Notes under the pieces: generated by a model | What the model was told of the DNA's origin: nothing | Database searches by the model: none | What the model saw: the letters and a program-made list of their open reading frames with translations, nothing else | Assembly: GCA_944381575.1 (NCBI GenBank) | Contig: CALWLS010000011.1 | Coordinates: 1-57,547, forward strand | From: an uncultured Lachnospiraceae bacterium | Lineage (GTDB): Bacteria > Bacillota > Clostridia > Lachnospirales > Lachnospiraceae | DNA length: 57,547 nucleotides | Direction: 5' to 3' | Made by a program: the position numbers and the translations under genes | In this document: positions 1-57,547 of the stretch, piece after piece | Layout of the letters: each line of letters begins with the position of its first letter | Position numbering within the stretch: the first letter of the stretch is position 1

Positions 1-97
1 TTACTTCGGAATAGCGGTGGGGCGGACTGTTCTGGTCATATTTTTTTATGCTTCTTTACCGTATATGAGCATTATCTTGAGGCATTGAAACACCAAC

Positions 98-130
98 AAA
101 AAAATGTGCCACCGAGAGATCGGTGGCACA
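98..130 (-). terminator. Intrinsic terminator of the Mbh-like hydrogenase operon
   Basis: A perfect stem (TGTGCCACCGA paired with TCGGTGGCACA around a short loop, 105-130) is followed on the minus strand by seven T residues (98-104). It lies about 100 bases beyond the last hydrogenase gene and probably ends that transcript. I see no gene in bases 1-97, only very short open frames. Confidence 0.85.
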
Positions 131-231
131 TTCAGCAGCTTATACATATTTTGTACAATATTATTATTTCCGATAATCAACAGGCTCATTTCTGTTGCCT
201 GAACGAATAGAAATTAACATTAAAGATAACC

Positions 232-981
232 TTACTCCTCTACCGGTCCCATGGAAAGGGCCTTCTTAGGGCAGGAGCTTATGCACAGCCCGCATTTTAC
301 GCATTTTTCACGATCTATGGTCCAGGTCTTACTTTCCCTGTCTACCGTTATGGCTTCCATAGGACATTTCTTAGCGCAGAGCGTACAGTAAACACAGGCG
401 TCGGAGAACAGTACTCCCTCCGGTGCAGCCTCCTTAAAGGAAAGTACCTTCTTAGGGCATTTCTCAATACAGAGCCCGCATTTTACGCACTCATCGTGGT
501 TAACAGTCCAGGTCTTTGCCGCTCTATCTACGGTGATAGCCTGTTCAGGACAGTTCCTCATGCAGAGGCCGCAGAATACGCAGTTATCCACGTCGCAGGC
601 AAGCTTTCCAAGTACCTTTTTCTTGAAGGTCTCTCCCTTAACGATCAGGTCCTCCGGATCTTCCGCTACCATATGGTAGTCCTGGGTGAGCTGGATAGCC
701 TTGGTGCTGCAGAAATCCTGACAGTAGGCACAGAAGGTACATGAAGTAAGATTGAATTCACGCTTTATGTTATAACCGCCGTCGACCTCTTCCACTTCGC
801 GGGTTATGGCCATCGGAGCGCATACCTTGATGCACATGCCGCAGTCTACGCATTTTGTGCCGTCAAAGCTTATCCTGCCTCTGTAGCCCTTCATTCCCAT
901 GTCTTCAGGACAAGGGAATTTTTCCGTGCTTGGCTTTTCAAAGAGGTTTCCTATAGCAGTACCGAAAAAAGGGAACATCAT
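232..981 (-). CDS. mbhN: Six-cluster polyferredoxin subunit of Mbh-like hydrogenase (NuoI/MbhN-type)
   Basis: Electron-transfer subunit expected to pass electrons from reduced ferredoxin to the small hydrogenase subunit. The N-terminus (about residues 1-45) matches the NuoI/EchF style seen in EchF elsewhere in this window. Six CxxCxxCxxxC motifs start near residues 44, 81, 134, 165, 196 and 227, giving capacity for six [4Fe-4S] clusters; the usual MbhN or EchF subunit has two. Residues 134-182 and 196-244 are a clear internal duplication sharing AITVDR-(A/E)-(A/S)-KTWT and CVKCGLCI. It is the last gene of the operon and its start overlaps the mbhJ stop. Two adjacent ATG codons (981, 978) are possible starts. 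The name is by position and family; the extended form is unusual. Confidence 0.9.
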   Translation of the reverse strand: MMFPFFGTAIGNLFEKPSTEKFPCPEDMGMKGYRGRISFDGTKCVDCGMCIKVCAPMAITREVEEVDGGYNIKREFNLTSCTFCAYCQDFCSTKAIQLTQDYHMVAEDPEDLIVKGETFKKKVLGKLACDVDNCVFCGLCMRNCPEQAITVDRAAKTWTVNHDECVKCGLCIEKCPKKVLSFKEAAPEGVLFSDACVYCTLCAKKCPMEAITVDRESKTWTIDREKCVKCGLCISSCPKKALSMGPVEE

Positions 982-1424
982 TTGCTCATCGCCTCCCTCT
1001 TCTTTTCCAGGATCTGGGCAGCCTTGTAAAGGCCTTCCATTATTGCCTCCGGCTTAGGCGTACAGCCTGCCACCGATACATCCACATGTACATATTTATC
1101 CAGCGGCCCGTCTATTCCGTAGCTGCCCTTAAATACATTTCCTGACTTAGGGCAGGAACCAACGGAAACCACGCATTTAGGATCCGGCGTCTGCTCGATG
1201 GTCCTTATGAGCCTGTCCCTGGACTGTACAGTTATAGGTCCTGACACAACAAGTATATCTGCATGTCTCGGAGATCCCGCAAGCTTGAATCCGAATCTTT
1301 CCGCATCATATCTTGGAGTCAGGCAGGCTACGATCTCTATATCGCAGCCGTTGCATGATCCCGTGTTGATATGGAACAGCCACGGAGATTTGGAGGCACT
1401 CTTATTTATCATTTTCTTAATCAT
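978..1424 (-). CDS. mbhJ: Small [NiFe]-hydrogenase subunit (NuoB/MbhJ-like)
   Basis: Small subunit of the group 4 hydrogenase, a homologue of NuoB and EchC that holds the [4Fe-4S] cluster next to the Ni-Fe site. Cysteines occur in SCNGCDIE, VACLTPRYD, VGSCPKSG and AGCTPKPEA, the usual ligand pattern. I place the start at the ATG at 1424 because GGAGG (1431-1435) lies 6 bases upstream. This gives 148 aa, the same length as EchC in the second operon. A longer frame reaching 1559 would run deep into mbhM and adds an unrelated basic leader. Soluble arm, cytoplasmic side. Confidence 0.92.
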   Translation of the reverse strand: MIKKMINKSASKSPWLFHINTGSCNGCDIEIVACLTPRYDAERFGFKLAGSPRHADILVVSGPITVQSRDRLIRTIEQTPDPKCVVSVGSCPKSGNVFKGSYGIDGPLDKYVHVDVSVAGCTPKPEAIMEGLYKAAQILEKKREAMSK

Positions 1425-1435
1425 CAGAATCCTCC

Positions 1436-2389
1436 TTATAAACCGATCCAGACAAGCACTGCGCTGACGAGCGCAAGGCCGGCCACTACGGTCCAGTAAA
1501 ACTTGAACAGATGCTCTATCTTGAGCCTTGCGGTAATTGCGTGGGTCGTTGTTATGCACACCAGCATTACTGCTGTTGATATCAGTACAAAAACTATCAG
1601 ATCCGTAATGACAAAGCCTGTCCTTATCCCACCAAAGAAAAGGGCTGTGAATAAACCTGTCATTATGATCATTTTCATATTGATGCTGAGCTTAAAGAGC
1701 GCAAGGGGAGAACCGCTGTATTCCACAAGCGGGCCTTCGCATATCTCATTTTCGGCCTCTGCAACGTCAAATGGCTGTGTTCCTATCTCAGCCGGTATGA
1801 CCAGCAGCATTGCAACAGCGGCAGGTATCATGCTCCACTCTGTTATAAGCGAGCCGGCCTGGGCCTGATATGCCGAGACGATACCAAGATCAAATATGAG
1901 CATGTCTCCGCCCACCTTTTTTGCAACGGTAAGCAGTATTATTACAAGAGGAAGCTCATAGGCCATCATGGTAACCATTTCTCTTGAAATACCTATGCCT
2001 GCAAACGGTGATCCGGATGCTGCTCCGCCTACGATCAGCGCCGCTCCCGGTATAGTTATAAGATACAGTATGACTATCATGTCAGCTGCGCCGCCAATGG
2101 CCCTGAAGCCCAATATCGGTATAAAGAGCATCACTATGCATAAGCTCACGAAGCTGACCACCGGAGCGATCAGATAAGCCGCCCTGTTGGCAGTAGCCGG
2201 AATGATGGTCTCCTTTCCAAGGAGCTTGAAAAAGTCATATACCGGCTGGGCTACCGGAGGCCCGATACGTTTCTGCATGTGGGCTATCACCTTGCGGTCT
2301 ATGCCGGCCAGCAGCAGGCCCGCGGCTATGGTAAACAGAGCGCCCGGGAATATCAAAATATAAAACAGATATTGTAATATGATCATCAT
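1436..2389 (-). CDS. mbhM: Membrane-anchor subunit of Mbh-like hydrogenase (NuoH/MbhM-like)
   Basis: A 317 aa integral membrane protein with about eight hydrophobic helices, a homologue of NuoH, EchB and MbhM. These proteins anchor the peripheral arm and form the path joining the redox site to the pump. Family features include the early segment with DRKVIAHMQKRIGPP and a central acidic loop around PFDVAEAENEICEGPLVEYS, which is the conserved NuoH quinone-side loop (no quinone is expected here). GGAGGAG (2391-2397) lies just ahead; the second ATG (2386) has the better spacing. It sits between mbhH and mbhJ. Confidence 0.92.
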   Translation of the reverse strand: MMIILQYLFYILIFPGALFTIAAGLLLAGIDRKVIAHMQKRIGPPVAQPVYDFFKLLGKETIIPATANRAAYLIAPVVSFVSLCIVMLFIPILGFRAIGGAADMIVILYLITIPGAALIVGGAASGSPFAGIGISREMVTMMAYELPLVIILLTVAKKVGGDMLIFDLGIVSAYQAQAGSLITEWSMIPAAVAMLLVIPAEIGTQPFDVAEAENEICEGPLVEYSGSPLALFKLSINMKMIIMTGLFTALFFGGIRTGFVITDLIVFVLISTAVMLVCITTTHAITARLKIEHLFKFYWTVVAGLALVSAVLVWIGL

Positions 2390-2398
2390 ACTCCTCCA

Positions 2399-4312
2399 TC
2401 AGCGCATAAACATGAACATAAATACTATTATCACCGCCGCGGCTATCACTACCATGCTGCAGTAATCGGTCATGCGTCCGGTATGTATCTTATCCATGAT
2501 GTTGTAATATGCCTTGAAATTATGCTTGTATCCCCAAAGCATGTCCGAACCGCTTACATGTGAATAAACCGGTTCCTCTCCGGAGAAGAAGTTGGAGTGC
2601 TTTAACGCATCCTTGTCAGTAACCTCGACTACTCTTCCCCTGTCGCCTGAAGAAGCAAGTATCACTATGCAGGCAGCAGCAAGGACCGTAACAAAAAGTA
2701 TAAGGTATACCACAGGGCTCCAGGAGCTGATCATCACATTGTCCGCAGCCATATTTGATACTCCGGCTGCAGCAGCATATCCATCTCCCATCATGACGTC
2801 GATATAGTTAGTCACATTTACAGCGGAATTCACTGCCGGAAGCACGAAATACGATGCAAAAAACTTATATCCCACTCCGGTTATAAGGCAGAGCGCCGAT
2901 ATGATGTACATAGGCACCAGCATTACCTTTGGAGCCTCCGTCACATCCTTATTGGCCTCTGAAAGCTGTCCAAAGAACACCGCCTGGGTTATCTTGACAA
3001 AGGAAGCAAGGGTCATCACTGAAACCGTAAGCGCCGCTATGGTAACTATCAGGTAGTAGAAATTGCCGCTTTCTATTGCCTTGGTATAGGCCGCCTGATA
3101 TATCAGCCATTTTGAAGCGAAACCGTTAAACGGAGGGATTCCGGATATGGCGGCCGCTCCCACAAGGAAGCAGATGGTGGTGTGAGGCATTTTCTTTGAA
3201 AGTCCGCCGAGCCTGTCAAGGTCCGTTATTCCGCCGGTCTGATGCAGCACTGCGCCTGCCGCAAGGAACAAAAGTCCTTTAAACAGCATATGGTTTGCCG
3301 CATGGAATATTCCGCCGGTAAGGCCAAGGGTCGTACCAAGCCCTACCGCAAGCAGTATATATCCCACCTGGGAAATACTGTGGAAGGCCAGAAGCCTCTT
3401 GAAATCATGCTGCTTAAGCGCCATGGAAACTCCAAGGAACATGGTCACCGTTCCAAATGTTGTTATAAGTATCTGCATCTGCGTAAGGTCCATGGCCCTG
3501 AACAGGATGTAGATACATCTGATCATGCCGTATACTCCGGCCTTGGTCACAACTCCTGAAAGCACCATTGAGATAGGCGACGGAGCCACTGCATGGGCAT
3601 CAGCCAGCGGAGTATGGAACGGCACCATGAAGCTTTTTACTCCAAATCCCGCAACTATAAGCCCGAAGGACATCAGCGTGGTAGGCGTGAGCCTTCCCGC
3701 AAGCATGGTAGCCAGCTGCGCTATATTAAGCGTATGGCACTGCAGGTATATAAGAGCTATGCCTGTAAGTATGAACCCTGATCCGACAGAACATATCACA
3801 AGATACTTAAGGGCAGCCTCAAGAGCGCCGTCCTTATCCGTATTGAAGCCGGTAAGGGCAACGGCCGAGAAGGTCATGATCTCGACCATGATATACATAT
3901 TGAACAGGTCGCCGGTCATGCAGAAGCCTATAATACTTCCGCAGAGCATCATGAACAGAGTATAGAAATGTCCGAGATGATGCTCTCCCTTCATATATCC
4001 GAAGGAATACAGGTTTGACAGCCAGAACGCCGTTATGGCAATAATGGCAAATACAAGGCCTAAGGCGTCCACCTCGTAGCCTATACCTATTGCGTATCCG
4101 GCTACCGGCTCCCAGTTACCCATCCAGTAGGAAATGACCCTGCCCTCAAGGATTACAGGCTTAATCAGGGCATATAAAAGTATGAGTACCAGTGTAAATG
4201 TCACAAATGTAATGGCGTTCCTTACAGCCTCGCGCTTTGTTCCGAATATCTCGACAAGAAAGGCTCCAAGGAAGAGGCTCATTACGGCAAGGACAGGAAA
4301 ATGCTGAATCAT
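2399..4312 (-). CDS. mbhH: Proton/sodium-pump subunit (NuoM/MrpD/MbhH-like) with C-terminal extension
   Basis: A 637 aa multi-helix antiporter-like subunit of the proton-translocating NADH-dehydrogenase ND2/4/5 family. Typical features are the helix with YIMVEIMTFSAVAL, the lysine helix VKSFMVPFHTPLADAHAVAP and the HSISQVGYILLA helix. The protein is longer than a standard single MbhH or MrpD (about 500 aa). After the last ordinary helix there is a hydrophilic stretch with FFSGEEPVYSHVSGSDMLWGYK and one final hydrophobic helix (about residues 615-636). That tail could correspond to the separate MbhI subunit, which I do not find as its own gene. It overlaps mbhG by 4 bases. Confidence 0.92.
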   Translation of the reverse strand: MIQHFPVLAVMSLFLGAFLVEIFGTKREAVRNAITFVTFTLVLILLYALIKPVILEGRVISYWMGNWEPVAGYAIGIGYEVDALGLVFAIIAITAFWLSNLYSFGYMKGEHHLGHFYTLFMMLCGSIIGFCMTGDLFNMYIMVEIMTFSAVALTGFNTDKDGALEAALKYLVICSVGSGFILTGIALIYLQCHTLNIAQLATMLAGRLTPTTLMSFGLIVAGFGVKSFMVPFHTPLADAHAVAPSPISMVLSGVVTKAGVYGMIRCIYILFRAMDLTQMQILITTFGTVTMFLGVSMALKQHDFKRLLAFHSISQVGYILLAVGLGTTLGLTGGIFHAANHMLFKGLLFLAAGAVLHQTGGITDLDRLGGLSKKMPHTTICFLVGAAAISGIPPFNGFASKWLIYQAAYTKAIESGNFYYLIVTIAALTVSVMTLASFVKITQAVFFGQLSEANKDVTEAPKVMLVPMYIISALCLITGVGYKFFASYFVLPAVNSAVNVTNYIDVMMGDGYAAAAGVSNMAADNVMISSWSPVVYLILFVTVLAAACIVILASSGDRGRVVEVTDKDALKHSNFFSGEEPVYSHVSGSDMLWGYKHNFKAYYNIMDKIHTGRMTDYCSMVVIAAAVIIVFMFMFMR

Positions 4313-4668
4313 CCCTTAAGCCTCCTTACGTCATCCACATTTATGCTTCCGTACTTCTTTTTGATCATGACTACTATGGCTAAAGCCATGGCGTTTACGC
4401 AGGCGCCAATGACTATGCTGGTAAGCGTCAGTGCCTGAGGCACGGGATCCACGAAAAACTGTGAGGACACCCCGTTTAAAAGGTCGCTCATCTGATATAT
4501 CGGGACCGATCCTCCATCATTAAAGCCGGAGCTTACTATTAGCAGATTTATGCCGTAATCCGTTATGCCAAGGCCGATTATCGTCTTAAGCAGATTTTTC
4601 TGCGTACATACGGTATACAGTCCAAGCACTATGAGCAGGATGCAGGCAATGTAGTTATATATCATCAT
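4309..4668 (-). CDS. mbhG: MrpC/NuoK-like antiporter subunit (MbhG)
   Basis: A 119 aa protein with three hydrophobic helices (near residues 4-22, 25-45 and 80-102), the NuoK/MrpC fold. In Mbh complexes it sits beside MbhH as part of the ion-translocating Mrp module. The VDPVPQALTLTSIVIGACVNA segment is characteristic of MrpC. It sits in the antiporter block, between mbhF and mbhH. Confidence 0.9.
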   Translation of the reverse strand: MMIYNYIACILLIVLGLYTVCTQKNLLKTIIGLGITDYGINLLIVSSGFNDGGSVPIYQMSDLLNGVSSQFFVDPVPQALTLTSIVIGACVNAMALAIVVMIKKKYGSINVDDVRRLKG

Positions 4669-4673
4669 AGAGA

Positions 4674-5303
4674 TCAGTCCTCCTTGCCTTCATTGATCAC
4701 GGCTGCAGCCGCACCTGTCGGCGCCGCATCGACAGCTGAGGTCCCGGTCTGAACCTTTTCATCAGTGATAAGATGAGCATGTTCTCCCGGTTTTACCGGT
4801 TCAGCTGTATCGGCCGGAGCCATATCCTTATCCTTCTTTACATCGGCTGAATCAGGACCCAGCAGGCCAAGCATAAGTATCAGCAGGAAGCCCACGCCGG
4901 TCAGTACCTTATATCCTACGGTATATCCCATAAATGTAACGGTTCCGGCTGAAATAACGTCTCCCACAGCGCCTATGTCATAAAGCCAGTTCCTGCAGAA
5001 ATTCATACCGGTAAGGATGCCGGCAAGTCCGAGGATAACATATATGCTGGCGCCTATGGCCTCGTTGATCCTCAGTACCTCAGGGTTTACTTCAAGGGCC
5101 GTTTCATTATATCCGTAAGCCAGATAAAGGAAAAGTATTGCCGACGCAACGGTAACTCCTCCCTGGAAGCCGCCGCCCGGGCTTATGGTTCCGTAAATGA
5201 TAATGTATATTCCAAATGTGAGGGCAAATGGAAGCAGTCTGTCTGCCGCACATCTTACGATGATGTTCTTTTCATGAATACCATCCTTAAAATGCATTTT
5301 CAT
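4674..5303 (-). CDS. mbhF: MrpB-like antiporter subunit (MbhF)
   Basis: A 209 aa membrane protein with an MnhB domain: an early helix, the ISPGGGFQGG loop and further helices to about residue 150. The hydrophilic C-terminal tail (about residues 155-209) is rich in Ala, Asp and Lys and is longer than in the typical family member; its role is unknown. The start overlaps the last base of mbhE, so translation is probably coupled. Part of the Na+/H+ antiporter-like module. Confidence 0.88.
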   Translation of the reverse strand: MKMHFKDGIHEKNIIVRCAADRLLPFALTFGIYIIIYGTISPGGGFQGGVTVASAILFLYLAYGYNETALEVNPEVLRINEAIGASIYVILGLAGILTGMNFCRNWLYDIGAVGDVISAGTVTFMGYTVGYKVLTGVGFLLILMLGLLGPDSADVKKDKDMAPADTAEPVKPGEHAHLITDEKVQTGTSAVDAAPTGAAAAVINEGKED

Positions 5304-5674
5304 TATTCCTCACCTCCATCCTTTTTTTCTTCCTCATGCTTTGGCTTGCGGTATCCGTTTAAAATAACATAGGTTCCTGCAATGGCTGTAAGCAGTATAA
5401 AGGATTCACCGATAGTATCGAATCCCCTGAAGTCGAATACGACCGCCGCTACGTTATTGGCAGCCATGGTCTTTTCAAGGTTCTCCTTTACGATGATCTC
5501 GGCAACTCCGCCGGCGTCATTTACCGTATAATCGTCAGGATTGTAATAAAGGTCGACTACATCCACCTTTGAGCCATCATAGGTCTCTCCAAGATGCTCA
5601 TACGCATATCCCACGGAAAAAACTCCGCATACAAGGATGAAAAAGAGAGACAGGATGGTAAGCGCTTTTCTCAT
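5303..5674 (-). CDS. mbhE: MbhE-like subunit (MrpA C-terminal homologue)
   Basis: A 123 aa protein with an N-terminal helix that may act as an uncleaved signal anchor (residues 5-25), a polar middle with two or three acidic patches, and a C-terminal helix containing FRGFDTIGESFILLTAIAGTY. That last segment matches the C-terminal part of MrpA/MbhE, where a conserved glutamate lies in the helix. It overlaps its neighbours by 1 and 4 bases. Confidence 0.82.
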   Translation of the reverse strand: MRKALTILSLFFILVCGVFSVGYAYEHLGETYDGSKVDVVDLYYNPDDYTVNDAGGVAEIIVKENLEKTMAANNVAAVVFDFRGFDTIGESFILLTAIAGTYVILNGYRKPKHEEEKKDGGEE

Positions 5675-5928
5675 TTCTCCTCTTCCTCCTTAGATGTGGT
5701 TTTCTTAACGGCAATGACGAATATGACGGTGGAGAGTACCGCTCCCACCGAAGCCTCAGCTATGGCCACGTCCGGAGCCTGGAGTATGACGAATTCCAGC
5801 GCCATAAAAGCTCCCGTTACGCCGAGCGCGATGACTGATGACAATGTATGTCTGAAAAATGCCGCGCACAGAGCCGAAACTATAACTCCGGCAAGCACGA
5901 GCGCGTTAAGGATAATGACTATGTTCAT
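5671..5928 (-). CDS. mbhD: MbhD-like subunit (DUF4040 type)
   Basis: An 85 aa protein with three hydrophobic helices. The APDVAIAEASVGAVLSTVIF helix is the hallmark of the MbhD/MrpA C-terminal family. In Mbh and Mrp systems this unit is a fixed part of the sodium-ion path. It overlaps both neighbouring genes by 4 bases, matching a tightly coupled operon. Confidence 0.87.
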   Translation of the reverse strand: MNIVIILNALVLAGVIVSALCAAFFRHTLSSVIALGVTGAFMALEFVILQAPDVAIAEASVGAVLSTVIFVIAVKKTTSKEEEEK

Positions 5929-6275
5929 TCTTCCTCCTCCATTACCATGTCTTCGCCGTATTGATCTATCACCATTTCCTTTTCAGGCTTAACTCCGTGC
6001 TTATATGATCCCTTCATGATCGCATGGCTGGATATAGGCCCGGTTATAAGATAAAAGACAAGCATGATCACTAACTTTACGACCATGGCTCCGTCCCCAA
6101 GGTAAAAGGCGCAATACAGTATGCCGCCCACGATCACTCCTATGATGCCCATGGTAGTGATCATTCCGCTTGCATGTATCCTGTTAAAGGTATCAGGAAA
6201 TCTGATCATTCCGACGGTTCCCGCAAAAGCGAAGAACACCCCCATGAATATCAGTATGTCTATAACGATCCTCAT
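5925..6275 (-). CDS. mbhC: MrpG-like antiporter subunit (MbhC)
   Basis: A 116 aa membrane protein with three helices, typical of MnhG/MrpG. The motif GTVGMIRFPDTFNRIHASG is characteristic of the family. The acidic tail (VIDQYGEDMVMEEEE) is cytoplasmic in the usual model. Overlaps mbhB and mbhD by 4 bases each. Confidence 0.9.
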   Translation of the reverse strand: MRIVIDILIFMGVFFAFAGTVGMIRFPDTFNRIHASGMITTMGIIGVIVGGILYCAFYLGDGAMVVKLVIMLVFYLITGPISSHAIMKGSYKHGVKPEKEMVIDQYGEDMVMEEEE

Positions 6276-6532
6276 AACCTTCCCTCCAGATATCTCGATG
6301 TGATAACGGAACCTAAAAAGCCGAGTATTGCCGTTATCAGCGCAAGATCAAGAAATACGCTCCTGCCGCTGTACAGCGCAAAAAGTATCAGCGCCATATC
6401 CGTAAGAGCGTCAAGACAGTCAGCCGTCACGGCCCTGTCGGCTGCGCTCGGTCCCTTTATGAGCCTGTAAAACAGGCAGATGGCCATGACTATGAAGCAT
6501 ATGGCAAAGAATAATAGTTCTTCAAAGATCAT
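6272..6532 (-). CDS. mbhB: MrpF-like antiporter subunit (MbhB)
   Basis: An 86 aa protein with three hydrophobic helices. The motif RLIKGPSAADRAVTADCL matches the MnhF/MrpF family signature (GP-x-x-x-DR). It overlaps mbhA and mbhC by 4 bases. Confidence 0.9.
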   Translation of the reverse strand: MIFEELLFFAICFIVMAICLFYRLIKGPSAADRAVTADCLDALTDMALILFALYSGRSVFLDLALITAILGFLGSVITSRYLEGRL

Positions 6533-7077
6533 CCCCAGATACCCTTTACCTTTCTCTCAAACGTTCCTTTTATTATCTCTCCAGCCTCCGCCGGATCCGT
6601 AGTCTCAACGTCTATCCAGTGCACATAGTAGTAGGTCTGTCCGTTCTCCTCAACTATGTCCATGGTAACGGTTCCCGGCGTAAGGGTGATGGAATCAGCC
6701 ACCAGCGCCATGCCGTAATCTGACGATACATCCACCGGTATCTTCACTATACCGGGGTTGATCTTCGGATGCGGCGAAAGTGCTCTCTTTGCCACGTCCA
6801 CGTTGGCCTTAAATATGGCGACCGGAAGCGTTATGAAAATATAGCCGATCAGATTTACAAGCCTTGCGGGCATCCACAAGTAAAACGGGCTGTCATTTAT
6901 AAGGAACAGCGAGCTGAACCAGCCTACCAGAATACTTACTATGAGTCCTATAACTATGGACTGCAGTGAAGCCCCTCCCGTAAATACCGCTACTATCTGG
7001 CCGGTTATTATCATCCAGAATATAAAACAGAGTATGGCAGTGGATATGATCCCCGGCATCGTTCTTTTCTTGTTCAA
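6529..7077 (-). CDS. mbhA: MrpE-like antiporter subunit (MbhA)
   Basis: A 182 aa MnhE-family protein: two N-terminal helix regions (about residues 10-62), a third near 70-90, then a soluble C-terminal domain with ADSITLTPGTVTMDI, which is diagnostic of MrpE. It opens the antiporter block and lies directly after hypB. It probably helps assemble or stabilise the Na+/H+ antiporter half of the complex. Confidence 0.9.
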   Translation of the reverse strand: MNKKRTMPGIISTAILCFIFWMIITGQIVAVFTGGASLQSIVIGLIVSILVGWFSSLFLINDSPFYLWMPARLVNLIGYIFITLPVAIFKANVDVAKRALSPHPKINPGIVKIPVDVSSDYGMALVADSITLTPGTVTMDIVEENGQTYYYVHWIDVETTDPAEAGEIIKGTFERKVKGIWG

Positions 7078-7090
7078 GGATGCGACCTCC

Positions 7091-7750
7091 TTATTTTCCG
7101 ATCTTATTGCTGATCCTTTCGCGGATCCAGCCTGTTAATCCGTCCAGACCCTCTCCCGTAACCGTTGAGACCCTGAATACCGGAGCGTCCGGATTGGCTT
7201 CATTTTCTCTTGAGATCACCCTGTTCTCATCAAAATTAAAATATTTGATCATATCATATTTGTTGATCACGAGGGCGTCCGTCGTTTCAAACATGAGCGG
7301 GTACTTTTCCACCTTGTCGTCCCCTTCCGGAACGCTTAAGAGTGATATCCTCAGGTCCTCGCCGATATTGAATTCCGCAGGACATACTAAATTTCCGATA
7401 TTTTCAACGAATATCACGTCCAGACTCTCAAGATCGAACATAGGCAGGATGTTCTGTATGCTCATCGCTTCAATGTGACAGGCACCGTCCGTCTGAAGCT
7501 GCACTGCCGGTATGCCCATTGTGGCGATCCTGTCGGCGTCTATCTGTCCGGCTATGTCACCTTCTATGACGCCTATGGAATAGCTGTCCCTGAGCCTGTT
7601 TATAAGCTCTGTTATAAGGCTTGTTTTTCCGGCTCCCGGAGAACCCATGACATTTATCAGGCAGACCCTGTTCTTATCAAGCTCCTCTGTGACCTGTCTG
7701 CTCACATCCTCGTTCCATTCGAGGATCTGCTTTACTATTTTTATTTCCAT
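7091..7750 (-). CDS. hypB: Hydrogenase maturation GTPase HypB
   Basis: GTPase that, with HypA, delivers nickel to the hydrogenase large subunit. I take the ATG at 7750 (219 aa, starting MEIKIVKQ); the frame continues upstream to 7834 but only by overlapping hypA. The P-loop GSPGAGKTSL, the metal-site segment GACHIEA and the VENIGNLVCPAEFNIGED block are all present. There is no N-terminal His-rich or CxxCGC nickel-storage segment. The gene lies between hypA and the Mrp-like block, inside the structural operon. Confidence 0.93.
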   Translation of the reverse strand: MEIKIVKQILEWNEDVSRQVTEELDKNRVCLINVMGSPGAGKTSLITELINRLRDSYSIGVIEGDIAGQIDADRIATMGIPAVQLQTDGACHIEAMSIQNILPMFDLESLDVIFVENIGNLVCPAEFNIGEDLRISLLSVPEGDDKVEKYPLMFETTDALVINKYDMIKYFNFDENRVISRENEANPDAPVFRVSTVTGEGLDGLTGWIRERISNKIGK

Positions 7751-7755
7751 TGGAA

Positions 7756-8097
7756 TTATTCCGCCTCCACACTGTCTATAAAATATTCCCTTCCGGATTC
7801 TATGCGGATATTTCTGCTCCCGCACTCCGGGCACCTGTAGCTGCGCCTCGGGATCTCACCGTTATATCCGCAGTCCCTGCAGCTTATGCTGACCGGTACC
7901 TTTTCAACGACTATCTTAGCCCCCTCCGCAAGGGTCCCCTTAGAGGCTATGTCAAAATAATAATCTATGCACTCAGGTATAACGCCTGAAAGTTCTCCTA
8001 TTTTTAATTTGATGGAGATGACTTTCTTAACGTTATGCTTTTTGACCTCGGGCAGCACCGCGTCAAGTATGCCTTCAACTATGACCAGCTCATGCAA
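7756..8097 (-). CDS. hypA: Hydrogenase nickel chaperone HypA
   Basis: A 113 aa nickel-insertion protein. It starts MHEL, giving the N-terminal nickel-binding His2, and has a zinc finger of two CxxC pairs (CRDCGYNGEIPRRSYRCPEC, about residues 73-92). It works with HypB. It lies 17 bases after the large-subunit gene, so both chaperones are made on the same transcript as their client. Confidence 0.94.
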   Translation of the reverse strand: MHELVIVEGILDAVLPEVKKHNVKKVISIKLKIGELSGVIPECIDYYFDIASKGTLAEGAKIVVEKVPVSISCRDCGYNGEIPRRSYRCPECGSRNIRIESGREYFIDSVEAE

Positions 8098-8114
8098 CTA
8101 AGGCCACCTCCGTA

Positions 8115-9197
8115 TTATCTGTCCATGCAGGAAAAGCACGGGTCTATGCTGGCTACGATAAGTCCTGCGTCAGCTACCGTGTTGCCCTTAAGCATTGTAG
8201 GCACCGTCGGGGCGTTCTTGAAGGTAGGTACATGTATGCTCACCCTGAGAGGCTTGTCCGTACCGTTTGCCACAACGAAATAGCTGAGCTGACCCCTCGG
8301 AGCCTCGTGCCTCTTCATGGACTCTCCCGGCTTTATCACAGGTATCTTAAATCCTAAATTGATCTGTCCCTTAGGCATATCCCTAAACGCCTGCCTGATT
8401 ATCTTTATGCTCTCAAAGCATTCCAAAAGTCTTACTACCACCCTTGAGAACACGTCGCAGGTCGGATAAGTGCAGACATTAAATTCCAGATCGCCGTATA
8501 CCAGATACGGAGCGTCCTTTCTTACGTCCACTGCCACATTCGAGGCTCTTGCGTGAGGGCCGATGGCTCCTATCCTTAAAGCATCCTCCGTGGTAAGCAC
8601 TCCGACTCCCTTTGTCCTTAAGGCGACAGTCTTATCGTTCATGATAAAATCAGTGAGAGTCTTCAGGTCTTCCTCATACTCCTCAAGTCCCTTTAATACC
8701 TGCTCGGCCTTGTCCGCCGTTATGTCCTTCCTTACTCCTCCGAACATCGCCATGCCGTAATTGACACGGTTTCCCGTAAGAAGCTCCAGCATGTCCATGA
8801 TCTTTTCACGGTCGTCCCAGGATTTCATGAACAGGCTGTCGTGGCCTATGTTATGAAGTGCGACTCCCACCCATAATATATGTGAATGTATGCGCTCCAG
8901 CTCGCTTATTATCACATTGATATACTCGGATCTCTTTGGAGGCTTTACTCCCGCGATCTCCTCACAGGCCATCACAAAAGCAAGAGCGTGTGAATGGGAA
9001 CATATCCCGCAAACGCGCTCTACAAGTGTGGTAGTCTGAATGTAGTTTCTCTCCATGGCGAGCTTTTCTATGCCGCGATGGTTATATCCGATAAATATCT
9101 TTGCATCCTTGATGTATTCGCCTTCCGTAATGAGCCTTGCATGCACCGGCTCCTCAAGGGAAGGATGATAAGGCCCTATTGGAACTATATAGCTCAC
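8115..9197 (-). CDS. mbhL: Large [NiFe]-hydrogenase subunit of Mbh-like complex
   Basis: A 360 aa catalytic subunit homologous to MbhL, EchE and NuoD. Both nickel-binding cysteine pairs are present: RVCGICSHSH (Cys63, Cys66) and DPCFSC (Cys354, Cys357). It is therefore a true hydrogenase rather than complex I or the sulfur-reducing Mbs form, which lack a full set. The protein ends three residues after the last cysteine (C-M-D-R-stop), so there is no C-terminal peptide for a maturation protease. It overlaps mbhK by 4 bases and is followed by hypA. Confidence 0.94.
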   Translation of the reverse strand: MSYIVPIGPYHPSLEEPVHARLITEGEYIKDAKIFIGYNHRGIEKLAMERNYIQTTTLVERVCGICSHSHALAFVMACEEIAGVKPPKRSEYINVIISELERIHSHILWVGVALHNIGHDSLFMKSWDDREKIMDMLELLTGNRVNYGMAMFGGVRKDITADKAEQVLKGLEEYEEDLKTLTDFIMNDKTVALRTKGVGVLTTEDALRIGAIGPHARASNVAVDVRKDAPYLVYGDLEFNVCTYPTCDVFSRVVVRLLECFESIKIIRQAFRDMPKGQINLGFKIPVIKPGESMKRHEAPRGQLSYFVVANGTDKPLRVSIHVPTFKNAPTVPTMLKGNTVADAGLIVASIDPCFSCMDR

Positions 9198-9592
9198 TGC
9201 TCAAAGCCCTCCTTTTTATATCTGTTCTCTATAAGCTCATCCATCGGGGTAACTATTATGTGTCCCTGACCGCTCAGCATACTGTCCGGAAGGAACAGCC
9301 TCTCCGATGTATCAAGCCCCTCAAACTCAAAGCCAAAGAGCTCGTTAAGCTCTCTCTCCGGCCATGCGGCAGCGTCGTCATATATCTCGGAAATTGAAGG
9401 CACCTTCCACTCTCCGATAACGGTATAGGACTCTATCACATCCCTTATCTGATACTCATATGAGATGTGCGGTATGTTCTCTCCGTCCAGATAACCGTGT
9501 ATCATGGACAGGATAACGCCCTCCTTCCTCATGCGGTGAGCCGTAGGTATGATATCCTCCTTTTTTATAGGGATCTTTCTGTAATCCTGCAT
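9194..9592 (-). CDS. mbhK: NuoC-like subunit of Mbh-like hydrogenase (MbhK/EchD type)
   Basis: A 132 aa soluble subunit of the NuoC 30-kDa family, with AAAWPERELNELFGFEFEG matching the family signature (ERE-x-x-x-LFG). It contacts the large subunit in the peripheral arm. First gene of the operon, with an AAGGAGA-like ribosome site just upstream. EchD in the second operon is its counterpart. Confidence 0.88.
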   Translation of the reverse strand: MQDYRKIPIKKEDIIPTAHRMRKEGVILSMIHGYLDGENIPHISYEYQIRDVIESYTVIGEWKVPSISEIYDDAAAWPERELNELFGFEFEGLDTSERLFLPDSMLSGQGHIIVTPMDELIENRYKKEGFEQ

Positions 9593-9653
9593 TACAAACT
9601 CTCCTTAAAATATAAAATGAAATCAATCATTCATATGTTATTTTTATAACGAA

Positions 9654-9662
9654 ATTATATCA
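9654..9662 (-). promoter_or_regulatory. Extended -10 promoter of the Mbh-like hydrogenase operon
   Basis: On the minus strand this reads TGATATAAT, an extended -10 box (TGnTATAAT), about 60 bases ahead of the first gene mbhK. No good -35 box is seen at the right spacing. Confidence 0.55.
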
Positions 9663-9825
9663 TCTACTTGTTAATCATTTAACTTTTATTTGTACTATTA
9701 TTGTATTTTTGTCAAAACATTCACGCAGTTTGCAGTTTTTTTTGTTCAATACACACAAATACATCACAAATCACTATTCTGACAGCCATTATTCTTACAA
9801 AATTATTAATCTGGCTATTTCCTGA

Positions 9826-9853
9826 TTGAAATTTCAGAACAATGCTGTATTAT
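9826..9853 (+). promoter_or_regulatory. Promoter of the gntR-ABC operon
   Basis: TTGAAA (9826-9831) and TATTAT (9848-9853) are separated by 16 bases, giving a start point near 9860, just ahead of the inverted repeat at 9868-9906. Confidence 0.55.
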
Positions 9854-9867
9854 CTGTATTAAGACCA

Positions 9868-9906
9868 ATAGTACAGTTGGTACAGTTTGATCCGCCTCTG
9901 TACTAT
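9868..9906. promoter_or_regulatory. Candidate operator for the GntR regulator
   Basis: A perfect 9-base inverted repeat, ATAGTACAG (9868-9876) and CTGTACTAT (9898-9906), with a third GGTACAG between the arms. It covers the predicted transcript start and lies about 70 bases ahead of the regulator gene. This is where an autoregulatory YtrA-type repressor would be expected to bind. Binding by this protein is inference. Confidence 0.5.
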
Positions 9907-9976
9907 GGCCGCATATCCTGAGATTGGCGGCTGCTGCCGCTAAAACAGGATAAACATTATGAAAGGAGTAAGCTCG

Positions 9977-10366
9977 ATGATAATACTTGACCAAACCGAT
10001 AAGCGCCCGATCTACGAACAGATCACGGAACGGCTGTCGGAGCTCATGCTTCGCGGCATACTTGGCGAAAACACGCCCCTCCCGTCAGTCCGGAGTCTTG
10101 CTGCGGAGCTTTCCATCAATCCCAACACTGTACAGCGTGCGTACAATGAGCTCGACAGGCTCGGCTTTACCTACTCGATTAAGGGCAAGGGGAATTTCGT
10201 GGCGCCTCTGGATCAGATACGTGAGGAACGCCGGAACAGCCTCATGAACGAGATTGTCAAATGCATAAATATGGCAAGAGAAGCCGGTATCTGTGAGGAC
10301 GCACTGATATACGCCGTACAGAGCGCTTACGGAACTGATGACGATAAAGGAGGCACCAAGGAATGA
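9977..10366 (+). CDS. GntR-family regulator, YtrA type
   Basis: A 129 aa transcription regulator with only a winged-helix domain (about residues 8-75; motifs LPSVRSLAAELSINPNTVQRAYNELDRLG and KGKGNFV) and a short C-terminal helix region, typical of the YtrA subfamily that represses adjacent ABC transporter genes. I start at the ATG at 9977, which has AAAGGAG 8 bases upstream; that ribosome site overlaps another in-frame ATG at 9959. Its stop overlaps the next start (ATGA), so it is co-translated with the ABC ATPase. The inducer is unknown. Confidence 0.9.
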   Translation: MIILDQTDKRPIYEQITERLSELMLRGILGENTPLPSVRSLAAELSINPNTVQRAYNELDRLGFTYSIKGKGNFVAPLDQIREERRNSLMNEIVKCINMAREAGICEDALIYAVQSAYGTDDDKGGTKE

Positions 10367-11262
10367 TAGAAGCAAAAGGCCTTACAAAAAAATACGGTGA
10401 TTTTACTGCCGTTGATAATATAGACCTTACCATAAGCGATTCTTCTCTCTTCGGGCTGGTAGGAACCAACGGAGCCGGAAAAAGTACTTTCCTTAAAATG
10501 GCTGCCGGAATATTGAAGCCTGACAGCGGCACCGTCACCATAGACGGCGATGAGGTCTATGAAAAGCCGAAGACCAAGGAAAGATTTTTTTACATCTCGG
10601 ACGACCAGTACTTTTTCTCCAACGCTGCGCCCGACGAGATAATGAACTTTTACGCTAACATATATCCGGAATTCGACAAGGCAAAATATGATAAGCTGCT
10701 TAATACCTTTGACCTTCCAAAAAACAGGAAGATCAACACCTACTCAAAGGGAATGAAAAAGCTCTTATCCATTGTTTACGGCCTTGCTTCCGGAACAAAA
10801 TACCTCTTCTGCGACGAGACCTTCGACGGACTGGATCCTGTTATGAGACAGGCGGTAAAAAGCCTGCTGGCCTTTGACATGTCCGACCGCGGGCTTACTC
10901 CTGTAGTAACATCCCATAACTTAAGGGAGCTTGAGGACATATGCGACCATGTAGGCCTGCTGCATAAGGGCGGGATACTTTTATCCAGGGATCTGGATGA
11001 TATGAAGCTCAACATCCATAAAGTACAGTTCGTGCTTCGCGAGGGCACCGGGGAAGAAAGCCTGAATGGGCTTGACATAATACTTAAGGAAAGCCGTGGA
11101 AGCCTTATCACCATCACGGTAAGGGGTTCCGAGGAAAGCATTGACGAACATTTCAAGGCTCTTGATCCGGTATATTACGAGATCATACCTCTGAGCCTTG
11201 AGGAAATATTTATCAGCGAAACGGAGGTTAAGGGATATGACATCAAGAAGCTCATTCTGTGA
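10363..11262 (+). CDS. ABC transporter ATPase of the YtrA-type operon
   Basis: A 299 aa nucleotide-binding subunit. Walker A is GTNGAGKST, the signature motif is the modified YSKGMKK, and Walker B is YLFCDETFDGLDP. A C-terminal domain of about 80 residues follows the ATPase core, as in drug/lantibiotic-type and YtrB-like ABC ATPases. It pairs with the permease that begins inside its 3' end. The exported compound is not evident; cell-envelope stress or peptide resistance is the usual theme of this family. Confidence 0.9.
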   Translation: MIEAKGLTKKYGDFTAVDNIDLTISDSSLFGLVGTNGAGKSTFLKMAAGILKPDSGTVTIDGDEVYEKPKTKERFFYISDDQYFFSNAAPDEIMNFYANIYPEFDKAKYDKLLNTFDLPKNRKINTYSKGMKKLLSIVYGLASGTKYLFCDETFDGLDPVMRQAVKSLLAFDMSDRGLTPVVTSHNLRELEDICDHVGLLHKGGILLSRDLDDMKLNIHKVQFVLREGTGEESLNGLDIILKESRGSLITITVRGSEESIDEHFKALDPVYYEIIPLSLEEIFISETEVKGYDIKKLIL

Positions 11263-13693
11263 CCTTTTAAAAGAAAACTTCAAACGCAGGATATGGTCCT
11301 TTGCCATCACGATGCTGTTTTTCCTGTTTTATTTTCCTATCAGCTCCATGCTGACGGCCGACGGCTATCTTGCAGGCATCGAAACCATGACAGAATTAGA
11401 GCTTGCGAGGACGAAGATGTATATCTTCAACGCCTTTAAAAGCCAGCACGGGCAAAGCGGAGGAATAGTATTTTTCCTTATGGTATTCGCCATACTTATG
11501 GCCGCGTCGGCCTTCGGATATCTGCATGACAGAAATAAGACCGATTTCTATCACAGCCTTCCGATAAGCCGTATGAAGCTGTACATGGCAAATATAATCA
11601 ACAGCTTCGTTATAACCTTAGTTCCTTACCTTGTCATGGCTCTTATATCCGCCGGGATAACAGGCGTAAGGACAGGCTACGGCGAGTGCATACCTTATGC
11701 CCTCACAAACTTCCTTATAAATTCAGGATTTTTTGTACTGCTGTTTTCGGTTTCAGTCATAGCGATGTTACTCACCGGACACAGGATAATCGGCATACTC
11801 GGCACCCTGGTGCTTTATTTCTGGGGAGCTTTCATCATGAGCCTTTTTGCAAACGATCTGATGAGCAGCTTCTTTAGCACATTTTATTCAGAGCCGGGAC
11901 ATTTAAGCTTCCTGCAGCAGTTTGTCTCACCGGTATACTGGTGCGTAAGCTATACCCAGAGCTATGGAGCAGGCTTCAGATCCACCGTCGCACTGCTGGC
12001 CGGCATAGTGATCATCCTTGTTGGCTCAAAGATCTATTCAATACGCAGATCCGAGGCAGCAGGCCAGGCCATGGCCTTTAAGCTTACTGAGGCCCCGATA
12101 AAGTTTATACTGGTGATTCCTGTGGCCATATTTTCAGGAATGGTATTTCAGTCCATGATCGGCGGCAGCGATTTCTGGGCCATATTCGGTATAGTTGTAG
12201 GTGCCCTGCTCTCCCACTGTGTGATCGAGATCATATATAATCTTGATTTTAAGAAGCTGTTTGACCACCGCGCCCACATGCTGGCAGCGCTTATAGTGAG
12301 CCTTGGACTGTTCTCCATATACAGGTTCGACCTGTTCGGATATGACAGCTACCTGCCTGATGAGGATAAGGTGGAGTCCGCCGGCATATATTCATACGCC
12401 CTGGATCAGATATACGCCACAACGAATGACATAGAGTACGAGGATAATGATCTTACCGTAACATTAAACGAAAACTATATTTCCGATAAGGATGTAGTGG
12501 ACAGGATGAAGCTCACGAGCCTTGAGGACGTTTACGGCCTCGCTGAACACGGCATAGCGGAGGCCGGCATCTCCCAGGATCCCGACGGACCTGACTGCTA
12601 TCCAAGGAATGTGCTCCTCGCATGGCATTTAAAGAACGGCAAGACCGTGTACAGGCAGTACTACTTAAACTTCCGTACAGCCCATGATGAGCTTTCCGCC
12701 ATACATGATTCCATAGAATATAAGGAAGCCATATATCCGGTACTTAACTTAAGCGAGACTGATATATCCGACATAATCGGAGTAAACTATCAGGACGCCC
12801 TCGGTTATCACCATATATTCTTTAACGATGATAAGGACGAGGAGCTTAAAGCGGACATAGAAAAGCTCTATAACACCTATACCGGGGAGTTAAAGGGGCT
12901 TACTGCAGACACAAGGCGAAAGGAAAATCCAGTCTGCACCCTGCAGTTTAAGAGTACCTACTTCCAGAATATCGCGGACAGCATCAAACATGACAGCGAA
13001 TACTCCTATTATCTCGACAGGCTGAACGCCATAGGCCAGTATCCGGTATATCCGTCCTTTACAAAAACCCTTGATCTCCTCAGGGAATACGGCGTGAAGC
13101 TCAATAACGATATAAACGCAGATGACATCAACGCCATCGTAGTAAGCGCATATTCCGGAACCACGGAACTGTCGGGAGACGGCCTCAGCACCGAATATGT
13201 ATACGAAGAACCTAAGGCAAATCTTGTTATAAGCGACAAGGATAAGATACAGGAGGTGCTCGACAGTTCATCCTACTACCTCTCCTGCGGATATAACGAG
13301 CTGTCTCCTCGCATTTATTCCTTTGACATGACGGCCCATACCACCATGGATTTCTACATTGAGGCAGAAAATGCTGACAAGAGGGATTTTGCGACGATAT
13401 ATGTACTCGACGATGAAGATGGCGAAGCAGCTCCTGCTGAAAGTTCAGAGGCTGAAAGCGACGTTTCCCTTGAGGAAAATGGCCTTGCGGCAGAGCCTGT
13501 AAATGTCTCTAACGAGGAAGCCGCAGTATTTGCATACGCTACGGCGGACGCTGCCTACGGCATGGGCTCAGATTCCTCCTACAGGACCTTGAACCTCTAT
13601 CTTACATATAATAACGTTCCTGATTTTATAAAGGAATATTATGAGATATCGGATGAGTACCTTGAAAACACCTACCTGAGCTCCACCTGGTGA
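11237..13693 (+). CDS. Large ABC permease with soluble C-terminal domain
   Basis: An 818 aa membrane protein. I use the ATG at 11237 (MTSRSSF), which overlaps the ATPase gene by 26 bases and has an AGG-rich ribosome site. An earlier start at 11198 would add unsupported residues. Roughly ten hydrophobic helices occupy the first 370 residues, the last around HMLAALIVSLGLFSIY. The remaining 440 residues form a hydrophilic, acidic domain (containing LPDEDKVESAG early and an Ala/Glu/Ser-rich stretch late) that has only one flanking helix group. The architecture recalls permeases of GntR/YtrA operons. Substrate unknown. Confidence 0.85.
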   Translation: MTSRSSFCDLLKENFKRRIWSFAITMLFFLFYFPISSMLTADGYLAGIETMTELELARTKMYIFNAFKSQHGQSGGIVFFLMVFAILMAASAFGYLHDRNKTDFYHSLPISRMKLYMANIINSFVITLVPYLVMALISAGITGVRTGYGECIPYALTNFLINSGFFVLLFSVSVIAMLLTGHRIIGILGTLVLYFWGAFIMSLFANDLMSSFFSTFYSEPGHLSFLQQFVSPVYWCVSYTQSYGAGFRSTVALLAGIVIILVGSKIYSIRRSEAAGQAMAFKLTEAPIKFILVIPVAIFSGMVFQSMIGGSDFWAIFGIVVGALLSHCVIEIIYNLDFKKLFDHRAHMLAALIVSLGLFSIYRFDLFGYDSYLPDEDKVESAGIYSYALDQIYATTNDIEYEDNDLTVTLNENYISDKDVVDRMKLTSLEDVYGLAEHGIAEAGISQDPDGPDCYPRNVLLAWHLKNGKTVYRQYYLNFRTAHDELSAIHDSIEYKEAIYPVLNLSETDISDIIGVNYQDALGYHHIFFNDDKDEELKADIEKLYNTYTGELKGLTADTRRKENPVCTLQFKSTYFQNIADSIKHDSEYSYYLDRLNAIGQYPVYPSFTKTLDLLREYGVKLNNDINADDINAIVVSAYSGTTELSGDGLSTEYVYEEPKANLVISDKDKIQEVLDSSSYYLSCGYNELSPRIYSFDMTAHTTMDFYIEAENADKRDFATIYVLDDEDGEAAPAESSEAESDVSLEENGLAAEPVNVSNEEAAVFAYATADAAYGMGSDSSYRTLNLYLTYNNVPDFIKEYYEISDEYLENTYLSSTW

Positions 13694-13714
13694 TCTCAGA
13701 TGCATATCTGTCAA

Positions 13715-13748
13715 AAAGGCCTGTGCGGGATGTCCTGCACAGGCCTTT
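13715..13748. terminator. Bidirectional terminator between permease and glmS
   Basis: A GC-rich hairpin, AAAGGCCTGTGC paired with GCACAGGCCTTT around a short loop. It is followed by TTTCTTTTTA on the plus strand and TTTTTGACA on the minus strand. It can end both converging transcripts. Confidence 0.85.
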
Positions 13749-13776
13749 CTTTTTAGATTTACAGCTCTATATTTAA

Positions 13777-15618
13777 TTACTCAACAGTTACGCTCTTTGC
13801 AAGATTCCTTGGCTTATCCACGTCGGTTCCCCTTGCCACGCTTACATAATAGGCAAGCAGCTGTAACGGGATGATGGCGAGGCTTGTTGCAAATATCTCC
13901 TCAGTTTTAGGGATATATACTGCAAAATCCACGGCGTTCTCAATGTTATAATTGCCCCTGCAGGTTATACCCATAAGATAGGCTCCGCGGCTTTTGACCT
14001 CCACCATGTTGCTGAGCATCTTTTCATACAGCTCATCCTGTGTGGCTATGCCTATGACAAGAGTTCCCTTATCTATAAGGCTTATGGTTCCGTGCTTGAG
14101 CTCTCCCGCAGCGTAGGCCTCGGAATGTATATAGCTTATCTCCTTCATCTTGAGACTTCCCTCAAGCCCTATGGCGTAATCCAGCCCCCTTCCGATAAAG
14201 AACATATCCTGCTGGTTCGATATCTGCGAAGCAAACCACTGCAGCCTTTCCTTATCCTTTATTATGTCCTGGATCTGGGATGGAAGCTTGTATAGAGCAG
14301 CTATGTATTTTTCTGTCTGCCCTGAGTCGATCATACCCTTAAGCTCCGCAAGCCTTACGCCTATAAGATACATGTTGATGAGCTGGCAGCTGTAAGCCTT
14401 AGTGGTGGCTACGGCTATCTCCGGACCTACATAGGTGTACATCACATGATCCGCTTCCCTGGCTATGCTGGATCCAACGACGTTGACTATGGCAAGGGTA
14501 TCTATGCCCCTGTCCTTTGCCAGCCTCAACGCCGCAAGGGAGTCAGCCGTTTCTCCGGACTGCGAAATGATGATGACAAGGGAATCCTTTTCAAGTATGG
14601 GATCCCTGTATCTGAACTCACTGGCTATGTCTACCTCCACCGGTATATGCGTAAGCTTTTCTATGGCGTATCTTGCTGCTACCCCGACATGATATGCCGA
14701 GCCGCAGGCTACGATATACAGCCTTTTATAGTTTTTCAGTTTTTCGTCATTTAGACCTGTCTGGCTTAAGTCTATCACTCCATCATGTATATACATGTTG
14801 AGGGTATCGGTAACGGCTTTAGGCTGCTCGTGGATCTCCTTCATCATGAAATGCTCAAATCCGCCCTTTTCAGCGCTTTCGGCATCCCAGTCAACGGTAA
14901 CCGGCTCCATCTGGACCTCATCGCCATCAAGGTTATAGAAGGTCACTCCGTCCTTTGTAAGCCTTCCAAGCTGAAGGTTATCGATATAATATACTGTCCT
15001 TGTGTATTTAAGGATCGCAGGCACATCCGAGCCGAGGAAAGATCCCTTATCCGAAACGCCTACTATAAGAGGACTGTCCTTTCTTGCCACATATATCTCT
15101 CCCGGATAATCCTTGAACATTATGGCAAGGGCATAGGAACCCCTTATACGCACTAAAGAATGGTTTATGGCGTCCACCGGAGTACCTAAATATTTCTTAT
15201 AGTAATAATCTATAAGCTTGATGGCTACTTCCGTATCCGTATCGGAGTAGAATTTGTAGCCCTTTCTCGTAAGCTTATCCTTAAGCTCCTGAAAGTTCTC
15301 TATTATACCGTTATGTACGCCTACGACATTCATATCGTCGCTGTGATGAGGGTGGGCGTTCAGCTCCGACGGTTCTCCGTGTGTAGCCCATCTGGTATGG
15401 CCTATACCGCAGGTTCCCTTAAGAGCCATGCCGCCATCGGTCTTGTTAATAAGCTCCTGCAGCCTTCCCTTGGCCTTTACAAGGGTAAATTCCCCCGTCT
15501 CATCATTCCTTACGGCAATGCCTGCCGAATCATAACCTCTATATTCAAGCTTGGAAAGTGAATCGAGGATCACCGGCCCCGCTTCCATTACTCCAACATA
15601 ACCAACTATCCCGCACAT
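13777..15618 (-). CDS. glmS: Glutamine--fructose-6-phosphate aminotransferase
   Basis: Makes glucosamine-6-phosphate from fructose-6-phosphate and glutamine, the first step to UDP-GlcNAc and peptidoglycan. I use the ATG at 15618 so that Cys2 (MCGIVGYVG) becomes the N-terminal glutaminase nucleophile; a TTG five codons upstream would bury it. The glutaminase domain covers about residues 1-230, with GHTRWATHG. Two SIS sugar-isomerase domains follow, and the C-terminus is the canonical DKPRNLAKSVTVE. Length 613 aa is normal. A TATAAT-like -10 lies at 15673-15678. The 127-base leader is too short and lacks the core for a glmS ribozyme. Confidence 0.97.
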   Translation of the reverse strand: MCGIVGYVGVMEAGPVILDSLSKLEYRGYDSAGIAVRNDETGEFTLVKAKGRLQELINKTDGGMALKGTCGIGHTRWATHGEPSELNAHPHHSDDMNVVGVHNGIIENFQELKDKLTRKGYKFYSDTDTEVAIKLIDYYYKKYLGTPVDAINHSLVRIRGSYALAIMFKDYPGEIYVARKDSPLIVGVSDKGSFLGSDVPAILKYTRTVYYIDNLQLGRLTKDGVTFYNLDGDEVQMEPVTVDWDAESAEKGGFEHFMMKEIHEQPKAVTDTLNMYIHDGVIDLSQTGLNDEKLKNYKRLYIVACGSAYHVGVAARYAIEKLTHIPVEVDIASEFRYRDPILEKDSLVIIISQSGETADSLAALRLAKDRGIDTLAIVNVVGSSIAREADHVMYTYVGPEIAVATTKAYSCQLINMYLIGVRLAELKGMIDSGQTEKYIAALYKLPSQIQDIIKDKERLQWFASQISNQQDMFFIGRGLDYAIGLEGSLKMKEISYIHSEAYAAGELKHGTISLIDKGTLVIGIATQDELYEKMLSNMVEVKSRGAYLMGITCRGNYNIENAVDFAVYIPKTEEIFATSLAIIPLQLLAYYVSVARGTDVDKPRNLAKSVTVE

Positions 15619-15672
15619 TTGCAAATACCTCAAACAGATCCTTTAATACTTTTTACGGCAAATTTGTGTGTA

Positions 15673-15678
15673 ATTATA
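15673..15678 (-). promoter_or_regulatory. Possible glmS -10 box
   Basis: TATAAT on the minus strand, 55 bases ahead of the glmS start. No convincing -35 box was found. Confidence 0.4.
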
Positions 15679-15745
15679 ACACACCGGCCTTTTAAATAAT
15701 ACCCCGCCATAATCTTAAGGATTTATGAATACGAGCTCTTACCTG

Positions 15746-16504
15746 TCAGAAACGTCTCTGTCTTACCGCCTCATATACGAGAACCCCTGCTGCCACCGAC
15801 GCATTTAAGGAATCTATATCCCCGAACATCGGTATGGAAGCCGTCATATCGCATTTTTTTCTGACAAGCTCGGAAACTCCCTTTCCTTCATTTCCTATAA
15901 CGATCCCTAAAGGGCCTTTCAGGTTAAGGTCATACATTATGTCACCGCCCATATCGGCGCAGACGAACCACATGCCCTTTTTCTTTAATTCATCTATGGT
16001 CTTTGATATGTTCGTCACCTTGGCAACCGGGGTATAGTTTATGGCCCCGGCCGAGGCCTTTGCCACAGTTGCCGTAAGTCCAACGGCCCGATTCAGCCTT
16101 ATGATCACCCCATGGGCTCCTGCAAGATTTGCAGTCCTTATGATAGCCCCCAAATTGTGCGGATCCTCTATGCCGTCAAGCACGAAGATCAGCGGATCTT
16201 CATTTTTGCTTTCGGCATTTTTAAGGATATCCTCCACCTCAGCATAATTATAGGCCGCTGCGAATGCTATCACGCCCTGATGTCTTCCGCTCTCGGAGAT
16301 ATCGTCAAGACGTTTTTTGGAAACGAACTCCAACTTGGTCTCCCTGTGCTTTTCCGCCTCCCTGATTATGCTTCCCAAAGCATTATCATGAGCTCCCTCC
16401 TGTATCAAAAGCCGGTCTATGTCCCTGCCGGACTTAAGAGCTTCCAGGACCGCGTTCCTGCCTTCGATCCTTCCCTCCGTAACCTGTCCCTTTACTGATC
16501 CCAT
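15746..16504 (-). CDS. rlmB: 23S rRNA (guanosine-2'-O-)-methyltransferase, TrmH/RlmB family
   Basis: SPOUT-class RNA 2'-O-methyltransferase. It has an N-terminal substrate-binding domain (about residues 10-85, EGRNAVLEALKSGRDIDRL) and a C-terminal SPOUT knot with DGIEDPHNLGAIIRTA, IGNEGKGVS and IPMFGDIDSLNASVAAGVLVYEA, the three family motifs. I prefer the ATG at 16504 (252 aa), which has AGG 8 bases upstream; a GTG at 16513 overlapping the trmO stop is the alternative. Confidence 0.93.
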   Translation of the reverse strand: MGSVKGQVTEGRIEGRNAVLEALKSGRDIDRLLIQEGAHDNALGSIIREAEKHRETKLEFVSKKRLDDISESGRHQGVIAFAAAYNYAEVEDILKNAESKNEDPLIFVLDGIEDPHNLGAIIRTANLAGAHGVIIRLNRAVGLTATVAKASAGAINYTPVAKVTNISKTIDELKKKGMWFVCADMGGDIMYDLNLKGPLGIVIGNEGKGVSELVRKKCDMTASIPMFGDIDSLNASVAAGVLVYEAVRQRRF

Positions 16505-16509
16505 ATCTG

Positions 16510-17208
16510 TCACCTGCCTGCCTTTACTATCTCCGTTATGATTATCTTACTGCCATCGACCCTGAACCTTACGTCAAGATCCTTATAGTAGAATCCGTAT
16601 ATCCTGTCTGAATTTCCCCCGCCTTCAAGATCGAATCTCGGCCTGGGGTCATTCTTAAGGATCTTTTTGATCGCTCTGTCATCATCCTCATTGAGTCCGC
16701 ACCCCTGTATGAGTCCTCCCTGATCCAAAACCTCAAAGTCAGTATCCTCGATCTCTTCAGTAAATCCACCTTTTGCATCCGGATGAGAATCATATGCCGG
16801 TATATAAGGTTTAATGTCGTATACAGGAGTGCCGTCCATCATGTCTATCCCGGACACATAAAGCACCGGACCTTTATCACCTATTTCGATATCGTCGAGC
16901 CTGAGGCTTGAAAGCCCTATGCTGTTCGGCCTGAAGGGTGACCTTGTGGCAAAAACGCCCATATGCACTCTGCCGCCCAGTCTCGGAGGACATACGGTGG
17001 CGGACCATTTACCACGGTGTGCCCTGGAAAAATCCCAAAGCACCCAGATATGGCTGTATCCCTCCAGTCCTTTTACTGCCTGGGGATCCCGGAAGGGAGG
17101 TTCAAAAACTATCCTTCCCTTAAGCTCCTCTATTATCCCGCTCTGCCTCGGAAGGCCGAATTTTGTGGGAAGATCTGTATGAATATAAGCTATCGGTTCA
17201 ATGTTCAT
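16510..17208 (-). CDS. trmO: tRNA (N6-threonylcarbamoyladenosine37-N6)-methyltransferase TrmO-like (TsaA/YaeB)
   Basis: A 232 aa TsaA-family protein. The motifs FGLPRQSG, HIWVLWDFSRAHRG and GVFATRSPFRPNSIGLS are diagnostic, as is the late DGTPVYDIKPYIPAYDS. The family S-adenosylmethionine-dependently methylates t6A37 in tRNA-Thr. The tRNA-Thr gene lies next door in the opposite direction, which may be coincidence. A ribosome site GGAAA lies 6 bases ahead of the ATG. Confidence 0.88.
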   Translation of the reverse strand: MNIEPIAYIHTDLPTKFGLPRQSGIIEELKGRIVFEPPFRDPQAVKGLEGYSHIWVLWDFSRAHRGKWSATVCPPRLGGRVHMGVFATRSPFRPNSIGLSSLRLDDIEIGDKGPVLYVSGIDMMDGTPVYDIKPYIPAYDSHPDAKGGFTEEIEDTDFEVLDQGGLIQGCGLNEDDDRAIKKILKNDPRPRFDLEGGGNSDRIYGFYYKDLDVRFRVDGSKIIITEIVKAGR

Positions 17209-17230
17209 AATATAATTTCCAAGTCAGACG

Positions 17231-17260
17231 TTGACATACTTATATCATCTGTGTTATATT
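17231..17260 (+). promoter_or_regulatory. tRNA-Thr promoter
   Basis: TTGACA (17231-17236) and TATATT (17255-17260) with an 18-base spacer, ending 22 bases before the tRNA. Confidence 0.7.
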
Positions 17261-17282
17261 AACTGGGCTTAAATAAGCACAA

Positions 17283-17355
17283 GCTGGTATAGCACAGGTG
17301 GTAGTGCGTCGCATTGGTAATGCGGAGGTCACGAGTCCGAGTCTCGTTACCAGCT
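17283..17355 (+). tRNA. tRNA-Thr (anticodon GGT)
   Basis: A 73-base cloverleaf: acceptor GCTGGTA/TACCAGC, D stem GCAC/GTGC, anticodon stem TCGCA/TGCGG with loop TTGGTAA (anticodon GGT at positions 34-36), T stem ACGAG/CTCGT, discriminator base T. The 3' CCA is not encoded and must be added. It is followed at once by a T-run (17355-17361) that probably ends transcription. Confidence 0.93.
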
Positions 17356-17380
17356 TTTTTTGTACCCTGAAACATCAGAT

Positions 17381-17405
17381 GTGAGGCCCTTTTATCAGGC
17401 CTCAC
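17381..17405. other. Hairpin over the stop codon of the small gene next to LUD protein
   Basis: GTGAGGCC/GGCCTCAC inverted repeat with a 9-base loop that includes the stop codon of the gene ending at 17395. There is no T-run, so it is a weak terminator or an mRNA 3' end stabiliser. Confidence 0.4.
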
Positions 17406-17625
17406 ATTCTTTTTTGAGAACATAGTCCTCTATATCAAGTCCATATCTTTCTGCCATGCTCAAAAGCTCCTCATTGGAGGAAAACTCTATCTCCATAACG
17501 TCCGGAGTATCCGGCGTGAATCCCACAAGAGTCGCCGCCATGTATTCATCCTGAAGCGCCTTTTTGAGCCTGGCGTAATCATATCCGGCCAAACTTAATT
17601 TTGCCTCCCTGTTATCAGAATCCAA
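17395..17625 (-). CDS. Small acidic hypothetical protein
   Basis: A 76 aa soluble protein that I do not recognise. It would start at a TTG overlapping the last 11 bases of the LUD gene; no strong ribosome site is seen, so translational coupling or an internal ATG (residue 29) is possible. Codon use matches its neighbours. Predicted mostly helical, with an acidic centre (TPDTPDVMEIEFSSNEELL). Same operon as the LUD gene. Confidence 0.6.
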   Translation of the reverse strand: MDSDNREAKLSLAGYDYARLKKALQDEYMAATLVGFTPDTPDVMEIEFSSNEELLSMAERYGLDIEDYVLKKECEA

Positions 17626-18256
17626 GCTCGTCGTTTACGATTATTACATGAGCCCTCTCAGGGTCATTCTGGAATCTTGTTATAAGGAACTGGCTGCAGA
17701 TGCAGTTAGGAGATTTGCAGTTCATGCAGGTACCCAGCTCATTGCAAGGCGTCTTGATATTAAAACGCTGGGCGTTTATAGGCGCTGCCACATTGCGGGC
17801 ACGTTTTACCGCCGAATCCAGATCCTTGGTAATCTTATTGATGCCGACCACAAATATTACCTTCTTTGGCCCGTAGGCTATGGCAGACACCCTGTTGGCA
17901 TTTCCGTCGATATTTACGATAATTCCGTCCTCAGTCATGGCGTTGGCTCCGGTAATAAAGAAATCCGCATCGAAGATCTCCCTGTACTTATCATGCATCT
18001 CCTCCGGAGTTTTTGCCTCCTCGCGCCTGATAAGCTTATAGTCCCCGTTAAGCAGAGCGTCCTTAAGTCCGATCTGATCCACAGAAACTCCTCCGCCGTA
18101 TCCTACTGAGCTTCCTCTCGGTATTATATTTAAGGCTATCTTTAAAGCCTCCTCCTTGGTCTCTGCATAATATCCGTGCATGTTTCTTGTATTTACTGCC
18201 TTTACGACTGTCTGGGCCTTAAGCCTGCCGCATTTTACAACATTTTCATCTCTCAT
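17615..18256 (-). CDS. LUD-domain protein (LutC/YkgG-like)
   Basis: A 213 aa protein of the LUD family, with the glycine-rich SVGYGGGVSVDQIGL and FITGANAMTEDGIIVNIDGNANR blocks. Family members take part in lactate and other oxidation pathways, but many stand-alone forms like this are uncharacterised. A cysteine-rich stretch near residues 168-185 (CNELGTCMNCKSPNCIC) could bind a metal or an iron-sulfur cluster. An AAGGGG ribosome site is present. No lutA or lutB partners are nearby. Confidence 0.82.
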   Translation of the reverse strand: MRDENVVKCGRLKAQTVVKAVNTRNMHGYYAETKEEALKIALNIIPRGSSVGYGGGVSVDQIGLKDALLNGDYKLIRREEAKTPEEMHDKYREIFDADFFITGANAMTEDGIIVNIDGNANRVSAIAYGPKKVIFVVGINKITKDLDSAVKRARNVAAPINAQRFNIKTPCNELGTCMNCKSPNCICSQFLITRFQNDPERAHVIIVNDELGF

Positions 18257-18298
18257 TGCTTTTTCCCCTTCCAGTAAAATAATGCGTTTATTTTGTAT

Positions 18299-20143
18299 TT
18301 AAACGGCTATGGGCGCGCAAGCTGCCTCAAGCCATTTTCTCTCCGTTTCGTCAAGTTCTCCTGAAAGCTCGTTAAAGACTGACTCGTGATATCTGTTTAA
18401 GAGCTCTATATCCCGTTTTTCCATTATATCGGTTTTGAGACAGGTCTTATCTATCGGACAGAAGGTCATTATCTCAAATCTTAAAAACCTTCCATATGCG
18501 CTGTCCATGTACGGTACCGCAAGCAGCATATTCTCCGTGCGTATACCGAACTGTCCCTCCTCATAATATCCCGGTTCGTCAGATATGTACATCCCCTCCG
18601 TTACAGGATAAGCGCCTTCGAGCGTCGAGGCCCTGTACCTTATGCCAGGAGGCCCCTCATGGACATTTAAACAAAATCCCACTCCGTGTCCGGTACCGTG
18701 ATTATAATTAAGTCCTCTCCGCCAGAATACATCCCTTGCAGGCTGATCAAGGGTGAGCCCCGAGGTCCCTGACAGAAATATCTGGTCCGCAAGCCTTAAG
18801 TTTGCCATCACCGTAAGTGTAAAGCATTCCTTTTCCCTGTCTGTTAAGCTTCCGCAGCTCCAGGTCCTTGTAATATCCGTCGTACCCTCGGGATACTGTC
18901 CTCCGCTGTCCACTAAATATAGCCCCTTTGGCATAATGCTTACGTCCGCCTTATCTGAAGGCGCATAATGCGCCATTGCGGCATTTCCTGCATAAGCTGA
19001 AATGGTCTTAAAGCTCTCTCCAAGAAAATCCTTCCCCTTTGACCTCAATTCATGCAGCTTTCTTACGCAGCTCATCTCTGAGAGTCCGGATGTGTCCGCA
19101 GCTTGAAGGTCGCTGTCCGGCTCCGTGCACACGGCTATGCCGGCCTTATGTTTAAACCAGTACATGAATCTTGTTACAGCAAGGGAATCCTTATGCTGTG
19201 CCGCATGCAGGTTTTTGATCTCCGTAACGTTCTTGCGGCATTTATCAGCCGTCACCGGACACATACCGTGTTTAAGGCTGCAGCTTTTTTCTGCCAGGCT
19301 TATAAGCTCATAATTACACCTTGCAGGATCCACAAGCATCGTCCCGCTTAGCTTCCTGATATCCTCATATATCCTGTCGTGATCCCGTACCGCTATTCCG
19401 GCCTCCGCAAGATATTTTTCAACATTCCTCCCGCCATTTACATTTTCAGGTGAAATGAAATGCTCAGGATCCGTATAAAGTACCGCTTCCTCCGCTCCCA
19501 CCAGCATATATGCATAAAATACAGGATTATATTTTATGTCCCATGCCCTTAAATTAAGGAGCCATGCTATGTCGTCAAGAGATGAGATGAGACACATATC
19601 GGCACCTGAGGCCTCTATATCCGCCCTGAGCTTTGAGAGCTTGTCCTTAATGCTCCTTCCGCAGTAGCGTTCATCAAGTATCCATATCGGTGAAGATCTG
19701 CGGGGAGGCCTTGAAGGCCACAGCTCATCTGCAAGATCCTTCAGCACCACTCTGCCGCCGGCTGTGTCATAGAGCCTTTTTCCATCGCCGTAGGAGAAGC
19801 ACCTTCCGTCAAAGCCAAGGACGGAATCCTCCCCTATATTATCCTTTATAAAATCAAATATCCCCGGCACTCCAGGCTCGCCCATGCGCATAAGCTCTAT
19901 GCCGCTTTCAGCAAGCTCCTCCCTGGCCTGTGTGAAATATCTTCCGTCAGTCCAGAGAAAAGCATCTCCCTTTGCCGTACATAAAAGCTTGCCGTCTCCT
20001 CCGGTAAAGCCAGAAAATTCCGAAAGCGCATGAAAATGCTCAGAGGTGTATTCGCTTAAATGATCGTCAAGATCAGATATGATATACATATCGATCTTTT
20101 CCTTTTTCATCAGATCTATAAGATCCGCCGTCTGTTTTCTCAT
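18299..20143 (-). CDS. M24-family aminopeptidase P (Xaa-Pro aminopeptidase)
   Basis: A 614 aa cytoplasmic metallopeptidase of the long, three-domain aminopeptidase P type. Two N-terminal creatinase-like domains (to about residue 310) precede the pita-bread catalytic domain. Metal ligands are visible: Asp in LVDSGGQY and TTDITRTW, His in NHGTGHGVGF, and Glu in DEPGYYE and IRTEN. It would release N-terminal residues preceding proline. It starts 3 bases after the HAD gene, so it is probably translationally coupled. Confidence 0.9.
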   Translation of the reverse strand: MRKQTADLIDLMKKEKIDMYIISDLDDHLSEYTSEHFHALSEFSGFTGGDGKLLCTAKGDAFLWTDGRYFTQAREELAESGIELMRMGEPGVPGIFDFIKDNIGEDSVLGFDGRCFSYGDGKRLYDTAGGRVVLKDLADELWPSRPPRRSSPIWILDERYCGRSIKDKLSKLRADIEASGADMCLISSLDDIAWLLNLRAWDIKYNPVFYAYMLVGAEEAVLYTDPEHFISPENVNGGRNVEKYLAEAGIAVRDHDRIYEDIRKLSGTMLVDPARCNYELISLAEKSCSLKHGMCPVTADKCRKNVTEIKNLHAAQHKDSLAVTRFMYWFKHKAGIAVCTEPDSDLQAADTSGLSEMSCVRKLHELRSKGKDFLGESFKTISAYAGNAAMAHYAPSDKADVSIMPKGLYLVDSGGQYPEGTTDITRTWSCGSLTDREKECFTLTVMANLRLADQIFLSGTSGLTLDQPARDVFWRRGLNYNHGTGHGVGFCLNVHEGPPGIRYRASTLEGAYPVTEGMYISDEPGYYEEGQFGIRTENMLLAVPYMDSAYGRFLRFEIMTFCPIDKTCLKTDIMEKRDIELLNRYHESVFNELSGELDETERKWLEAACAPIAV

Positions 20144-20146
20144 ACC

Positions 20147-20953
20147 TTAAATCAAACCAAAATGCCTGCAGGCGTTGAAAATGCCGTCATGCCTTATATC
20201 GTCGGTAATGTAATCCGCCGCCGCCTTGGCTTCAGGATCGGCGTTTCCCATGGCTACGCCTACCGCCGCCGCCTTAAGCAGAGGTATGTCGTTGTGTGAA
20301 TCTCCGAAGGCGTAGGTACAGTCCCTGTCCATGTGGTAATACACACAGAGCTTCTTCATTCCTTCCGCCTTTGAATACCCGACCTCAATGACATCCGCCC
20401 CAAGTCCGCCGCTGAACGGAAAAAGTCTGACCTCCGGAAAGGCTGCCTCAACTATCGGCTTTTCCTCCGATATATTGCCGGCATAGGAAAGAGCCGTCAC
20501 CTTGAGCCCTCTTTCAAATATCTGCTCAAATGGCACAAAATGCCTCTCCACTACCTTTTTAAATGACCTGTCGGCCGCAAGCTTTATCTCCGGATTCAAA
20601 AAGAAATCCTCATTTCCTATGGACGTTCCTACGCAGTAACCGTGCTCCCTGCAAAACTCATATATACGCCTTACAAGCTCCATGTCCATGGTATGCTCGA
20701 ATAAAAGCTCATTTCCCACGGTAATCTTGTTGCCGTTATGATGGATTATCGCATCCGGAGCGATCATGTTTTTGTACCTCAGGCTGTAATGGGTATCCAT
20801 GTCCCGTCCTGTGGAGATCACCACAAGATACCCTGAGGCCTTAAGCATGTCTATTGCCTCCATGGTGCTTTCCGGTATCAGATTAAGCCTGTTATCCAGT
20901 ACCGTACCGTCAAGATCCATGAATACTATGCCCTTTTTTTCGGATGCTTCCAT
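20147..20953 (-). CDS. HAD-superfamily phosphatase, Cof type
   Basis: A 268 aa HAD hydrolase with motif I MDLDGTVLD, motif II VISTGRD and motif IV FGDSHNDIPLL, plus a C2-type cap. Substrate is not predictable; Cof proteins dephosphorylate sugar phosphates, flavin or PLP-type compounds. A GGGGAGG ribosome site lies ahead. Operon with the M24 peptidase downstream and UPF0210 upstream. Confidence 0.88.
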   Translation of the reverse strand: MEASEKKGIVFMDLDGTVLDNRLNLIPESTMEAIDMLKASGYLVVISTGRDMDTHYSLRYKNMIAPDAIIHHNGNKITVGNELLFEHTMDMELVRRIYEFCREHGYCVGTSIGNEDFFLNPEIKLAADRSFKKVVERHFVPFEQIFERGLKVTALSYAGNISEEKPIVEAAFPEVRLFPFSGGLGADVIEVGYSKAEGMKKLCVYYHMDRDCTYAFGDSHNDIPLLKAAAVGVAMGNADPEAKAAADYITDDIRHDGIFNACRHFGLI

Positions 20954-20965
20954 ATGTCCTCCCCG

Positions 20966-22330
20966 TCAGTTTTTAAAGCTGTGAATAGGCGCAGGGATAC
21001 GGCCCTTTCTGTTTATAAATCCCTCACAGGAAAAACCGTTGACCTGCATTATAGGAGCATGACCGAGCAGACCGCCGAATACGGCGCTTTCTCCTACTCC
21101 CTTTCCGATAACAGGTATCACCCTGACGGCCGTGGTCTTCTGATTGATCATGCCGATAGCCGCTTCGTCAGCGATTATTCCCGATATGGTGGCAGCACTC
21201 GTATTTCCTGGAATGGCTATCATATCAAGTCCTACCGAGCAGACACAGGTCATGGCCTCTAACTTTTCAAGGGTAAGGGCTCCGGCCTTTGCCGCATCTA
21301 TCATGCCCTGATCCTCGCTTACCGGTATGAAAGCTCCGGAAAGCCCGCCCACATAGGACGAAGCCATTATGCCGCCCTTTTTGACCTGATCGTTAAGTAT
21401 GGCAAGGGCTGCCGTGGTTCCCGGAGCTCCGGCCATTTCAAGTCCCATTTCCGTAAGTATGTCAGCCACGCTGTCCCCGACCGCAGGCGTAGGGGCAAGA
21501 GAAAGGTCTATGATCCCAAACGGTATGCCAAGCCTCCTTGAAGCCTCCTGTGCCACTAACTGTCCTACTCTTGTTATCTTGAAAGCCGTCTTTTTTATGG
21601 TCTCGCAAAGCACCTCGAAGCTCTCTCCCCTGACCATGGTGAGGGCGTGCCTTACAACTCCCGGCCCGCTGACTCCGACATTTATAACCGCATCTCCTTC
21701 GGTCACGCCGTGGAAAGCTCCCGCCATAAACGGGTTATCGTCCGGAGCGTTGCAGAATACCACAAGCTTGGCGCAGCCTATGGAATCCGCGTCCTTTGTG
21801 AGCTCCGCGGTCTCTTTTATTATATTTCCGAGCAGTCTTACCGCATCCATGTTAATGCCGGTCTTGGTGGAGCCGACATTTACAGAAGAACAGACAAGCT
21901 CCGTCTCCTTCATAGCCTGCGGTATGGATTCGATGAGGAGCCTTTCCGCTTTTGTCATCCCTTTATTCACAATGGCCGAATATCCGCCAAGGAAATTGAT
22001 GCCTATATCCTTAGCCGCACGGTCAAGGGTCCTGGCGATACTCACAAAATCCTCAGGAGTCCTGCAGGCTGCGGATCCCACGATGGAAACAGGGGTCACC
22101 GACACCCTTTTATTTACGATTGGTATTCCGTAATCCTTTGAGATGTCCTCGCCGGTCTTTACCAGATCCTTTCCAAGCGTAAGAATCTTATTATAGATCC
22201 TTTCGTTAAGGCGTCCAGGATCAGAATCCATGCAGTCCAAAAGACTGATTCCAAGGGTGATGGTCCTGACGTCTAACTGCTCCTCCTCTATCATCTTATT
22301 GGTCTCTTCGACCTCAAACAAATTTATCAT
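20966..22330 (-). CDS. UPF0210 / PFL-family protein (DUF711)
   Basis: A 454 aa protein of the UPF0210 family, resembling glycyl-radical-type folds in some annotations but lacking any visible glycyl-radical motif. Conserved blocks include [28 protein letters not shown] and [16 protein letters not shown]. It is nearly always next to the ACT-domain UPF0237 protein, as here, and the function of the pair is unknown. An upstream GGAG lies 8 bases from the ATG. Confidence 0.88.
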
Positions 22331-22389
22331 ATCCGATAGTCTCCGATAGCGTATTTCATTTACTGAATGTCATATATGGCTGTAAAACT

Positions 22390-22662
22390 TCAGATGCGGT
22401 GCATCTTGGTGAATATCTCTTCCTTCTGGGCGAGTATCCTTACGCCTATATCATTTCCAAGGGCCCCAAGCTCGTCCGCTATAAGCCCGAAATCTCTTTT
22501 TGCTCCGCTCATATCGGCTATGACCATCATGTTGAAAAATCCGTCCACGATAGTCTGGGTTATATCAAGAATATTTATGTTCTGCTCCGAAAGATATGTG
22601 CACACGCGGGCTATGATGCCGACACGGTCTTTTCCTACGACAGTGATGATTATCTTATCCAT
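22390..22662 (-). CDS. ACT-domain protein, UPF0237
   Basis: A 90 aa protein consisting of a single ACT domain (KIIITVVGKDRVGIIARVCTYL followed by ILDITQTIV). ACT domains bind small ligands, mostly amino acids, so it may sense an effector for the UPF0210 partner directly downstream. It has its own promoter. Confidence 0.9.
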   Translation of the reverse strand: MDKIIITVVGKDRVGIIARVCTYLSEQNINILDITQTIVDGFFNMMVIADMSGAKRDFGLIADELGALGNDIGVRILAQKEEIFTKMHRI

Positions 22663-22706
22663 GAAAATGCTCCCGTTTGATTTAAATTGATTTTAATCTG
22701 TTTTTT

Positions 22707-22735
22707 ATTATAGCCTATAGACGGTGGCTGCTCAA
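22707..22735 (-). promoter_or_regulatory. Promoter of the UPF0237-UPF0210-HAD-M24 operon
   Basis: On the minus strand, TTGAGC (22730-22735) and TATAAT (22707-22712) are separated by exactly 17 bases. Confidence 0.75.
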
Positions 22736-22752
22736 GGTAAAAGAAATGCTTA

Positions 22753-22779
22753 AACGCGGACGTTATCCACGCCCGCGTT
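22753..22779 (-). terminator. Terminator after ilvE
   Basis: AACGCGG/CCGCGTT stem with a T-rich stretch downstream on the minus strand (TTTAAGCATTTCTTTT). Lies about 60 bases beyond the ilvE stop. Confidence 0.6.
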
Positions 22780-22840
22780 CAATGAATGCTTTTTATTATC
22801 TTTAATTTGGTTTAATACTGTCATTTATCCGTAAGCCGGA

Positions 22841-23908
22841 TCATTTTACCGGATGAGTCCATCCGAACCTGTCAGGAGCCTTGCCCCACTGAATGCCGGT
22901 TATCTCGTCATAGAGCATATGTACCGTCGGTCCGATCTCACCCTTATTGATCTCATACTCCTTGCCGCCTACTTCAAGCCAGCCCACCGGAGATACGACT
23001 GCAGCCGTTCCGCAGCCCCAGGCCTCCTCGAGCTTTCCGTTCTCGCAGGCTTCAATGACCTCATCAAGGCTTATCCTTCTCTCCTCGACGTCGTATCCAT
23101 CCGCCCTTAAGAGCTCAAGTATGGATTTCCTTGTAATACCCGGAAGTATGGAGCCGTTGAGCTCAGGAGTAACGATCTTGCCGTCGATCTTGAACATCAT
23201 GTTCATGGATCCGACCTCTTCGATGTATTTACGCTCCACTCCGTCCAGCCAGAGCACCTGAGTAAATCCCTTTTCCTCAGCCAGCTCACCGGCACGCTGG
23301 GATGCAGCATAGTTTCCGCCGCACTTTGTAAATCCTGTACCGCCTCTTACCGCACGTACATCCTCCGTCTCCACCATGATCTTGACAGGATTTATGCCCT
23401 GCGGATAATAGGAGCCTGAAGGTGAAAGTATTATAAAGAACATTGCCGAGTTGAGGGTGTGAAGTCCAACGCTCTTATCAGTACCGATTATTACAGGCCT
23501 GATATAGAGTGAAGTCCCCTCTGAATGAGGCACCCAGTCCTCGTCCAGCTTCACGAGGGTATCTATGGCCTGCACGAAATCATCCTCAGGTATCTGAGGC
23601 ATGGCAAGCCTTGCGGCGGAATTATTGATACGCCTTGCATTTTCATAAGGCCTGAAGGTCTGCACTGACCCGTCTGCCTTCCTGTAAGCTTTTAATCCCT
23701 CGAATACTTCAAGTGCATAATGGAGGGCTGTCGTTCCAGGATGAAGGCTGAGATTGCCGAACGGTACTATCCTTGCGTCGTGCCATCCCTTATCTCTGTC
23801 CCAGTCCATGATGAACATATGATCTGTAAATACCTTTCCAAAACCTAAATGGCTCTCATCAGCAGGCTTTGGCGAAGGATTAGGATTTCTCTCTATTCTT
23901 ATCTCCAT
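22841..23908 (-). CDS. ilvE: Branched-chain amino acid aminotransferase
   Basis: Class IV PLP enzyme making Leu, Ile and Val from 2-oxo acids with glutamate. The ATG at 23908 (355 aa) is chosen because AAGGAGG lies 8 bases ahead; a 20-residue upstream extension lacks a ribosome site. Motifs include EVFEGLKAYR, the PLP-lysine region GGTGFTKCGGNYAAS, EVGSMNMMFK and LPGITRKSILEL. It belongs to the longer (eukaryotic/Bacillus YwaA-like) form of the family. Confidence 0.95.
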   Translation of the reverse strand: MEIRIERNPNPSPKPADESHLGFGKVFTDHMFIMDWDRDKGWHDARIVPFGNLSLHPGTTALHYALEVFEGLKAYRKADGSVQTFRPYENARRINNSAARLAMPQIPEDDFVQAIDTLVKLDEDWVPHSEGTSLYIRPVIIGTDKSVGLHTLNSAMFFIILSPSGSYYPQGINPVKIMVETEDVRAVRGGTGFTKCGGNYAASQRAGELAEEKGFTQVLWLDGVERKYIEEVGSMNMMFKIDGKIVTPELNGSILPGITRKSILELLRADGYDVEERRISLDEVIEACENGKLEEAWGCGTAAVVSPVGWLEVGGKEYEINKGEIGPTVHMLYDEITGIQWGKAPDRFGWTHPVK

Positions 23909-23931
23909 AGTAATACCCTCCTTAAATCCAT

Positions 23932-23954
23932 ATGCCGGACTTTTGTCCGGCATC
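23932..23954. repeat. Inverted repeat in the ilvE leader
   Basis: ATGCCGGAC-TTTTG-TCCGGCAT hairpin about 25 bases ahead of the ilvE ribosome site, in the spacer after the aminotransferase gene. It has no T-run. It may be a weak terminator or a leader structure. Confidence 0.4.
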
Positions 23955-24052
23955 CTTTGCAATTTCATTATAGGTTCGCGCTCTGATTTGTCAACTGTGT
24001 ATAACTCAAAAACGTCATCTTAAACATTTTGTTCAGCTGATATAACTCAAAG

Positions 24053-25234
24053 TTATTTTGAATATTCGTTAAACAGGGCTTTGAATGCAGGCATGGAATC
24101 CTCTATGGTCTTTCCCGCCACACAGTAGGATACCCTGACATAGCCGGTGCATCCAAAGTCATCGCTCGGCACTAACAAAAGCTCATGCTTTTTTGCCCTT
24201 TCGCTGAATGCCTTGGCGTCAGGCTCAAGGGCCTTTAAAAACAGATAAAAGGCTCCCTCAGGCTCGACATATTCATAACCTATGCTTTTTAGGCCCTCTG
24301 TAAGTGTTTTTCTGTTAAGCTCATATTCGGATATGTCAGCCGTGACTCCGATGCATTTTTCAATTACCCTTTGGAAAAGGCTTGGGGGATTGACATAGCC
24401 AAGGGCCCGTCCTGCCCCCATGATGGCGGCGTAAACCTCTCCGGCGTCCTTCATCCTGCTGTTTACCGCTATATACCCTATCCTTTCTCCCGGTATGGAT
24501 AAGGACTTACTGAAAGAGTAGCACATTATTGAGTCTGCATATATGCTTAACGGGCTTGTGATGCTCCTTCCATCGTATACTATCTCCCTGTAAGGCTCGT
24601 CGCTTATGAGGTAAATGGTCCTGTCATATCTTTCCTCCGCCTCACGTAGTATATCCGCCATGGATCCAAGATCATTATCTGAAAGCACTGCCCCGGAAGG
24701 ATTGTTGGGAGAATTGATTATTACCGCTCTCGTCTTTTCACTGACAGCGGCCTTAAAGGCTTCGATATCCACCTTGAAATCCTCTGCTGCCGGCACAACC
24801 TTTAGCACCCCTCCGGAAGCCTCGGTGAACACTCTGTATTCCGGAAAGAAGGGAGCTATGACCACGACCTCCTCACCCGGCTCAAGCACGGCCTTAAGTG
24901 AAATGGTAAGCCCTGCCGCCGCGCCGCAGGTAACATATATCCTTTCCGGATCGATATCAAGTCCAAACCTGCCGTTTACATCCTCCGCTATCCTTTTCCT
25001 TAAGCTTAAGAGCCCTGCTGCCGTCGTATAGGCATGGGGCTTATCCGAGCTGTCCTTAAGTATCTCCGCAACAGCCTCGTCCACGCACTCAGGAACCGGG
25101 ACGCTTGGATTTCCAAGACTGAAATCATAAACATTTTCAGCACCTATCTCAGCCTTTCTTCTTGCCCCGTACTCGGCAAGTTCCCTGATGCAGCTCCTTG
25201 TTTTTCCCCATGCAAGTATTTTTTCAGGAAGCAT
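24053..25234 (-). CDS. Class I/II PLP-dependent aminotransferase
   Basis: A 393 aa fold-type I aminotransferase. It has the INSPNNPSGAVL region, the PLP-binding lysine in SFSKSLSIPGERIGY and the substrate Arg near the C-terminus (YVRVSYCV). It resembles aspartate-like or alanine/valine-type enzymes, but the exact substrate is not clear. It lies upstream of ilvE in the same direction and could serve amino acid synthesis. An AAGGAG ribosome site is present. Confidence 0.88.
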   Translation of the reverse strand: MLPEKILAWGKTRSCIRELAEYGARRKAEIGAENVYDFSLGNPSVPVPECVDEAVAEILKDSSDKPHAYTTAAGLLSLRKRIAEDVNGRFGLDIDPERIYVTCGAAAGLTISLKAVLEPGEEVVVIAPFFPEYRVFTEASGGVLKVVPAAEDFKVDIEAFKAAVSEKTRAVIINSPNNPSGAVLSDNDLGSMADILREAEERYDRTIYLISDEPYREIVYDGRSITSPLSIYADSIMCYSFSKSLSIPGERIGYIAVNSRMKDAGEVYAAIMGAGRALGYVNPPSLFQRVIEKCIGVTADISEYELNRKTLTEGLKSIGYEYVEPEGAFYLFLKALEPDAKAFSERAKKHELLLVPSDDFGCTGYVRVSYCVAGKTIEDSMPAFKALFNEYSK

Positions 25235-25256
25235 AAAATTATCTCCTTTTTATAAT

Positions 25257-26618
25257 TCATATCATATATATTGTATATTTTTCAGCATCCGCCCTGCGGC
25301 AGCTGACCCTTATCCTTGTTCCCTCTTCGGTATACTCAGTTTCAAGCACCCTCGAATTATCCATAAAATAATTAAGGACGCCGCCTTTATCATACGGTAT
25401 CAAAAATCTGCATTCAACCTGATCCCCGAAAAGTTTATCCGTTATGACCCCAAGAAGCATGTCGATGGACTCATCGTCCTTTGCGGATATATAGACACAG
25501 TCAGAAGGCCTGTTAAGTTCGGGATCTCTCATGCCGTCGGCCCTTTTCGGATACTCTATGGCCGGCATGCATCTGTCTGCCTTATTATATACCATGACTG
25601 ATGGAATGTGTCCTGCACCAAGCTCCCTTAAGGTATCCTCCGTAACTCTCATATGCTCATAATGATAGGGATCCGAATAATCCACCACATGAAGTATAAG
25701 ATCCGCCTCCTTTGCCTCCTCAAGAGTGGACTTGAAGGCTTCTATCAGGCCTGCTGGAAGCTTATGTATAAAACCTACGGTATCTGACAAAAGAAAATCG
25801 CTGCTTATCCCCGGGCTCACTCTCCTTATGGAGGTATCCAGTGTAGCGAAAAGCATATCTGCCTCAAATACTGATTTTGTATCCTCCGTATCCGGTCTTC
25901 CGTACCTCCTCAGCATGGCGTTCATGATGGTTGACTTTCCGGCGTTGGTATATCCAACAAGAGAAACAAGAGGCATCCTCGAGCCTCTGCGTTTTTTCCT
26001 CTGGGTCTCCCTTTCCCTGGTGACCTCCTTAAGCTCTGCCCTCAGCTGGGCAAGCCTGTGGTCTATGCGCCTCCTGTCCAGCTCCAGCTTTTTCTCACCG
26101 GCTCCCTTGGAGCTCATGGAGCCTGAGGCGCCTCCCTGTCTCGTCAGGGCGCTGGTCATGCCTATAAGCCTCGGTTTTAGATAATTGAGCCTTGCAAGCT
26201 CCACCTGCAGCCTTGATTCCGCGGATCTTGCCCGCTTATCAAATATATCAAGTATAAGGGCCGGACGGTCCATGACCGGCATATCCAGCACCTTCTGTAC
26301 GTTTCTTATCTGGGACGGTGAAAGTTTATCGTTAAATATGACGAGCCCTGCCTCAAGCTTTTCAGCCCGTTCCTTTATCTCGTCAAGCTTGCCGGGCCCG
26401 AAATAAAGCGCTGAGTTGATCCTCTCCATGCGCTGTGTGACCTGGCCTATCGGCTCCATGTTACAGGCACCTGCAAGCTCGGAAAGCTCGTCCATGGAAT
26501 GCTGGAATTCCTCCTCAGTCATTTTATCTCCATGAGGCTTTCCTGACTGGTCCGTCTCATATACTCCCGCAAGGAGCACCCTTTCCTTAACATTTCCCTC
26601 AAATATGTCTTTTTCCAT
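25257..26618 (-). CDS. hflX: Ribosome-associated GTPase HflX
   Basis: A 453 aa GTPase. An N-terminal HflX domain (about residues 30-200, LDMPVMDRPALILDIFDKRA and the Gly-rich RQGGASGSMSSKGAGE linker) is followed by a G domain with LVGYTNAGKST, DTVGFIHKLP and YNKAD. HflX splits stalled or stressed ribosomes. The start is an ATG with GGAAG upstream. Confidence 0.95.
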   Translation of the reverse strand: MEKDIFEGNVKERVLLAGVYETDQSGKPHGDKMTEEEFQHSMDELSELAGACNMEPIGQVTQRMERINSALYFGPGKLDEIKERAEKLEAGLVIFNDKLSPSQIRNVQKVLDMPVMDRPALILDIFDKRARSAESRLQVELARLNYLKPRLIGMTSALTRQGGASGSMSSKGAGEKKLELDRRRIDHRLAQLRAELKEVTRERETQRKKRRGSRMPLVSLVGYTNAGKSTIMNAMLRRYGRPDTEDTKSVFEADMLFATLDTSIRRVSPGISSDFLLSDTVGFIHKLPAGLIEAFKSTLEEAKEADLILHVVDYSDPYHYEHMRVTEDTLRELGAGHIPSVMVYNKADRCMPAIEYPKRADGMRDPELNRPSDCVYISAKDDESIDMLLGVITDKLFGDQVECRFLIPYDKGGVLNYFMDNSRVLETEYTEEGTRIRVSCRRADAEKYTIYMI

Positions 26619-26824
26619 AACAAAATGCTTCCATTATGCAGTATCAGCCGCTTTCTGAAGCTAATGTCCAGCAAAGGGCAGATATTACTCTGGTATATTA
26701 CTGCGATATCACATTATTCCTTTAAATAATATATCAAATTTCATTTTCCGCCGCAATAAATCCGTTTTATTTTAAGTACAAGGCCCTTTTGGATACTCTT
26801 GCTACTGTTTTTAATAAATTTTTC

Positions 26825-26833
26825 TGATATACT
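26825..26833 (+). promoter_or_regulatory. Possible extended -10 promoter of the PFOR gene
   Basis: TGATATACT matches an extended -10 box (TGnTATAAT) with a start point about 58 bases ahead of the gene. No clear -35. The rest of the 280-base gap from hflX is AT-rich and holds no other feature I can name. Confidence 0.45.
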
Positions 26834-26898
26834 CAATTAAATTGTTTTTATAAACAGCAATTTGACATAATAACATTATTTTAAAGGAGGGTAAACCT

Positions 26899-29800
26899 AT
26901 GGCTCGAAAAATGAAGTCAATGGATGGCAATAATGCTGCCGCTCATGTTTCCTATGCATTCAGCGAAGTAGCAGCCATCTATCCTATCACACCGTCCAGC
27001 CCTATGGCCGATTTCGTAGACCAGTGGTCTGCAAACGGATTAAAGAACATCTTCGGCAATACCGTCAAGGTAGTGGAGATGCAGTCTGAAGGCGGAGCTG
27101 CCGGTGCAGTCCACGGTTCCTTGGGTTCAGGCGCACTTACGTCGACCTATACAGCTTCACAGGGTCTTCTTCTCATGATCCCTAACATGTACAAGATCGC
27201 CGGTGAGCAGCTTCCTTGCGTGTTCCATGTTTCAGCACGTACCGTAGCTACTCATTCCCTTAATATATTCGGCGATCAGTCAGACGTCATGGCCTGCCGC
27301 CAGACAGGTTTCGCCCTTCTGTGCGAAGGCAATGTACAGGAGGTCATGGATCTCTCTCCTGTGGCTCACCTTGCTGCCATTGAAGGAAAGGTTCCTTTCA
27401 TCAATTTCTTTGACGGATTCAGAACCAGCCATGAGATCCAGAAGATCGCCGTATGGGATTACGACGACTTAAAGGAAATGTGCAACATGGACGCCGTAAG
27501 GGAGTTCCGTGAGCATTCCTTAAACCCTGAGCATCCTCACATGCGCGGTTCCCACGAGAACGGAGATACATTCTTCCAGCACCGCGAGGCCTGCAACAAG
27601 TTCTATGAGGCGCTTCCTGACGTTGTCGAGAAGTACATGAACAAGATAAATGAGAAGCTCGGAACGGACTATAAGCTCTTCAACTACTACGGCGCTCCGG
27701 ACGCTGACCGTATCATCATCGCCATGGGCTCCATCTGCGATGTTGCTGAGGAGGTCATCGACTACCTCAACGCCCACGGTGAAAAGGTCGGCCTTATTAA
27801 GGTACGCCTCTATCGTCCTTTCAGGGCTGACAAGCTTCTTGAGGCCATACCTGAGACCGCAAAGTCCATCGCCGTACTTGACCGTACCAAGGAGCCGGGC
27901 TCCCAGGGCGAGCCTCTCTATATGGACGTAGTTACGGCTCTTGCCAACGCAGGCATCACCGACAGGAAGGTGATCGGCGGACGCTACGGACTTGGTTCCA
28001 AGGACACTCCTCCTTCATCAGTATTTGCAGTATACGATGAGCTTAAAAAGGACGCTCCTTTAAGACAGTTCACCATCGGAATCATAGATGACGTTACCAA
28101 TCTCTCCCTTAAGGAGGATAAGAACTGTCCTAATACCGCTGCTGAAGGAACCATCGAATGCAAGTTCTGGGGACTTGGCGGTGACGGAACCGTCGGAGCA
28201 AACAAGAACTCCATCAAGATCATCGGAGACCACACCGACAAGTATGTACAGGCATACTTCCAGTATGACTCAAAGAAGACCGGCGGCGTGACCATCTCCC
28301 ACCTGCGCTTCGGCGATAAGCCTATCCGCAGCCCATACTACATCAACAAGGCTGATTTCGTTGCCTGTCATAACCCTTCCTATATCACAAAGGGCTTCAA
28401 GATGGTCAACGACGTAAAGCCTGGCGGAATCTTCCTTATCAACTGCCAGTGGGATCTTGAGGAGCTCAGCCACCACCTTAAGGCTGACGCCAAGAGATAC
28501 ATAGCTCAGAACAACATTCAGGTTTATACGATAAACGCCATCGACCTCGCCATTGAGATCGGCATGGGCAAGCGCAATAATACCATACTTCAGTCCGCAT
28601 TCTTCTCTCTTGCAAAGGTAATGCCTGAGGCTGAGGCTATCGGATATATGAAGGAGGCAGCTACCCACTCCTACTTAAAGAAGGGTCAGGACGTGGTAGA
28701 CATGAACCACAAGGCCATCGACCTTGGAGCTACCGCATATAAGAAGATAGAGATCCCTGCCGACTGGGCAAACGCAGTTGACGAGGACAAGAAGGAAGCC
28801 CTCAGAGGAAAGGCAGAGCTCGTTAAGCAGGTCGAGGATCTCTTAGAGCCTATCGACCGCATGGACGGAGACAGTATCCCTGTATCCAAGTTCATGCCGC
28901 ATGTGGACGGCCAGTTTGAGCTTGGCGCTTCCGCATACGAAAAGAGAGGCGTTGCCGTAACTGTTCCTACCTGGGATCCTGCAAAGTGCGTACAGTGTAA
29001 CAACTGTTCCTATGTATGCCCTCACGCAACCATCAGGCCTTTCGCCCTTACCGATGAGGAAGCTGCAAAGGCACCGGCTGCCATCAAGATCGCAGATATC
29101 AAGGCTGGAAAGGGCAAGGGAGTATATAAGTACACCATGGCCATATCACCTCTTGACTGCATGGGCTGCGGAGTCTGCGTAAGCGTCTGCCCTGCAAAGG
29201 CAATAGAGATGGTACCTCAGGAGCAGGAGCTTCCTCAGCAGGAAGTATTCAACTACTGCGTATATGATACTGAGGAAAAGAAGGACATGCAGGATAACAC
29301 CGTAAAGGGAAGCCAGTTCAGGCAGCCGATGCTTGAGTTCTCAGGCTCCTGCGCAGGCTGCGCCGAGACAAGCTACGCACGTCTTGTGACACAGCTTTAC
29401 GGAGATCACATGTACATCTCCAATGCTACGGGCTGCTCATCCATCTGGGGAGGACCTGGTGCTCTCTCACCTTACTGCACTAACAAGGAGGGCCACGGAC
29501 CTGCATGGTGTAATTCCCTCTTTGAGGATAACGCCGAGCACGGACTTGGAATGTTCATCGGACAGAACACAATCCGCAAGAATCTTATCTCAAGGATCGA
29601 GGCTATGGCGGCAGGTGATACCACTGATGAGTTCAAGGCTGCAGCTAAGGAATATCTTGATACCGTAAATGACGGATCCTCAAACAGAGCCGCAGCTGAT
29701 AAGCTCATCGCCGTACTTGAAAAGAACGCCGCTGAGGGCTGCACCTGCTCTAAGGAGATCCTTGAGCAGAAGGAATATCTTGCAAAGAAATCCATGTGGA

Positions 29801-30429
29801 TGTTCGGCGGAGACGGCTGGGCTTACGATATCGGATACGGCGGACTTGATCATGTACTCGCATCACACGAGAATGTAAATATCTTCGTATTTGATACAGA
29901 GGTCTACTCCAACACCGGTGGACAGGCTTCCAAGGCTTCCAATATCGGACAGGTAGCTCAGTTTGCCGCATCCGGTAAGGAAGTAAGCAAGAAGAGCCTT
30001 TCAGAGATAGCAATGCAGTACGGTTATGTATATGTCGCTCAGGTAGCTATGGGCGCTAACCCTGCTCAGACCATCAAGGCCATAACCGAGGCTGAGGCCT
30101 ACGACGGACCATCTCTTATCATCGGCTACAGCCCTTGCGAGATGCACTCCATAAAGGGCGGCATGACCAACTGCCAGCTTGAGATGAAGAAAGCCGTTGA
30201 GTGCGGTTACTGGAACCTCTTCCGCTACAACCCTGCAGCTGAAAAGAAGTTTACTCTTGATTCAAAGGCTCCTGCCGGAGGATACAGAGAATTCCTTATG
30301 AATGAGGCCCGCTACTCAAGACTCACCCGTGAGTTCCCTGACAGGGCTGAGGAGCTCTTCAGCCGCAACGAGGAGGCAGCTAAGGCAAGATATGAGCATC
30401 TTCAGAAGCTCATCGATCTTTACGACTGA
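26899..30429 (+). CDS. nifJ: Pyruvate:ferredoxin (flavodoxin) oxidoreductase
   Basis: A 1176 aa single-chain PFOR. It oxidises pyruvate with CoA to acetyl-CoA and CO2 and reduces ferredoxin, the electron donor that the two hydrogenases would use. Domain order is full-length: N-terminal pyruvate-binding domain (YPITPSSPMAD), gamma domain near GGDGTVGANKNS, a two-cluster ferredoxin domain (CVQCNNCSYVCP and CMGCGVCVSVCP, about residues 695-780), the proximal cluster (CAGCAE) and the TPP domain (GDGWAYDIGYGGLDHV and NTGGQASKAS). A strong AAAGGAGG ribosome site precedes the ATG. Codon bias suggests high expression. Confidence 0.97.
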   Translation: MARKMKSMDGNNAAAHVSYAFSEVAAIYPITPSSPMADFVDQWSANGLKNIFGNTVKVVEMQSEGGAAGAVHGSLGSGALTSTYTASQGLLLMIPNMYKIAGEQLPCVFHVSARTVATHSLNIFGDQSDVMACRQTGFALLCEGNVQEVMDLSPVAHLAAIEGKVPFINFFDGFRTSHEIQKIAVWDYDDLKEMCNMDAVREFREHSLNPEHPHMRGSHENGDTFFQHREACNKFYEALPDVVEKYMNKINEKLGTDYKLFNYYGAPDADRIIIAMGSICDVAEEVIDYLNAHGEKVGLIKVRLYRPFRADKLLEAIPETAKSIAVLDRTKEPGSQGEPLYMDVVTALANAGITDRKVIGGRYGLGSKDTPPSSVFAVYDELKKDAPLRQFTIGIIDDVTNLSLKEDKNCPNTAAEGTIECKFWGLGGDGTVGANKNSIKIIGDHTDKYVQAYFQYDSKKTGGVTISHLRFGDKPIRSPYYINKADFVACHNPSYITKGFKMVNDVKPGGIFLINCQWDLEELSHHLKADAKRYIAQNNIQVYTINAIDLAIEIGMGKRNNTILQSAFFSLAKVMPEAEAIGYMKEAATHSYLKKGQDVVDMNHKAIDLGATAYKKIEIPADWANAVDEDKKEALRGKAELVKQVEDLLEPIDRMDGDSIPVSKFMPHVDGQFELGASAYEKRGVAVTVPTWDPAKCVQCNNCSYVCPHATIRPFALTDEEAAKAPAAIKIADIKAGKGKGVYKYTMAISPLDCMGCGVCVSVCPAKAIEMVPQEQELPQQEVFNYCVYDTEEKKDMQDNTVKGSQFRQPMLEFSGSCAGCAETSYARLVTQLYGDHMYISNATGCSSIWGGPGALSPYCTNKEGHGPAWCNSLFEDNAEHGLGMFIGQNTIRKNLISRIEAMAAGDTTDEFKAAAKEYLDTVNDGSSNRAAADKLIAVLEKNAAEGCTCSKEILEQKEYLAKKSMWMFGGDGWAYDIGYGGLDHVLASHENVNIFVFDTEVYSNTGGQASKASNIGQVAQFAASGKEVSKKSLSEIAMQYGYVYVAQVAMGANPAQTIKAITEAEAYDGPSLIIGYSPCEMHSIKGGMTNCQLEMKKAVECGYWNLFRYNPAAEKKFTLDSKAPAGGYREFLMNEARYSRLTREFPDRAEELFSRNEEAAKARYEHLQKLIDLYD

Positions 30430-30523
30430 TGCCACGGCTGATGCTGTCTTGAAGATCACCATATATTAGATCTGTCAAAAACAATTAATTACCGGTCCAT
30501 AATCTGTAAAAAGATAGACCGCA

Positions 30524-30569
30524 AAAACGAAGAACCGAGGGTTCACATGAGCCCAAGGTTCTTCGTTTT
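30524..30569. terminator. Bidirectional terminator between PFOR and aldehyde dehydrogenase genes
   Basis: AAAACGAAGAACC pairs with GGTTCTTCGTTTT, with a smaller stem inside. T-runs on both sides suit both converging transcripts. Confidence 0.85.
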
Positions 30570-30616
30570 AATATTAAATACAGTTATACAAATGCAGTTT
30601 TATAAATGCAGTTTTA

Positions 30617-31987
30617 TCAGAAATCCTTCTGCTTTACGTTAAAGAGCTTTGCTCCGTCAGGAAGCTCCACATCAAGCTTTCTTACCGCCTGGGATACGTT
30701 GATAAGGTGTATGTAGTCAACGTTACCGGCAAGGATGTTGTTACCCCAGGATCCGCAGCCTTCTGATACCGCAGGTGAAAGGGCGTTGGTCGAAGGTCCC
30801 CATGCGTCCGGCGTAGGCTGGTTGATGAGCACTCTTGCTACCGGTATCTTTTCAGCATAGTACTTGATATGCTCCTCATTATTCGAGAAGATACCTGCCG
30901 TATGGCCTATTCCGCCTGACTCCTCCATGTTCTGTATTGCCATGGAAACCGCTTCCTCAAACTTGTCATAGGTCTTGAGTATAACGATAGGTCCCATTAT
31001 CTCATGGCAGAGTATATCCTCCTTTCCCACTACCGGGGATACCAAAGCTATGATCTTTGTTTTTTCAGGAATATCGAAGCCGGCTGCCTTTGCTATGACA
31101 TCTGCGTCGCATCCTACAAGGTCAGGGTTGGACTTTCCGTTAGGAAGGAACAGTACCTCCCTGAACTTTGCCACATCCTCTGGCTTATCGAATATCACTA
31201 CCCCATGCTTCTTTAAAGTTTCATAGAACTTATCCGCAGTCTTTTCCGGATGCAGAAGGAGGTTATCTCCGTCGCAGAGTATTCCGTTATCCGATCCTAC
31301 TGCTGTTATGGTCTGCTCTGCTGCCGTGTCAAGGTCATAGTCATCGTCAAGGACTACCGGAGGGTTTCCAGGTCCAACTCCGTACGCCGGGGTTCCTGAT
31401 GAGTATGCCGCCTTTGTAAGTGACGACGCTCCCGTCGCAAGTACAAGGTCGCAGAGCGCCATGAGCTCCTGGCTCTTTGCAAGGGTAGGCTCCTCGATGA
31501 TCTGTATAAGATCCTCCGGAGCTCCCTCCTCCTTAAGGGCCTCCCTTATAAGATTGACCGTATGGGTGGATGTCTTCACCGCTCTTGGTGCAGGGCAGAC
31601 GATGACTGCGTTCTTACCCTTCATGGCATGCATGAAGTTGCCGAGAGGAGTTACCGTAGGGTTTGTTGCCGGCGTGATGCAGCCTATTACTCCCACCGGA
31701 TGAGCAATCTTGATAACGCCTGTCTCCTTATCATCCTCTATGATGCCTACAGATCTCTTATCCTTAAGGTAGTTCCAGAACTCAGTAGGGGTGTCGGTAT
31801 TCTTTCCTACCTTATCCTCCACGCAACCGAGTCTTGTCTCCTCTACCGCTTCCTTTGCAAGAGGCTTTGCATTTTCATAAATGACCCTTGCTGCCGCAAA
31901 GACGAGCTTATCCACGTCCTCCTGATTATAATCCATGATCTTTTCAAGGGCTGCCCTTGATCTGTCTATCATTTCCTGTACATTCAT
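30617..31987 (-). CDS. Acylating-type aldehyde dehydrogenase (sulfoacetaldehyde/succinate-semialdehyde/acetaldehyde DH class)
   Basis: A 456 aa member of the CoA-acylating aldehyde dehydrogenase group (EutE, AdhE N-half, SucD, SauS). These enzymes turn an aldehyde, CoA and NAD(P) into acyl-CoA. The candidate catalytic Cys is in DNGILCDGDN. The Asn/Pro region TPATNPTVTPLGN and GVGPGNPPVV are typical. It ends without the alcohol dehydrogenase half of AdhE, so it is not AdhE. I use the ATG at 31987, which has AGGAG 9 bases upstream; the next in-frame ATG at 31996 is too close to that site. It is the last gene of the riboswitch-controlled cassette. Substrate unknown. Confidence 0.85.
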   Translation of the reverse strand: MNVQEMIDRSRAALEKIMDYNQEDVDKLVFAAARVIYENAKPLAKEAVEETRLGCVEDKVGKNTDTPTEFWNYLKDKRSVGIIEDDKETGVIKIAHPVGVIGCITPATNPTVTPLGNFMHAMKGKNAVIVCPAPRAVKTSTHTVNLIREALKEEGAPEDLIQIIEEPTLAKSQELMALCDLVLATGASSLTKAAYSSGTPAYGVGPGNPPVVLDDDYDLDTAAEQTITAVGSDNGILCDGDNLLLHPEKTADKFYETLKKHGVVIFDKPEDVAKFREVLFLPNGKSNPDLVGCDADVIAKAAGFDIPEKTKIIALVSPVVGKEDILCHEIMGPIVILKTYDKFEEAVSMAIQNMEESGGIGHTAGIFSNNEEHIKYYAEKIPVARVLINQPTPDAWGPSTNALSPAVSEGCGSWGNNILAGNVDYIHLINVSQAVRKLDVELPDGAKLFNVKQKDF

Positions 31988-32015
31988 TTTTCTCATCTCC
32001 TGTTCATTATATAAA

Positions 32016-32071
32016 ATACGCCGCTCCTTTTTTAGGGGAAGTTATACTGCTGCTGTAAAGAAACGGCGTAT
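32016..32071 (-). other. Intercistronic hairpin ahead of the aldehyde dehydrogenase gene
   Basis: ATACGCCG (32064-32071 read on minus) pairs with CGGCGTAT (32016-32023), followed by TTTTATAT on the minus strand. A partial terminator or RNA processing site between the second and third cassette genes is plausible, and would lower expression of the dehydrogenase. Confidence 0.4.
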
Positions 32072-32170
32072 CTTAATTACATATAATCATATACCTGCCG
32101 CGCTTAATATCAATATATCCAAAGATATATTTTATTATATTTCACGCCTGCAGAGCTTGAAGCTTCCTGA

Positions 32171-33442
32171 TCAGGCCTCATCTTCCTTATAATAAACGCC
32201 CTCTCGGATATCTATGGTGTACTTGATATCCAGTTCGTCAGCCCACTTTAAGTACTGCTCTACCTGTGCGTCATCCATCATATCCGAGGAAATGAGCCCC
32301 TTCTGGGTTATCATATCATTTACAAAAAGCTTTGTAAAAAGGAACGCTCCCTGGCCCGTAAGATACATTTCGCCGGTCATCTTAGCCTTCTTATAGGAAT
32401 CAATGATACCTGGAGCCTGTACGTGGAGATCTACCATTACGTCGCGTCCTTTCCTCTTTCCGTATGCCTCGCAGACAAAGGCGCCTCCGTCCTCTATGAT
32501 GCCCTCATCGATTATTGCCTTTATCTCCTCAGGATCCTTTGGAGCAGGAGGGATATGTGACATGATGAAATCAAACGGTACTATCTCCTGTCCATTGAAC
32601 ATCTCAGGCTCATGATGTAAGAGCCCTGCCTCCTTAAGAGGCTTTGCAAACTCTATGCCGTATCCGCCGTACTTGAAATATGCATTTTTGCAGCCCTTGA
32701 AATACTTTTCCCTGTTGAAGCCTATATAGGCAGGCTCGTCATGGGCATGCTCGACTAAGGTTACAGGCTTATAATCATACTCAGGCCATCTCTTTGTTAT
32801 AGGCCTTGAGAACGGCTTCGTCCTGATATGCTCGCCGTTTTCAAATGCATATGCATCCTCCTCCATGTCGCAGAGGGCAACTACCGGCGACCACCAGTAA
32901 GGAATAAATCTCTTGGATAAAACTCCTTCATATACATACATTGCTATCGTGTCGCACTCATCCAGCTCATTTACTGCCTTGCGGGCCATTACGCACATGA
33001 CGCCCGGAGCGGATCCTGTACCTATGAGAGCTGTCGTGCCGTTGGCTGCAAACTCCTTGCCGTAGGTTTCATACATGCACTTGATACCTGCAAGCCAGCG
33101 GTCGTATTCATCCACATCCATGACCTCGGTTATGTTCTCGCAGGCTGAAAGATCCTGATAACAGCATTTATTCTGAATAGCCGCATGGAGTACATTTACT
33201 CCAAAATCCAGAGGCATTACGTTAACTATGAGCTCACAGCCCTCAGCCGCCTTTACGATCTCATCCACATTTGCTGCGTTGACCTGTTTAGGCGTACCCT
33301 TCTTCATAAGCTTGCAGACAGCCTCTGCAGCAGCAAGATTATAATCGGCGCATACGACTTCCTGAATATTAGGCTCCTCATCTAACTTTCGGCAGATAGT
33401 TGATCCCTGGGCTCCGCACCCGCATACCATTACCTTTTTCAT
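32171..33442 (-). CDS. Saccharopine-dehydrogenase-family oxidoreductase
   Basis: A 423 aa NAD(P)-dependent enzyme. The Rossmann motif VCGCGAQGSTICRKL lies at the N-terminus; LIVNVMPLDFGVNVLHAAI and a middle GTGSAPGVMCVMARKAV block follow, as in saccharopine, lysine-6 and carboxynorspermidine dehydrogenases. Family members make or break secondary amines or oxidatively deaminate amino groups. The actual substrate is not predictable. Its neighbours, an amino-acid permease before and an acylating aldehyde dehydrogenase after, suggest it yields an aldehyde from an imported amine. A GGAGAC ribosome site is upstream. Confidence 0.8.
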   Translation of the reverse strand: MKKVMVCGCGAQGSTICRKLDEEPNIQEVVCADYNLAAAEAVCKLMKKGTPKQVNAANVDEIVKAAEGCELIVNVMPLDFGVNVLHAAIQNKCCYQDLSACENITEVMDVDEYDRWLAGIKCMYETYGKEFAANGTTALIGTGSAPGVMCVMARKAVNELDECDTIAMYVYEGVLSKRFIPYWWSPVVALCDMEEDAYAFENGEHIRTKPFSRPITKRWPEYDYKPVTLVEHAHDEPAYIGFNREKYFKGCKNAYFKYGGYGIEFAKPLKEAGLLHHEPEMFNGQEIVPFDFIMSHIPPAPKDPEEIKAIIDEGIIEDGGAFVCEAYGKRKGRDVMVDLHVQAPGIIDSYKKAKMTGEMYLTGQGAFLFTKLFVNDMITQKGLISSDMMDDAQVEQYLKWADELDIKYTIDIREGVYYKEDEA

Positions 33443-33469
33443 ATTTTGTCTCCTTTTCTCAGTTCGCCA

Positions 33470-33563
33470 TTTACAGGCAGTTAATTTTATCTTTTCAACT
33501 TGTCCTTTACAGGCAGTTAATTTTAATTATTTTGCCTCAACCTTTACAGACGGCTGCCTTTAA
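33470..33563. repeat. Three short direct repeats between permease and saccharopine-DH genes
   Basis: TTTACAGGCAGTTAATTTTA occurs at 33470-33489 and 33506-33525, followed by a degenerate third copy near 33543-33563 (TTTACAGACGGCTGCC). All lie in the intercistronic spacer, outside coding sequence. Function unknown. Confidence 0.6.
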
Positions 33564-33583
33564 TTATTTTTCCCTAAATAAGT

Positions 33584-35278
33584 TTATGCGTGAAGCTCTC
33601 TTATCTCCTCATCAAGTATAAGCTTCCTTTTTGCTGCAAGCTCCTTAACCGCAGCTCCTTCCTTTTTCTTACCGTAGGCGTAGACCACAGCTCCAAGCAC
33701 CGTAAGGACTATGCCAAGCATAAGTATGAGCATCATCATTTCGCTGAAGCTGCTGAAGAGTCCCGTGCCGTACTCCTCAAGATAATATTCCGGTCCCCAT
33801 TCTCCTTCGTAGAAATATAAGAATACGTAACCTACAAGTGACATGATGCCGGTGAGAAGTATGTACATTCCTATGTCTATCATATCTCCCACTCCAAGGC
33901 CTGAGTGCTGGCTTAAAGGATAGATCACAGGATCCTTTTTAAAGTCACCCTTGTAAAGCTTCTTAAATGCCACATAGGCTATAAGACCTATGGCAAGTAC
34001 GATGTATCCGGTGATGAAATAGTCTGTACCGTTTGCATATATCGCAAATATACATATCGCTATAACGCAGGCTGAAAGACCTATAAGTCCGGCGTTTCCT
34101 CCCGGCATAACCGTAAGGCCGAGCTTCTTTCTGCCCTCTACCGGATACATTTTCCTGAGCTTAAGCACGCAGGCTACCATAAGAAGGTAGAGGTAAAGCT
34201 GTATAGGCGTGGAGGCCATTACCAGTGCTGCGAAATCAAACTGGCAGCAGATGATGGTAAATATTGCGAGGGCTATTATTGATACCGTAGGTATTCCCCT
34301 CTTATCCACCTTGCAGAGGAACTTAGGGAACATGTCATCATCCGCCATTACGAAGAATGCTCTTGAGCCGTGGGCTATGTATGAACAGAACATTCCCATG
34401 TTGGAAATGATAGCGATGATAACGAACAGCGTTCCTGCCCATCCTCCGACATACTGTATAAGAACATCGGCATATCCCACATATCCCGCGGTCTGATCCG
34501 TGGACCAGGAGCTCCACTGACCTATGGCTGCCAGCGCCGCAAGTGTAGGGAGTATGTAGGTAAGGGCAACCAGCGGCTGGGATATCCTCATGGCCCTTGG
34601 AATGATCTGCGGATCCTCCAGCTCTTCGGCCATGTTGGACATGCATTCATATCCGCAGTACATCCATATGATTATCGCTATGCCGCCTCCGATGGAGCTG
34701 AACATTCCTTCGTCAGGATTGTAGAAAGGAGTGACCGGATTATAGTTCCAGTTCATAAATCCTACTATCGTGACAAGGGCAAATGCCGCAAATACCAGTA
34801 TATTAAGTACTGTTTCCAGTCTCTCAAGGGAGGTAAGTCCGATCAGGTTTACTATGGTGAATATCACGACTACCGCCACCTTGATCATAAACTCCTGAGT
34901 TGGATCAAGGGCGATTATCTTTGCCGCGTATCCGGCGATCAGAGCCGTATACTGCGCCTGGCAGATCCAGGTGGTAAGTCCTGACCACCAGCCTACCTGC
35001 CAGCCCCAGAACTCTCCAAAGGCAGCTCTTCCCCAGGCGTAAACTCCTCCTTCATTAGGAAGTATGGAACCTAACTCTCCCACCATCTCGCAAAGTGGAA
35101 ATGACCATATAAGCGGGAAAATGATCAGCATTGCAAGAGTAAGTCCAGGTCCGCTGGCGGAAATCGCCTCTTCAATACCAAAAGCGCCGGCGCATACAAA
35201 TGAGTAAATAAGCGCTACAACACCGAGGGTCGACATTTTGGTTTTCTGTAGTGCCCCGGTTCCCCTCTCTTCACTCAT
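33584..35278 (-). CDS. APC-superfamily amino acid permease
   Basis: A 564 aa transporter with about 12 to 14 helices. The APC opening FVCAGAFGIEEAISASGPGLT matches the conserved first helix with the unwound GIEE region; AELxG-like and Gly-rich elements follow. A glutamate/aspartate-type loop and a hydrophilic C-terminus (KKKEGAAVKELAAKRKLILDEE) end the chain. The start at 35278 (MSEERGTG) has AAAGGAGG 8 bases away. First gene of the cassette, controlled by the gcvT-like leader. Substrate is inferred to be an amino acid or amine, perhaps glycine or a relative. Confidence 0.88.
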   Translation of the reverse strand: MSEERGTGALQKTKMSTLGVVALIYSFVCAGAFGIEEAISASGPGLTLAMLIIFPLIWSFPLCEMVGELGSILPNEGGVYAWGRAAFGEFWGWQVGWWSGLTTWICQAQYTALIAGYAAKIIALDPTQEFMIKVAVVVIFTIVNLIGLTSLERLETVLNILVFAAFALVTIVGFMNWNYNPVTPFYNPDEGMFSSIGGGIAIIIWMYCGYECMSNMAEELEDPQIIPRAMRISQPLVALTYILPTLAALAAIGQWSSWSTDQTAGYVGYADVLIQYVGGWAGTLFVIIAIISNMGMFCSYIAHGSRAFFVMADDDMFPKFLCKVDKRGIPTVSIIALAIFTIICCQFDFAALVMASTPIQLYLYLLMVACVLKLRKMYPVEGRKKLGLTVMPGGNAGLIGLSACVIAICIFAIYANGTDYFITGYIVLAIGLIAYVAFKKLYKGDFKKDPVIYPLSQHSGLGVGDMIDIGMYILLTGIMSLVGYVFLYFYEGEWGPEYYLEEYGTGLFSSFSEMMMLILMLGIVLTVLGAVVYAYGKKKEGAAVKELAAKRKLILDEEIRELHA

Positions 35279-35373
35279 ATATGACCTCCTTTCAATGAGC
35301 ATTAGTTGACATTTGTTTTTATTTTTGTGCATTAATGCGGTATAACTATATCTTACGAAAAGACTTTTGTATT

Positions 35374-35422
35374 AAAAAAGGACAGATTAACCTTGATCCT
35401 GCGATCAAAAGTCTCTGTCCTT
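35374..35422 (-). terminator. Riboswitch-type intrinsic terminator ahead of the permease gene
   Basis: On the minus strand AAGGACAGA pairs with TCTGTCCTT, with an inner stem TTGATC/GATCAA, followed by TTTTTT. The 5' arm overlaps the conserved AGG(N)AAGGACAGAG end of the aptamer, which is the usual arrangement of a glycine riboswitch expression platform. About 95 bases before the permease ATG. Confidence 0.88.
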
Positions 35423-35588
35423 CTGCCTGTTGGTTATAGCCTCGTAGGCGCCGGTAACTGTTCCGGTCTCTCCAAAGATAAGTCCGATAGCCTTATTTTT
35501 GCCTGACATTTTCAATACGGCTTTCGCTCTTACCGTACCTTCACGCTTCGGCCCGCAATGTGTCTCAGACTATCATCATCCTCTGTAT
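35411..35588 (-). ncRNA. Tandem gcvT (glycine) riboswitch-like leader
   Basis: On the minus strand aptamer 1 (about 35488-35588) has an 8-bp P1 (GATAGTCT/AGGCTATC), GACA/TGTC as P2, the GGCCGAAGC core, a TACGG/CCGTA P3b-like stem and TGTCAGGCAAAAA. Aptamer 2 (about 35411-35485) has TTTGGAGAGACCGG, an AACAGTTA loop closed by CCGG, then AACAGGCAGAAGGACAGAG. These are the hallmark elements of the glycine riboswitch, placed before a terminator. Aptamer 2 departs from consensus: the GCCGAAGG core reads GCCTACGAGG, and the CTCTC partner of GGAGAG is missing. Glycine is the expected ligand, but the variation makes that uncertain. Confidence 0.78.
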
Positions 35589-35622
35589 TTGATTATCATT
35601 TTGCTTTTGCCTTACGCTTTTC

Positions 35623-35651
35623 ATGTTAAACTCTGATATATCTTAAGTCAA
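35623..35651 (-). promoter_or_regulatory. Promoter of the riboswitch-controlled permease operon
   Basis: TTGACT (35646-35651 read on minus) and TAACAT (35623-35628) with a 17-base spacer; the start point falls about 30 bases before the first aptamer. Confidence 0.8.
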
Positions 35652-35813
35652 CACCCTTTTGTCATTTCGTACAGTCTTTAAGAACTTTTTTAAATTTTAT
35701 TATCTATTCTGCACAATGGCATTTATGATTTATTTTCATATATGTGGTGAAATGATATTTTTGTGATAAAATTTGTATTGTACCAGAAGCTTTTTAAAAG
35801 AGGCATTACAGTT

Positions 35814-37205
35814 ATGGACGGCATGCTTAAAATGTCAAAAAAACATAATAAAAACATTTCCACTGACGATAAGGAACGGATATTTAGGGATCTTCCGGTG
35901 CCTGCTGCGCTTAAGGCCATGATAATCCCCGCTGCAGTAAGCCAGATCATAGTTCTTATCTACAATATGGCGGATACCTTTTATGTAGGACAGGTAAATG
36001 ATCCCTATATGGTGGCTGCAACTTCCCTTATACTTCCGCTCTTTAACATAACCTTATGTCTTGCAGGACTTGCAGGTACCGGAGGCGGCGCCCTCATATC
36101 CTCTCTTTTGGGTCAGGACAGGCCTGAGGAAGCAAAAAGGGTAGCTTCCTTTTCCATATGGCTCGCAGTTCTGATCGCCGCGGTTTTTTCCATTTCCATC
36201 GGCATTTTCAATAAACCTCTTTTAAACCTCCTCGGAGCCAGCGATAAAACCTTCACCTTCGCGCGCCAGTACGCCATGTGCGTCCTTGTGGCCGGAGGCA
36301 TTCCCACCGTGCTTTCCAATGTTCTATCCAATCTGATAAGGAGCGTTGGCAGATCAAAGGAGGCCGGTGCCGGCATAATCCTCGGCGGAGTCCTCAACAT
36401 TATCCTTGACCCCATCTTCATGTTTATCATACTTCCCGACGGGCTTGAGGTCTTTGGAGCAGGTCTTGCAACCTGCATATCCAATATCATCGCCTGCATT
36501 TATTTTCTGATCGTCCTGTATGGAATGGGCAGCAACCGCATCATAAGCTTCGATATCGGAGGCGGACTCCCGCTTAAACAGAATATGCTCATGGTCTTTG
36601 CCATCGGCGTGCCTTCAGCCGTCGCCACTTTTCTCTTCGACCTGGACTATGTGATAATAGATAAGCTTATGGTCTCCTATCACGATCTCGCATTAGCTGC
36701 CATAGGCATAGTATTGAAAGTCGAGCGTTTTCCTCTTAATGTCGGCATAGGCATCTGTCAGGGTATGCTTCCACTTGTTGCTTTCAGCTATGCCTCAGGC
36801 AATAAGAAAAGGATGAACGACCTTATCCGGCTCTCCCGTCTTACAGGGCTTATTATCGCAGCCGTAAGCATACTGCTCTACGAGATATTCGCAGCGCAGT
36901 TTATAAGGATATTCATAGCCGATCCCGAAACCGTCGCCATGGCAGAGGATTTCTTAAGGATAAGGGTCCTTGCCACGCCTTTTATGTTTTTAAGCTTCTT
37001 TACGGTATATCTGTTCCAGGCCTTTAAGATGGGCGACAAGGCCCTTATTTCCGGTGTGACAAGATGGCTCGTGCTGAATATCCCGATGCTGTTCATACTG
37101 AATGCGGTTTTTGGCATGTACGGCATCGTGGCCTCCCAGGTCACCGCTGATATCCTGAACACCATAATATGCTTTATGATGCTTAAGAAGTACGCTCCGT
37201 CATAG
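35814..37205 (+). CDS. MATE-family multidrug/toxin exporter
   Basis: A 463 aa MATE transporter with twelve helices. The motif NMADTFYVGQV in the first helices is diagnostic. I take the ATG at 35814 with AGAGG upstream; the frame reaches back to 35763 without a ribosome site. It is a cation-driven exporter of unknown drug or metabolite. Its last 23 bases overlap the 3' end of echF on the opposite strand. Confidence 0.92.
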   Translation: MDGMLKMSKKHNKNISTDDKERIFRDLPVPAALKAMIIPAAVSQIIVLIYNMADTFYVGQVNDPYMVAATSLILPLFNITLCLAGLAGTGGGALISSLLGQDRPEEAKRVASFSIWLAVLIAAVFSISIGIFNKPLLNLLGASDKTFTFARQYAMCVLVAGGIPTVLSNVLSNLIRSVGRSKEAGAGIILGGVLNIILDPIFMFIILPDGLEVFGAGLATCISNIIACIYFLIVLYGMGSNRIISFDIGGGLPLKQNMLMVFAIGVPSAVATFLFDLDYVIIDKLMVSYHDLALAAIGIVLKVERFPLNVGIGICQGMLPLVAFSYASGNKKRMNDLIRLSRLTGLIIAAVSILLYEIFAAQFIRIFIADPETVAMAEDFLRIRVLATPFMFLSFFTVYLFQAFKMGDKALISGVTRWLVLNIPMLFILNAVFGMYGIVASQVTADILNTIICFMMLKKYAPS

Positions 37206-37560
37206 ACTTTGTAAATGTCTCCGTTATCTTTTCGGTTCCCGGCTCAGTATATCCCGGTACTATCTCAAGACATTTCTTAGGACATACATTGGTACAGTTG
37301 CCGCACTGTATGCAGTCGAACCTGTTTATTGCCCAGGTCCCCGCGGCACGGTCCACCTTGATGGCCCTTGGAGGGCAGTTCCTCTCACAGAGCCCGCAGC
37401 TTATGCACTCGTCGATCCTTATTACGATATGTCCCCTCATGCGCTCCGGAAATTTTGCCGGCTCAAAGGGATATTTGGTAGTTGCCGGATCAGAAAACAG
37501 ATTTTTCATTACTGTACCGGCAAACGGAAGTATCTTCCACTTAAATGGCTTTTGTCCCAT
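37183..37560 (-). CDS. echF: Ech hydrogenase ferredoxin-type subunit EchF
   Basis: A 125 aa NuoI-like subunit with two [4Fe-4S] motifs (CISCGLCERNCPP near residue 50 and CIQCGNCTNVCPK near 79) that receive electrons from ferredoxin. The ATG at 37560 follows AGAGAGG at good spacing; an upstream start would overlap echE. The C-terminus converges on and overlaps the MATE gene. Two clusters is the normal count, unlike the six in the other operon. Confidence 0.93.
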   Translation of the reverse strand: MGQKPFKWKILPFAGTVMKNLFSDPATTKYPFEPAKFPERMRGHIVIRIDECISCGLCERNCPPRAIKVDRAAGTWAINRFDCIQCGNCTNVCPKKCLEIVPGYTEPGTEKITETFTKSMTERTS

Positions 37561-37565
37561 ACCTC

Positions 37566-38648
37566 TCACCTCTCTGTACAGCTGATGCAAGGGTCGATCG
37601 TAAGTATAAGCAGCGCTACGTCGGCCAGCTGGCAGCCCTTAATAAGCTCCACCATCGGAGGGATATTGGAGGTGGTAGGGGTACGCAGCCTGAAACGGTC
37701 AATATACTTTGTGCCGTTGGCCTTTACATAATATATCGCCTCACCCCTCGGCTGCTCTATGCGCATGAAGTGCTCTCCCTCCGGATTACCCTTTACCGGA
37801 ACACTTATGTCTCCCTCAGGTATCTTTCCTATAGCCTGTCTTATAAGATCAAAGGACTGGAAAAGCTCGTTAATACGGACGCGGCACCTTGCAAAAGAGT
37901 CTCCATCCGTATCGATCACAGGCTCAAGATCCAGTTCACCGTATGCAGCATAGCCGGTCTTTCTTGCGTCATAGGATACGCCGGAAGCCCTGAGCATAGG
38001 CCCTACGGCTCCCATAACCTTAGCCTCATCAGCCGTAAGGACTCCAAGCCCGTGGAGACGCGTACCCACCGTATAGTCATTTAAAAATGTCTCCGTGACA
38101 GGCCTTATCTCCTTTTCCATGTCATTTACGGTATTCAGGATATTATTAAGCATGGACTGATCCATGTCCTTAAGGACTCCGCCCACACAGTTTACCGAAA
38201 ATATTACTCTTCCTCCCGTGGTGGCGTCGAACATATCAAGTATCTGCTCTCTTAATTTCCAGCTCTCCATAAACAGGCTCTCAAAGCCGAGAGCGTCCGC
38301 AAGGAGTCCGAGCCAAAGAAGATGGCTGTGGACACGGCTCATCTCCATCCAGATGGTCCTTAAATAATTACCTCTCCTTGGCACCTCGATATTCATTATG
38401 TTCTCGAGACATTCACAGTATCCCATGCCGTGCCCAAAGCTGCATATGCCGCAGACACGCTCAGCCACATATACATATTCCTTGAAATCCTTTGTCTCAA
38501 CAAGCTTTTCAAGGCCCCTGTGTATAAAACCGATATTTGGCACCGCACCCACAACAGTCTCATCATCAAGGATCAGATCAAGATGCACAGGCTCCGGAAG
38601 GACCGGATGCTGCGGCCCGAAGGGAATGGTGCTGAATTCTTTTACCAT
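37566..38648 (-). CDS. echE: Ech hydrogenase large catalytic subunit EchE
   Basis: A 360 aa NiFe subunit. L1 motif ERVCGICSFGH (Cys66, Cys69) and L2 motif DPCISC (Cys354, Cys357) are complete, so the Ni-Fe site should be intact. As in the other large subunit the chain ends C-T-E-R-stop, leaving no C-terminal extension to be cleaved. Start is the ATG at 38648 with GGGGTGAGG ahead; a GTG at 38657 is less likely. Similar length and plan to mbhL but a clearly different sequence. Confidence 0.95.
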   Translation of the reverse strand: MVKEFSTIPFGPQHPVLPEPVHLDLILDDETVVGAVPNIGFIHRGLEKLVETKDFKEYVYVAERVCGICSFGHGMGYCECLENIMNIEVPRRGNYLRTIWMEMSRVHSHLLWLGLLADALGFESLFMESWKLREQILDMFDATTGGRVIFSVNCVGGVLKDMDQSMLNNILNTVNDMEKEIRPVTETFLNDYTVGTRLHGLGVLTADEAKVMGAVGPMLRASGVSYDARKTGYAAYGELDLEPVIDTDGDSFARCRVRINELFQSFDLIRQAIGKIPEGDISVPVKGNPEGEHFMRIEQPRGEAIYYVKANGTKYIDRFRLRTPTTSNIPPMVELIKGCQLADVALLILTIDPCISCTER

Positions 38649-38653
38649 AGTCC

Positions 38654-39001
38654 TCACCCCTTTTCCTTAAACGGCGTTTCTCTGGATATGCGGTACAGCT
38701 TTCCCTTAAAATCCAGATCTATGTTTTCTATCTTTACGCCGAAGAGCTCGGCAGCCTCATTTTCCTGAAGGTAAGCCGTATGGAATACCTGGGTTATGCT
38801 TGGAACGGTCTCGTCTTCTGCGACCTTAAGGCGCAGCGTCCTCATATCATAATCGCGTCCAAAGGAGTAGCTGAGCTCATATCCCCCGTCGACACGCACC
38901 GCACATATCTGTATCACATGCCAGCCCTCCATTTTGAAACGGATGACCTCCTGCATGAACTTATCCATGGATATCTCTTCGATAGTGTTCAAAAACTCCA
39001 T
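38654..39001 (-). CDS. echD: Ech hydrogenase NuoC-like subunit EchD
   Basis: A 115 aa soluble subunit with the NuoC signature around LQENEAAELFGVKIENIDLDF. It binds EchE in the peripheral arm. A GGAGGGATG ribosome site precedes the ATG. Shorter than complex I NuoC, as usual for Ech. Confidence 0.9.
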   Translation of the reverse strand: MEFLNTIEEISMDKFMQEVIRFKMEGWHVIQICAVRVDGGYELSYSFGRDYDMRTLRLKVAEDETVPSITQVFHTAYLQENEAAELFGVKIENIDLDFKGKLYRISRETPFKEKG

Positions 39002-39016
39002 TGAAGCATCCCTCCT

Positions 39017-39463
39017 TTAAGCCCCGGCTTTTTTCCTGGCCGCATAGGCTTCACGTTTTTTCTCAAGTATCTCAAGGGCCTTTACGACTCCGTCTATTAT
39101 GGATTCCGGCCTTGCGGCGCATCCCGGCACATACACATCCACCGGTATAACGGTATCCACTCCGCCCTTAATGTTATAGCACTCCTTAAATACTCCTCCG
39201 GTACATGCACAGATCCCTACGGCTACGACCACCTTTGGATCCGGCATCTGGGAATATATCTGCTTTATAACGTTCTCACTCTGATGGTTCACTCCTCCGG
39301 TAACCATAAGTATGTCTGCCTGGAATGGGTCTCCCGTATTGATTATGCCGAATCTCTCCACGTCATATTTCGGCGTTGTGCAGGCCAGCACCTCTATATC
39401 GCATCCGTTGCAGCTGCTTCCGTCATAATGTAAAAGCCACGGTGATTTTGCAAGTTTTGCCAT
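39017..39463 (-). CDS. echC: Ech hydrogenase small subunit EchC
   Basis: A 148 aa NuoB-like protein with cysteines in SCNGCDIEV, CTTPKYD, VGICACTGG and PGCAARPES to hold the proximal [4Fe-4S] cluster. GGAGGG ribosome site 7 bases before the ATG. Counterpart of mbhJ, same length. Confidence 0.95.
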   Translation of the reverse strand: MAKLAKSPWLLHYDGSSCNGCDIEVLACTTPKYDVERFGIINTGDPFQADILMVTGGVNHQSENVIKQIYSQMPDPKVVVAVGICACTGGVFKECYNIKGGVDTVIPVDVYVPGCAARPESIIDGVVKALEILEKKREAYAARKKAGA

Positions 39464-39476
39464 TTCAACGCCCTCC

Positions 39477-40340
39477 TTACTGAATGATCATGAGGATCAG
39501 TCCGTTAAGCCCTCCTGCCACGAGGGTAACGGCCCAGCATCCGCCAAGGAGCTTATCCCATTTAACTCTGGCGCTTACATTATCTATAAATACCTCTATA
39601 AAAAATGCAATTAGACAGAATAAAACCGCTATTATCCAGCTCCACCAGGTGCTGTTTGCGAAAAACAGCGCTACTATGCCCAAAAGCATTACCATTTCAT
39701 AATACTCCGTAATGGTCATTATGGCGAAGGTTGTTCCCGACATTTCAGTGGTAAGCCCCTTTACCACCTCCTGATGAGCATGATGGCTCGTAGAAAGGTC
39801 AAAAGGCGATTTGCGGAGCTTTACCCCGGTTATGAATAAAAAGCCGATAAGAAATCCCGGCATGGCTGCTATGGCGCTTATGTCTCCTGATACTATCTCA
39901 CTGACCTGAAACGAACCGGTGGCAAGATAAAATCCCACCGCAAGTAAAAGAAGCATCGGTTCACACGCCATGAGCTGGACCATTTCCCTGTTGGCTCCTA
40001 TGCTTGAATAAGGCGAGGAGTCGCTCGATGCTGCCATGACAAGGAACATATCGGCAGTTGATACGAGGAACAGGCACATAAGTATGTCGGCACCGGCAAA
40101 CAGCATGGATCCTGCAATTACAAAAAACACAAGATAGCTTAAATTAAGCAGCATCTGCACATTGTTGACGGCTATCATCTCCTTGGAAAAAAGCTTTGAG
40201 AGATCATAAAACGGCTGCAGTATCGGCGGTCCCTGCCTTCCCTGCATTCGCGCGCTTATGCGGCGGTCAAGCCCGTCCAAAAGCCCGCCGATGACCGGAG
40301 CCAGTAAAATATACAGTATAACTCTTACGGCATCCATCAC
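39477..40340 (-). CDS. echB: Ech hydrogenase membrane subunit EchB
   Basis: A 287 aa NuoH-like membrane protein with about eight helices and the loop LRKSPFDLSTSHHAHQEVVKG, the Ech version of the NuoH loop. Anchors the redox arm to the antiporter-like EchA. Overlaps echA by 4 bases. Confidence 0.93.
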   Translation of the reverse strand: MMDAVRVILYILLAPVIGGLLDGLDRRISARMQGRQGPPILQPFYDLSKLFSKEMIAVNNVQMLLNLSYLVFFVIAGSMLFAGADILMCLFLVSTADMFLVMAASSDSSPYSSIGANREMVQLMACEPMLLLLAVGFYLATGSFQVSEIVSGDISAIAAMPGFLIGFLFITGVKLRKSPFDLSTSHHAHQEVVKGLTTEMSGTTFAIMTITEYYEMVMLLGIVALFFANSTWWSWIIAVLFCLIAFFIEVFIDNVSARVKWDKLLGGCWAVTLVAGGLNGLILMIIQ

Positions 40341-42232
40341 ATTACGCCTCCTATTATCATTGTCATGATCACTATAAGCACTCCGGCGGCAACAACAGTC
40401 GAAGGCCCCATGAGCTTATCCATACCGAACTGCGGTTTCATATACCAGTTCCTTAAGTACAGGTGCTCAGGCTCTCCAAAGCTGTTTATGAAATAAGTAT
40501 TATCTCCCTTATTTGCTCCGCTCATATATATAGGCACATACTGCCGGCGCGCATTATCAGTAAGAACGAACATCACCGCAGGCACGAATATGATGGATAT
40601 GAGCATTATGGCCATGGTCGTCAGCACTCCCATAGAAAGCACTTCATGGGCATTGCCGAACAATGTCTTTACTATAGGCTCAACTATGTGGAAGGAGATC
40701 CACGGCAGCAAGAGACATAAAAGCAGCATTATTGCCGCATGCATATACATGGAGATATACTGATCGACGTGAGTCTTATCAGTGACAGGCTCGTTTGTCC
40801 TGTGCATGGAAATGAGCTTACTCAGCCACTTCGTCCAGTAAAGCATGGTGGAGGCGCTTCCAAAGGCAACAAATACCACAAGCAGATAGTTATGAGCGTC
40901 AATAAAGGATTTGAGCGCTACCCATTTTGAAATGAGCATGCCGAAAGGCGCAAGATACATTCCCGCTATACCTATCCCCACTATATATGTAAGCTTTGGA
41001 AGCCTCAGGATAAGACCGTGCATCGCCTCAACGTCACGGGTGCCTAAGGAGTTCTCAATGGAGCCCACAGCCTGGAAAAGCATGGATTTTGCCACGGAGT
41101 GGAATATCATCAGCAGTATTGCTGCCCAGATGGTCTCCTCTACTCCGATACCGGTACAGGCTACTATCAGTCCAAGGTTGGAAATGGTGGAAAAAGCAAG
41201 TATCTTTTTCCCGTCCGTCTGGGCTATGGCCATCATGCTGGCAACGATGAAGGTAAATCCTCCAATAAAGGATACGAGCTGGCCCGAAAGAGATCCGCTT
41301 AAGGCCGGAGCAAGCCTGATCAGAAGATAGACTCCAGCCTTTACCATGGTAGCGCTGTGTAAAAGAGCGCTGGAAGGCGTCGGTGCCACCATGGCTCCAA
41401 GCAGCCAGGATGAAAACGGAAGCTGGGCAGACTTAATCAATGCTGCGAAGGCAAGCATGGCTACCGGCAGCGCAGCCTTCAGCATTACGGCGTCCGTAAG
41501 CTGTACCGTGCCCAGTTCAAGCGACATATATATGATGGCTATGGCAAAGCCAAGGCCGCCAAGCAGATTCATCCACAGGGCCCTGAAGCAGTTTATTATG
41601 GCCTCCTCCGTACGTGTGTATCCGATAAGCAGGAAAGAAACCACGCTTGTTATCTCCCAGAAGAAATACATCCATATAAGGTTTTCCGAGAGAACAAGGC
41701 CGAACATTGCCGCAAGGAATAAAAACAGCATGGACAGAAAGAATCCCGTCCTGTCCTTATATTCCTTGTGGTGCTCATGATATGCCTTCATGTAGCCTAC
41801 AGCATAAATGCATATCATGCCGCCTACAAACGCAGCTATCATTGAGAGCAGCAGGCTAAGTCCGTCCACCCTCATATGCATGCCCCCATGGGCCGGATGG
41901 ACAAGCTCCGCCCATATGACTCCGAAGGTCTGGGCAACGGATAAAAAAATGACCGGATATTTACGGTAGCGGATGCTGAGCACGGTGACAACAGCCATGA
42001 GCACAAGATCTCCGGCGATCATCAGATGATCGGCAAGCTCCGTCTCGGCATACAAGGTCACGGTGGTTCCGCCGCCTGCGCTTATCCAGCCAGCAAGCAG
42101 TATCACTGCAAATATCATCATTCCGGCAGACGCGGTATAGACGACCGCTGCCCTGAGCCTGTGGCTCGGCATTACCGGAAGGATCAGTGCGGCCAGTGCC
42201 GGCCACAGGATCAAAATAGGTATTATTCCCAT
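40337..42232 (-). CDS. echA: Ech hydrogenase antiporter-like subunit EchA
   Basis: A 631 aa NuoL-type pump subunit with 14 to 16 helices: FFWEITSVVSFLLIGY, KSAQLPFSSWLLGAMVAPTPSSALLHSATMVKAG and STISNLGLI are the conserved antiporter elements. Expected to move H+ or Na+ as H2 is evolved. First gene of the ech operon, with AAGGAG 9 bases from the ATG. Confidence 0.95.
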   Translation of the reverse strand: MGIIPILILWPALAALILPVMPSHRLRAAVVYTASAGMMIFAVILLAGWISAGGGTTVTLYAETELADHLMIAGDLVLMAVVTVLSIRYRKYPVIFLSVAQTFGVIWAELVHPAHGGMHMRVDGLSLLLSMIAAFVGGMICIYAVGYMKAYHEHHKEYKDRTGFFLSMLFLFLAAMFGLVLSENLIWMYFFWEITSVVSFLLIGYTRTEEAIINCFRALWMNLLGGLGFAIAIIYMSLELGTVQLTDAVMLKAALPVAMLAFAALIKSAQLPFSSWLLGAMVAPTPSSALLHSATMVKAGVYLLIRLAPALSGSLSGQLVSFIGGFTFIVASMMAIAQTDGKKILAFSTISNLGLIVACTGIGVEETIWAAILLMIFHSVAKSMLFQAVGSIENSLGTRDVEAMHGLILRLPKLTYIVGIGIAGMYLAPFGMLISKWVALKSFIDAHNYLLVVFVAFGSASTMLYWTKWLSKLISMHRTNEPVTDKTHVDQYISMYMHAAIMLLLCLLLPWISFHIVEPIVKTLFGNAHEVLSMGVLTTMAIMLISIIFVPAVMFVLTDNARRQYVPIYMSGANKGDNTYFINSFGEPEHLYLRNWYMKPQFGMDKLMGPSTVVAAGVLIVIMTMIIGGVM

Positions 42233-42274
42233 AAAACCACGCTCCTTCTTAAGAAAAAACGTAAATCTGCCGAG

Positions 42275-42303
42275 ATTATAGTCCCCTTTTTATTGAATAA
42301 CAA
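42275..42303 (-). promoter_or_regulatory. Promoter of the ech operon
   Basis: TTGTTA (42298-42303 on minus) and TATAAT (42275-42280) with a 17-base spacer, about 45 bases before echA. Confidence 0.75.
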
Positions 42304-42379
42304 GTATCTTGCACGCCAATTATGGTTATTTTTATAAACAATAGACTAATTTTTATTCACTGTTAATTTATGTTACTTA

Positions 42380-42388
42380 TGCTATAAT
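42380..42388 (+). promoter_or_regulatory. hypC promoter (extended -10)
   Basis: TGCTATAAT is a perfect extended -10 box, about 55 bases before hypC. Its divergent partner drives ech, so hydrogenase and chaperone share this 211-base region. Confidence 0.7.
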
Positions 42389-42443
42389 CTCCTATGGGAA
42401 TAATATAAAATTTTGAAAAAGATATATTCAGAAAGGATGCCCT

Positions 42444-42680
42444 ATGTGTCTTGCTGTTCCTTTAAAGATCATTTCCACCGATGGTAAAAATGCCGTCGGC
42501 GAGGCAAACGGAATGAAGCAGAATGTCCGCGTAGATTTCATGCGGGATCTCAGCATTGGTGATTATGTTATGGTACACGCCGGCTTTGCCATAGCCAAGA
42601 TGTCTGAAAACGAAGCAGAGGAGACCCTCTCCTGCATACTCGAGGCTGCTGAAGCAGCCAGGAGCAGTGTCAAATCCTGA
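42444..42680 (+). CDS. hypC: Hydrogenase maturation chaperone HypC
   Basis: A 78 aa HypC/HupF-family chaperone. It starts MCLAVPLKI, giving the essential Cys2, and carries GDYVMVHAGFAI. HypC carries the Fe(CN)2CO intermediate from HypD to the large subunit. Divergent from the ech operon. The partners HypD, HypE and HypF are not in the window. AGAAAGGATG ribosome site upstream. Confidence 0.95.
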   Translation: MCLAVPLKIISTDGKNAVGEANGMKQNVRVDFMRDLSIGDYVMVHAGFAIAKMSENEAEETLSCILEAAEAARSSVKS

Positions 42681-42786
42681 CCCTGGCGGGCCATACAGTA
42701 TCTTTGATTTCATGTATGGAAAAAAGACGGTGAGATGGCCTTATACAGACAGGATTAATATTGATTCCTATTACAAAAGCACCTGA
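42667..42786 (+). CDS. Possible 39-residue small protein after hypC
   Basis: An open frame starting at GTG 42667, inside the end of hypC and preceded by AGGAG, and ending at TGA 42786. It contains GGPYSIFDFMYGKKTV and WPYTDRINIDSYYK. The composition is not typical of random spacer, but I do not recognise it and the spacing of the ribosome site is short. It may be untranslated. Confidence 0.3.
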   Translation: MSNPDPGGPYSIFDFMYGKKTVRWPYTDRINIDSYYKST

Positions 42787-42795
42787 GGATATTTA

Positions 42796-42827
42796 ATGCC
42801 CCGCAGCCATAAAGCGCAGCGGGGCAT
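42796..42827. terminator. Hairpin between hypC and the ABC exporter genes
   Basis: ATGCCCCGC/GCGGGGCAT stem followed by TTTAAAAT on the plus strand. Likely ends hypC and the converging ABC operon. Confidence 0.6.
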
Positions 42828-42884
42828 GTTTAAAATCAAACCTCAGGTTTTTATTTATTGTTCTTATCTGTCCTTCGGAATTCT

Positions 42885-44765
42885 TCAGTTTTCCGCAAAG
42901 TTTCCGGTATAGAGCTGATAATACTTACCCTTCTTTTCGATAAGCTCATCGTGAGTTCCGCGTTCTATTATCCTGCCCTGCTCCATAACCATTATACAGT
43001 TGGAATTCCTTACGGTTGAGAGCCTGTGGGCTATGACAAATGTGGTGCGTCCCTGCATGAGGGCGTCCATTCCGTCCTGCACAAGCTTTTCAGTACGCGT
43101 ATCTATCGAGGAAGTAGCCTCGTCAAGAATAAGTACCGGAGGATCCGCCACTGCCGCTCTCGCTATGGCTATAAGCTGTCTCTGTCCCTGGCTTAAGTTC
43201 GTTCCATCCCCTGTAAGCATGGTATTATATCCGTCAGGAAGCCTGCGTATAAATCCGTCCGCATTGGCAAGCTTTGCCGCCTCAACGCACTCTTCATCCG
43301 TGGCATCAAGCTTACCGTACCTTATGTTATCCATTACAGTACCGGTAAACAGATGCGTGTCCTGCAGGACAATACCGAGAGAACGTCTCAGATCCGGCTT
43401 TTTTATCTTGTTGATATTTATTCCGTCATATCTGATCTTTCCGTCGGCTATGTCATAAAACCTGTTTATAAGATTAGTTATCGTGGTCTTTCCTGCACCT
43501 GTGGCTCCGACAAAGGCGATCTTCTGCCCCGGCTTTGCCCAGAGGCTTATATCGTGAAGGACTATCTTTTTCTCGTCATAGCCGAAGTCGACATTTTCAA
43601 AGACAACGCTTCCCTCAAGCTTTGTGTAGGTCACTGTATTGTCATCCTTATGCGGATGCTTCCAGGCCCATACATTAGTACGCTCGCTGCTCTCACGTAT
43701 GGTTCCGTCAGGCTCAATAACGGCATTTACAAGCTCTACATAGCCCTCATCCTTTTCAGGCTCCTGATCCATCACATCGAAAACTCTCTGAGCTCCGGCA
43801 ACGGCATTTACAACAAAGTTTGCCTGCTGGCTGACCTGTGTTATAGGGTTGGTAAAGCTCTTGTTAAGTCCAAGAAATGCAATGACAGTACCAATGGTTA
43901 CTCCTGCAAGGCCGTTCATGGCAAGCAGGGCTCCCACTATTGCTACGAGGGTATAGCTCAGCCAGCCTATATTGGCATTTACAGGCATCAGCAGGTTGGC
44001 GTAACGGTTTGCCATATCCGCACTCTGCCTCAAACGTTCATTGATCCTGTGAAAATCCTCCTTGGCCTTTTCCTCATGGCAGAATATCTTTACCACCTTC
44101 TGACCGTCCAGCATCTCCTCTATAAATCCGTCCACCTTGCCAAGAGCCCTCTGCTGCCTTATGTAATACCTTGCAGAAAGCCTTGTAAATGTTCCCGTAA
44201 CGCTGAACATGACCACTGCCGTTATGACTGATATCACCGTAAGGGCAGGACACATTATTATCATGGTGATAAGAGTGGCAGTCATGGTTATGGTGGAATT
44301 GATTATCTGAGGTATGCTCTGGCTTAAGAGCTGCCTTAAGGTATCAACATCGTTTGTATAGACTGACATTATGTCGCCGTGGGCGTTGGTGTCAAAGTAT
44401 TTTATAGGAAGGGCTTCCATCTTATGGAAAAGATCGTCCCTTAAGTTCCGCATGGTGCCCTGTCCGACATTTACCATGATCCTGTTATATGTAAATGCTG
44501 ATATGACTCCGACCGCCATTATCAGGACCAGCCTTTTTATATCCGACAGAAGGCCGCTGAAATCCTTAGATCCGCTTAAAAGCATCGGCTCTATATAATC
44601 ATCCACTAACTTCTGCGGGAAGGAAGCTCCGACTACGGTGGCAATGGCCGTAATGATGATGCATACTATGACCATGACGAACGGTATCTTATAATAACGG
44701 ATCATGTAGCCGATGACGCGCTTAAGAACTTCCGAGGTATTTACTTTTCTTTTGTAATTATTCAT
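42885..44765 (-). CDS. ABC exporter half-transporter, catalytically complete subunit
   Basis: A 626 aa type IV ABC exporter with six N-terminal helices and a C-terminal ATPase. Walker A GATGAGKTT, signature LSQGQRQ, Walker B LILDEATSSID with catalytic Glu, and the H-loop IAHR are all present. It probably pairs with the next protein to form a heterodimeric drug or lipid exporter (BmrC/BmrD-like). An insert between membrane and ATPase domains contains EPDGTIRESSER. GGAGG ribosome site. Confidence 0.92.
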   Translation of the reverse strand: MNNYKRKVNTSEVLKRVIGYMIRYYKIPFVMVIVCIIITAIATVVGASFPQKLVDDYIEPMLLSGSKDFSGLLSDIKRLVLIMAVGVISAFTYNRIMVNVGQGTMRNLRDDLFHKMEALPIKYFDTNAHGDIMSVYTNDVDTLRQLLSQSIPQIINSTITMTATLITMIIMCPALTVISVITAVVMFSVTGTFTRLSARYYIRQQRALGKVDGFIEEMLDGQKVVKIFCHEEKAKEDFHRINERLRQSADMANRYANLLMPVNANIGWLSYTLVAIVGALLAMNGLAGVTIGTVIAFLGLNKSFTNPITQVSQQANFVVNAVAGAQRVFDVMDQEPEKDEGYVELVNAVIEPDGTIRESSERTNVWAWKHPHKDDNTVTYTKLEGSVVFENVDFGYDEKKIVLHDISLWAKPGQKIAFVGATGAGKTTITNLINRFYDIADGKIRYDGININKIKKPDLRRSLGIVLQDTHLFTGTVMDNIRYGKLDATDEECVEAAKLANADGFIRRLPDGYNTMLTGDGTNLSQGQRQLIAIARAAVADPPVLILDEATSSIDTRTEKLVQDGMDALMQGRTTFVIAHRLSTVRNSNCIMVMEQGRIIERGTHDELIEKKGKYYQLYTGNFAEN

Positions 44766-44784
44766 ACGCTACATCCTCCTTTCA

Positions 44785-46524
44785 TCACGCCGGCTGGTCA
44801 AAATCTCCGCCGCCCTTTATCTGGGATTCATATATCTCCTGATAGATAGCATTGGACTTAAGCAGCTGATCATGGGTATCAAAAGCATCTATGCGGCCGT
44901 TATCCAGTACAAGTATCCTGTCGGCATCCTGAACGCTTGATATCCTCTGTGCGATAATTATCTTAGTCGTGCCCGGTATCATCTCGGCAAAGGCCTTCCT
45001 TATCTTTGCGTCAGTAGCCGTATCCACCGCGCTTGTGGAGTCATCCAGTATGAGTATCTTTGGTTTTTTGAGCAGCGCCCTTGCAATACAGAGCCTCTGC
45101 TTCTGTCCTCCCGATACATTGGAGCCGCCTCTTTCTATACGGGTATCATAGCCCTCAGGCATCCTCTCGATAAATTCGTCTGCGCATGCCGCCCTGCAGG
45201 CCTCCATACATTCATCCCTTGTTGCGTCTGGATTGCCCCAGCGAAGGTTATCCAGGATAGTCCCGGAGAACAGGGTATTTTTCTGCAGGACTACTGATAC
45301 CTGGTTCCTGAGGGCTTCCATATCATATCTGCGCACGTCAAGGCCTCCTACCTTAACGCTGCCCTTATCCACATCGTAGAGCCTGCATATGAGATTTACG
45401 AGACTGCTCTTTCCTGCCCCGGTGCCGCCGATGACTCCGATGGTCTCTCCCGACTTTATATGCAGATCTATATCAGAAAGAGTATTCTTTCCGCTGCCGT
45501 GCTTATATGCAAAATCCACATGATCGAAGTCTATGCTGCCGTCTTTCACCTCGTAGACCGGATCAGCAGGATCCTTAAGATCCGGCGTTTCCATAAGCAC
45601 CTCATTTATACGCTTTATGCTTGCCATCGACATGGTGATCATTACCACCACCATTGAAAACATCATAAGGCTCATAAGAAGCGCCATAATATAGCTGAAC
45701 AAACTGGTAAGATCTCCCGGGCTCATCTTTCCGTCGATTATGAAATGACTGCCTATCCACGAAACGGAAATGATGCAGAAATATACCGCTATCATCATTG
45801 CCGGAGCGTTGAAGGCCAAAAGTCCCTCAGCCTTTACCGAAAGATTATACAGATTGCCTGAGGCCTTTGAGAATTTCTTATCCTCGTGATCCTCCCTTAC
45901 AAATGCCTTTACTACTCTTATTGCGGAGATATTTTCCTGCACACTGGCGTTAAGGTCATCGTATTTTCTGAATACTTCCTTGAATATCTTAATGGTGACC
46001 ACCATTATCGAGCCAATGACTATAATGAGGAAAGCCACCGCTATCAGAAACATCATGCTCAGCTCGGCGTTTATGTACATGCACATGGCAAAGCTGAATA
46101 TAAATGTAAGGGGCGACCTTACCGCTACCCTTATCACCATCATGAAAGCCATCTGTACATCGGTGATATCCGTTGTCATACGGGTTACCAGTCCCGGCAC
46201 GCTGAACTTATCCATGTTGGAAAATGAAAATGTCTGTATATTGGAATATATTGCTTCCCTTAAGTTTGCAGCAAAGCCAGCCGAAGCGCTGGCGGAATAC
46301 CTGCCGGCAAAGGCTCCGAATGTAAGACTCAAAAAGGCCATGAGCACCATAAGGGCGCCAAGACCGTATACCACCGGCATATTTCCGGCTTCAAGCCCCT
46401 CGTCAATTATCCTTGCAGTAACAAAAGGAAGTAATATCTCCATTATTACTTCGAGTGTCGTAAGCCCGACACATATCATGGCGTCCTTTTTATAGACGCC
46501 TATCTGTTCCAAAACCTTCTTCAA
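44785..46524 (-). CDS. ABC exporter half-transporter with degenerate ATP site
   Basis: A 579 aa ABC exporter half. Walker A is GGTGAGKSS and the signature is VSGGQKQRL. After Walker B the catalytic glutamate is replaced (LILDDSTSAVD), and the H-loop histidine is glutamine (IIAQRIS). This is the pattern of the degenerate half in heterodimeric exporters. The start appears to be TTG at 46524, with a strong GGAGGGAAGG ribosome site. Likely partner of the 626 aa subunit. Confidence 0.92.
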   Translation of the reverse strand: MKKVLEQIGVYKKDAMICVGLTTLEVIMEILLPFVTARIIDEGLEAGNMPVVYGLGALMVLMAFLSLTFGAFAGRYSASASAGFAANLREAIYSNIQTFSFSNMDKFSVPGLVTRMTTDITDVQMAFMMVIRVAVRSPLTFIFSFAMCMYINAELSMMFLIAVAFLIIVIGSIMVVTIKIFKEVFRKYDDLNASVQENISAIRVVKAFVREDHEDKKFSKASGNLYNLSVKAEGLLAFNAPAMMIAVYFCIISVSWIGSHFIIDGKMSPGDLTSLFSYIMALLMSLMMFSMVVVMITMSMASIKRINEVLMETPDLKDPADPVYEVKDGSIDFDHVDFAYKHGSGKNTLSDIDLHIKSGETIGVIGGTGAGKSSLVNLICRLYDVDKGSVKVGGLDVRRYDMEALRNQVSVVLQKNTLFSGTILDNLRWGNPDATRDECMEACRAACADEFIERMPEGYDTRIERGGSNVSGGQKQRLCIARALLKKPKILILDDSTSAVDTATDAKIRKAFAEMIPGTTKIIIAQRISSVQDADRILVLDNGRIDAFDTHDQLLKSNAIYQEIYESQIKGGGDFDQPA

Positions 46525-46540
46525 ACCTTCCCTCCTTATA

Positions 46541-47926
46541 TCAGACTGAAACGGACATCCTTGCGAATGCCTTTTTTCTCAATACAAAATACGCCGTAAG
46601 CACCGCTGCCCCTGTGATTATCCATGAAATAGGATATACCGCGCACAAAAGCTCAAAGCTTGGTATGGCCCTGCACACCGTATACGCCCAGAAAAGCCTG
46701 AACACACAGGTTCCGAATATGGTAAATACTGCCGGCGTCATGGAATATCCCATGCCCCTTAAGGCAGCTCCGGATATCTCATAGGAATTAGCCAAAAAAC
46801 AGAATGTGACCACACTCAGGATCCTTACAGCGGCATACTCTGACGCTCCGGGATCCGAAGTGAACAATGTCACGAAAAATCCCCTGCCAAGCACAAAGAT
46901 CATACCGAGGATAAAGGACGCAGCTACCCCGGAAGCCATACAGTATTTATATGTCTTCCTGCACCTTTCCTCATTGCCGGCACCGTAATTCTGGCTTGTA
47001 AAGGTCACCGTTGCCTGGCTGAAGGCGGAAATAACAAAGTAGGTAAAATTCTCAAAATTAAGCGATATTGCCGATCCGGCCACAGCCGCCGTGCCGAAAT
47101 TATTGAGAACTGACTGGATGCAGACATTTGAAAAAGAAAATACAACTGTCTGCAGTCCCGCAGGGATACCTATCTTAAGTATCCTCTTGAGATAGGACTT
47201 ATTTATAGTAAGCCTTTTAAGATCGAGCCTTATCTCGCTGTCTTCCTTAATAAGGAAGTATACCACAAAAGCAGAGCTGATGACATTGGATATTACAGTG
47301 GCTATGGCAACGCCGGCAACGTCCAGATGGAAAACTATAACGAGGAACATATTGAGGACCGCGTTGATCACGCCGGCAAGGGTAAGGCAGAAAAGCGGTC
47401 TTTTAGTATCGCCTATGCATCTTAAGATGGCCGAGCCGAAATTATATATAAGTATAAACGGCATTCCAAGAGAATATATCCTCAGATACTGAACGGCGTA
47501 GGGAAGCACATCCTCAGGAGTATTGATGATCTCAAGTATAGGCCTTGAAACCATAAGCCCCACAAATATAAGGAAAATGCCGCATATCACAGCTACTGTC
47601 ATGGCCGTATGCACGGCCTCCCCGGCCTTCTCACCTTCCCTGCGGCCTATAAAGTTTGCTATGACCACATTGGCACCCACGGACAGGCCTATAAAAAGGT
47701 TAAGTATAAGATTGATTATCGGACCGTTACAGCCCACTGCGGCAGTCGCCGCCGCCTCATTGGCCGCGAAATTCCCGACAACGGCCACATCTACGGAATT
47801 AAAAAGCTGCTGCAGTATACTGCTGGCAGCTATCGGAATGGCAAAAAACAGCAACTTGTCAAACAAACTGCCGCTCAGCATATCCGTTCTTCTGTTTCCC
47901 GCTTCCTTAGCACCTGCTGTACCCAT
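46541..47926 (-). CDS. MATE-family exporter
   Basis: A 461 aa MATE transporter with NSVDVAVVGNFA in the first helices. The ATG at 47926 has CAGGAG 8 bases upstream; a start at 47953 has none. First gene of a likely operon with the ABC exporter pair, so three exporters may be made together. Unlike the other MATE protein in sequence. Substrate unknown. Confidence 0.92.
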   Translation of the reverse strand: MGTAGAKEAGNRRTDMLSGSLFDKLLFFAIPIAASSILQQLFNSVDVAVVGNFAANEAAATAAVGCNGPIINLILNLFIGLSVGANVVIANFIGRREGEKAGEAVHTAMTVAVICGIFLIFVGLMVSRPILEIINTPEDVLPYAVQYLRIYSLGMPFILIYNFGSAILRCIGDTKRPLFCLTLAGVINAVLNMFLVIVFHLDVAGVAIATVISNVISSAFVVYFLIKEDSEIRLDLKRLTINKSYLKRILKIGIPAGLQTVVFSFSNVCIQSVLNNFGTAAVAGSAISLNFENFTYFVISAFSQATVTFTSQNYGAGNEERCRKTYKYCMASGVAASFILGMIFVLGRGFFVTLFTSDPGASEYAAVRILSVVTFCFLANSYEISGAALRGMGYSMTPAVFTIFGTCVFRLFWAYTVCRAIPSFELLCAVYPISWIITGAAVLTAYFVLRKKAFARMSVSV

Positions 47927-48267
47927 GTCCCGATCTCCTGAGTTGATGTACAAAATAATTAATAATCTTTAATGCATAATTTTGTATTTTATGACTAAAA
48001 AAAAAGAAAATCAATCAGCTTTATATATCTTCATAAATTCTTCATAAATCACGATATAACTCTGCACAAATCAAGATATTGCAGGACATGTCTCCGGATA
48101 ATTTTCCAGTTAAACCTGCTCCTGCCAGGCTAATTAAGATCCCGGGACGGAAAGCCTCCATCCCGGGATCCTGATATTAATATATTAATTTGTCAGAACA
48201 GGATTTATCAAAATCACATTCTGTTTTTTATGCCTGATATAATGATCATCCTCCAGACGATCAGTTA
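47927..48267. other. Intergenic spacer with a terminator-like hairpin
   Basis: 341 bases with no gene. A GATCCCGGGA.../...TCCCGGGATC hairpin (48138-48170) lies after the substrate-binding protein gene; it has only a short T-rich tail (TTAATTAG) on the minus strand. The rest is AT-rich and should contain the MATE/ABC promoter. Confidence 0.6.
48138..48170 (-). terminator. Terminator-like hairpin after the first solute-binding protein gene
   Basis: A strong GATCCCGGGATGGAG/CCGTCCCGGGATC stem on the minus strand, about 100 bases after the stop. The T-tract is weak. Confidence 0.55.
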
Positions 48268-49836
48268 TCAGTTAGCATAGGAATCTTCGCTTATTGCGTA
48301 GAACTGTAACGGGCTGGTCTCTCCGAGTCCGCCTGCTCCTGTCCTTATGACCGTAGACTTGGTGTACTGACCAAGAGGAATATAACAGTTGGAATCATAG
48401 ATCTGAGTCATGATCTGGTCAGCAAGCTCCGCCTGTCTCTCCTCGTCAGTCTCAAGTCTCAGCTCGTCTATAAGAGCGTCCGTCTCTGCATTTCCAAATC
48501 CGCATACGTCAAGCCATGCTCCTGTCCTTAACTGATCAAGGAAGGTGAAAGGCTGTCCCGATGCATCAGTGATATGAGCATAAAATCCTATGTCGAAATC
48601 CTTCGTGGACAGATATGTAGAGTCAGGGTTGTCCTCAAGCTTTATCTGGGCGTCTATGCCAAGGGCCTTGTACTGCTCCTGCATAAGGATTGCAAGAGTA
48701 TCAAGGGAACGTTTTGCATATGTGGAAATAACTATAGTAAGCGGCTGTCCGTCCTTTTCATAGAATCCGGTGGACTCATTCATGGTATAACCGTCCGCCT
48801 CTATGGCTGCCTTCGCTCCATCAGGATCATAGGTAGGCGCCTGAACTCCTCCATAATAGGTATCAGGTGAGAAATATCCCTCTGAATATGCCAGTATTCC
48901 ATTGGTATATGCAGCAAGAGACTCTCTGTCAAGTCCCAGGACAAGGGCTTTCCTTATATTGTCGCTTAAATGTGTTGAGTTTACAAGGGCAGTCGCACGC
49001 CTCTCGGTATTGATGGTGGTCACCTGATACATATCAGGCTCCATCTCATAGACCTCTCTTGATGCAGGGGATATATCCACATATCCGTCGATCTCTCCGT
49101 TCTGCATTGCCAGCATCTTGGACTCCTCATCGCCCATATAGTAGAATACTGCACCATCGAGGAGAACCTCGCCGTCCCAGTAATTTTCATTCTTTGTAAC
49201 GGTAATGTCTCCGTCAGGAATGAACTCCTCTACGATGAACGGTCCTGTGCATATAGGGTTATTATCAAAGTCCGTAGTGTTATCCAGATCCACCATACCG
49301 AACTCTGCGTTTGCAAGATCGTTGAGGATGGTAGGATAAAGTCCAGGAGTCGTTATAACGATAGTCTTATCGTCCGGAGTCTCGATCTCCCAGTCGGCAA
49401 CATACATAAATCTGTTGTTGACCTCTGCAAGCCTCTCCAGGTTCCTTTTAACCATGTCAGCGGTAAGGGGCTCTCCATTGGAGAAGCATACGCCGTCCTT
49501 AAGTGTGATGGTGGTGACATTGTCCTCAGTCTCTGCTCCCTCAGCAAGCCAAGGGCTGATGGTCATGTCATCGTTTATGCGAAAAAGGCTCTGGGATATA
49601 CCGTAGAACTGGGTATGCCATGAATAATAATCCTTATGTACGTCAATGCTGGCATATGGGGCCTGCTCTACTGTCCTGAAGGTTCCTCCCGCTACAGGCT
49701 CGACCTCCTCAGCTGTTTCAGCAGCATCCCCGGCTGCTTCCGTTGAAGCCGTATCCGTGGACGCCGTGTCCGAGCCGCAGGCTGCAAGACCGAATACCAT
49801 CGCCAAAGTAAGTAACATTGCTAATCTTTTTCTCAT
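48268..49836 (-). CDS. Family-5 extracellular solute-binding lipoprotein (paralogue 1)
   Basis: A 522 aa lipoprotein with signal peptide and lipobox GLAAC (Cys20), followed by a low-complexity linker (TASTDTASTEAAGD) and an SBP_bac_5 fold (peptide/nickel class): GGTFRTVEQAP, ITLKDGVCFSNGEPLTADMV, NPICTGPFIVEEF. It ends QFYAISEDSYAN. No permease or ATPase gene is near. Very similar to the next protein; they differ mainly in the signal peptide and scattered residues. Nickel binding is possible given two hydrogenases, but not shown. Confidence 0.88.
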   Translation of the reverse strand: MRKRLAMLLTLAMVFGLAACGSDTASTDTASTEAAGDAAETAEEVEPVAGGTFRTVEQAPYASIDVHKDYYSWHTQFYGISQSLFRINDDMTISPWLAEGAETEDNVTTITLKDGVCFSNGEPLTADMVKRNLERLAEVNNRFMYVADWEIETPDDKTIVITTPGLYPTILNDLANAEFGMVDLDNTTDFDNNPICTGPFIVEEFIPDGDITVTKNENYWDGEVLLDGAVFYYMGDEESKMLAMQNGEIDGYVDISPASREVYEMEPDMYQVTTINTERRATALVNSTHLSDNIRKALVLGLDRESLAAYTNGILAYSEGYFSPDTYYGGVQAPTYDPDGAKAAIEADGYTMNESTGFYEKDGQPLTIVISTYAKRSLDTLAILMQEQYKALGIDAQIKLEDNPDSTYLSTKDFDIGFYAHITDASGQPFTFLDQLRTGAWLDVCGFGNAETDALIDELRLETDEERQAELADQIMTQIYDSNCYIPLGQYTKSTVIRTGAGGLGETSPLQFYAISEDSYAN

Positions 49837-49900
49837 TTACTTCACCTCTTTTACAAAAAAAGGAATTATCTCAGTTTATCCACTAAACCTTTATTAAACT

Positions 49901-49926
49901 AAAATGATTCGGATCTGTATCATTTT
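49901..49926. promoter_or_regulatory. Inverted repeat ahead of solute-binding protein gene 1
   Basis: AAAATGAT-N10-ATCATTTT, a perfect 8-base dyad 65 bases before the start codon. It is placed as an operator would be. I find no such dyad before the second gene. Binding protein unknown. Confidence 0.4.
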
Positions 49927-50197
49927 TGATAAGTTTAATTTACGAGGGATATGCCAAAAAATTCAAAATTGATTATGACGTATTTGAAAGATTGGTATAA
50001 AACTGAGAGTACGCAGCTTTTGTATTTATTCAAATACAAAATATTTATGTTATTCTTACTATATTTTAAGGTGGTTTGCAATATATTTTTATACATTTTG
50101 CCTATATTAACAAATATTTGTGCAAACTAACAGATGTTAGAGGATATTAATTTGTTGATTATTCGTGATTTTATCTATTGACTTTTACTGTCATATT

Positions 50198-50236
50198 AAA
50201 AGCCTCCCACGGCAGTCACTTCCTGCCATGGGAGGC
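50198..50236 (-). terminator. Terminator of solute-binding protein gene 2
   Basis: GCCTCCCATGGCAGG paired with CCTGCCGTGGGAGGC-type arms, followed by TTTTAATA on the minus strand; about 100 bases after the stop. Confidence 0.8.
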
Positions 50237-50337
50237 CTATATCATAATCTATTTATTATTTTTCCGTATGTCACGGACTTATCCTGTTCCTGATATGCCG
50301 TTTTTCAGAGGCAATTCCCCTTCTGATCCATTCGATA

Positions 50338-51906
50338 TCAGTTAGCGTAAGAATCCTTGGTTATAGCGTAGAACTGTAACGGGCTGGTCTCTCCAAGTCC
50401 GCCAGCTCCTGTCCTGATGACAGTAGACTTGGTGTACTGTCCAAGTGAGATATAGCAGTTTGATTCATATATATCCGTCATGATCTCATCTGCCAGCTCT
50501 GCTTTTCTATCCTCATCCGTCTCATACCTGAGTTCGTCTATAAGGGCGTCTGTTTCATCATTTCCAAATCCGCAGACATCCATGTACTCACCTTTCTTTA
50601 ACTGATTGAGCAGTGTGAAAGGTTCTCCTGCCTTATCGGTTATGGCTGCGTAGAATCCGATATCAAAGTCAAGGTTAGACATATACGTAGAATCAGGGTT
50701 GTCCTCAAGCTTGATCTGGGCGTCTATTCCAAGGGCCTTGTACTGCTCCTGCATAAGGATGGCAAGAGTGTCAAGAGAACGCTTAGCGTATGTGGAGATC
50801 GTGATCGTAAGAGGCTTTCCATCCTTCTCATAGAATCCGGTGGACTCATTCATGGTATAGCCGTCCGCCTCTATGGCTGCCTTTGCTCCCTCAGGATCAT
50901 AGGTAGGAGCCTGAACTCCGCCGTAATAGGTTCCAGGTGTGAAGAAGCCTTCAGAATAAGCTACGATTCCATTCGTATATGTTGCGAGAGACTCTCTGTC
51001 AAGGCCTAAAACTATGGCTTTTCTTAAGTTATCGCTGAGCCTTGCCTTATTTACGAGGGCAATGGCACGTCTCTCCGTGTTGATGGTTGTTACCTGATAC
51101 ATGTCAGGCTCCATCTCATAGACCTCTCTTGATGCAGGGGATATATCCACGTATCCGTCGATCTCTCCGTTCTGCATCGCCAGCAGCTTGGACTCCTCAT
51201 CGCCCATTGCATAGAATATAGCGCCGTCAAGGAGAACTTCGCCGTCCCAGTAGTTTTCGTTCTTTGTGACCGTAACATCTCCGTCCGGGATAAATTCCTC
51301 AACCTTGAAAGGTCCCGTACAGATAGGGTTATTATCAAAGTCCGTTGTATTATCAAGATCCACTATACCAAGCTCAGCCGTAGCAAGGTCGTTTATAAGT
51401 GTCGGATATACGTCAGGGGTAGTGATGACGATGGTCTTGTCGTCAGGAGTCTCTATGGCCCAGTCAGCTATATATGCAAATTTTGTATTGACCTCTGAGA
51501 TCCTCTCCAGGTTCCTCTTTACCATGTCTGCCGTAAGAAGCTCTCCGTTGGAGAAACATACTCCGTCCTTTAAGGTTATGGTCATGGTGTTGCCGTCTGT
51601 TTCATAGCCCTCAGCAAGCCACGGGCTGATGGAAAGGTCGTCCTCTATGCGGAACAGTGTCTCTGAAATACCGTAGAACTGTGTATGCCAGGAATAATAA
51701 TCCTTGTGTACGTCAAGGCTCGGATATGGAGCCTGCTCTACGGTCCTGAAGGTACCTCCTGCAACGGGCTCGGCTGCCTCAGCCGATTCAGCAGTATCCC
51801 CGGCCGCTTCCGTTGAAGCCGTATCCGTGGACGCCGTATCCGAGCCGCAGGCTGTAACGCCCATGATCGTAATTGCGGTTACTGCCAATGCTAAAAATTT
51901 TTTCAT
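50338..51906 (-). CDS. Family-5 extracellular solute-binding lipoprotein (paralogue 2)
   Basis: A 522 aa lipoprotein with lipobox GVTAC (Cys20), the same linker, and long identical blocks to paralogue 1 (for example ADMVKRNLER, EIDGYVDISPASREVYEMEP and the C-terminal GAGGLGETSPLQFYAI). The N-terminal signal sequence is different, so the start of the genes diverged or was exchanged. An AAGGAGG ribosome site lies 6 bases ahead. It has its own terminator, so the two genes are probably separate transcripts. Confidence 0.88.
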   Translation of the reverse strand: MKKFLALAVTAITIMGVTACGSDTASTDTASTEAAGDTAESAEAAEPVAGGTFRTVEQAPYPSLDVHKDYYSWHTQFYGISETLFRIEDDLSISPWLAEGYETDGNTMTITLKDGVCFSNGELLTADMVKRNLERISEVNTKFAYIADWAIETPDDKTIVITTPDVYPTLINDLATAELGIVDLDNTTDFDNNPICTGPFKVEEFIPDGDVTVTKNENYWDGEVLLDGAIFYAMGDEESKLLAMQNGEIDGYVDISPASREVYEMEPDMYQVTTINTERRAIALVNKARLSDNLRKAIVLGLDRESLATYTNGIVAYSEGFFTPGTYYGGVQAPTYDPEGAKAAIEADGYTMNESTGFYEKDGKPLTITISTYAKRSLDTLAILMQEQYKALGIDAQIKLEDNPDSTYMSNLDFDIGFYAAITDKAGEPFTLLNQLKKGEYMDVCGFGNDETDALIDELRYETDEDRKAELADEIMTDIYESNCYISLGQYTKSTVIRTGAGGLGETSPLQFYAITKDSYAN

Positions 51907-52208
51907 ACCTGTCCTCCTTAAAAATAAATACAGGCGGCCGCGGATAAACGCCGCAGGCCCTTATTACATTCGCATAATCCAACTCCAAAACTATAAAATT
52001 AATTTATTATAATATTTACTATATTTTCAGGCTTTTATCATCTTATTTTTATACATTTTTACCATTAATATAACATTTTGTATATATAGATAAATAACTA
52101 TAAATTATTTTGTGACTTAATACTCTTGAAATCAAAAAAGGACCATCGGAATATTGCGTATGTTTTCCGATGGTCCTATTAAATCTGATATAAATTATAT
52201 TTATAATT
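51907..52208. other. Spacer between solute-binding protein gene 2 and hydrolase gene
   Basis: 302 bases. It holds the ribosome site of paralogue 2, a GC-rich leader stretch (CGGCCGCGGATAAACGCCGC), AT-rich promoter-like DNA and the hydrolase terminator. No gene seen. Confidence 0.6.
52134..52177 (-). terminator. Terminator of the alpha/beta hydrolase gene
   Basis: AGGACCATCGGA/TCCGATGGTCCT stem followed by TTTTTT on the minus strand. Confidence 0.85.
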
Positions 52209-53201
52209 TTATTTTGTTTGATCGTAATCCTTCCAGAACTGCCTTAAGGTCTGCTCATACAGCTTTCTGTCAGTTACATAGCTCATGGCGTGTCCTGCTC
52301 CCGGAACCACTAACAGGCGTTTCGGCGCGGCGCAGGCCTTATAATTCTCATAGGTCATCTCTATCGGCACGAAGGTATCGTCCGTGCCATGTATGAACAG
52401 TACCGGTACCTGACATTTTACCAGTGCCTCCGTACAGGAGTAATCCTTTGACCCGAAGCTGATCTTTCTCTTACACATCTCATCAGCTATGCTGCTTATC
52501 CATCCGGTATAGAAAACATGCAGGTTATTTTCAGCCACATGCTTCCATACTGCATGAGGAGATGTGTATCCGCAGTCCGCTATTATGCCATGGATATCCG
52601 GTACAAGCTCATCTCCCGCCCCGGAGGCCATGAGTACCGTGGCGGACCCCATGGATATGCCGTACAGATATACCGGGAGCTTTTTTACATTTCGTTCCCT
52701 GATCCACCTTATCCAGCATAAGCAGTCAAATCTCTCCGTCAGGCCAAAGCCCATGTAATCACCGCCGCTGTTGTTCTGTCCGCGCTGCTCCACATACAGC
52801 ACACTGCAGCCGCTGTCATAAAGAAAGTCTGAAACGATCCCGAAATCCTTGCCCCAGGAAGATCTCCATCCATGCATGGCTATGATGAGTCTTTTGGCGT
52901 TTTTGCATTTTCTGAAATGACCCACAAGCTTTATGCCGTCGTCTGCTGTTATCTCCACGGTCTCGCAAGGCGTGGACTCAAGCCTCTCGGCTTCCCTGTC
53001 CCTTATCTCCATGAATAGATCCATTTTAGGATCGTCTCCCGATATCTTTTCGTCCGGGATATCATCACCCTGATCCTCATTCCTGTCCAGGGCTATCCCC
53101 ACCAGCTTATTTGTGAGCCAGAACGATACTGCCCCGGCAATGGCCGCCGTTGCCAGTATTCCTCCGGTAACCTTTGCAGCTATTTTTAATCTTCTATCCA
53201 T
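52209..53201 (-). CDS. Membrane-anchored alpha/beta hydrolase
   Basis: A 330 aa hydrolase with an N-terminal membrane helix (about residues 8-35). The nucleophile elbow GISMGS, Asp in HGTDDTFVP and His in PGAGHAMSY complete the Ser-Asp-His triad. It resembles the BAAT/Bem46-like hydrolases with HGWRSSWGKDF as oxyanion region. Substrate unknown. Terminates at the hairpin downstream. Confidence 0.88.
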   Translation of the reverse strand: MDRRLKIAAKVTGGILATAAIAGAVSFWLTNKLVGIALDRNEDQGDDIPDEKISGDDPKMDLFMEIRDREAERLESTPCETVEITADDGIKLVGHFRKCKNAKRLIIAMHGWRSSWGKDFGIVSDFLYDSGCSVLYVEQRGQNNSGGDYMGFGLTERFDCLCWIRWIRERNVKKLPVYLYGISMGSATVLMASGAGDELVPDIHGIIADCGYTSPHAVWKHVAENNLHVFYTGWISSIADEMCKRKISFGSKDYSCTEALVKCQVPVLFIHGTDDTFVPIEMTYENYKACAAPKRLLVVPGAGHAMSYVTDRKLYEQTLRQFWKDYDQTK

Positions 53202-53281
53202 ATTTTATCTCCAAGCACTGCAGCGTCTCCAAATCGTACTACTTAATATCTCTAATCACCAGTTCATATCCAAAGAAGCTC

Positions 53282-54100
53282 TCAATCTTCCAGCCCTCCT
53301 ATCAGGTCATCAAGATCATCATCTTCCTTAGGGAATTCTACAAGTCTATCGCTAATATCTTCCATAGTAAGCTGATAGCATTCCAGTACCTTTTCCAAAG
53401 TATTCTTAGGTATCGCATTATGATTGTAATTATATATAACATAATCAATATACTCATAAGGAATTACAATTTCATTACCTGCTATATTTAAACGTGAATT
53501 GCCACCAATACTTTTTAGAAGATTTCCCACCCGTTTCTCAGTTCTCTCGGTTTCCAACCGTATTTTCTGATTACTGTCAATCTTTCCTAAAGATTCAAGC
53601 CTGTTTAGAGCAACATCATAGCTGACATTAAACTCAGACATTATTCTGGCTATATCCATACCGGATAATCCATTTTTCTCAAAGTCAGGAAGTTCCAAAT
53701 CAATAAAACGCTCAACATCATCTGATGGCATCAGCAAACAAGCTGCAAAATAGTTTGCTTCCTGTTCCTTTTCATCCACGCTGCTCCCGGATATCGTTGC
53801 ATTATTATCAATAAATGACTGCTCACCGTTTAGATGAAGAATAACGTGTCCTATCTCATGTGCCAGCGTGAATATCTGCCTTGAGAGCCTGATGCTCGTA
53901 TTTATGTAAATGATAATATCGTCATCTTTTTTTAAAGCGAAACCAAGATCCGCATCCTCTCCAAGCGGATATCTGATCAATTTATACCCCATACGATCAC
54001 ATTCTTTGAAAAGATCTATGATTCCGTATCTACTGACCTTACATTTCTCACGAACTGAGTCGGCTTGTATCCTTATTTCCCTTTTTCTACTGCTAAGCAT
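53282..54100 (-). CDS. ImmA/IrrE-family metallopeptidase
   Basis: A 272 aa protein with the zinc-protease motif HEIGH (in IFTLAHEIGHVILHL) and a later Glu (EKEQEANYFAACLLMP). I start at the ATG at 54100, which has GAGGAGG 8 bases upstream; the frame runs further upstream only by overlapping the XRE gene. Such proteases cleave a partner XRE repressor in mobile elements and phages. The partner here is the gene before it. The C-terminal 100 residues carry acidic patches of unknown role. Confidence 0.88.
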   Translation of the reverse strand: MLSSRKREIRIQADSVREKCKVSRYGIIDLFKECDRMGYKLIRYPLGEDADLGFALKKDDDIIIYINTSIRLSRQIFTLAHEIGHVILHLNGEQSFIDNNATISGSSVDEKEQEANYFAACLLMPSDDVERFIDLELPDFEKNGLSGMDIARIMSEFNVSYDVALNRLESLGKIDSNQKIRLETERTEKRVGNLLKSIGGNSRLNIAGNEIVIPYEYIDYVIYNYNHNAIPKNTLEKVLECYQLTMEDISDRLVEFPKEDDDLDDLIGGLED

Positions 54101-54113
54101 GGAAAAATCCTCC

Positions 54114-54446
54114 TCATGCCATATTTCTATGTTGTAGTCTTGTATACATATGTTTGTTTGCATAGAAAAGATCCAGCATATCAAAAATCTTTTTAGCAGA
54201 AGCATCATCTGTTCCCGCTCGATATGCTACTGCAGGCTTTTCATCAAGAACCCTTGTGATGTCACCGACCGTAACATCAAACACATCTGCAAGCTTTGTA
54301 AGGATATCAAGCGTAATACTATTCGTACCATTCTCTATGCGGGCATACTTTTGTCTGCTGATTCTGAGACGTTCTGCTACCTGTTCCTGTGTATAATTCC
54401 TTGCTGTTCTCAATGCCTTTATACGGCCGCCCAGTAATACATTCAT
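54114..54446 (-). CDS. XRE-family helix-turn-helix regulator (ImmR-like)
   Basis: A 110 aa DNA-binding protein with an N-terminal HTH (IKALRTARNYTQEQVAERLRISRQKYARIENG). The ATG at 54446 has GGGAG 8 bases upstream; a GTG at 54455 is possible. It forms a two-gene unit with the ImmA-like protease, as in ImmR/ImmA control of integrative elements. The rest of such an element is not seen. Confidence 0.88.
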   Translation of the reverse strand: MNVLLGGRIKALRTARNYTQEQVAERLRISRQKYARIENGTNSITLDILTKLADVFDVTVGDITRVLDEKPAVAYRAGTDDASAKKIFDMLDLFYANKHMYTRLQHRNMA

Positions 54447-54633
54447 GTCCTCCACTCCCTTTCTGATTATATTGTACCATTAAGCAGAGCAATATATCAA
54501 TAGTGAATGTTACTGTTTTATAACATATGTGGATACATTTGTTTTGTTTCTATGTCTTTACTGAATTTTCAAGTTGTATTTAATATAACTCACCTATAAA
54601 TGTGTCGAATCCAAAAAAGAATGGAATTCATAG

Positions 54634-55811
54634 GAGTTTTCAGGTCGACAACTGCGAAACCATAAGGATAGATCCTATCTGCCCGTCAATATTCGACGGC
54701 GGATGCAGGAGCTTATGAAGGGACATAAAATTACCCAGGCACAGCTGGCAACCCGCATCGGCAGCACCGAGAGCGCCATCAGCTGGTTTGTCAGCGGCAA
54801 GACCGACAAGATCAGCGCAGAGCATCTGATCCGTATTGCCAGGGTATTTAAGCTGATCGATGATACTGACGGCCAAGTAGAAGAAGCCCTCCGACTCCGC
54901 CTGCAGCTTGCAAAATCATCTGTTAAGAAGTATCAGGCCATGCAGAATGCTGTCTGCAAAGACGGCAGAGCTCATGGCATGTTCCAGTTCTACGGAGCCA
55001 ACCGCTCCGGCAGATGGGCAGGCAGACTAATCCAGCTGCAGAACCTTCCGCAGAACCACATGCCAGATATTGCGGATGCCAGAGCCATTGTGAAAGCTGG
55101 CGATTATGATACCCTGCAGCTGCTCTATGATGATATCCCGGACACACTGTCCCAGCTGATCCGGACAGCCTTTGTCCCACGTCCCGGATACAAATTCATT
55201 GTCAGCGACTTCTCCGCCATTGAAGCCAGAGTGCTGGCCTATCTTGCCGGTGAGAACTGGCGCTCCAAAGTATTTGCAGAAGGCAAAGATATCTATTGTG
55301 CCTCTGCCAGCCAGATGTTCGGCGTTCCGGTTGAAAAGCACGGTATCAACGGTCATCTCCGTCAGAATGGAAAAATTGCAGAATTGGCTCTCGGATATGG
55401 CGGGAGCGTTGGTGCTCTGAAGTCAATGGGAGCCTTGGAAATGGGACTGACCGAAGAAGAACTGCAGCCGCTGGTCAACTCCTGTCCTGGCGGAACTCCA
55501 ACACGATGATCACCGCATTCTGGTGGGACATCGACCGCGCCGTCAAAACCACAATCACACAGCGCATCCAGACCGAAGTGCGCGGGATCCGCTTCTTTTA
55601 TAAAAGCGGCATGCTGTTCATCAAGCTTCCCTCAGGCCGCCTGCTCTCCTACGTTAAACCCCGTATCGGAGAAAACCAGTATGGCGGCGAATCCGTCACC
55701 TATGAAGGAGTCGGATCAACAAAGAAATGGGAACGCATCGAATCCTACGGTCCGAAGTTTGTGGAGAACATCGTTCAGGCCGTCAGCCGCGACATCCTCT
55801 GTTACGTCTGA
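54634..55811 (+). pseudogene. XRE regulator / phage-type DNA polymerase I chimera, broken
   Basis: A single frame starts like an XRE regulator (MQELMKGHKITQAQLATRIG, HTH about to codon 50 of the ATG at 54703; open upstream to 54634 without a start). From about 54853 it continues as the C-terminal half of a phage-type family A DNA polymerase, with motif A SDFSAIEARVLAY and motif B RQNGKIAELALGYGG. At 55480-55489 a 5-base tandem duplication (TCCTG TCCTG) shifts the frame; reading past it continues as NSNTMITAFWWDIDRAVKT... to DILCYV. The chain ends before motif C (HDE), next to the IS21-type element. The product cannot be a working polymerase. Remnant of a prophage or element. Confidence 0.8.
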
Positions 55812-55835
55812 ATATTACGGTGCGGCGGAGCCGCC

Positions 55836-55868
55836 AGTCCGGTGTGGCGTGAGCCACCTGTCCGGACT
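55836..55868. repeat. Hairpin at the end of the IS21 element
   Basis: AGTCCGG-T-GTGGC-GTGA-GCCAC-CT-GTCCGGACT-type stem, next to a smaller GGCGGAGCCGCC palindrome (55824-55835). It lies between the polymerase remnant and istB, so it may block transcription into the element. Confidence 0.55.
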
Positions 55869-55889
55869 AACGGAGCCACCTATTGATAG

Positions 55890-56666
55890 TTATTCAGCCT
55901 GAGCTGGATCCAAGCCATATACCTCTCTCATGGAAAGGTCTCTTGATGGATCGATGCTCTCAATGTTGATCTTATATGAATCGTAAGATATACGATCCAT
56001 GATGGCATCTGCAAGAGTGCTTTCACCGCTGCAGATCTGCTGGTACCACTCACTTTCCCGGAACTTAGAGCAGAAGATGGTCGATGACTTTTTCCTGCGT
56101 TTGTGGATAAGCTCGAAAAGATTTCTGGCTTCCGACTCGGTCAGTTTGAGCAGGAGCCATTCATCAATGATCAGCAGGACTGGCTTGGTGTATTTCTTTA
56201 GCACGCTGGCAAAAGCACCGGAATCCCTGGCTGCCTGCAGATCCAGCAGCATATCTGGAAGACGGACATATTTTACGGTGTAATAGTGTTTACATGCCTC
56301 CATACCGAAGGCGCATGCCAAATAGGTTTTACCGCTTCCCGTTGCGCCGGTAATAAAAATGTTGCGGTACTCTGAGATGTATTCACAGGTTGCCAGACGG
56401 CTGATCAAAGCTTTGTTCAGTTTCCGGCCAGATTGATAGTCGATGGCTGCGATGCTGGCGTCTGGCTGCTCCAGTTCTGCCTGACGGATCAGCCTTTTCA
56501 GGCGGTTGTTTTTCCGGTTTGTATACTCAACATCAACCAGCATGCCGAAGCGGTCTTCAAACGGAACTTCCTTCATTGCAGAATCATTCATCTGGATCCG
56601 GAATGCATCTGCCATGGATGACAGGCGCATCTCGATAAGTTTATCAATGGTACTCTGATTGGTCAT
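55890..56666 (-). CDS. istB: IS21 helper ATPase IstB
   Basis: A 258 aa AAA+ protein with P-loop ITGATGSGKTYLA and Walker B LLIIDEW. IstB assists IstA in target selection and transposition. Starts 4 bases inside istA. Full length for the family. Confidence 0.94.
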   Translation of the reverse strand: MTNQSTIDKLIEMRLSSMADAFRIQMNDSAMKEVPFEDRFGMLVDVEYTNRKNNRLKRLIRQAELEQPDASIAAIDYQSGRKLNKALISRLATCEYISEYRNIFITGATGSGKTYLACAFGMEACKHYYTVKYVRLPDMLLDLQAARDSGAFASVLKKYTKPVLLIIDEWLLLKLTESEARNLFELIHKRRKKSSTIFCSKFRESEWYQQICSGESTLADAIMDRISYDSYKINIESIDPSRDLSMREVYGLDPAQAE

Positions 56667-57547
56667 GATCTTTTACCTCCGTAGTATCTGGCACCTCTTG
56701 TAATGCCACGTGCCTGTGATTGCGTATCAGATGAAATTGAATCCGGATTCTGGGAAACAGAATCGGAATCCTCTTTCATGGCAGCTAATAAATTTTTGAT
56801 ACTTTTATAACTGGGTGTTCTGGAATAAAGGAGCGCTCTTGAACAAGCTTCTTCCAGTTTGCTGGGAGAATGCTTCTCAGCCAGTTTCAGCAGCCCCATA
56901 CAGCTTCTGTAAGTCTGCTGTTCCACCCTGCCGGAGGTCAGGATTGCATCAACCACCTTCCTTGTGTTGATTCCAATCGAATCTGCCCATCTGCGGAAAC
57001 GGTCACCGTTCCATTCCAGATATTTCTGATGATCTGGCGGCATATGTTCCATTACCGTGGAGTATTGGCCGCTCCTGCCATGGAGACGGCGATGCGAGGC
57101 AATCCGGTTGTGATGATAAAATATTTCAATCGTTGTTTCTGTTATGCGCACATCGACCTTATCTTTGATATACTGATAAGGCACGGAGTAGTACATCTTG
57201 TCTACTGCGATGTGATAGTTGAACTGGACAGTGGCCTGTTTCCACTCCGCCAGTTCGAAGGGTGTGGCAGGCAACGGTGCCAGCAATGGCTTTTCTTCCC
57301 CAAGAAATAAACTGAGCCTGCTGCAATCCTTCTTTTGGAACTTCCTGGCATTGTAGGCATCCAGCTTTTCATGGATTGCAGCATTTAATTCTGCAAGGGA
57401 GAAAAACTGTTCATTTCGAAGGGCTGCGGTGATCCAGGTAGAGATCTTACCGACGGAACCTTCTACATTCGGTTTATCCTTGGGTTTCCGGACTCTTGCC
57501 GGAATGATGGCGACATTATAATGTTCTGCCATCTCATGATAAGTAGT
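56663..57547 (-). CDS. istA: IS21 transposase IstA (5' part outside the window)
   Basis: The C-terminal 294 or so residues of the DDE transposase. The frame stays open to the window edge (residues TTYHE before the internal Met at 57532). The catalytic Glu region RKPKDKPNVEGSVGKI is present; the two catalytic Asp residues and the N-terminal HTH lie beyond the window. C-terminal tail is Ser/Gln-rich and ends YYGGKRS. Confidence 0.93.
   Translation of the reverse strand, partial: TTYHEMAEHYNVAIIPARVRKPKDKPNVEGSVGKISTWITAALRNEQFFSLAELNAAIHEKLDAYNARKFQKKDCSRLSLFLGEEKPLLAPLPATPFELAEWKQATVQFNYHIAVDKMYYSVPYQYIKDKVDVRITETTIEIFYHHNRIASHRRLHGRSGQYSTVMEHMPPDHQKYLEWNGDRFRRWADSIGINTRKVVDAILTSGRVEQQTYRSCMGLLKLAEKHSPSKLEEACSRALLYSRTPSYKSIKNLLAAMKEDSDSVSQNPDSISSDTQSQARGITRGARYYGGKRS

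Follow-up and report, generated by a model that had tools for sequence, protein, structure and literature searches.

Among the known systems close to the RNA analyzed here are the glycine riboswitches. In a cryo-EM preprint on the V. cholerae riboswitch, glycine lies beside A68, G69, A70-U80 and U81 in aptamer 1, and beside A175, G176, G177-C209 and U210 in aptamer 2 (PMC12060979). According to the same preprint, an earlier crystal structure had the equivalent of U81 in contact with the carboxylate; its own preference is for Mg2+ at the glycine carboxylate. Glycine riboswitches also occur as singlets that have a ‘ghost’ aptamer for a partner (PMC6944388, PMC9481103). According to a passage of PMC9481103 that does not name RF03166, glycine variants with a mutated core do not accept glycine, and their ligand has probably changed; such variants are mostly metagenomic (PMC6944388). 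Both sources cite Weinberg 2017 for the glycine variants, among which RF03166 may be. Searches of the open literature by family name, accession and related phrases found no ligand for RF03166, and the part of PMC12452182 that mentions the family does so solely for its score threshold. A precedent for an aptamer re-tooled towards a polyamine is the spermidine riboswitch, a SAM riboswitch variant (PMC10853860), whose RNA fold is unrelated to the one described below.

The window is the whole stretch of DNA that was analyzed, 57,547 nucleotides from an uncultured Lachnospiraceae bacterium. The leader RNA and the genes behind it are listed in Table 1.

Table 1. Features of the leader RNA and of the downstream genes in the window.
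Feature	Positions	Strand	Evidence
Promoter-like pair TTGACT-17-TAACAT	35623..35651	-	9/12 consensus letters
Tandem aptamer, RF03166	35411..35583	-	covariance model, 130.6 bits; gathering score 110
Aptamer-1 core, GCCGAAGC (35552-35545) and AAUGUCA (35510-35504)	35504..35552	-	sequence, motif counts
Aptamer 2, variant type, cores UACGAGG (35446-35440) and ACCAAC (35434-35429)	35413..35477	-	alignment, pair counts
Intrinsic terminator, 5' arm with GGACAGAG (aptamer-2 P1 3' strand)	35374..35423	-	folding
APC-family permease	33584..35278	-	Pfam AA_permease_2, 154.1 bits; cut-off 27
Saccharopine/carboxyspermidine-dehydrogenase-like enzyme, type F22	32171..33442	-	Pfam Sacchrp_dh_NADP, 46.4; cut-off 25.1
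Aldehyde dehydrogenase, nearest acylating types (AdhE N-half, SauS, EutE)	30617..31996	-	Pfam Aldedh, 101; cut-off 23

The match to RF03166 (glycine-GGAnGA) has an E value of 1.1e-27 and spans model positions 1-177 of 177. The window's RNA is a member of this already catalogued, rare orphan riboswitch family. An earlier note, made from the sequence alone, had placed two aptamers in series correctly on the minus strand and had proposed a check with the glycine riboswitch model. In that check RF00504, the ordinary glycine family, reached 30.7 bits at 35405-35485, under its cut-off of 32, and a search of the genome with RF00504 found no separate hit for the window's aptamer 1. Two further RF00504 matches, both over the cut-off, lie at other places of the same genome and precede an AGCS-type symporter gene and glyA (gene names by eye). 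The window's RNA resembles RF00504 in its tandem plan, in GCCGAAG in aptamer 1, in the GGAGAG and GGCAAAAGGACAGAG elements and in a terminator that overlaps P1. It differs in its score, in the pocket letters of aptamer 2, in a P3b shrunk to a small loop and in the genes that follow. The promoter that the earlier note called good does exist as a hexamer pair, but a consensus scan found two promoter-like sites where 1.6 were expected, so the pair is not beyond chance; that it works as a promoter is plausible. A MATE-family transporter gene (35763-37205, plus strand; TIGR00797, 160.6 over 147.4) is transcribed away from the leader, and MATE-like genes are also found downstream of the RNA at two other loci, L152 and L199, as judged by eye and by a 24% match.

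Relatives of the RNA were collected by scanning genome_contigs, in which each of 84,980 species is represented by a single genome, for AACCAACNGGCANAAGGACA. Of the 42 loci obtained, 34 were recognized by eye as this RNA; the remaining eight (L042, L046, L047, L053, L054, L065, L071 and L074) were dropped by eye, as the letters upstream held no aptamer. One locus, L055, coincides with L031, a copy in genome G023. The pattern loci, the window, two more G023 copies and a second copy in genome G489 make 38 distinct RNAs. A covariance-model search of relatives of three genomes added six RNAs with the variant core (G802, G1037, G1081, G923 and twice G993), 44 in total. The Rfam model gave an RF03166 match over the cut-off in each of the 33 genomes to which it was applied. 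Among the hosts are Anaerovorax odorimutans, Sinanaerobacter chloroacetimidivorans, Terrisporobacter mayombei, Peptacetobacter hominis, Neobittarella massiliensis, Faecalicatena contorta and one Bacillus record, and many others are metagenome assemblies.

The RF03166 score alone is no proof of a changed ligand, since three RNAs with ordinary glycine cores (L204, L205 and L206, from G1111, G1072 and G1103) reached 111.8-116.6 bits; the cut-off of 110 does not cleanly separate variant from ordinary cores. Within the window's genus, two of 25 genomes, the window's included, exceeded the cut-off. Weaker hits were readable at 41 of 42 loci (L096 was left out), and 40 of the 41 had two glycine-type cores. 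A scan with RF03166 was rejected as a sampling tool because 391 sampled genomes of the class gave the window only, and the weaker hits, among those checked, were mostly ordinary glycine riboswitches.

The second-aptamer core of RF03166 (CC-N-A-C-G-N-GG ... AACCAAC) is present in the window. Its 3' part, ACCAAC, occurs in 38/38 RNAs, as does the 5' core N-A-[CU]-G-N-G-G, and ACCAAC was also read by eye in the six RNAs found later, which makes 44/44. AACCAAC was part of the bait, so a fair test must use the ten RNAs found without it (the window, L032, L033, L153 and the six covariance-model finds), and all ten keep ACCAAC. Pairing was examined in an alignment of 38 RNAs, 36 of them distinct, with the six later RNAs left out. 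In the helices of aptamer 2, 99.7% of pair cells are standard, compared with 25-42% when the partners are slid by 1-3 columns. Covariation, in the form of both-sided changes, is seen in all five pairs of P2, and one pair of P3 shows a single compensatory change, from G-C to A-U.

The earlier note had remarked that aptamer 2 lacks the CTCTC partner strand. We agree: CUCUC is absent and so is the long P3b of glycine aptamers, a feature that would suit a decayed glycine aptamer, which was one of the two options left by that note. Decay is hardly credible, however, given an identical core in 44 relatives, near-perfect pairing, covariation in P2 and a compensated pair in P3. Judged by these alignments, aptamer 2 is the conserved, class-defining half of RF03166 and no relic; the other option of the note, a variant riboswitch, fits. 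The type-1 singlet glycine riboswitch with a 3' ghost (PMC6944388) also combines an ordinary-looking aptamer with a shortened 3' partner. A ghost is, however, a partner reduced to the P1 region, whereas aptamer 2 of the window retains P1, P2 and P3 together with an invariant core, and its conservation exceeds that of aptamer 1. In one relative, from Marinisporobacter (L155, 2567-2652), an extra hairpin stands in the P3 loop of aptamer 2, at the site of the ordinary long P3b. It may be a clue to the origin of the variant.

The altered letters were then compared with the ligand pocket, using V. cholerae numbers from the cryo-EM preprint, which we placed ourselves on its printed sequence by means of the labelled letters. 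Ordinary aptamers, taken from 41 tandem RNAs, read NNU[CU]UCA in 81 of 82 cases, with Y-U at two pocket positions. In the variant aptamer 2, the same positions, 209-210, are AA in 38/38. In aptamer 1, G80-A81 is found in 29/38 (28 ACUGACA and one AAUGACA), while six RNAs that precede a CDF-like gene have A80-U81. Relative to ordinary aptamers, both pocket positions of aptamer 1 are changed in 29 of the 38 RNAs and one in seven, among them the window; two could not be read. The core of aptamer 1 is unrecognizable in two G023 copies (L032 and L033), where aptamer 2 is kept. Hence both halves are usually altered at the same two places. A change of ligand in the variant is likely.

The window has AA in aptamer 2 and GU in aptamer 1, so that neither half shows the Y-U of RF00504. 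Its aptamer 1 is of the same kind as in RF03166 but reads AAUGUCA, compared with ACUGACA in 28/38 relatives, and is among the least altered of the collected RNAs. The earlier note took it to be canonical: this stands for the GCCGAAG core, while the 3' core departs from NNU[CU]UCA at one pocket position. In our numbering it has G80-U81 with C70; the C70-G80 pair takes the place of the A-U or G-C pair of glycine aptamers. An aptamer so little altered, with U81 kept, leaves room for residual glycine binding.

The 50-nt hairpin and U-run downstream of the aptamers fold at -22.7 kcal/mol (z -5.83), a stability equalled by 0/200 shuffles; a simple consensus scan for terminators did not list them. 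The overlap between this terminator and the conserved end of the aptamer, pointed out by the earlier note, is borne out. The 3' strand of aptamer-2 P1 lies inside the terminator 5' arm in 32/38 RNAs, a count that leaves out the six later finds, and the layout is lacking in L143, L149, L161, L162, L171 and L073. In three of these (L143, L162 and L073, from Faecalicatena and Dorea) the frame of a saccharopine-dehydrogenase-like (SDH-like) enzyme begins 22-24 bases past the aptamer, and translational control is possible there. The B. subtilis gcvT riboswitch, an ON switch, likewise has the P1 3' strand in a terminator arm (PMC5666159). A P1 strand placed in this way leads one to expect an ON switch, and we infer ON logic for the window. 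That ordinary glycine riboswitches before transporter genes are described as OFF switches (PMC11477304) counts against it.

The cassette announced by the earlier note, an amino acid permease, a saccharopine-dehydrogenase-like enzyme and an acylating aldehyde dehydrogenase outside the gcv and AGCS sets, was confirmed with Pfam and NCBIfam, the third enzyme as an aldehyde dehydrogenase nearest to acylating types. None of these genes is a glycine-metabolism or AGCS target. The longest frame of the permease starts at 35332; the start in Table 1 was set by eye and follows an AAGGAGG-like site. The permease reached no NCBIfam cut-off, and its closest solved relatives are AdiC-type, weakly. The F22 enzyme scores 29.6 with the C-terminal Pfam model, just under 31, and 59.4 with NF043000 (cut-off 800), and it matches carboxyspermidine dehydrogenase (PDB 8deb) at E 7.8e-12. 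The aldehyde dehydrogenase gives NCBIfam scores of 390.7, 333.3 and 331.5 bits, all short of the cut-offs. The same succession of permease, F22 and aldehyde dehydrogenase genes is seen again in L031 and L188, both cut by contig ends. In G993 (L203, 13406-14956, plus strand), a gene beside an RF03166 RNA and divergent from it encodes a permease with 35% identity to that of the window.

Among the 38 RNAs, the first gene encodes an SDH-like enzyme of type F0 (28 RNAs), a CDF-like transporter (six), an APC permease (two) or, as named by eye, a YtcJ-like amidohydrolase or a type-B-like carboxylesterase (one each). At L158 and L159, F0 is overlapped by longer frames but present. The six later RNAs are followed by F0 (two), F22 (three) or a permease and then F22 (one). 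In all, 36/44 RNAs have an SDH-like gene in first or second place behind them; the other eight precede the CDF-like transporter (six), the amidohydrolase and the carboxylesterase. The association also holds in the opposite direction: in the 34 RNA-bearing genomes, 28 matches to F0 reach 60% identity or more, of which 27 lie directly behind the RNA and the remaining one is a contig-edge fragment. A search of 391 genomes of the class at E 1e-60, with the RNA-bearing genomes as positive control, detected no F0. F0 is tied to the RF03166 RNA. The patterns used detected no F0 relatives in viral contigs. A search for F22 outside the class, at E 1e-40 in 250 genomes of the family, gave the window's own genome only, so that RNA-free neighbourhoods could not reveal the pathway.

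The RF03166 copies before an exported carboxylesterase and an exported amidohydrolase (L032, 13457-13641, and L033, 13382-13553; by eye) belong to G023, a genome of the window's genus. In G489, L152 has a relative of the carboxylesterase (10992-11999) just upstream of the RNA and one of the amidohydrolase (2113-3732) in the operon. Hence both families recur near the RNA.

Carboxyspermidine dehydrogenase, for which a His-Glu-Glu triad is described (PMC10413350), belongs to the same protein family. The triad is kept in 24/24 aligned F0 proteins, and F22 has His-Asp-Glu in 6/6. Both types differ from that enzyme in an Asp at the end of beta-2, present in 24/24 aligned F0 and in F22. Such an Asp favours NAD over NADP, which suggests an oxidative role. 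The decarboxylase partner of the biosynthetic enzyme, nspC, exceeds its cut-off in 3/34 genomes only, and the SDH that adjoins it is 28-30% identical to F0; a biosynthetic carboxyspermidine dehydrogenase was on these grounds rejected as the identity of F0 for most genomes.

One of the 44 RNAs, L149, heads a run with polyamine genes. On the same strand the RNA is followed by F0, PotD-like, PII-like, PotA, PotB, PotC, SDH2 and putrescine aminotransferase genes (PII, PotB and PotC named by eye). PotA exceeded one curated model (392.2 over 355.6) and missed another (448.9, cut-off 482), as did the aminotransferase (682.8 over 612; 493.2, cut-off 658.65), while the PotD-like protein was far under its cut-off (238.8, cut-off 582). 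A related unit, PotD-PII-PotA-PotB-PotC-SDH2 with an aldehyde dehydrogenase, is found in G507. By eye, the neighbours of SDH paralogues in 11 regions include no consistent partner except in L181, where Pot genes and SDH2 occur together with an aldehyde dehydrogenase. When the CDF-like protein of L152 was aligned to FieF, two of the four metal ligands were found replaced, with Tyr and Ser for what we take to be Asp45 and His153. A relative of this protein in L043 gives only weak alignments to known CDF proteins.

The explanation that we propose, and hold to be about evenly balanced, is that the window's leader is a transcriptional ON switch of RF03166 responding to a non-glycine amine, possibly polyamine-like, whose import, oxidation and CoA activation it would induce. 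In the absence of ligand, GGACAGAG would fold into the terminator and transcription would stop. Upon binding, the tandem aptamer would hold P1, and RNA polymerase would read into the permease, dehydrogenase and aldehyde dehydrogenase genes. The permease would import the amine, the SDH-like enzyme would oxidize it with NAD to an aldehyde, and the aldehyde dehydrogenase would convert the latter into an acyl-CoA. An import gene, an SDH-like enzyme and an acylating-type dehydrogenase, together with a cation-type transporter and one polyamine-type operon elsewhere, point to a small organic amine other than glycine. The two separate glycine riboswitches of the genome support this reading.

Glycine analogues are chemically nearest to glycine, and instead of a cationic amine the ligand might be a zwitterion, for example beta-alanine, GABA or taurine. 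A semialdehyde would then be the product of the SDH-like enzyme, and a CoA ester that of the acylating dehydrogenase; the second-best match of the aldehyde dehydrogenase is indeed the acylating sulfoacetaldehyde dehydrogenase SauS (333 bits, cut-off 600). The CDF-like transporter and the Pot and putrescine aminotransferase genes suit cations better, however, and the U that contacts the carboxylate in the earlier crystal structure (PMC12060979) is A in aptamer 2 in 38/38. We consider a zwitterion unlikely.

A sensor in which aptamer 1 still binds glycine and the modified aptamer 2 serves as its structural partner is less probable still. The window's aptamer 1, with GCCGAAG, U81 and a C70-G80 pair, would permit it, and the ghost-bearing singlets offer a parallel; yet aptamer 2 is the constant half, aptamer 1 is unrecognizable in two G023 copies, none of the genes is a glycine gene, and two other RF00504 matches lie elsewhere in the genome. 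Very unlikely, in turn, is a two-input switch in the window and a few relatives, with glycine in aptamer 1 and another ligand in aptamer 2. U81 is kept in the window, in the six CDF-type RNAs and, by eye, in one of the two G993 RNAs (G993a), but the idea would fail for the class, as G80-A81 is found in 28-29 of the 38 aptamers 1, and the genes suggest no second input.

Within the preferred reading of a non-glycine amine, the polyamine identity of the ligand is the weakest step. A bolder version, which we put forward tentatively and regard as somewhat unlikely, is that RF03166 is a polyamine or diamine riboswitch that arose from a tandem glycine riboswitch by parallel pocket changes. It would induce an undescribed anaerobic amine pathway made of import, NAD-dependent oxidation by the SDH-like enzyme and a CoA-acylating dehydrogenase, with cation-type efflux in other species.

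The RNA family was already known; the ligand hypothesis, the regulon and the pocket comparison are added here. The gene association narrows the candidate ligands and enzymes to a short list that can be tested at the bench, and with the regulon and the pocket comparison the orphan RNA can be framed as a testable case of an amine riboswitch. Should the ligand prove to be an amine that lacks a carboxylate, RF03166 would show that an amino acid aptamer can be re-tooled by few pocket changes, and would point to an uncharacterized amine-degrading pathway in anaerobes.

Other genes of the window were identified mostly by eye. A pyruvate:ferredoxin-oxidoreductase-like gene is found at 26899-30429 on the plus strand, and a membrane-hydrogenase-like or complex-I-like cluster, in which only the NuoI-like protein was identified otherwise, occupies 37183-42232 on the minus strand.
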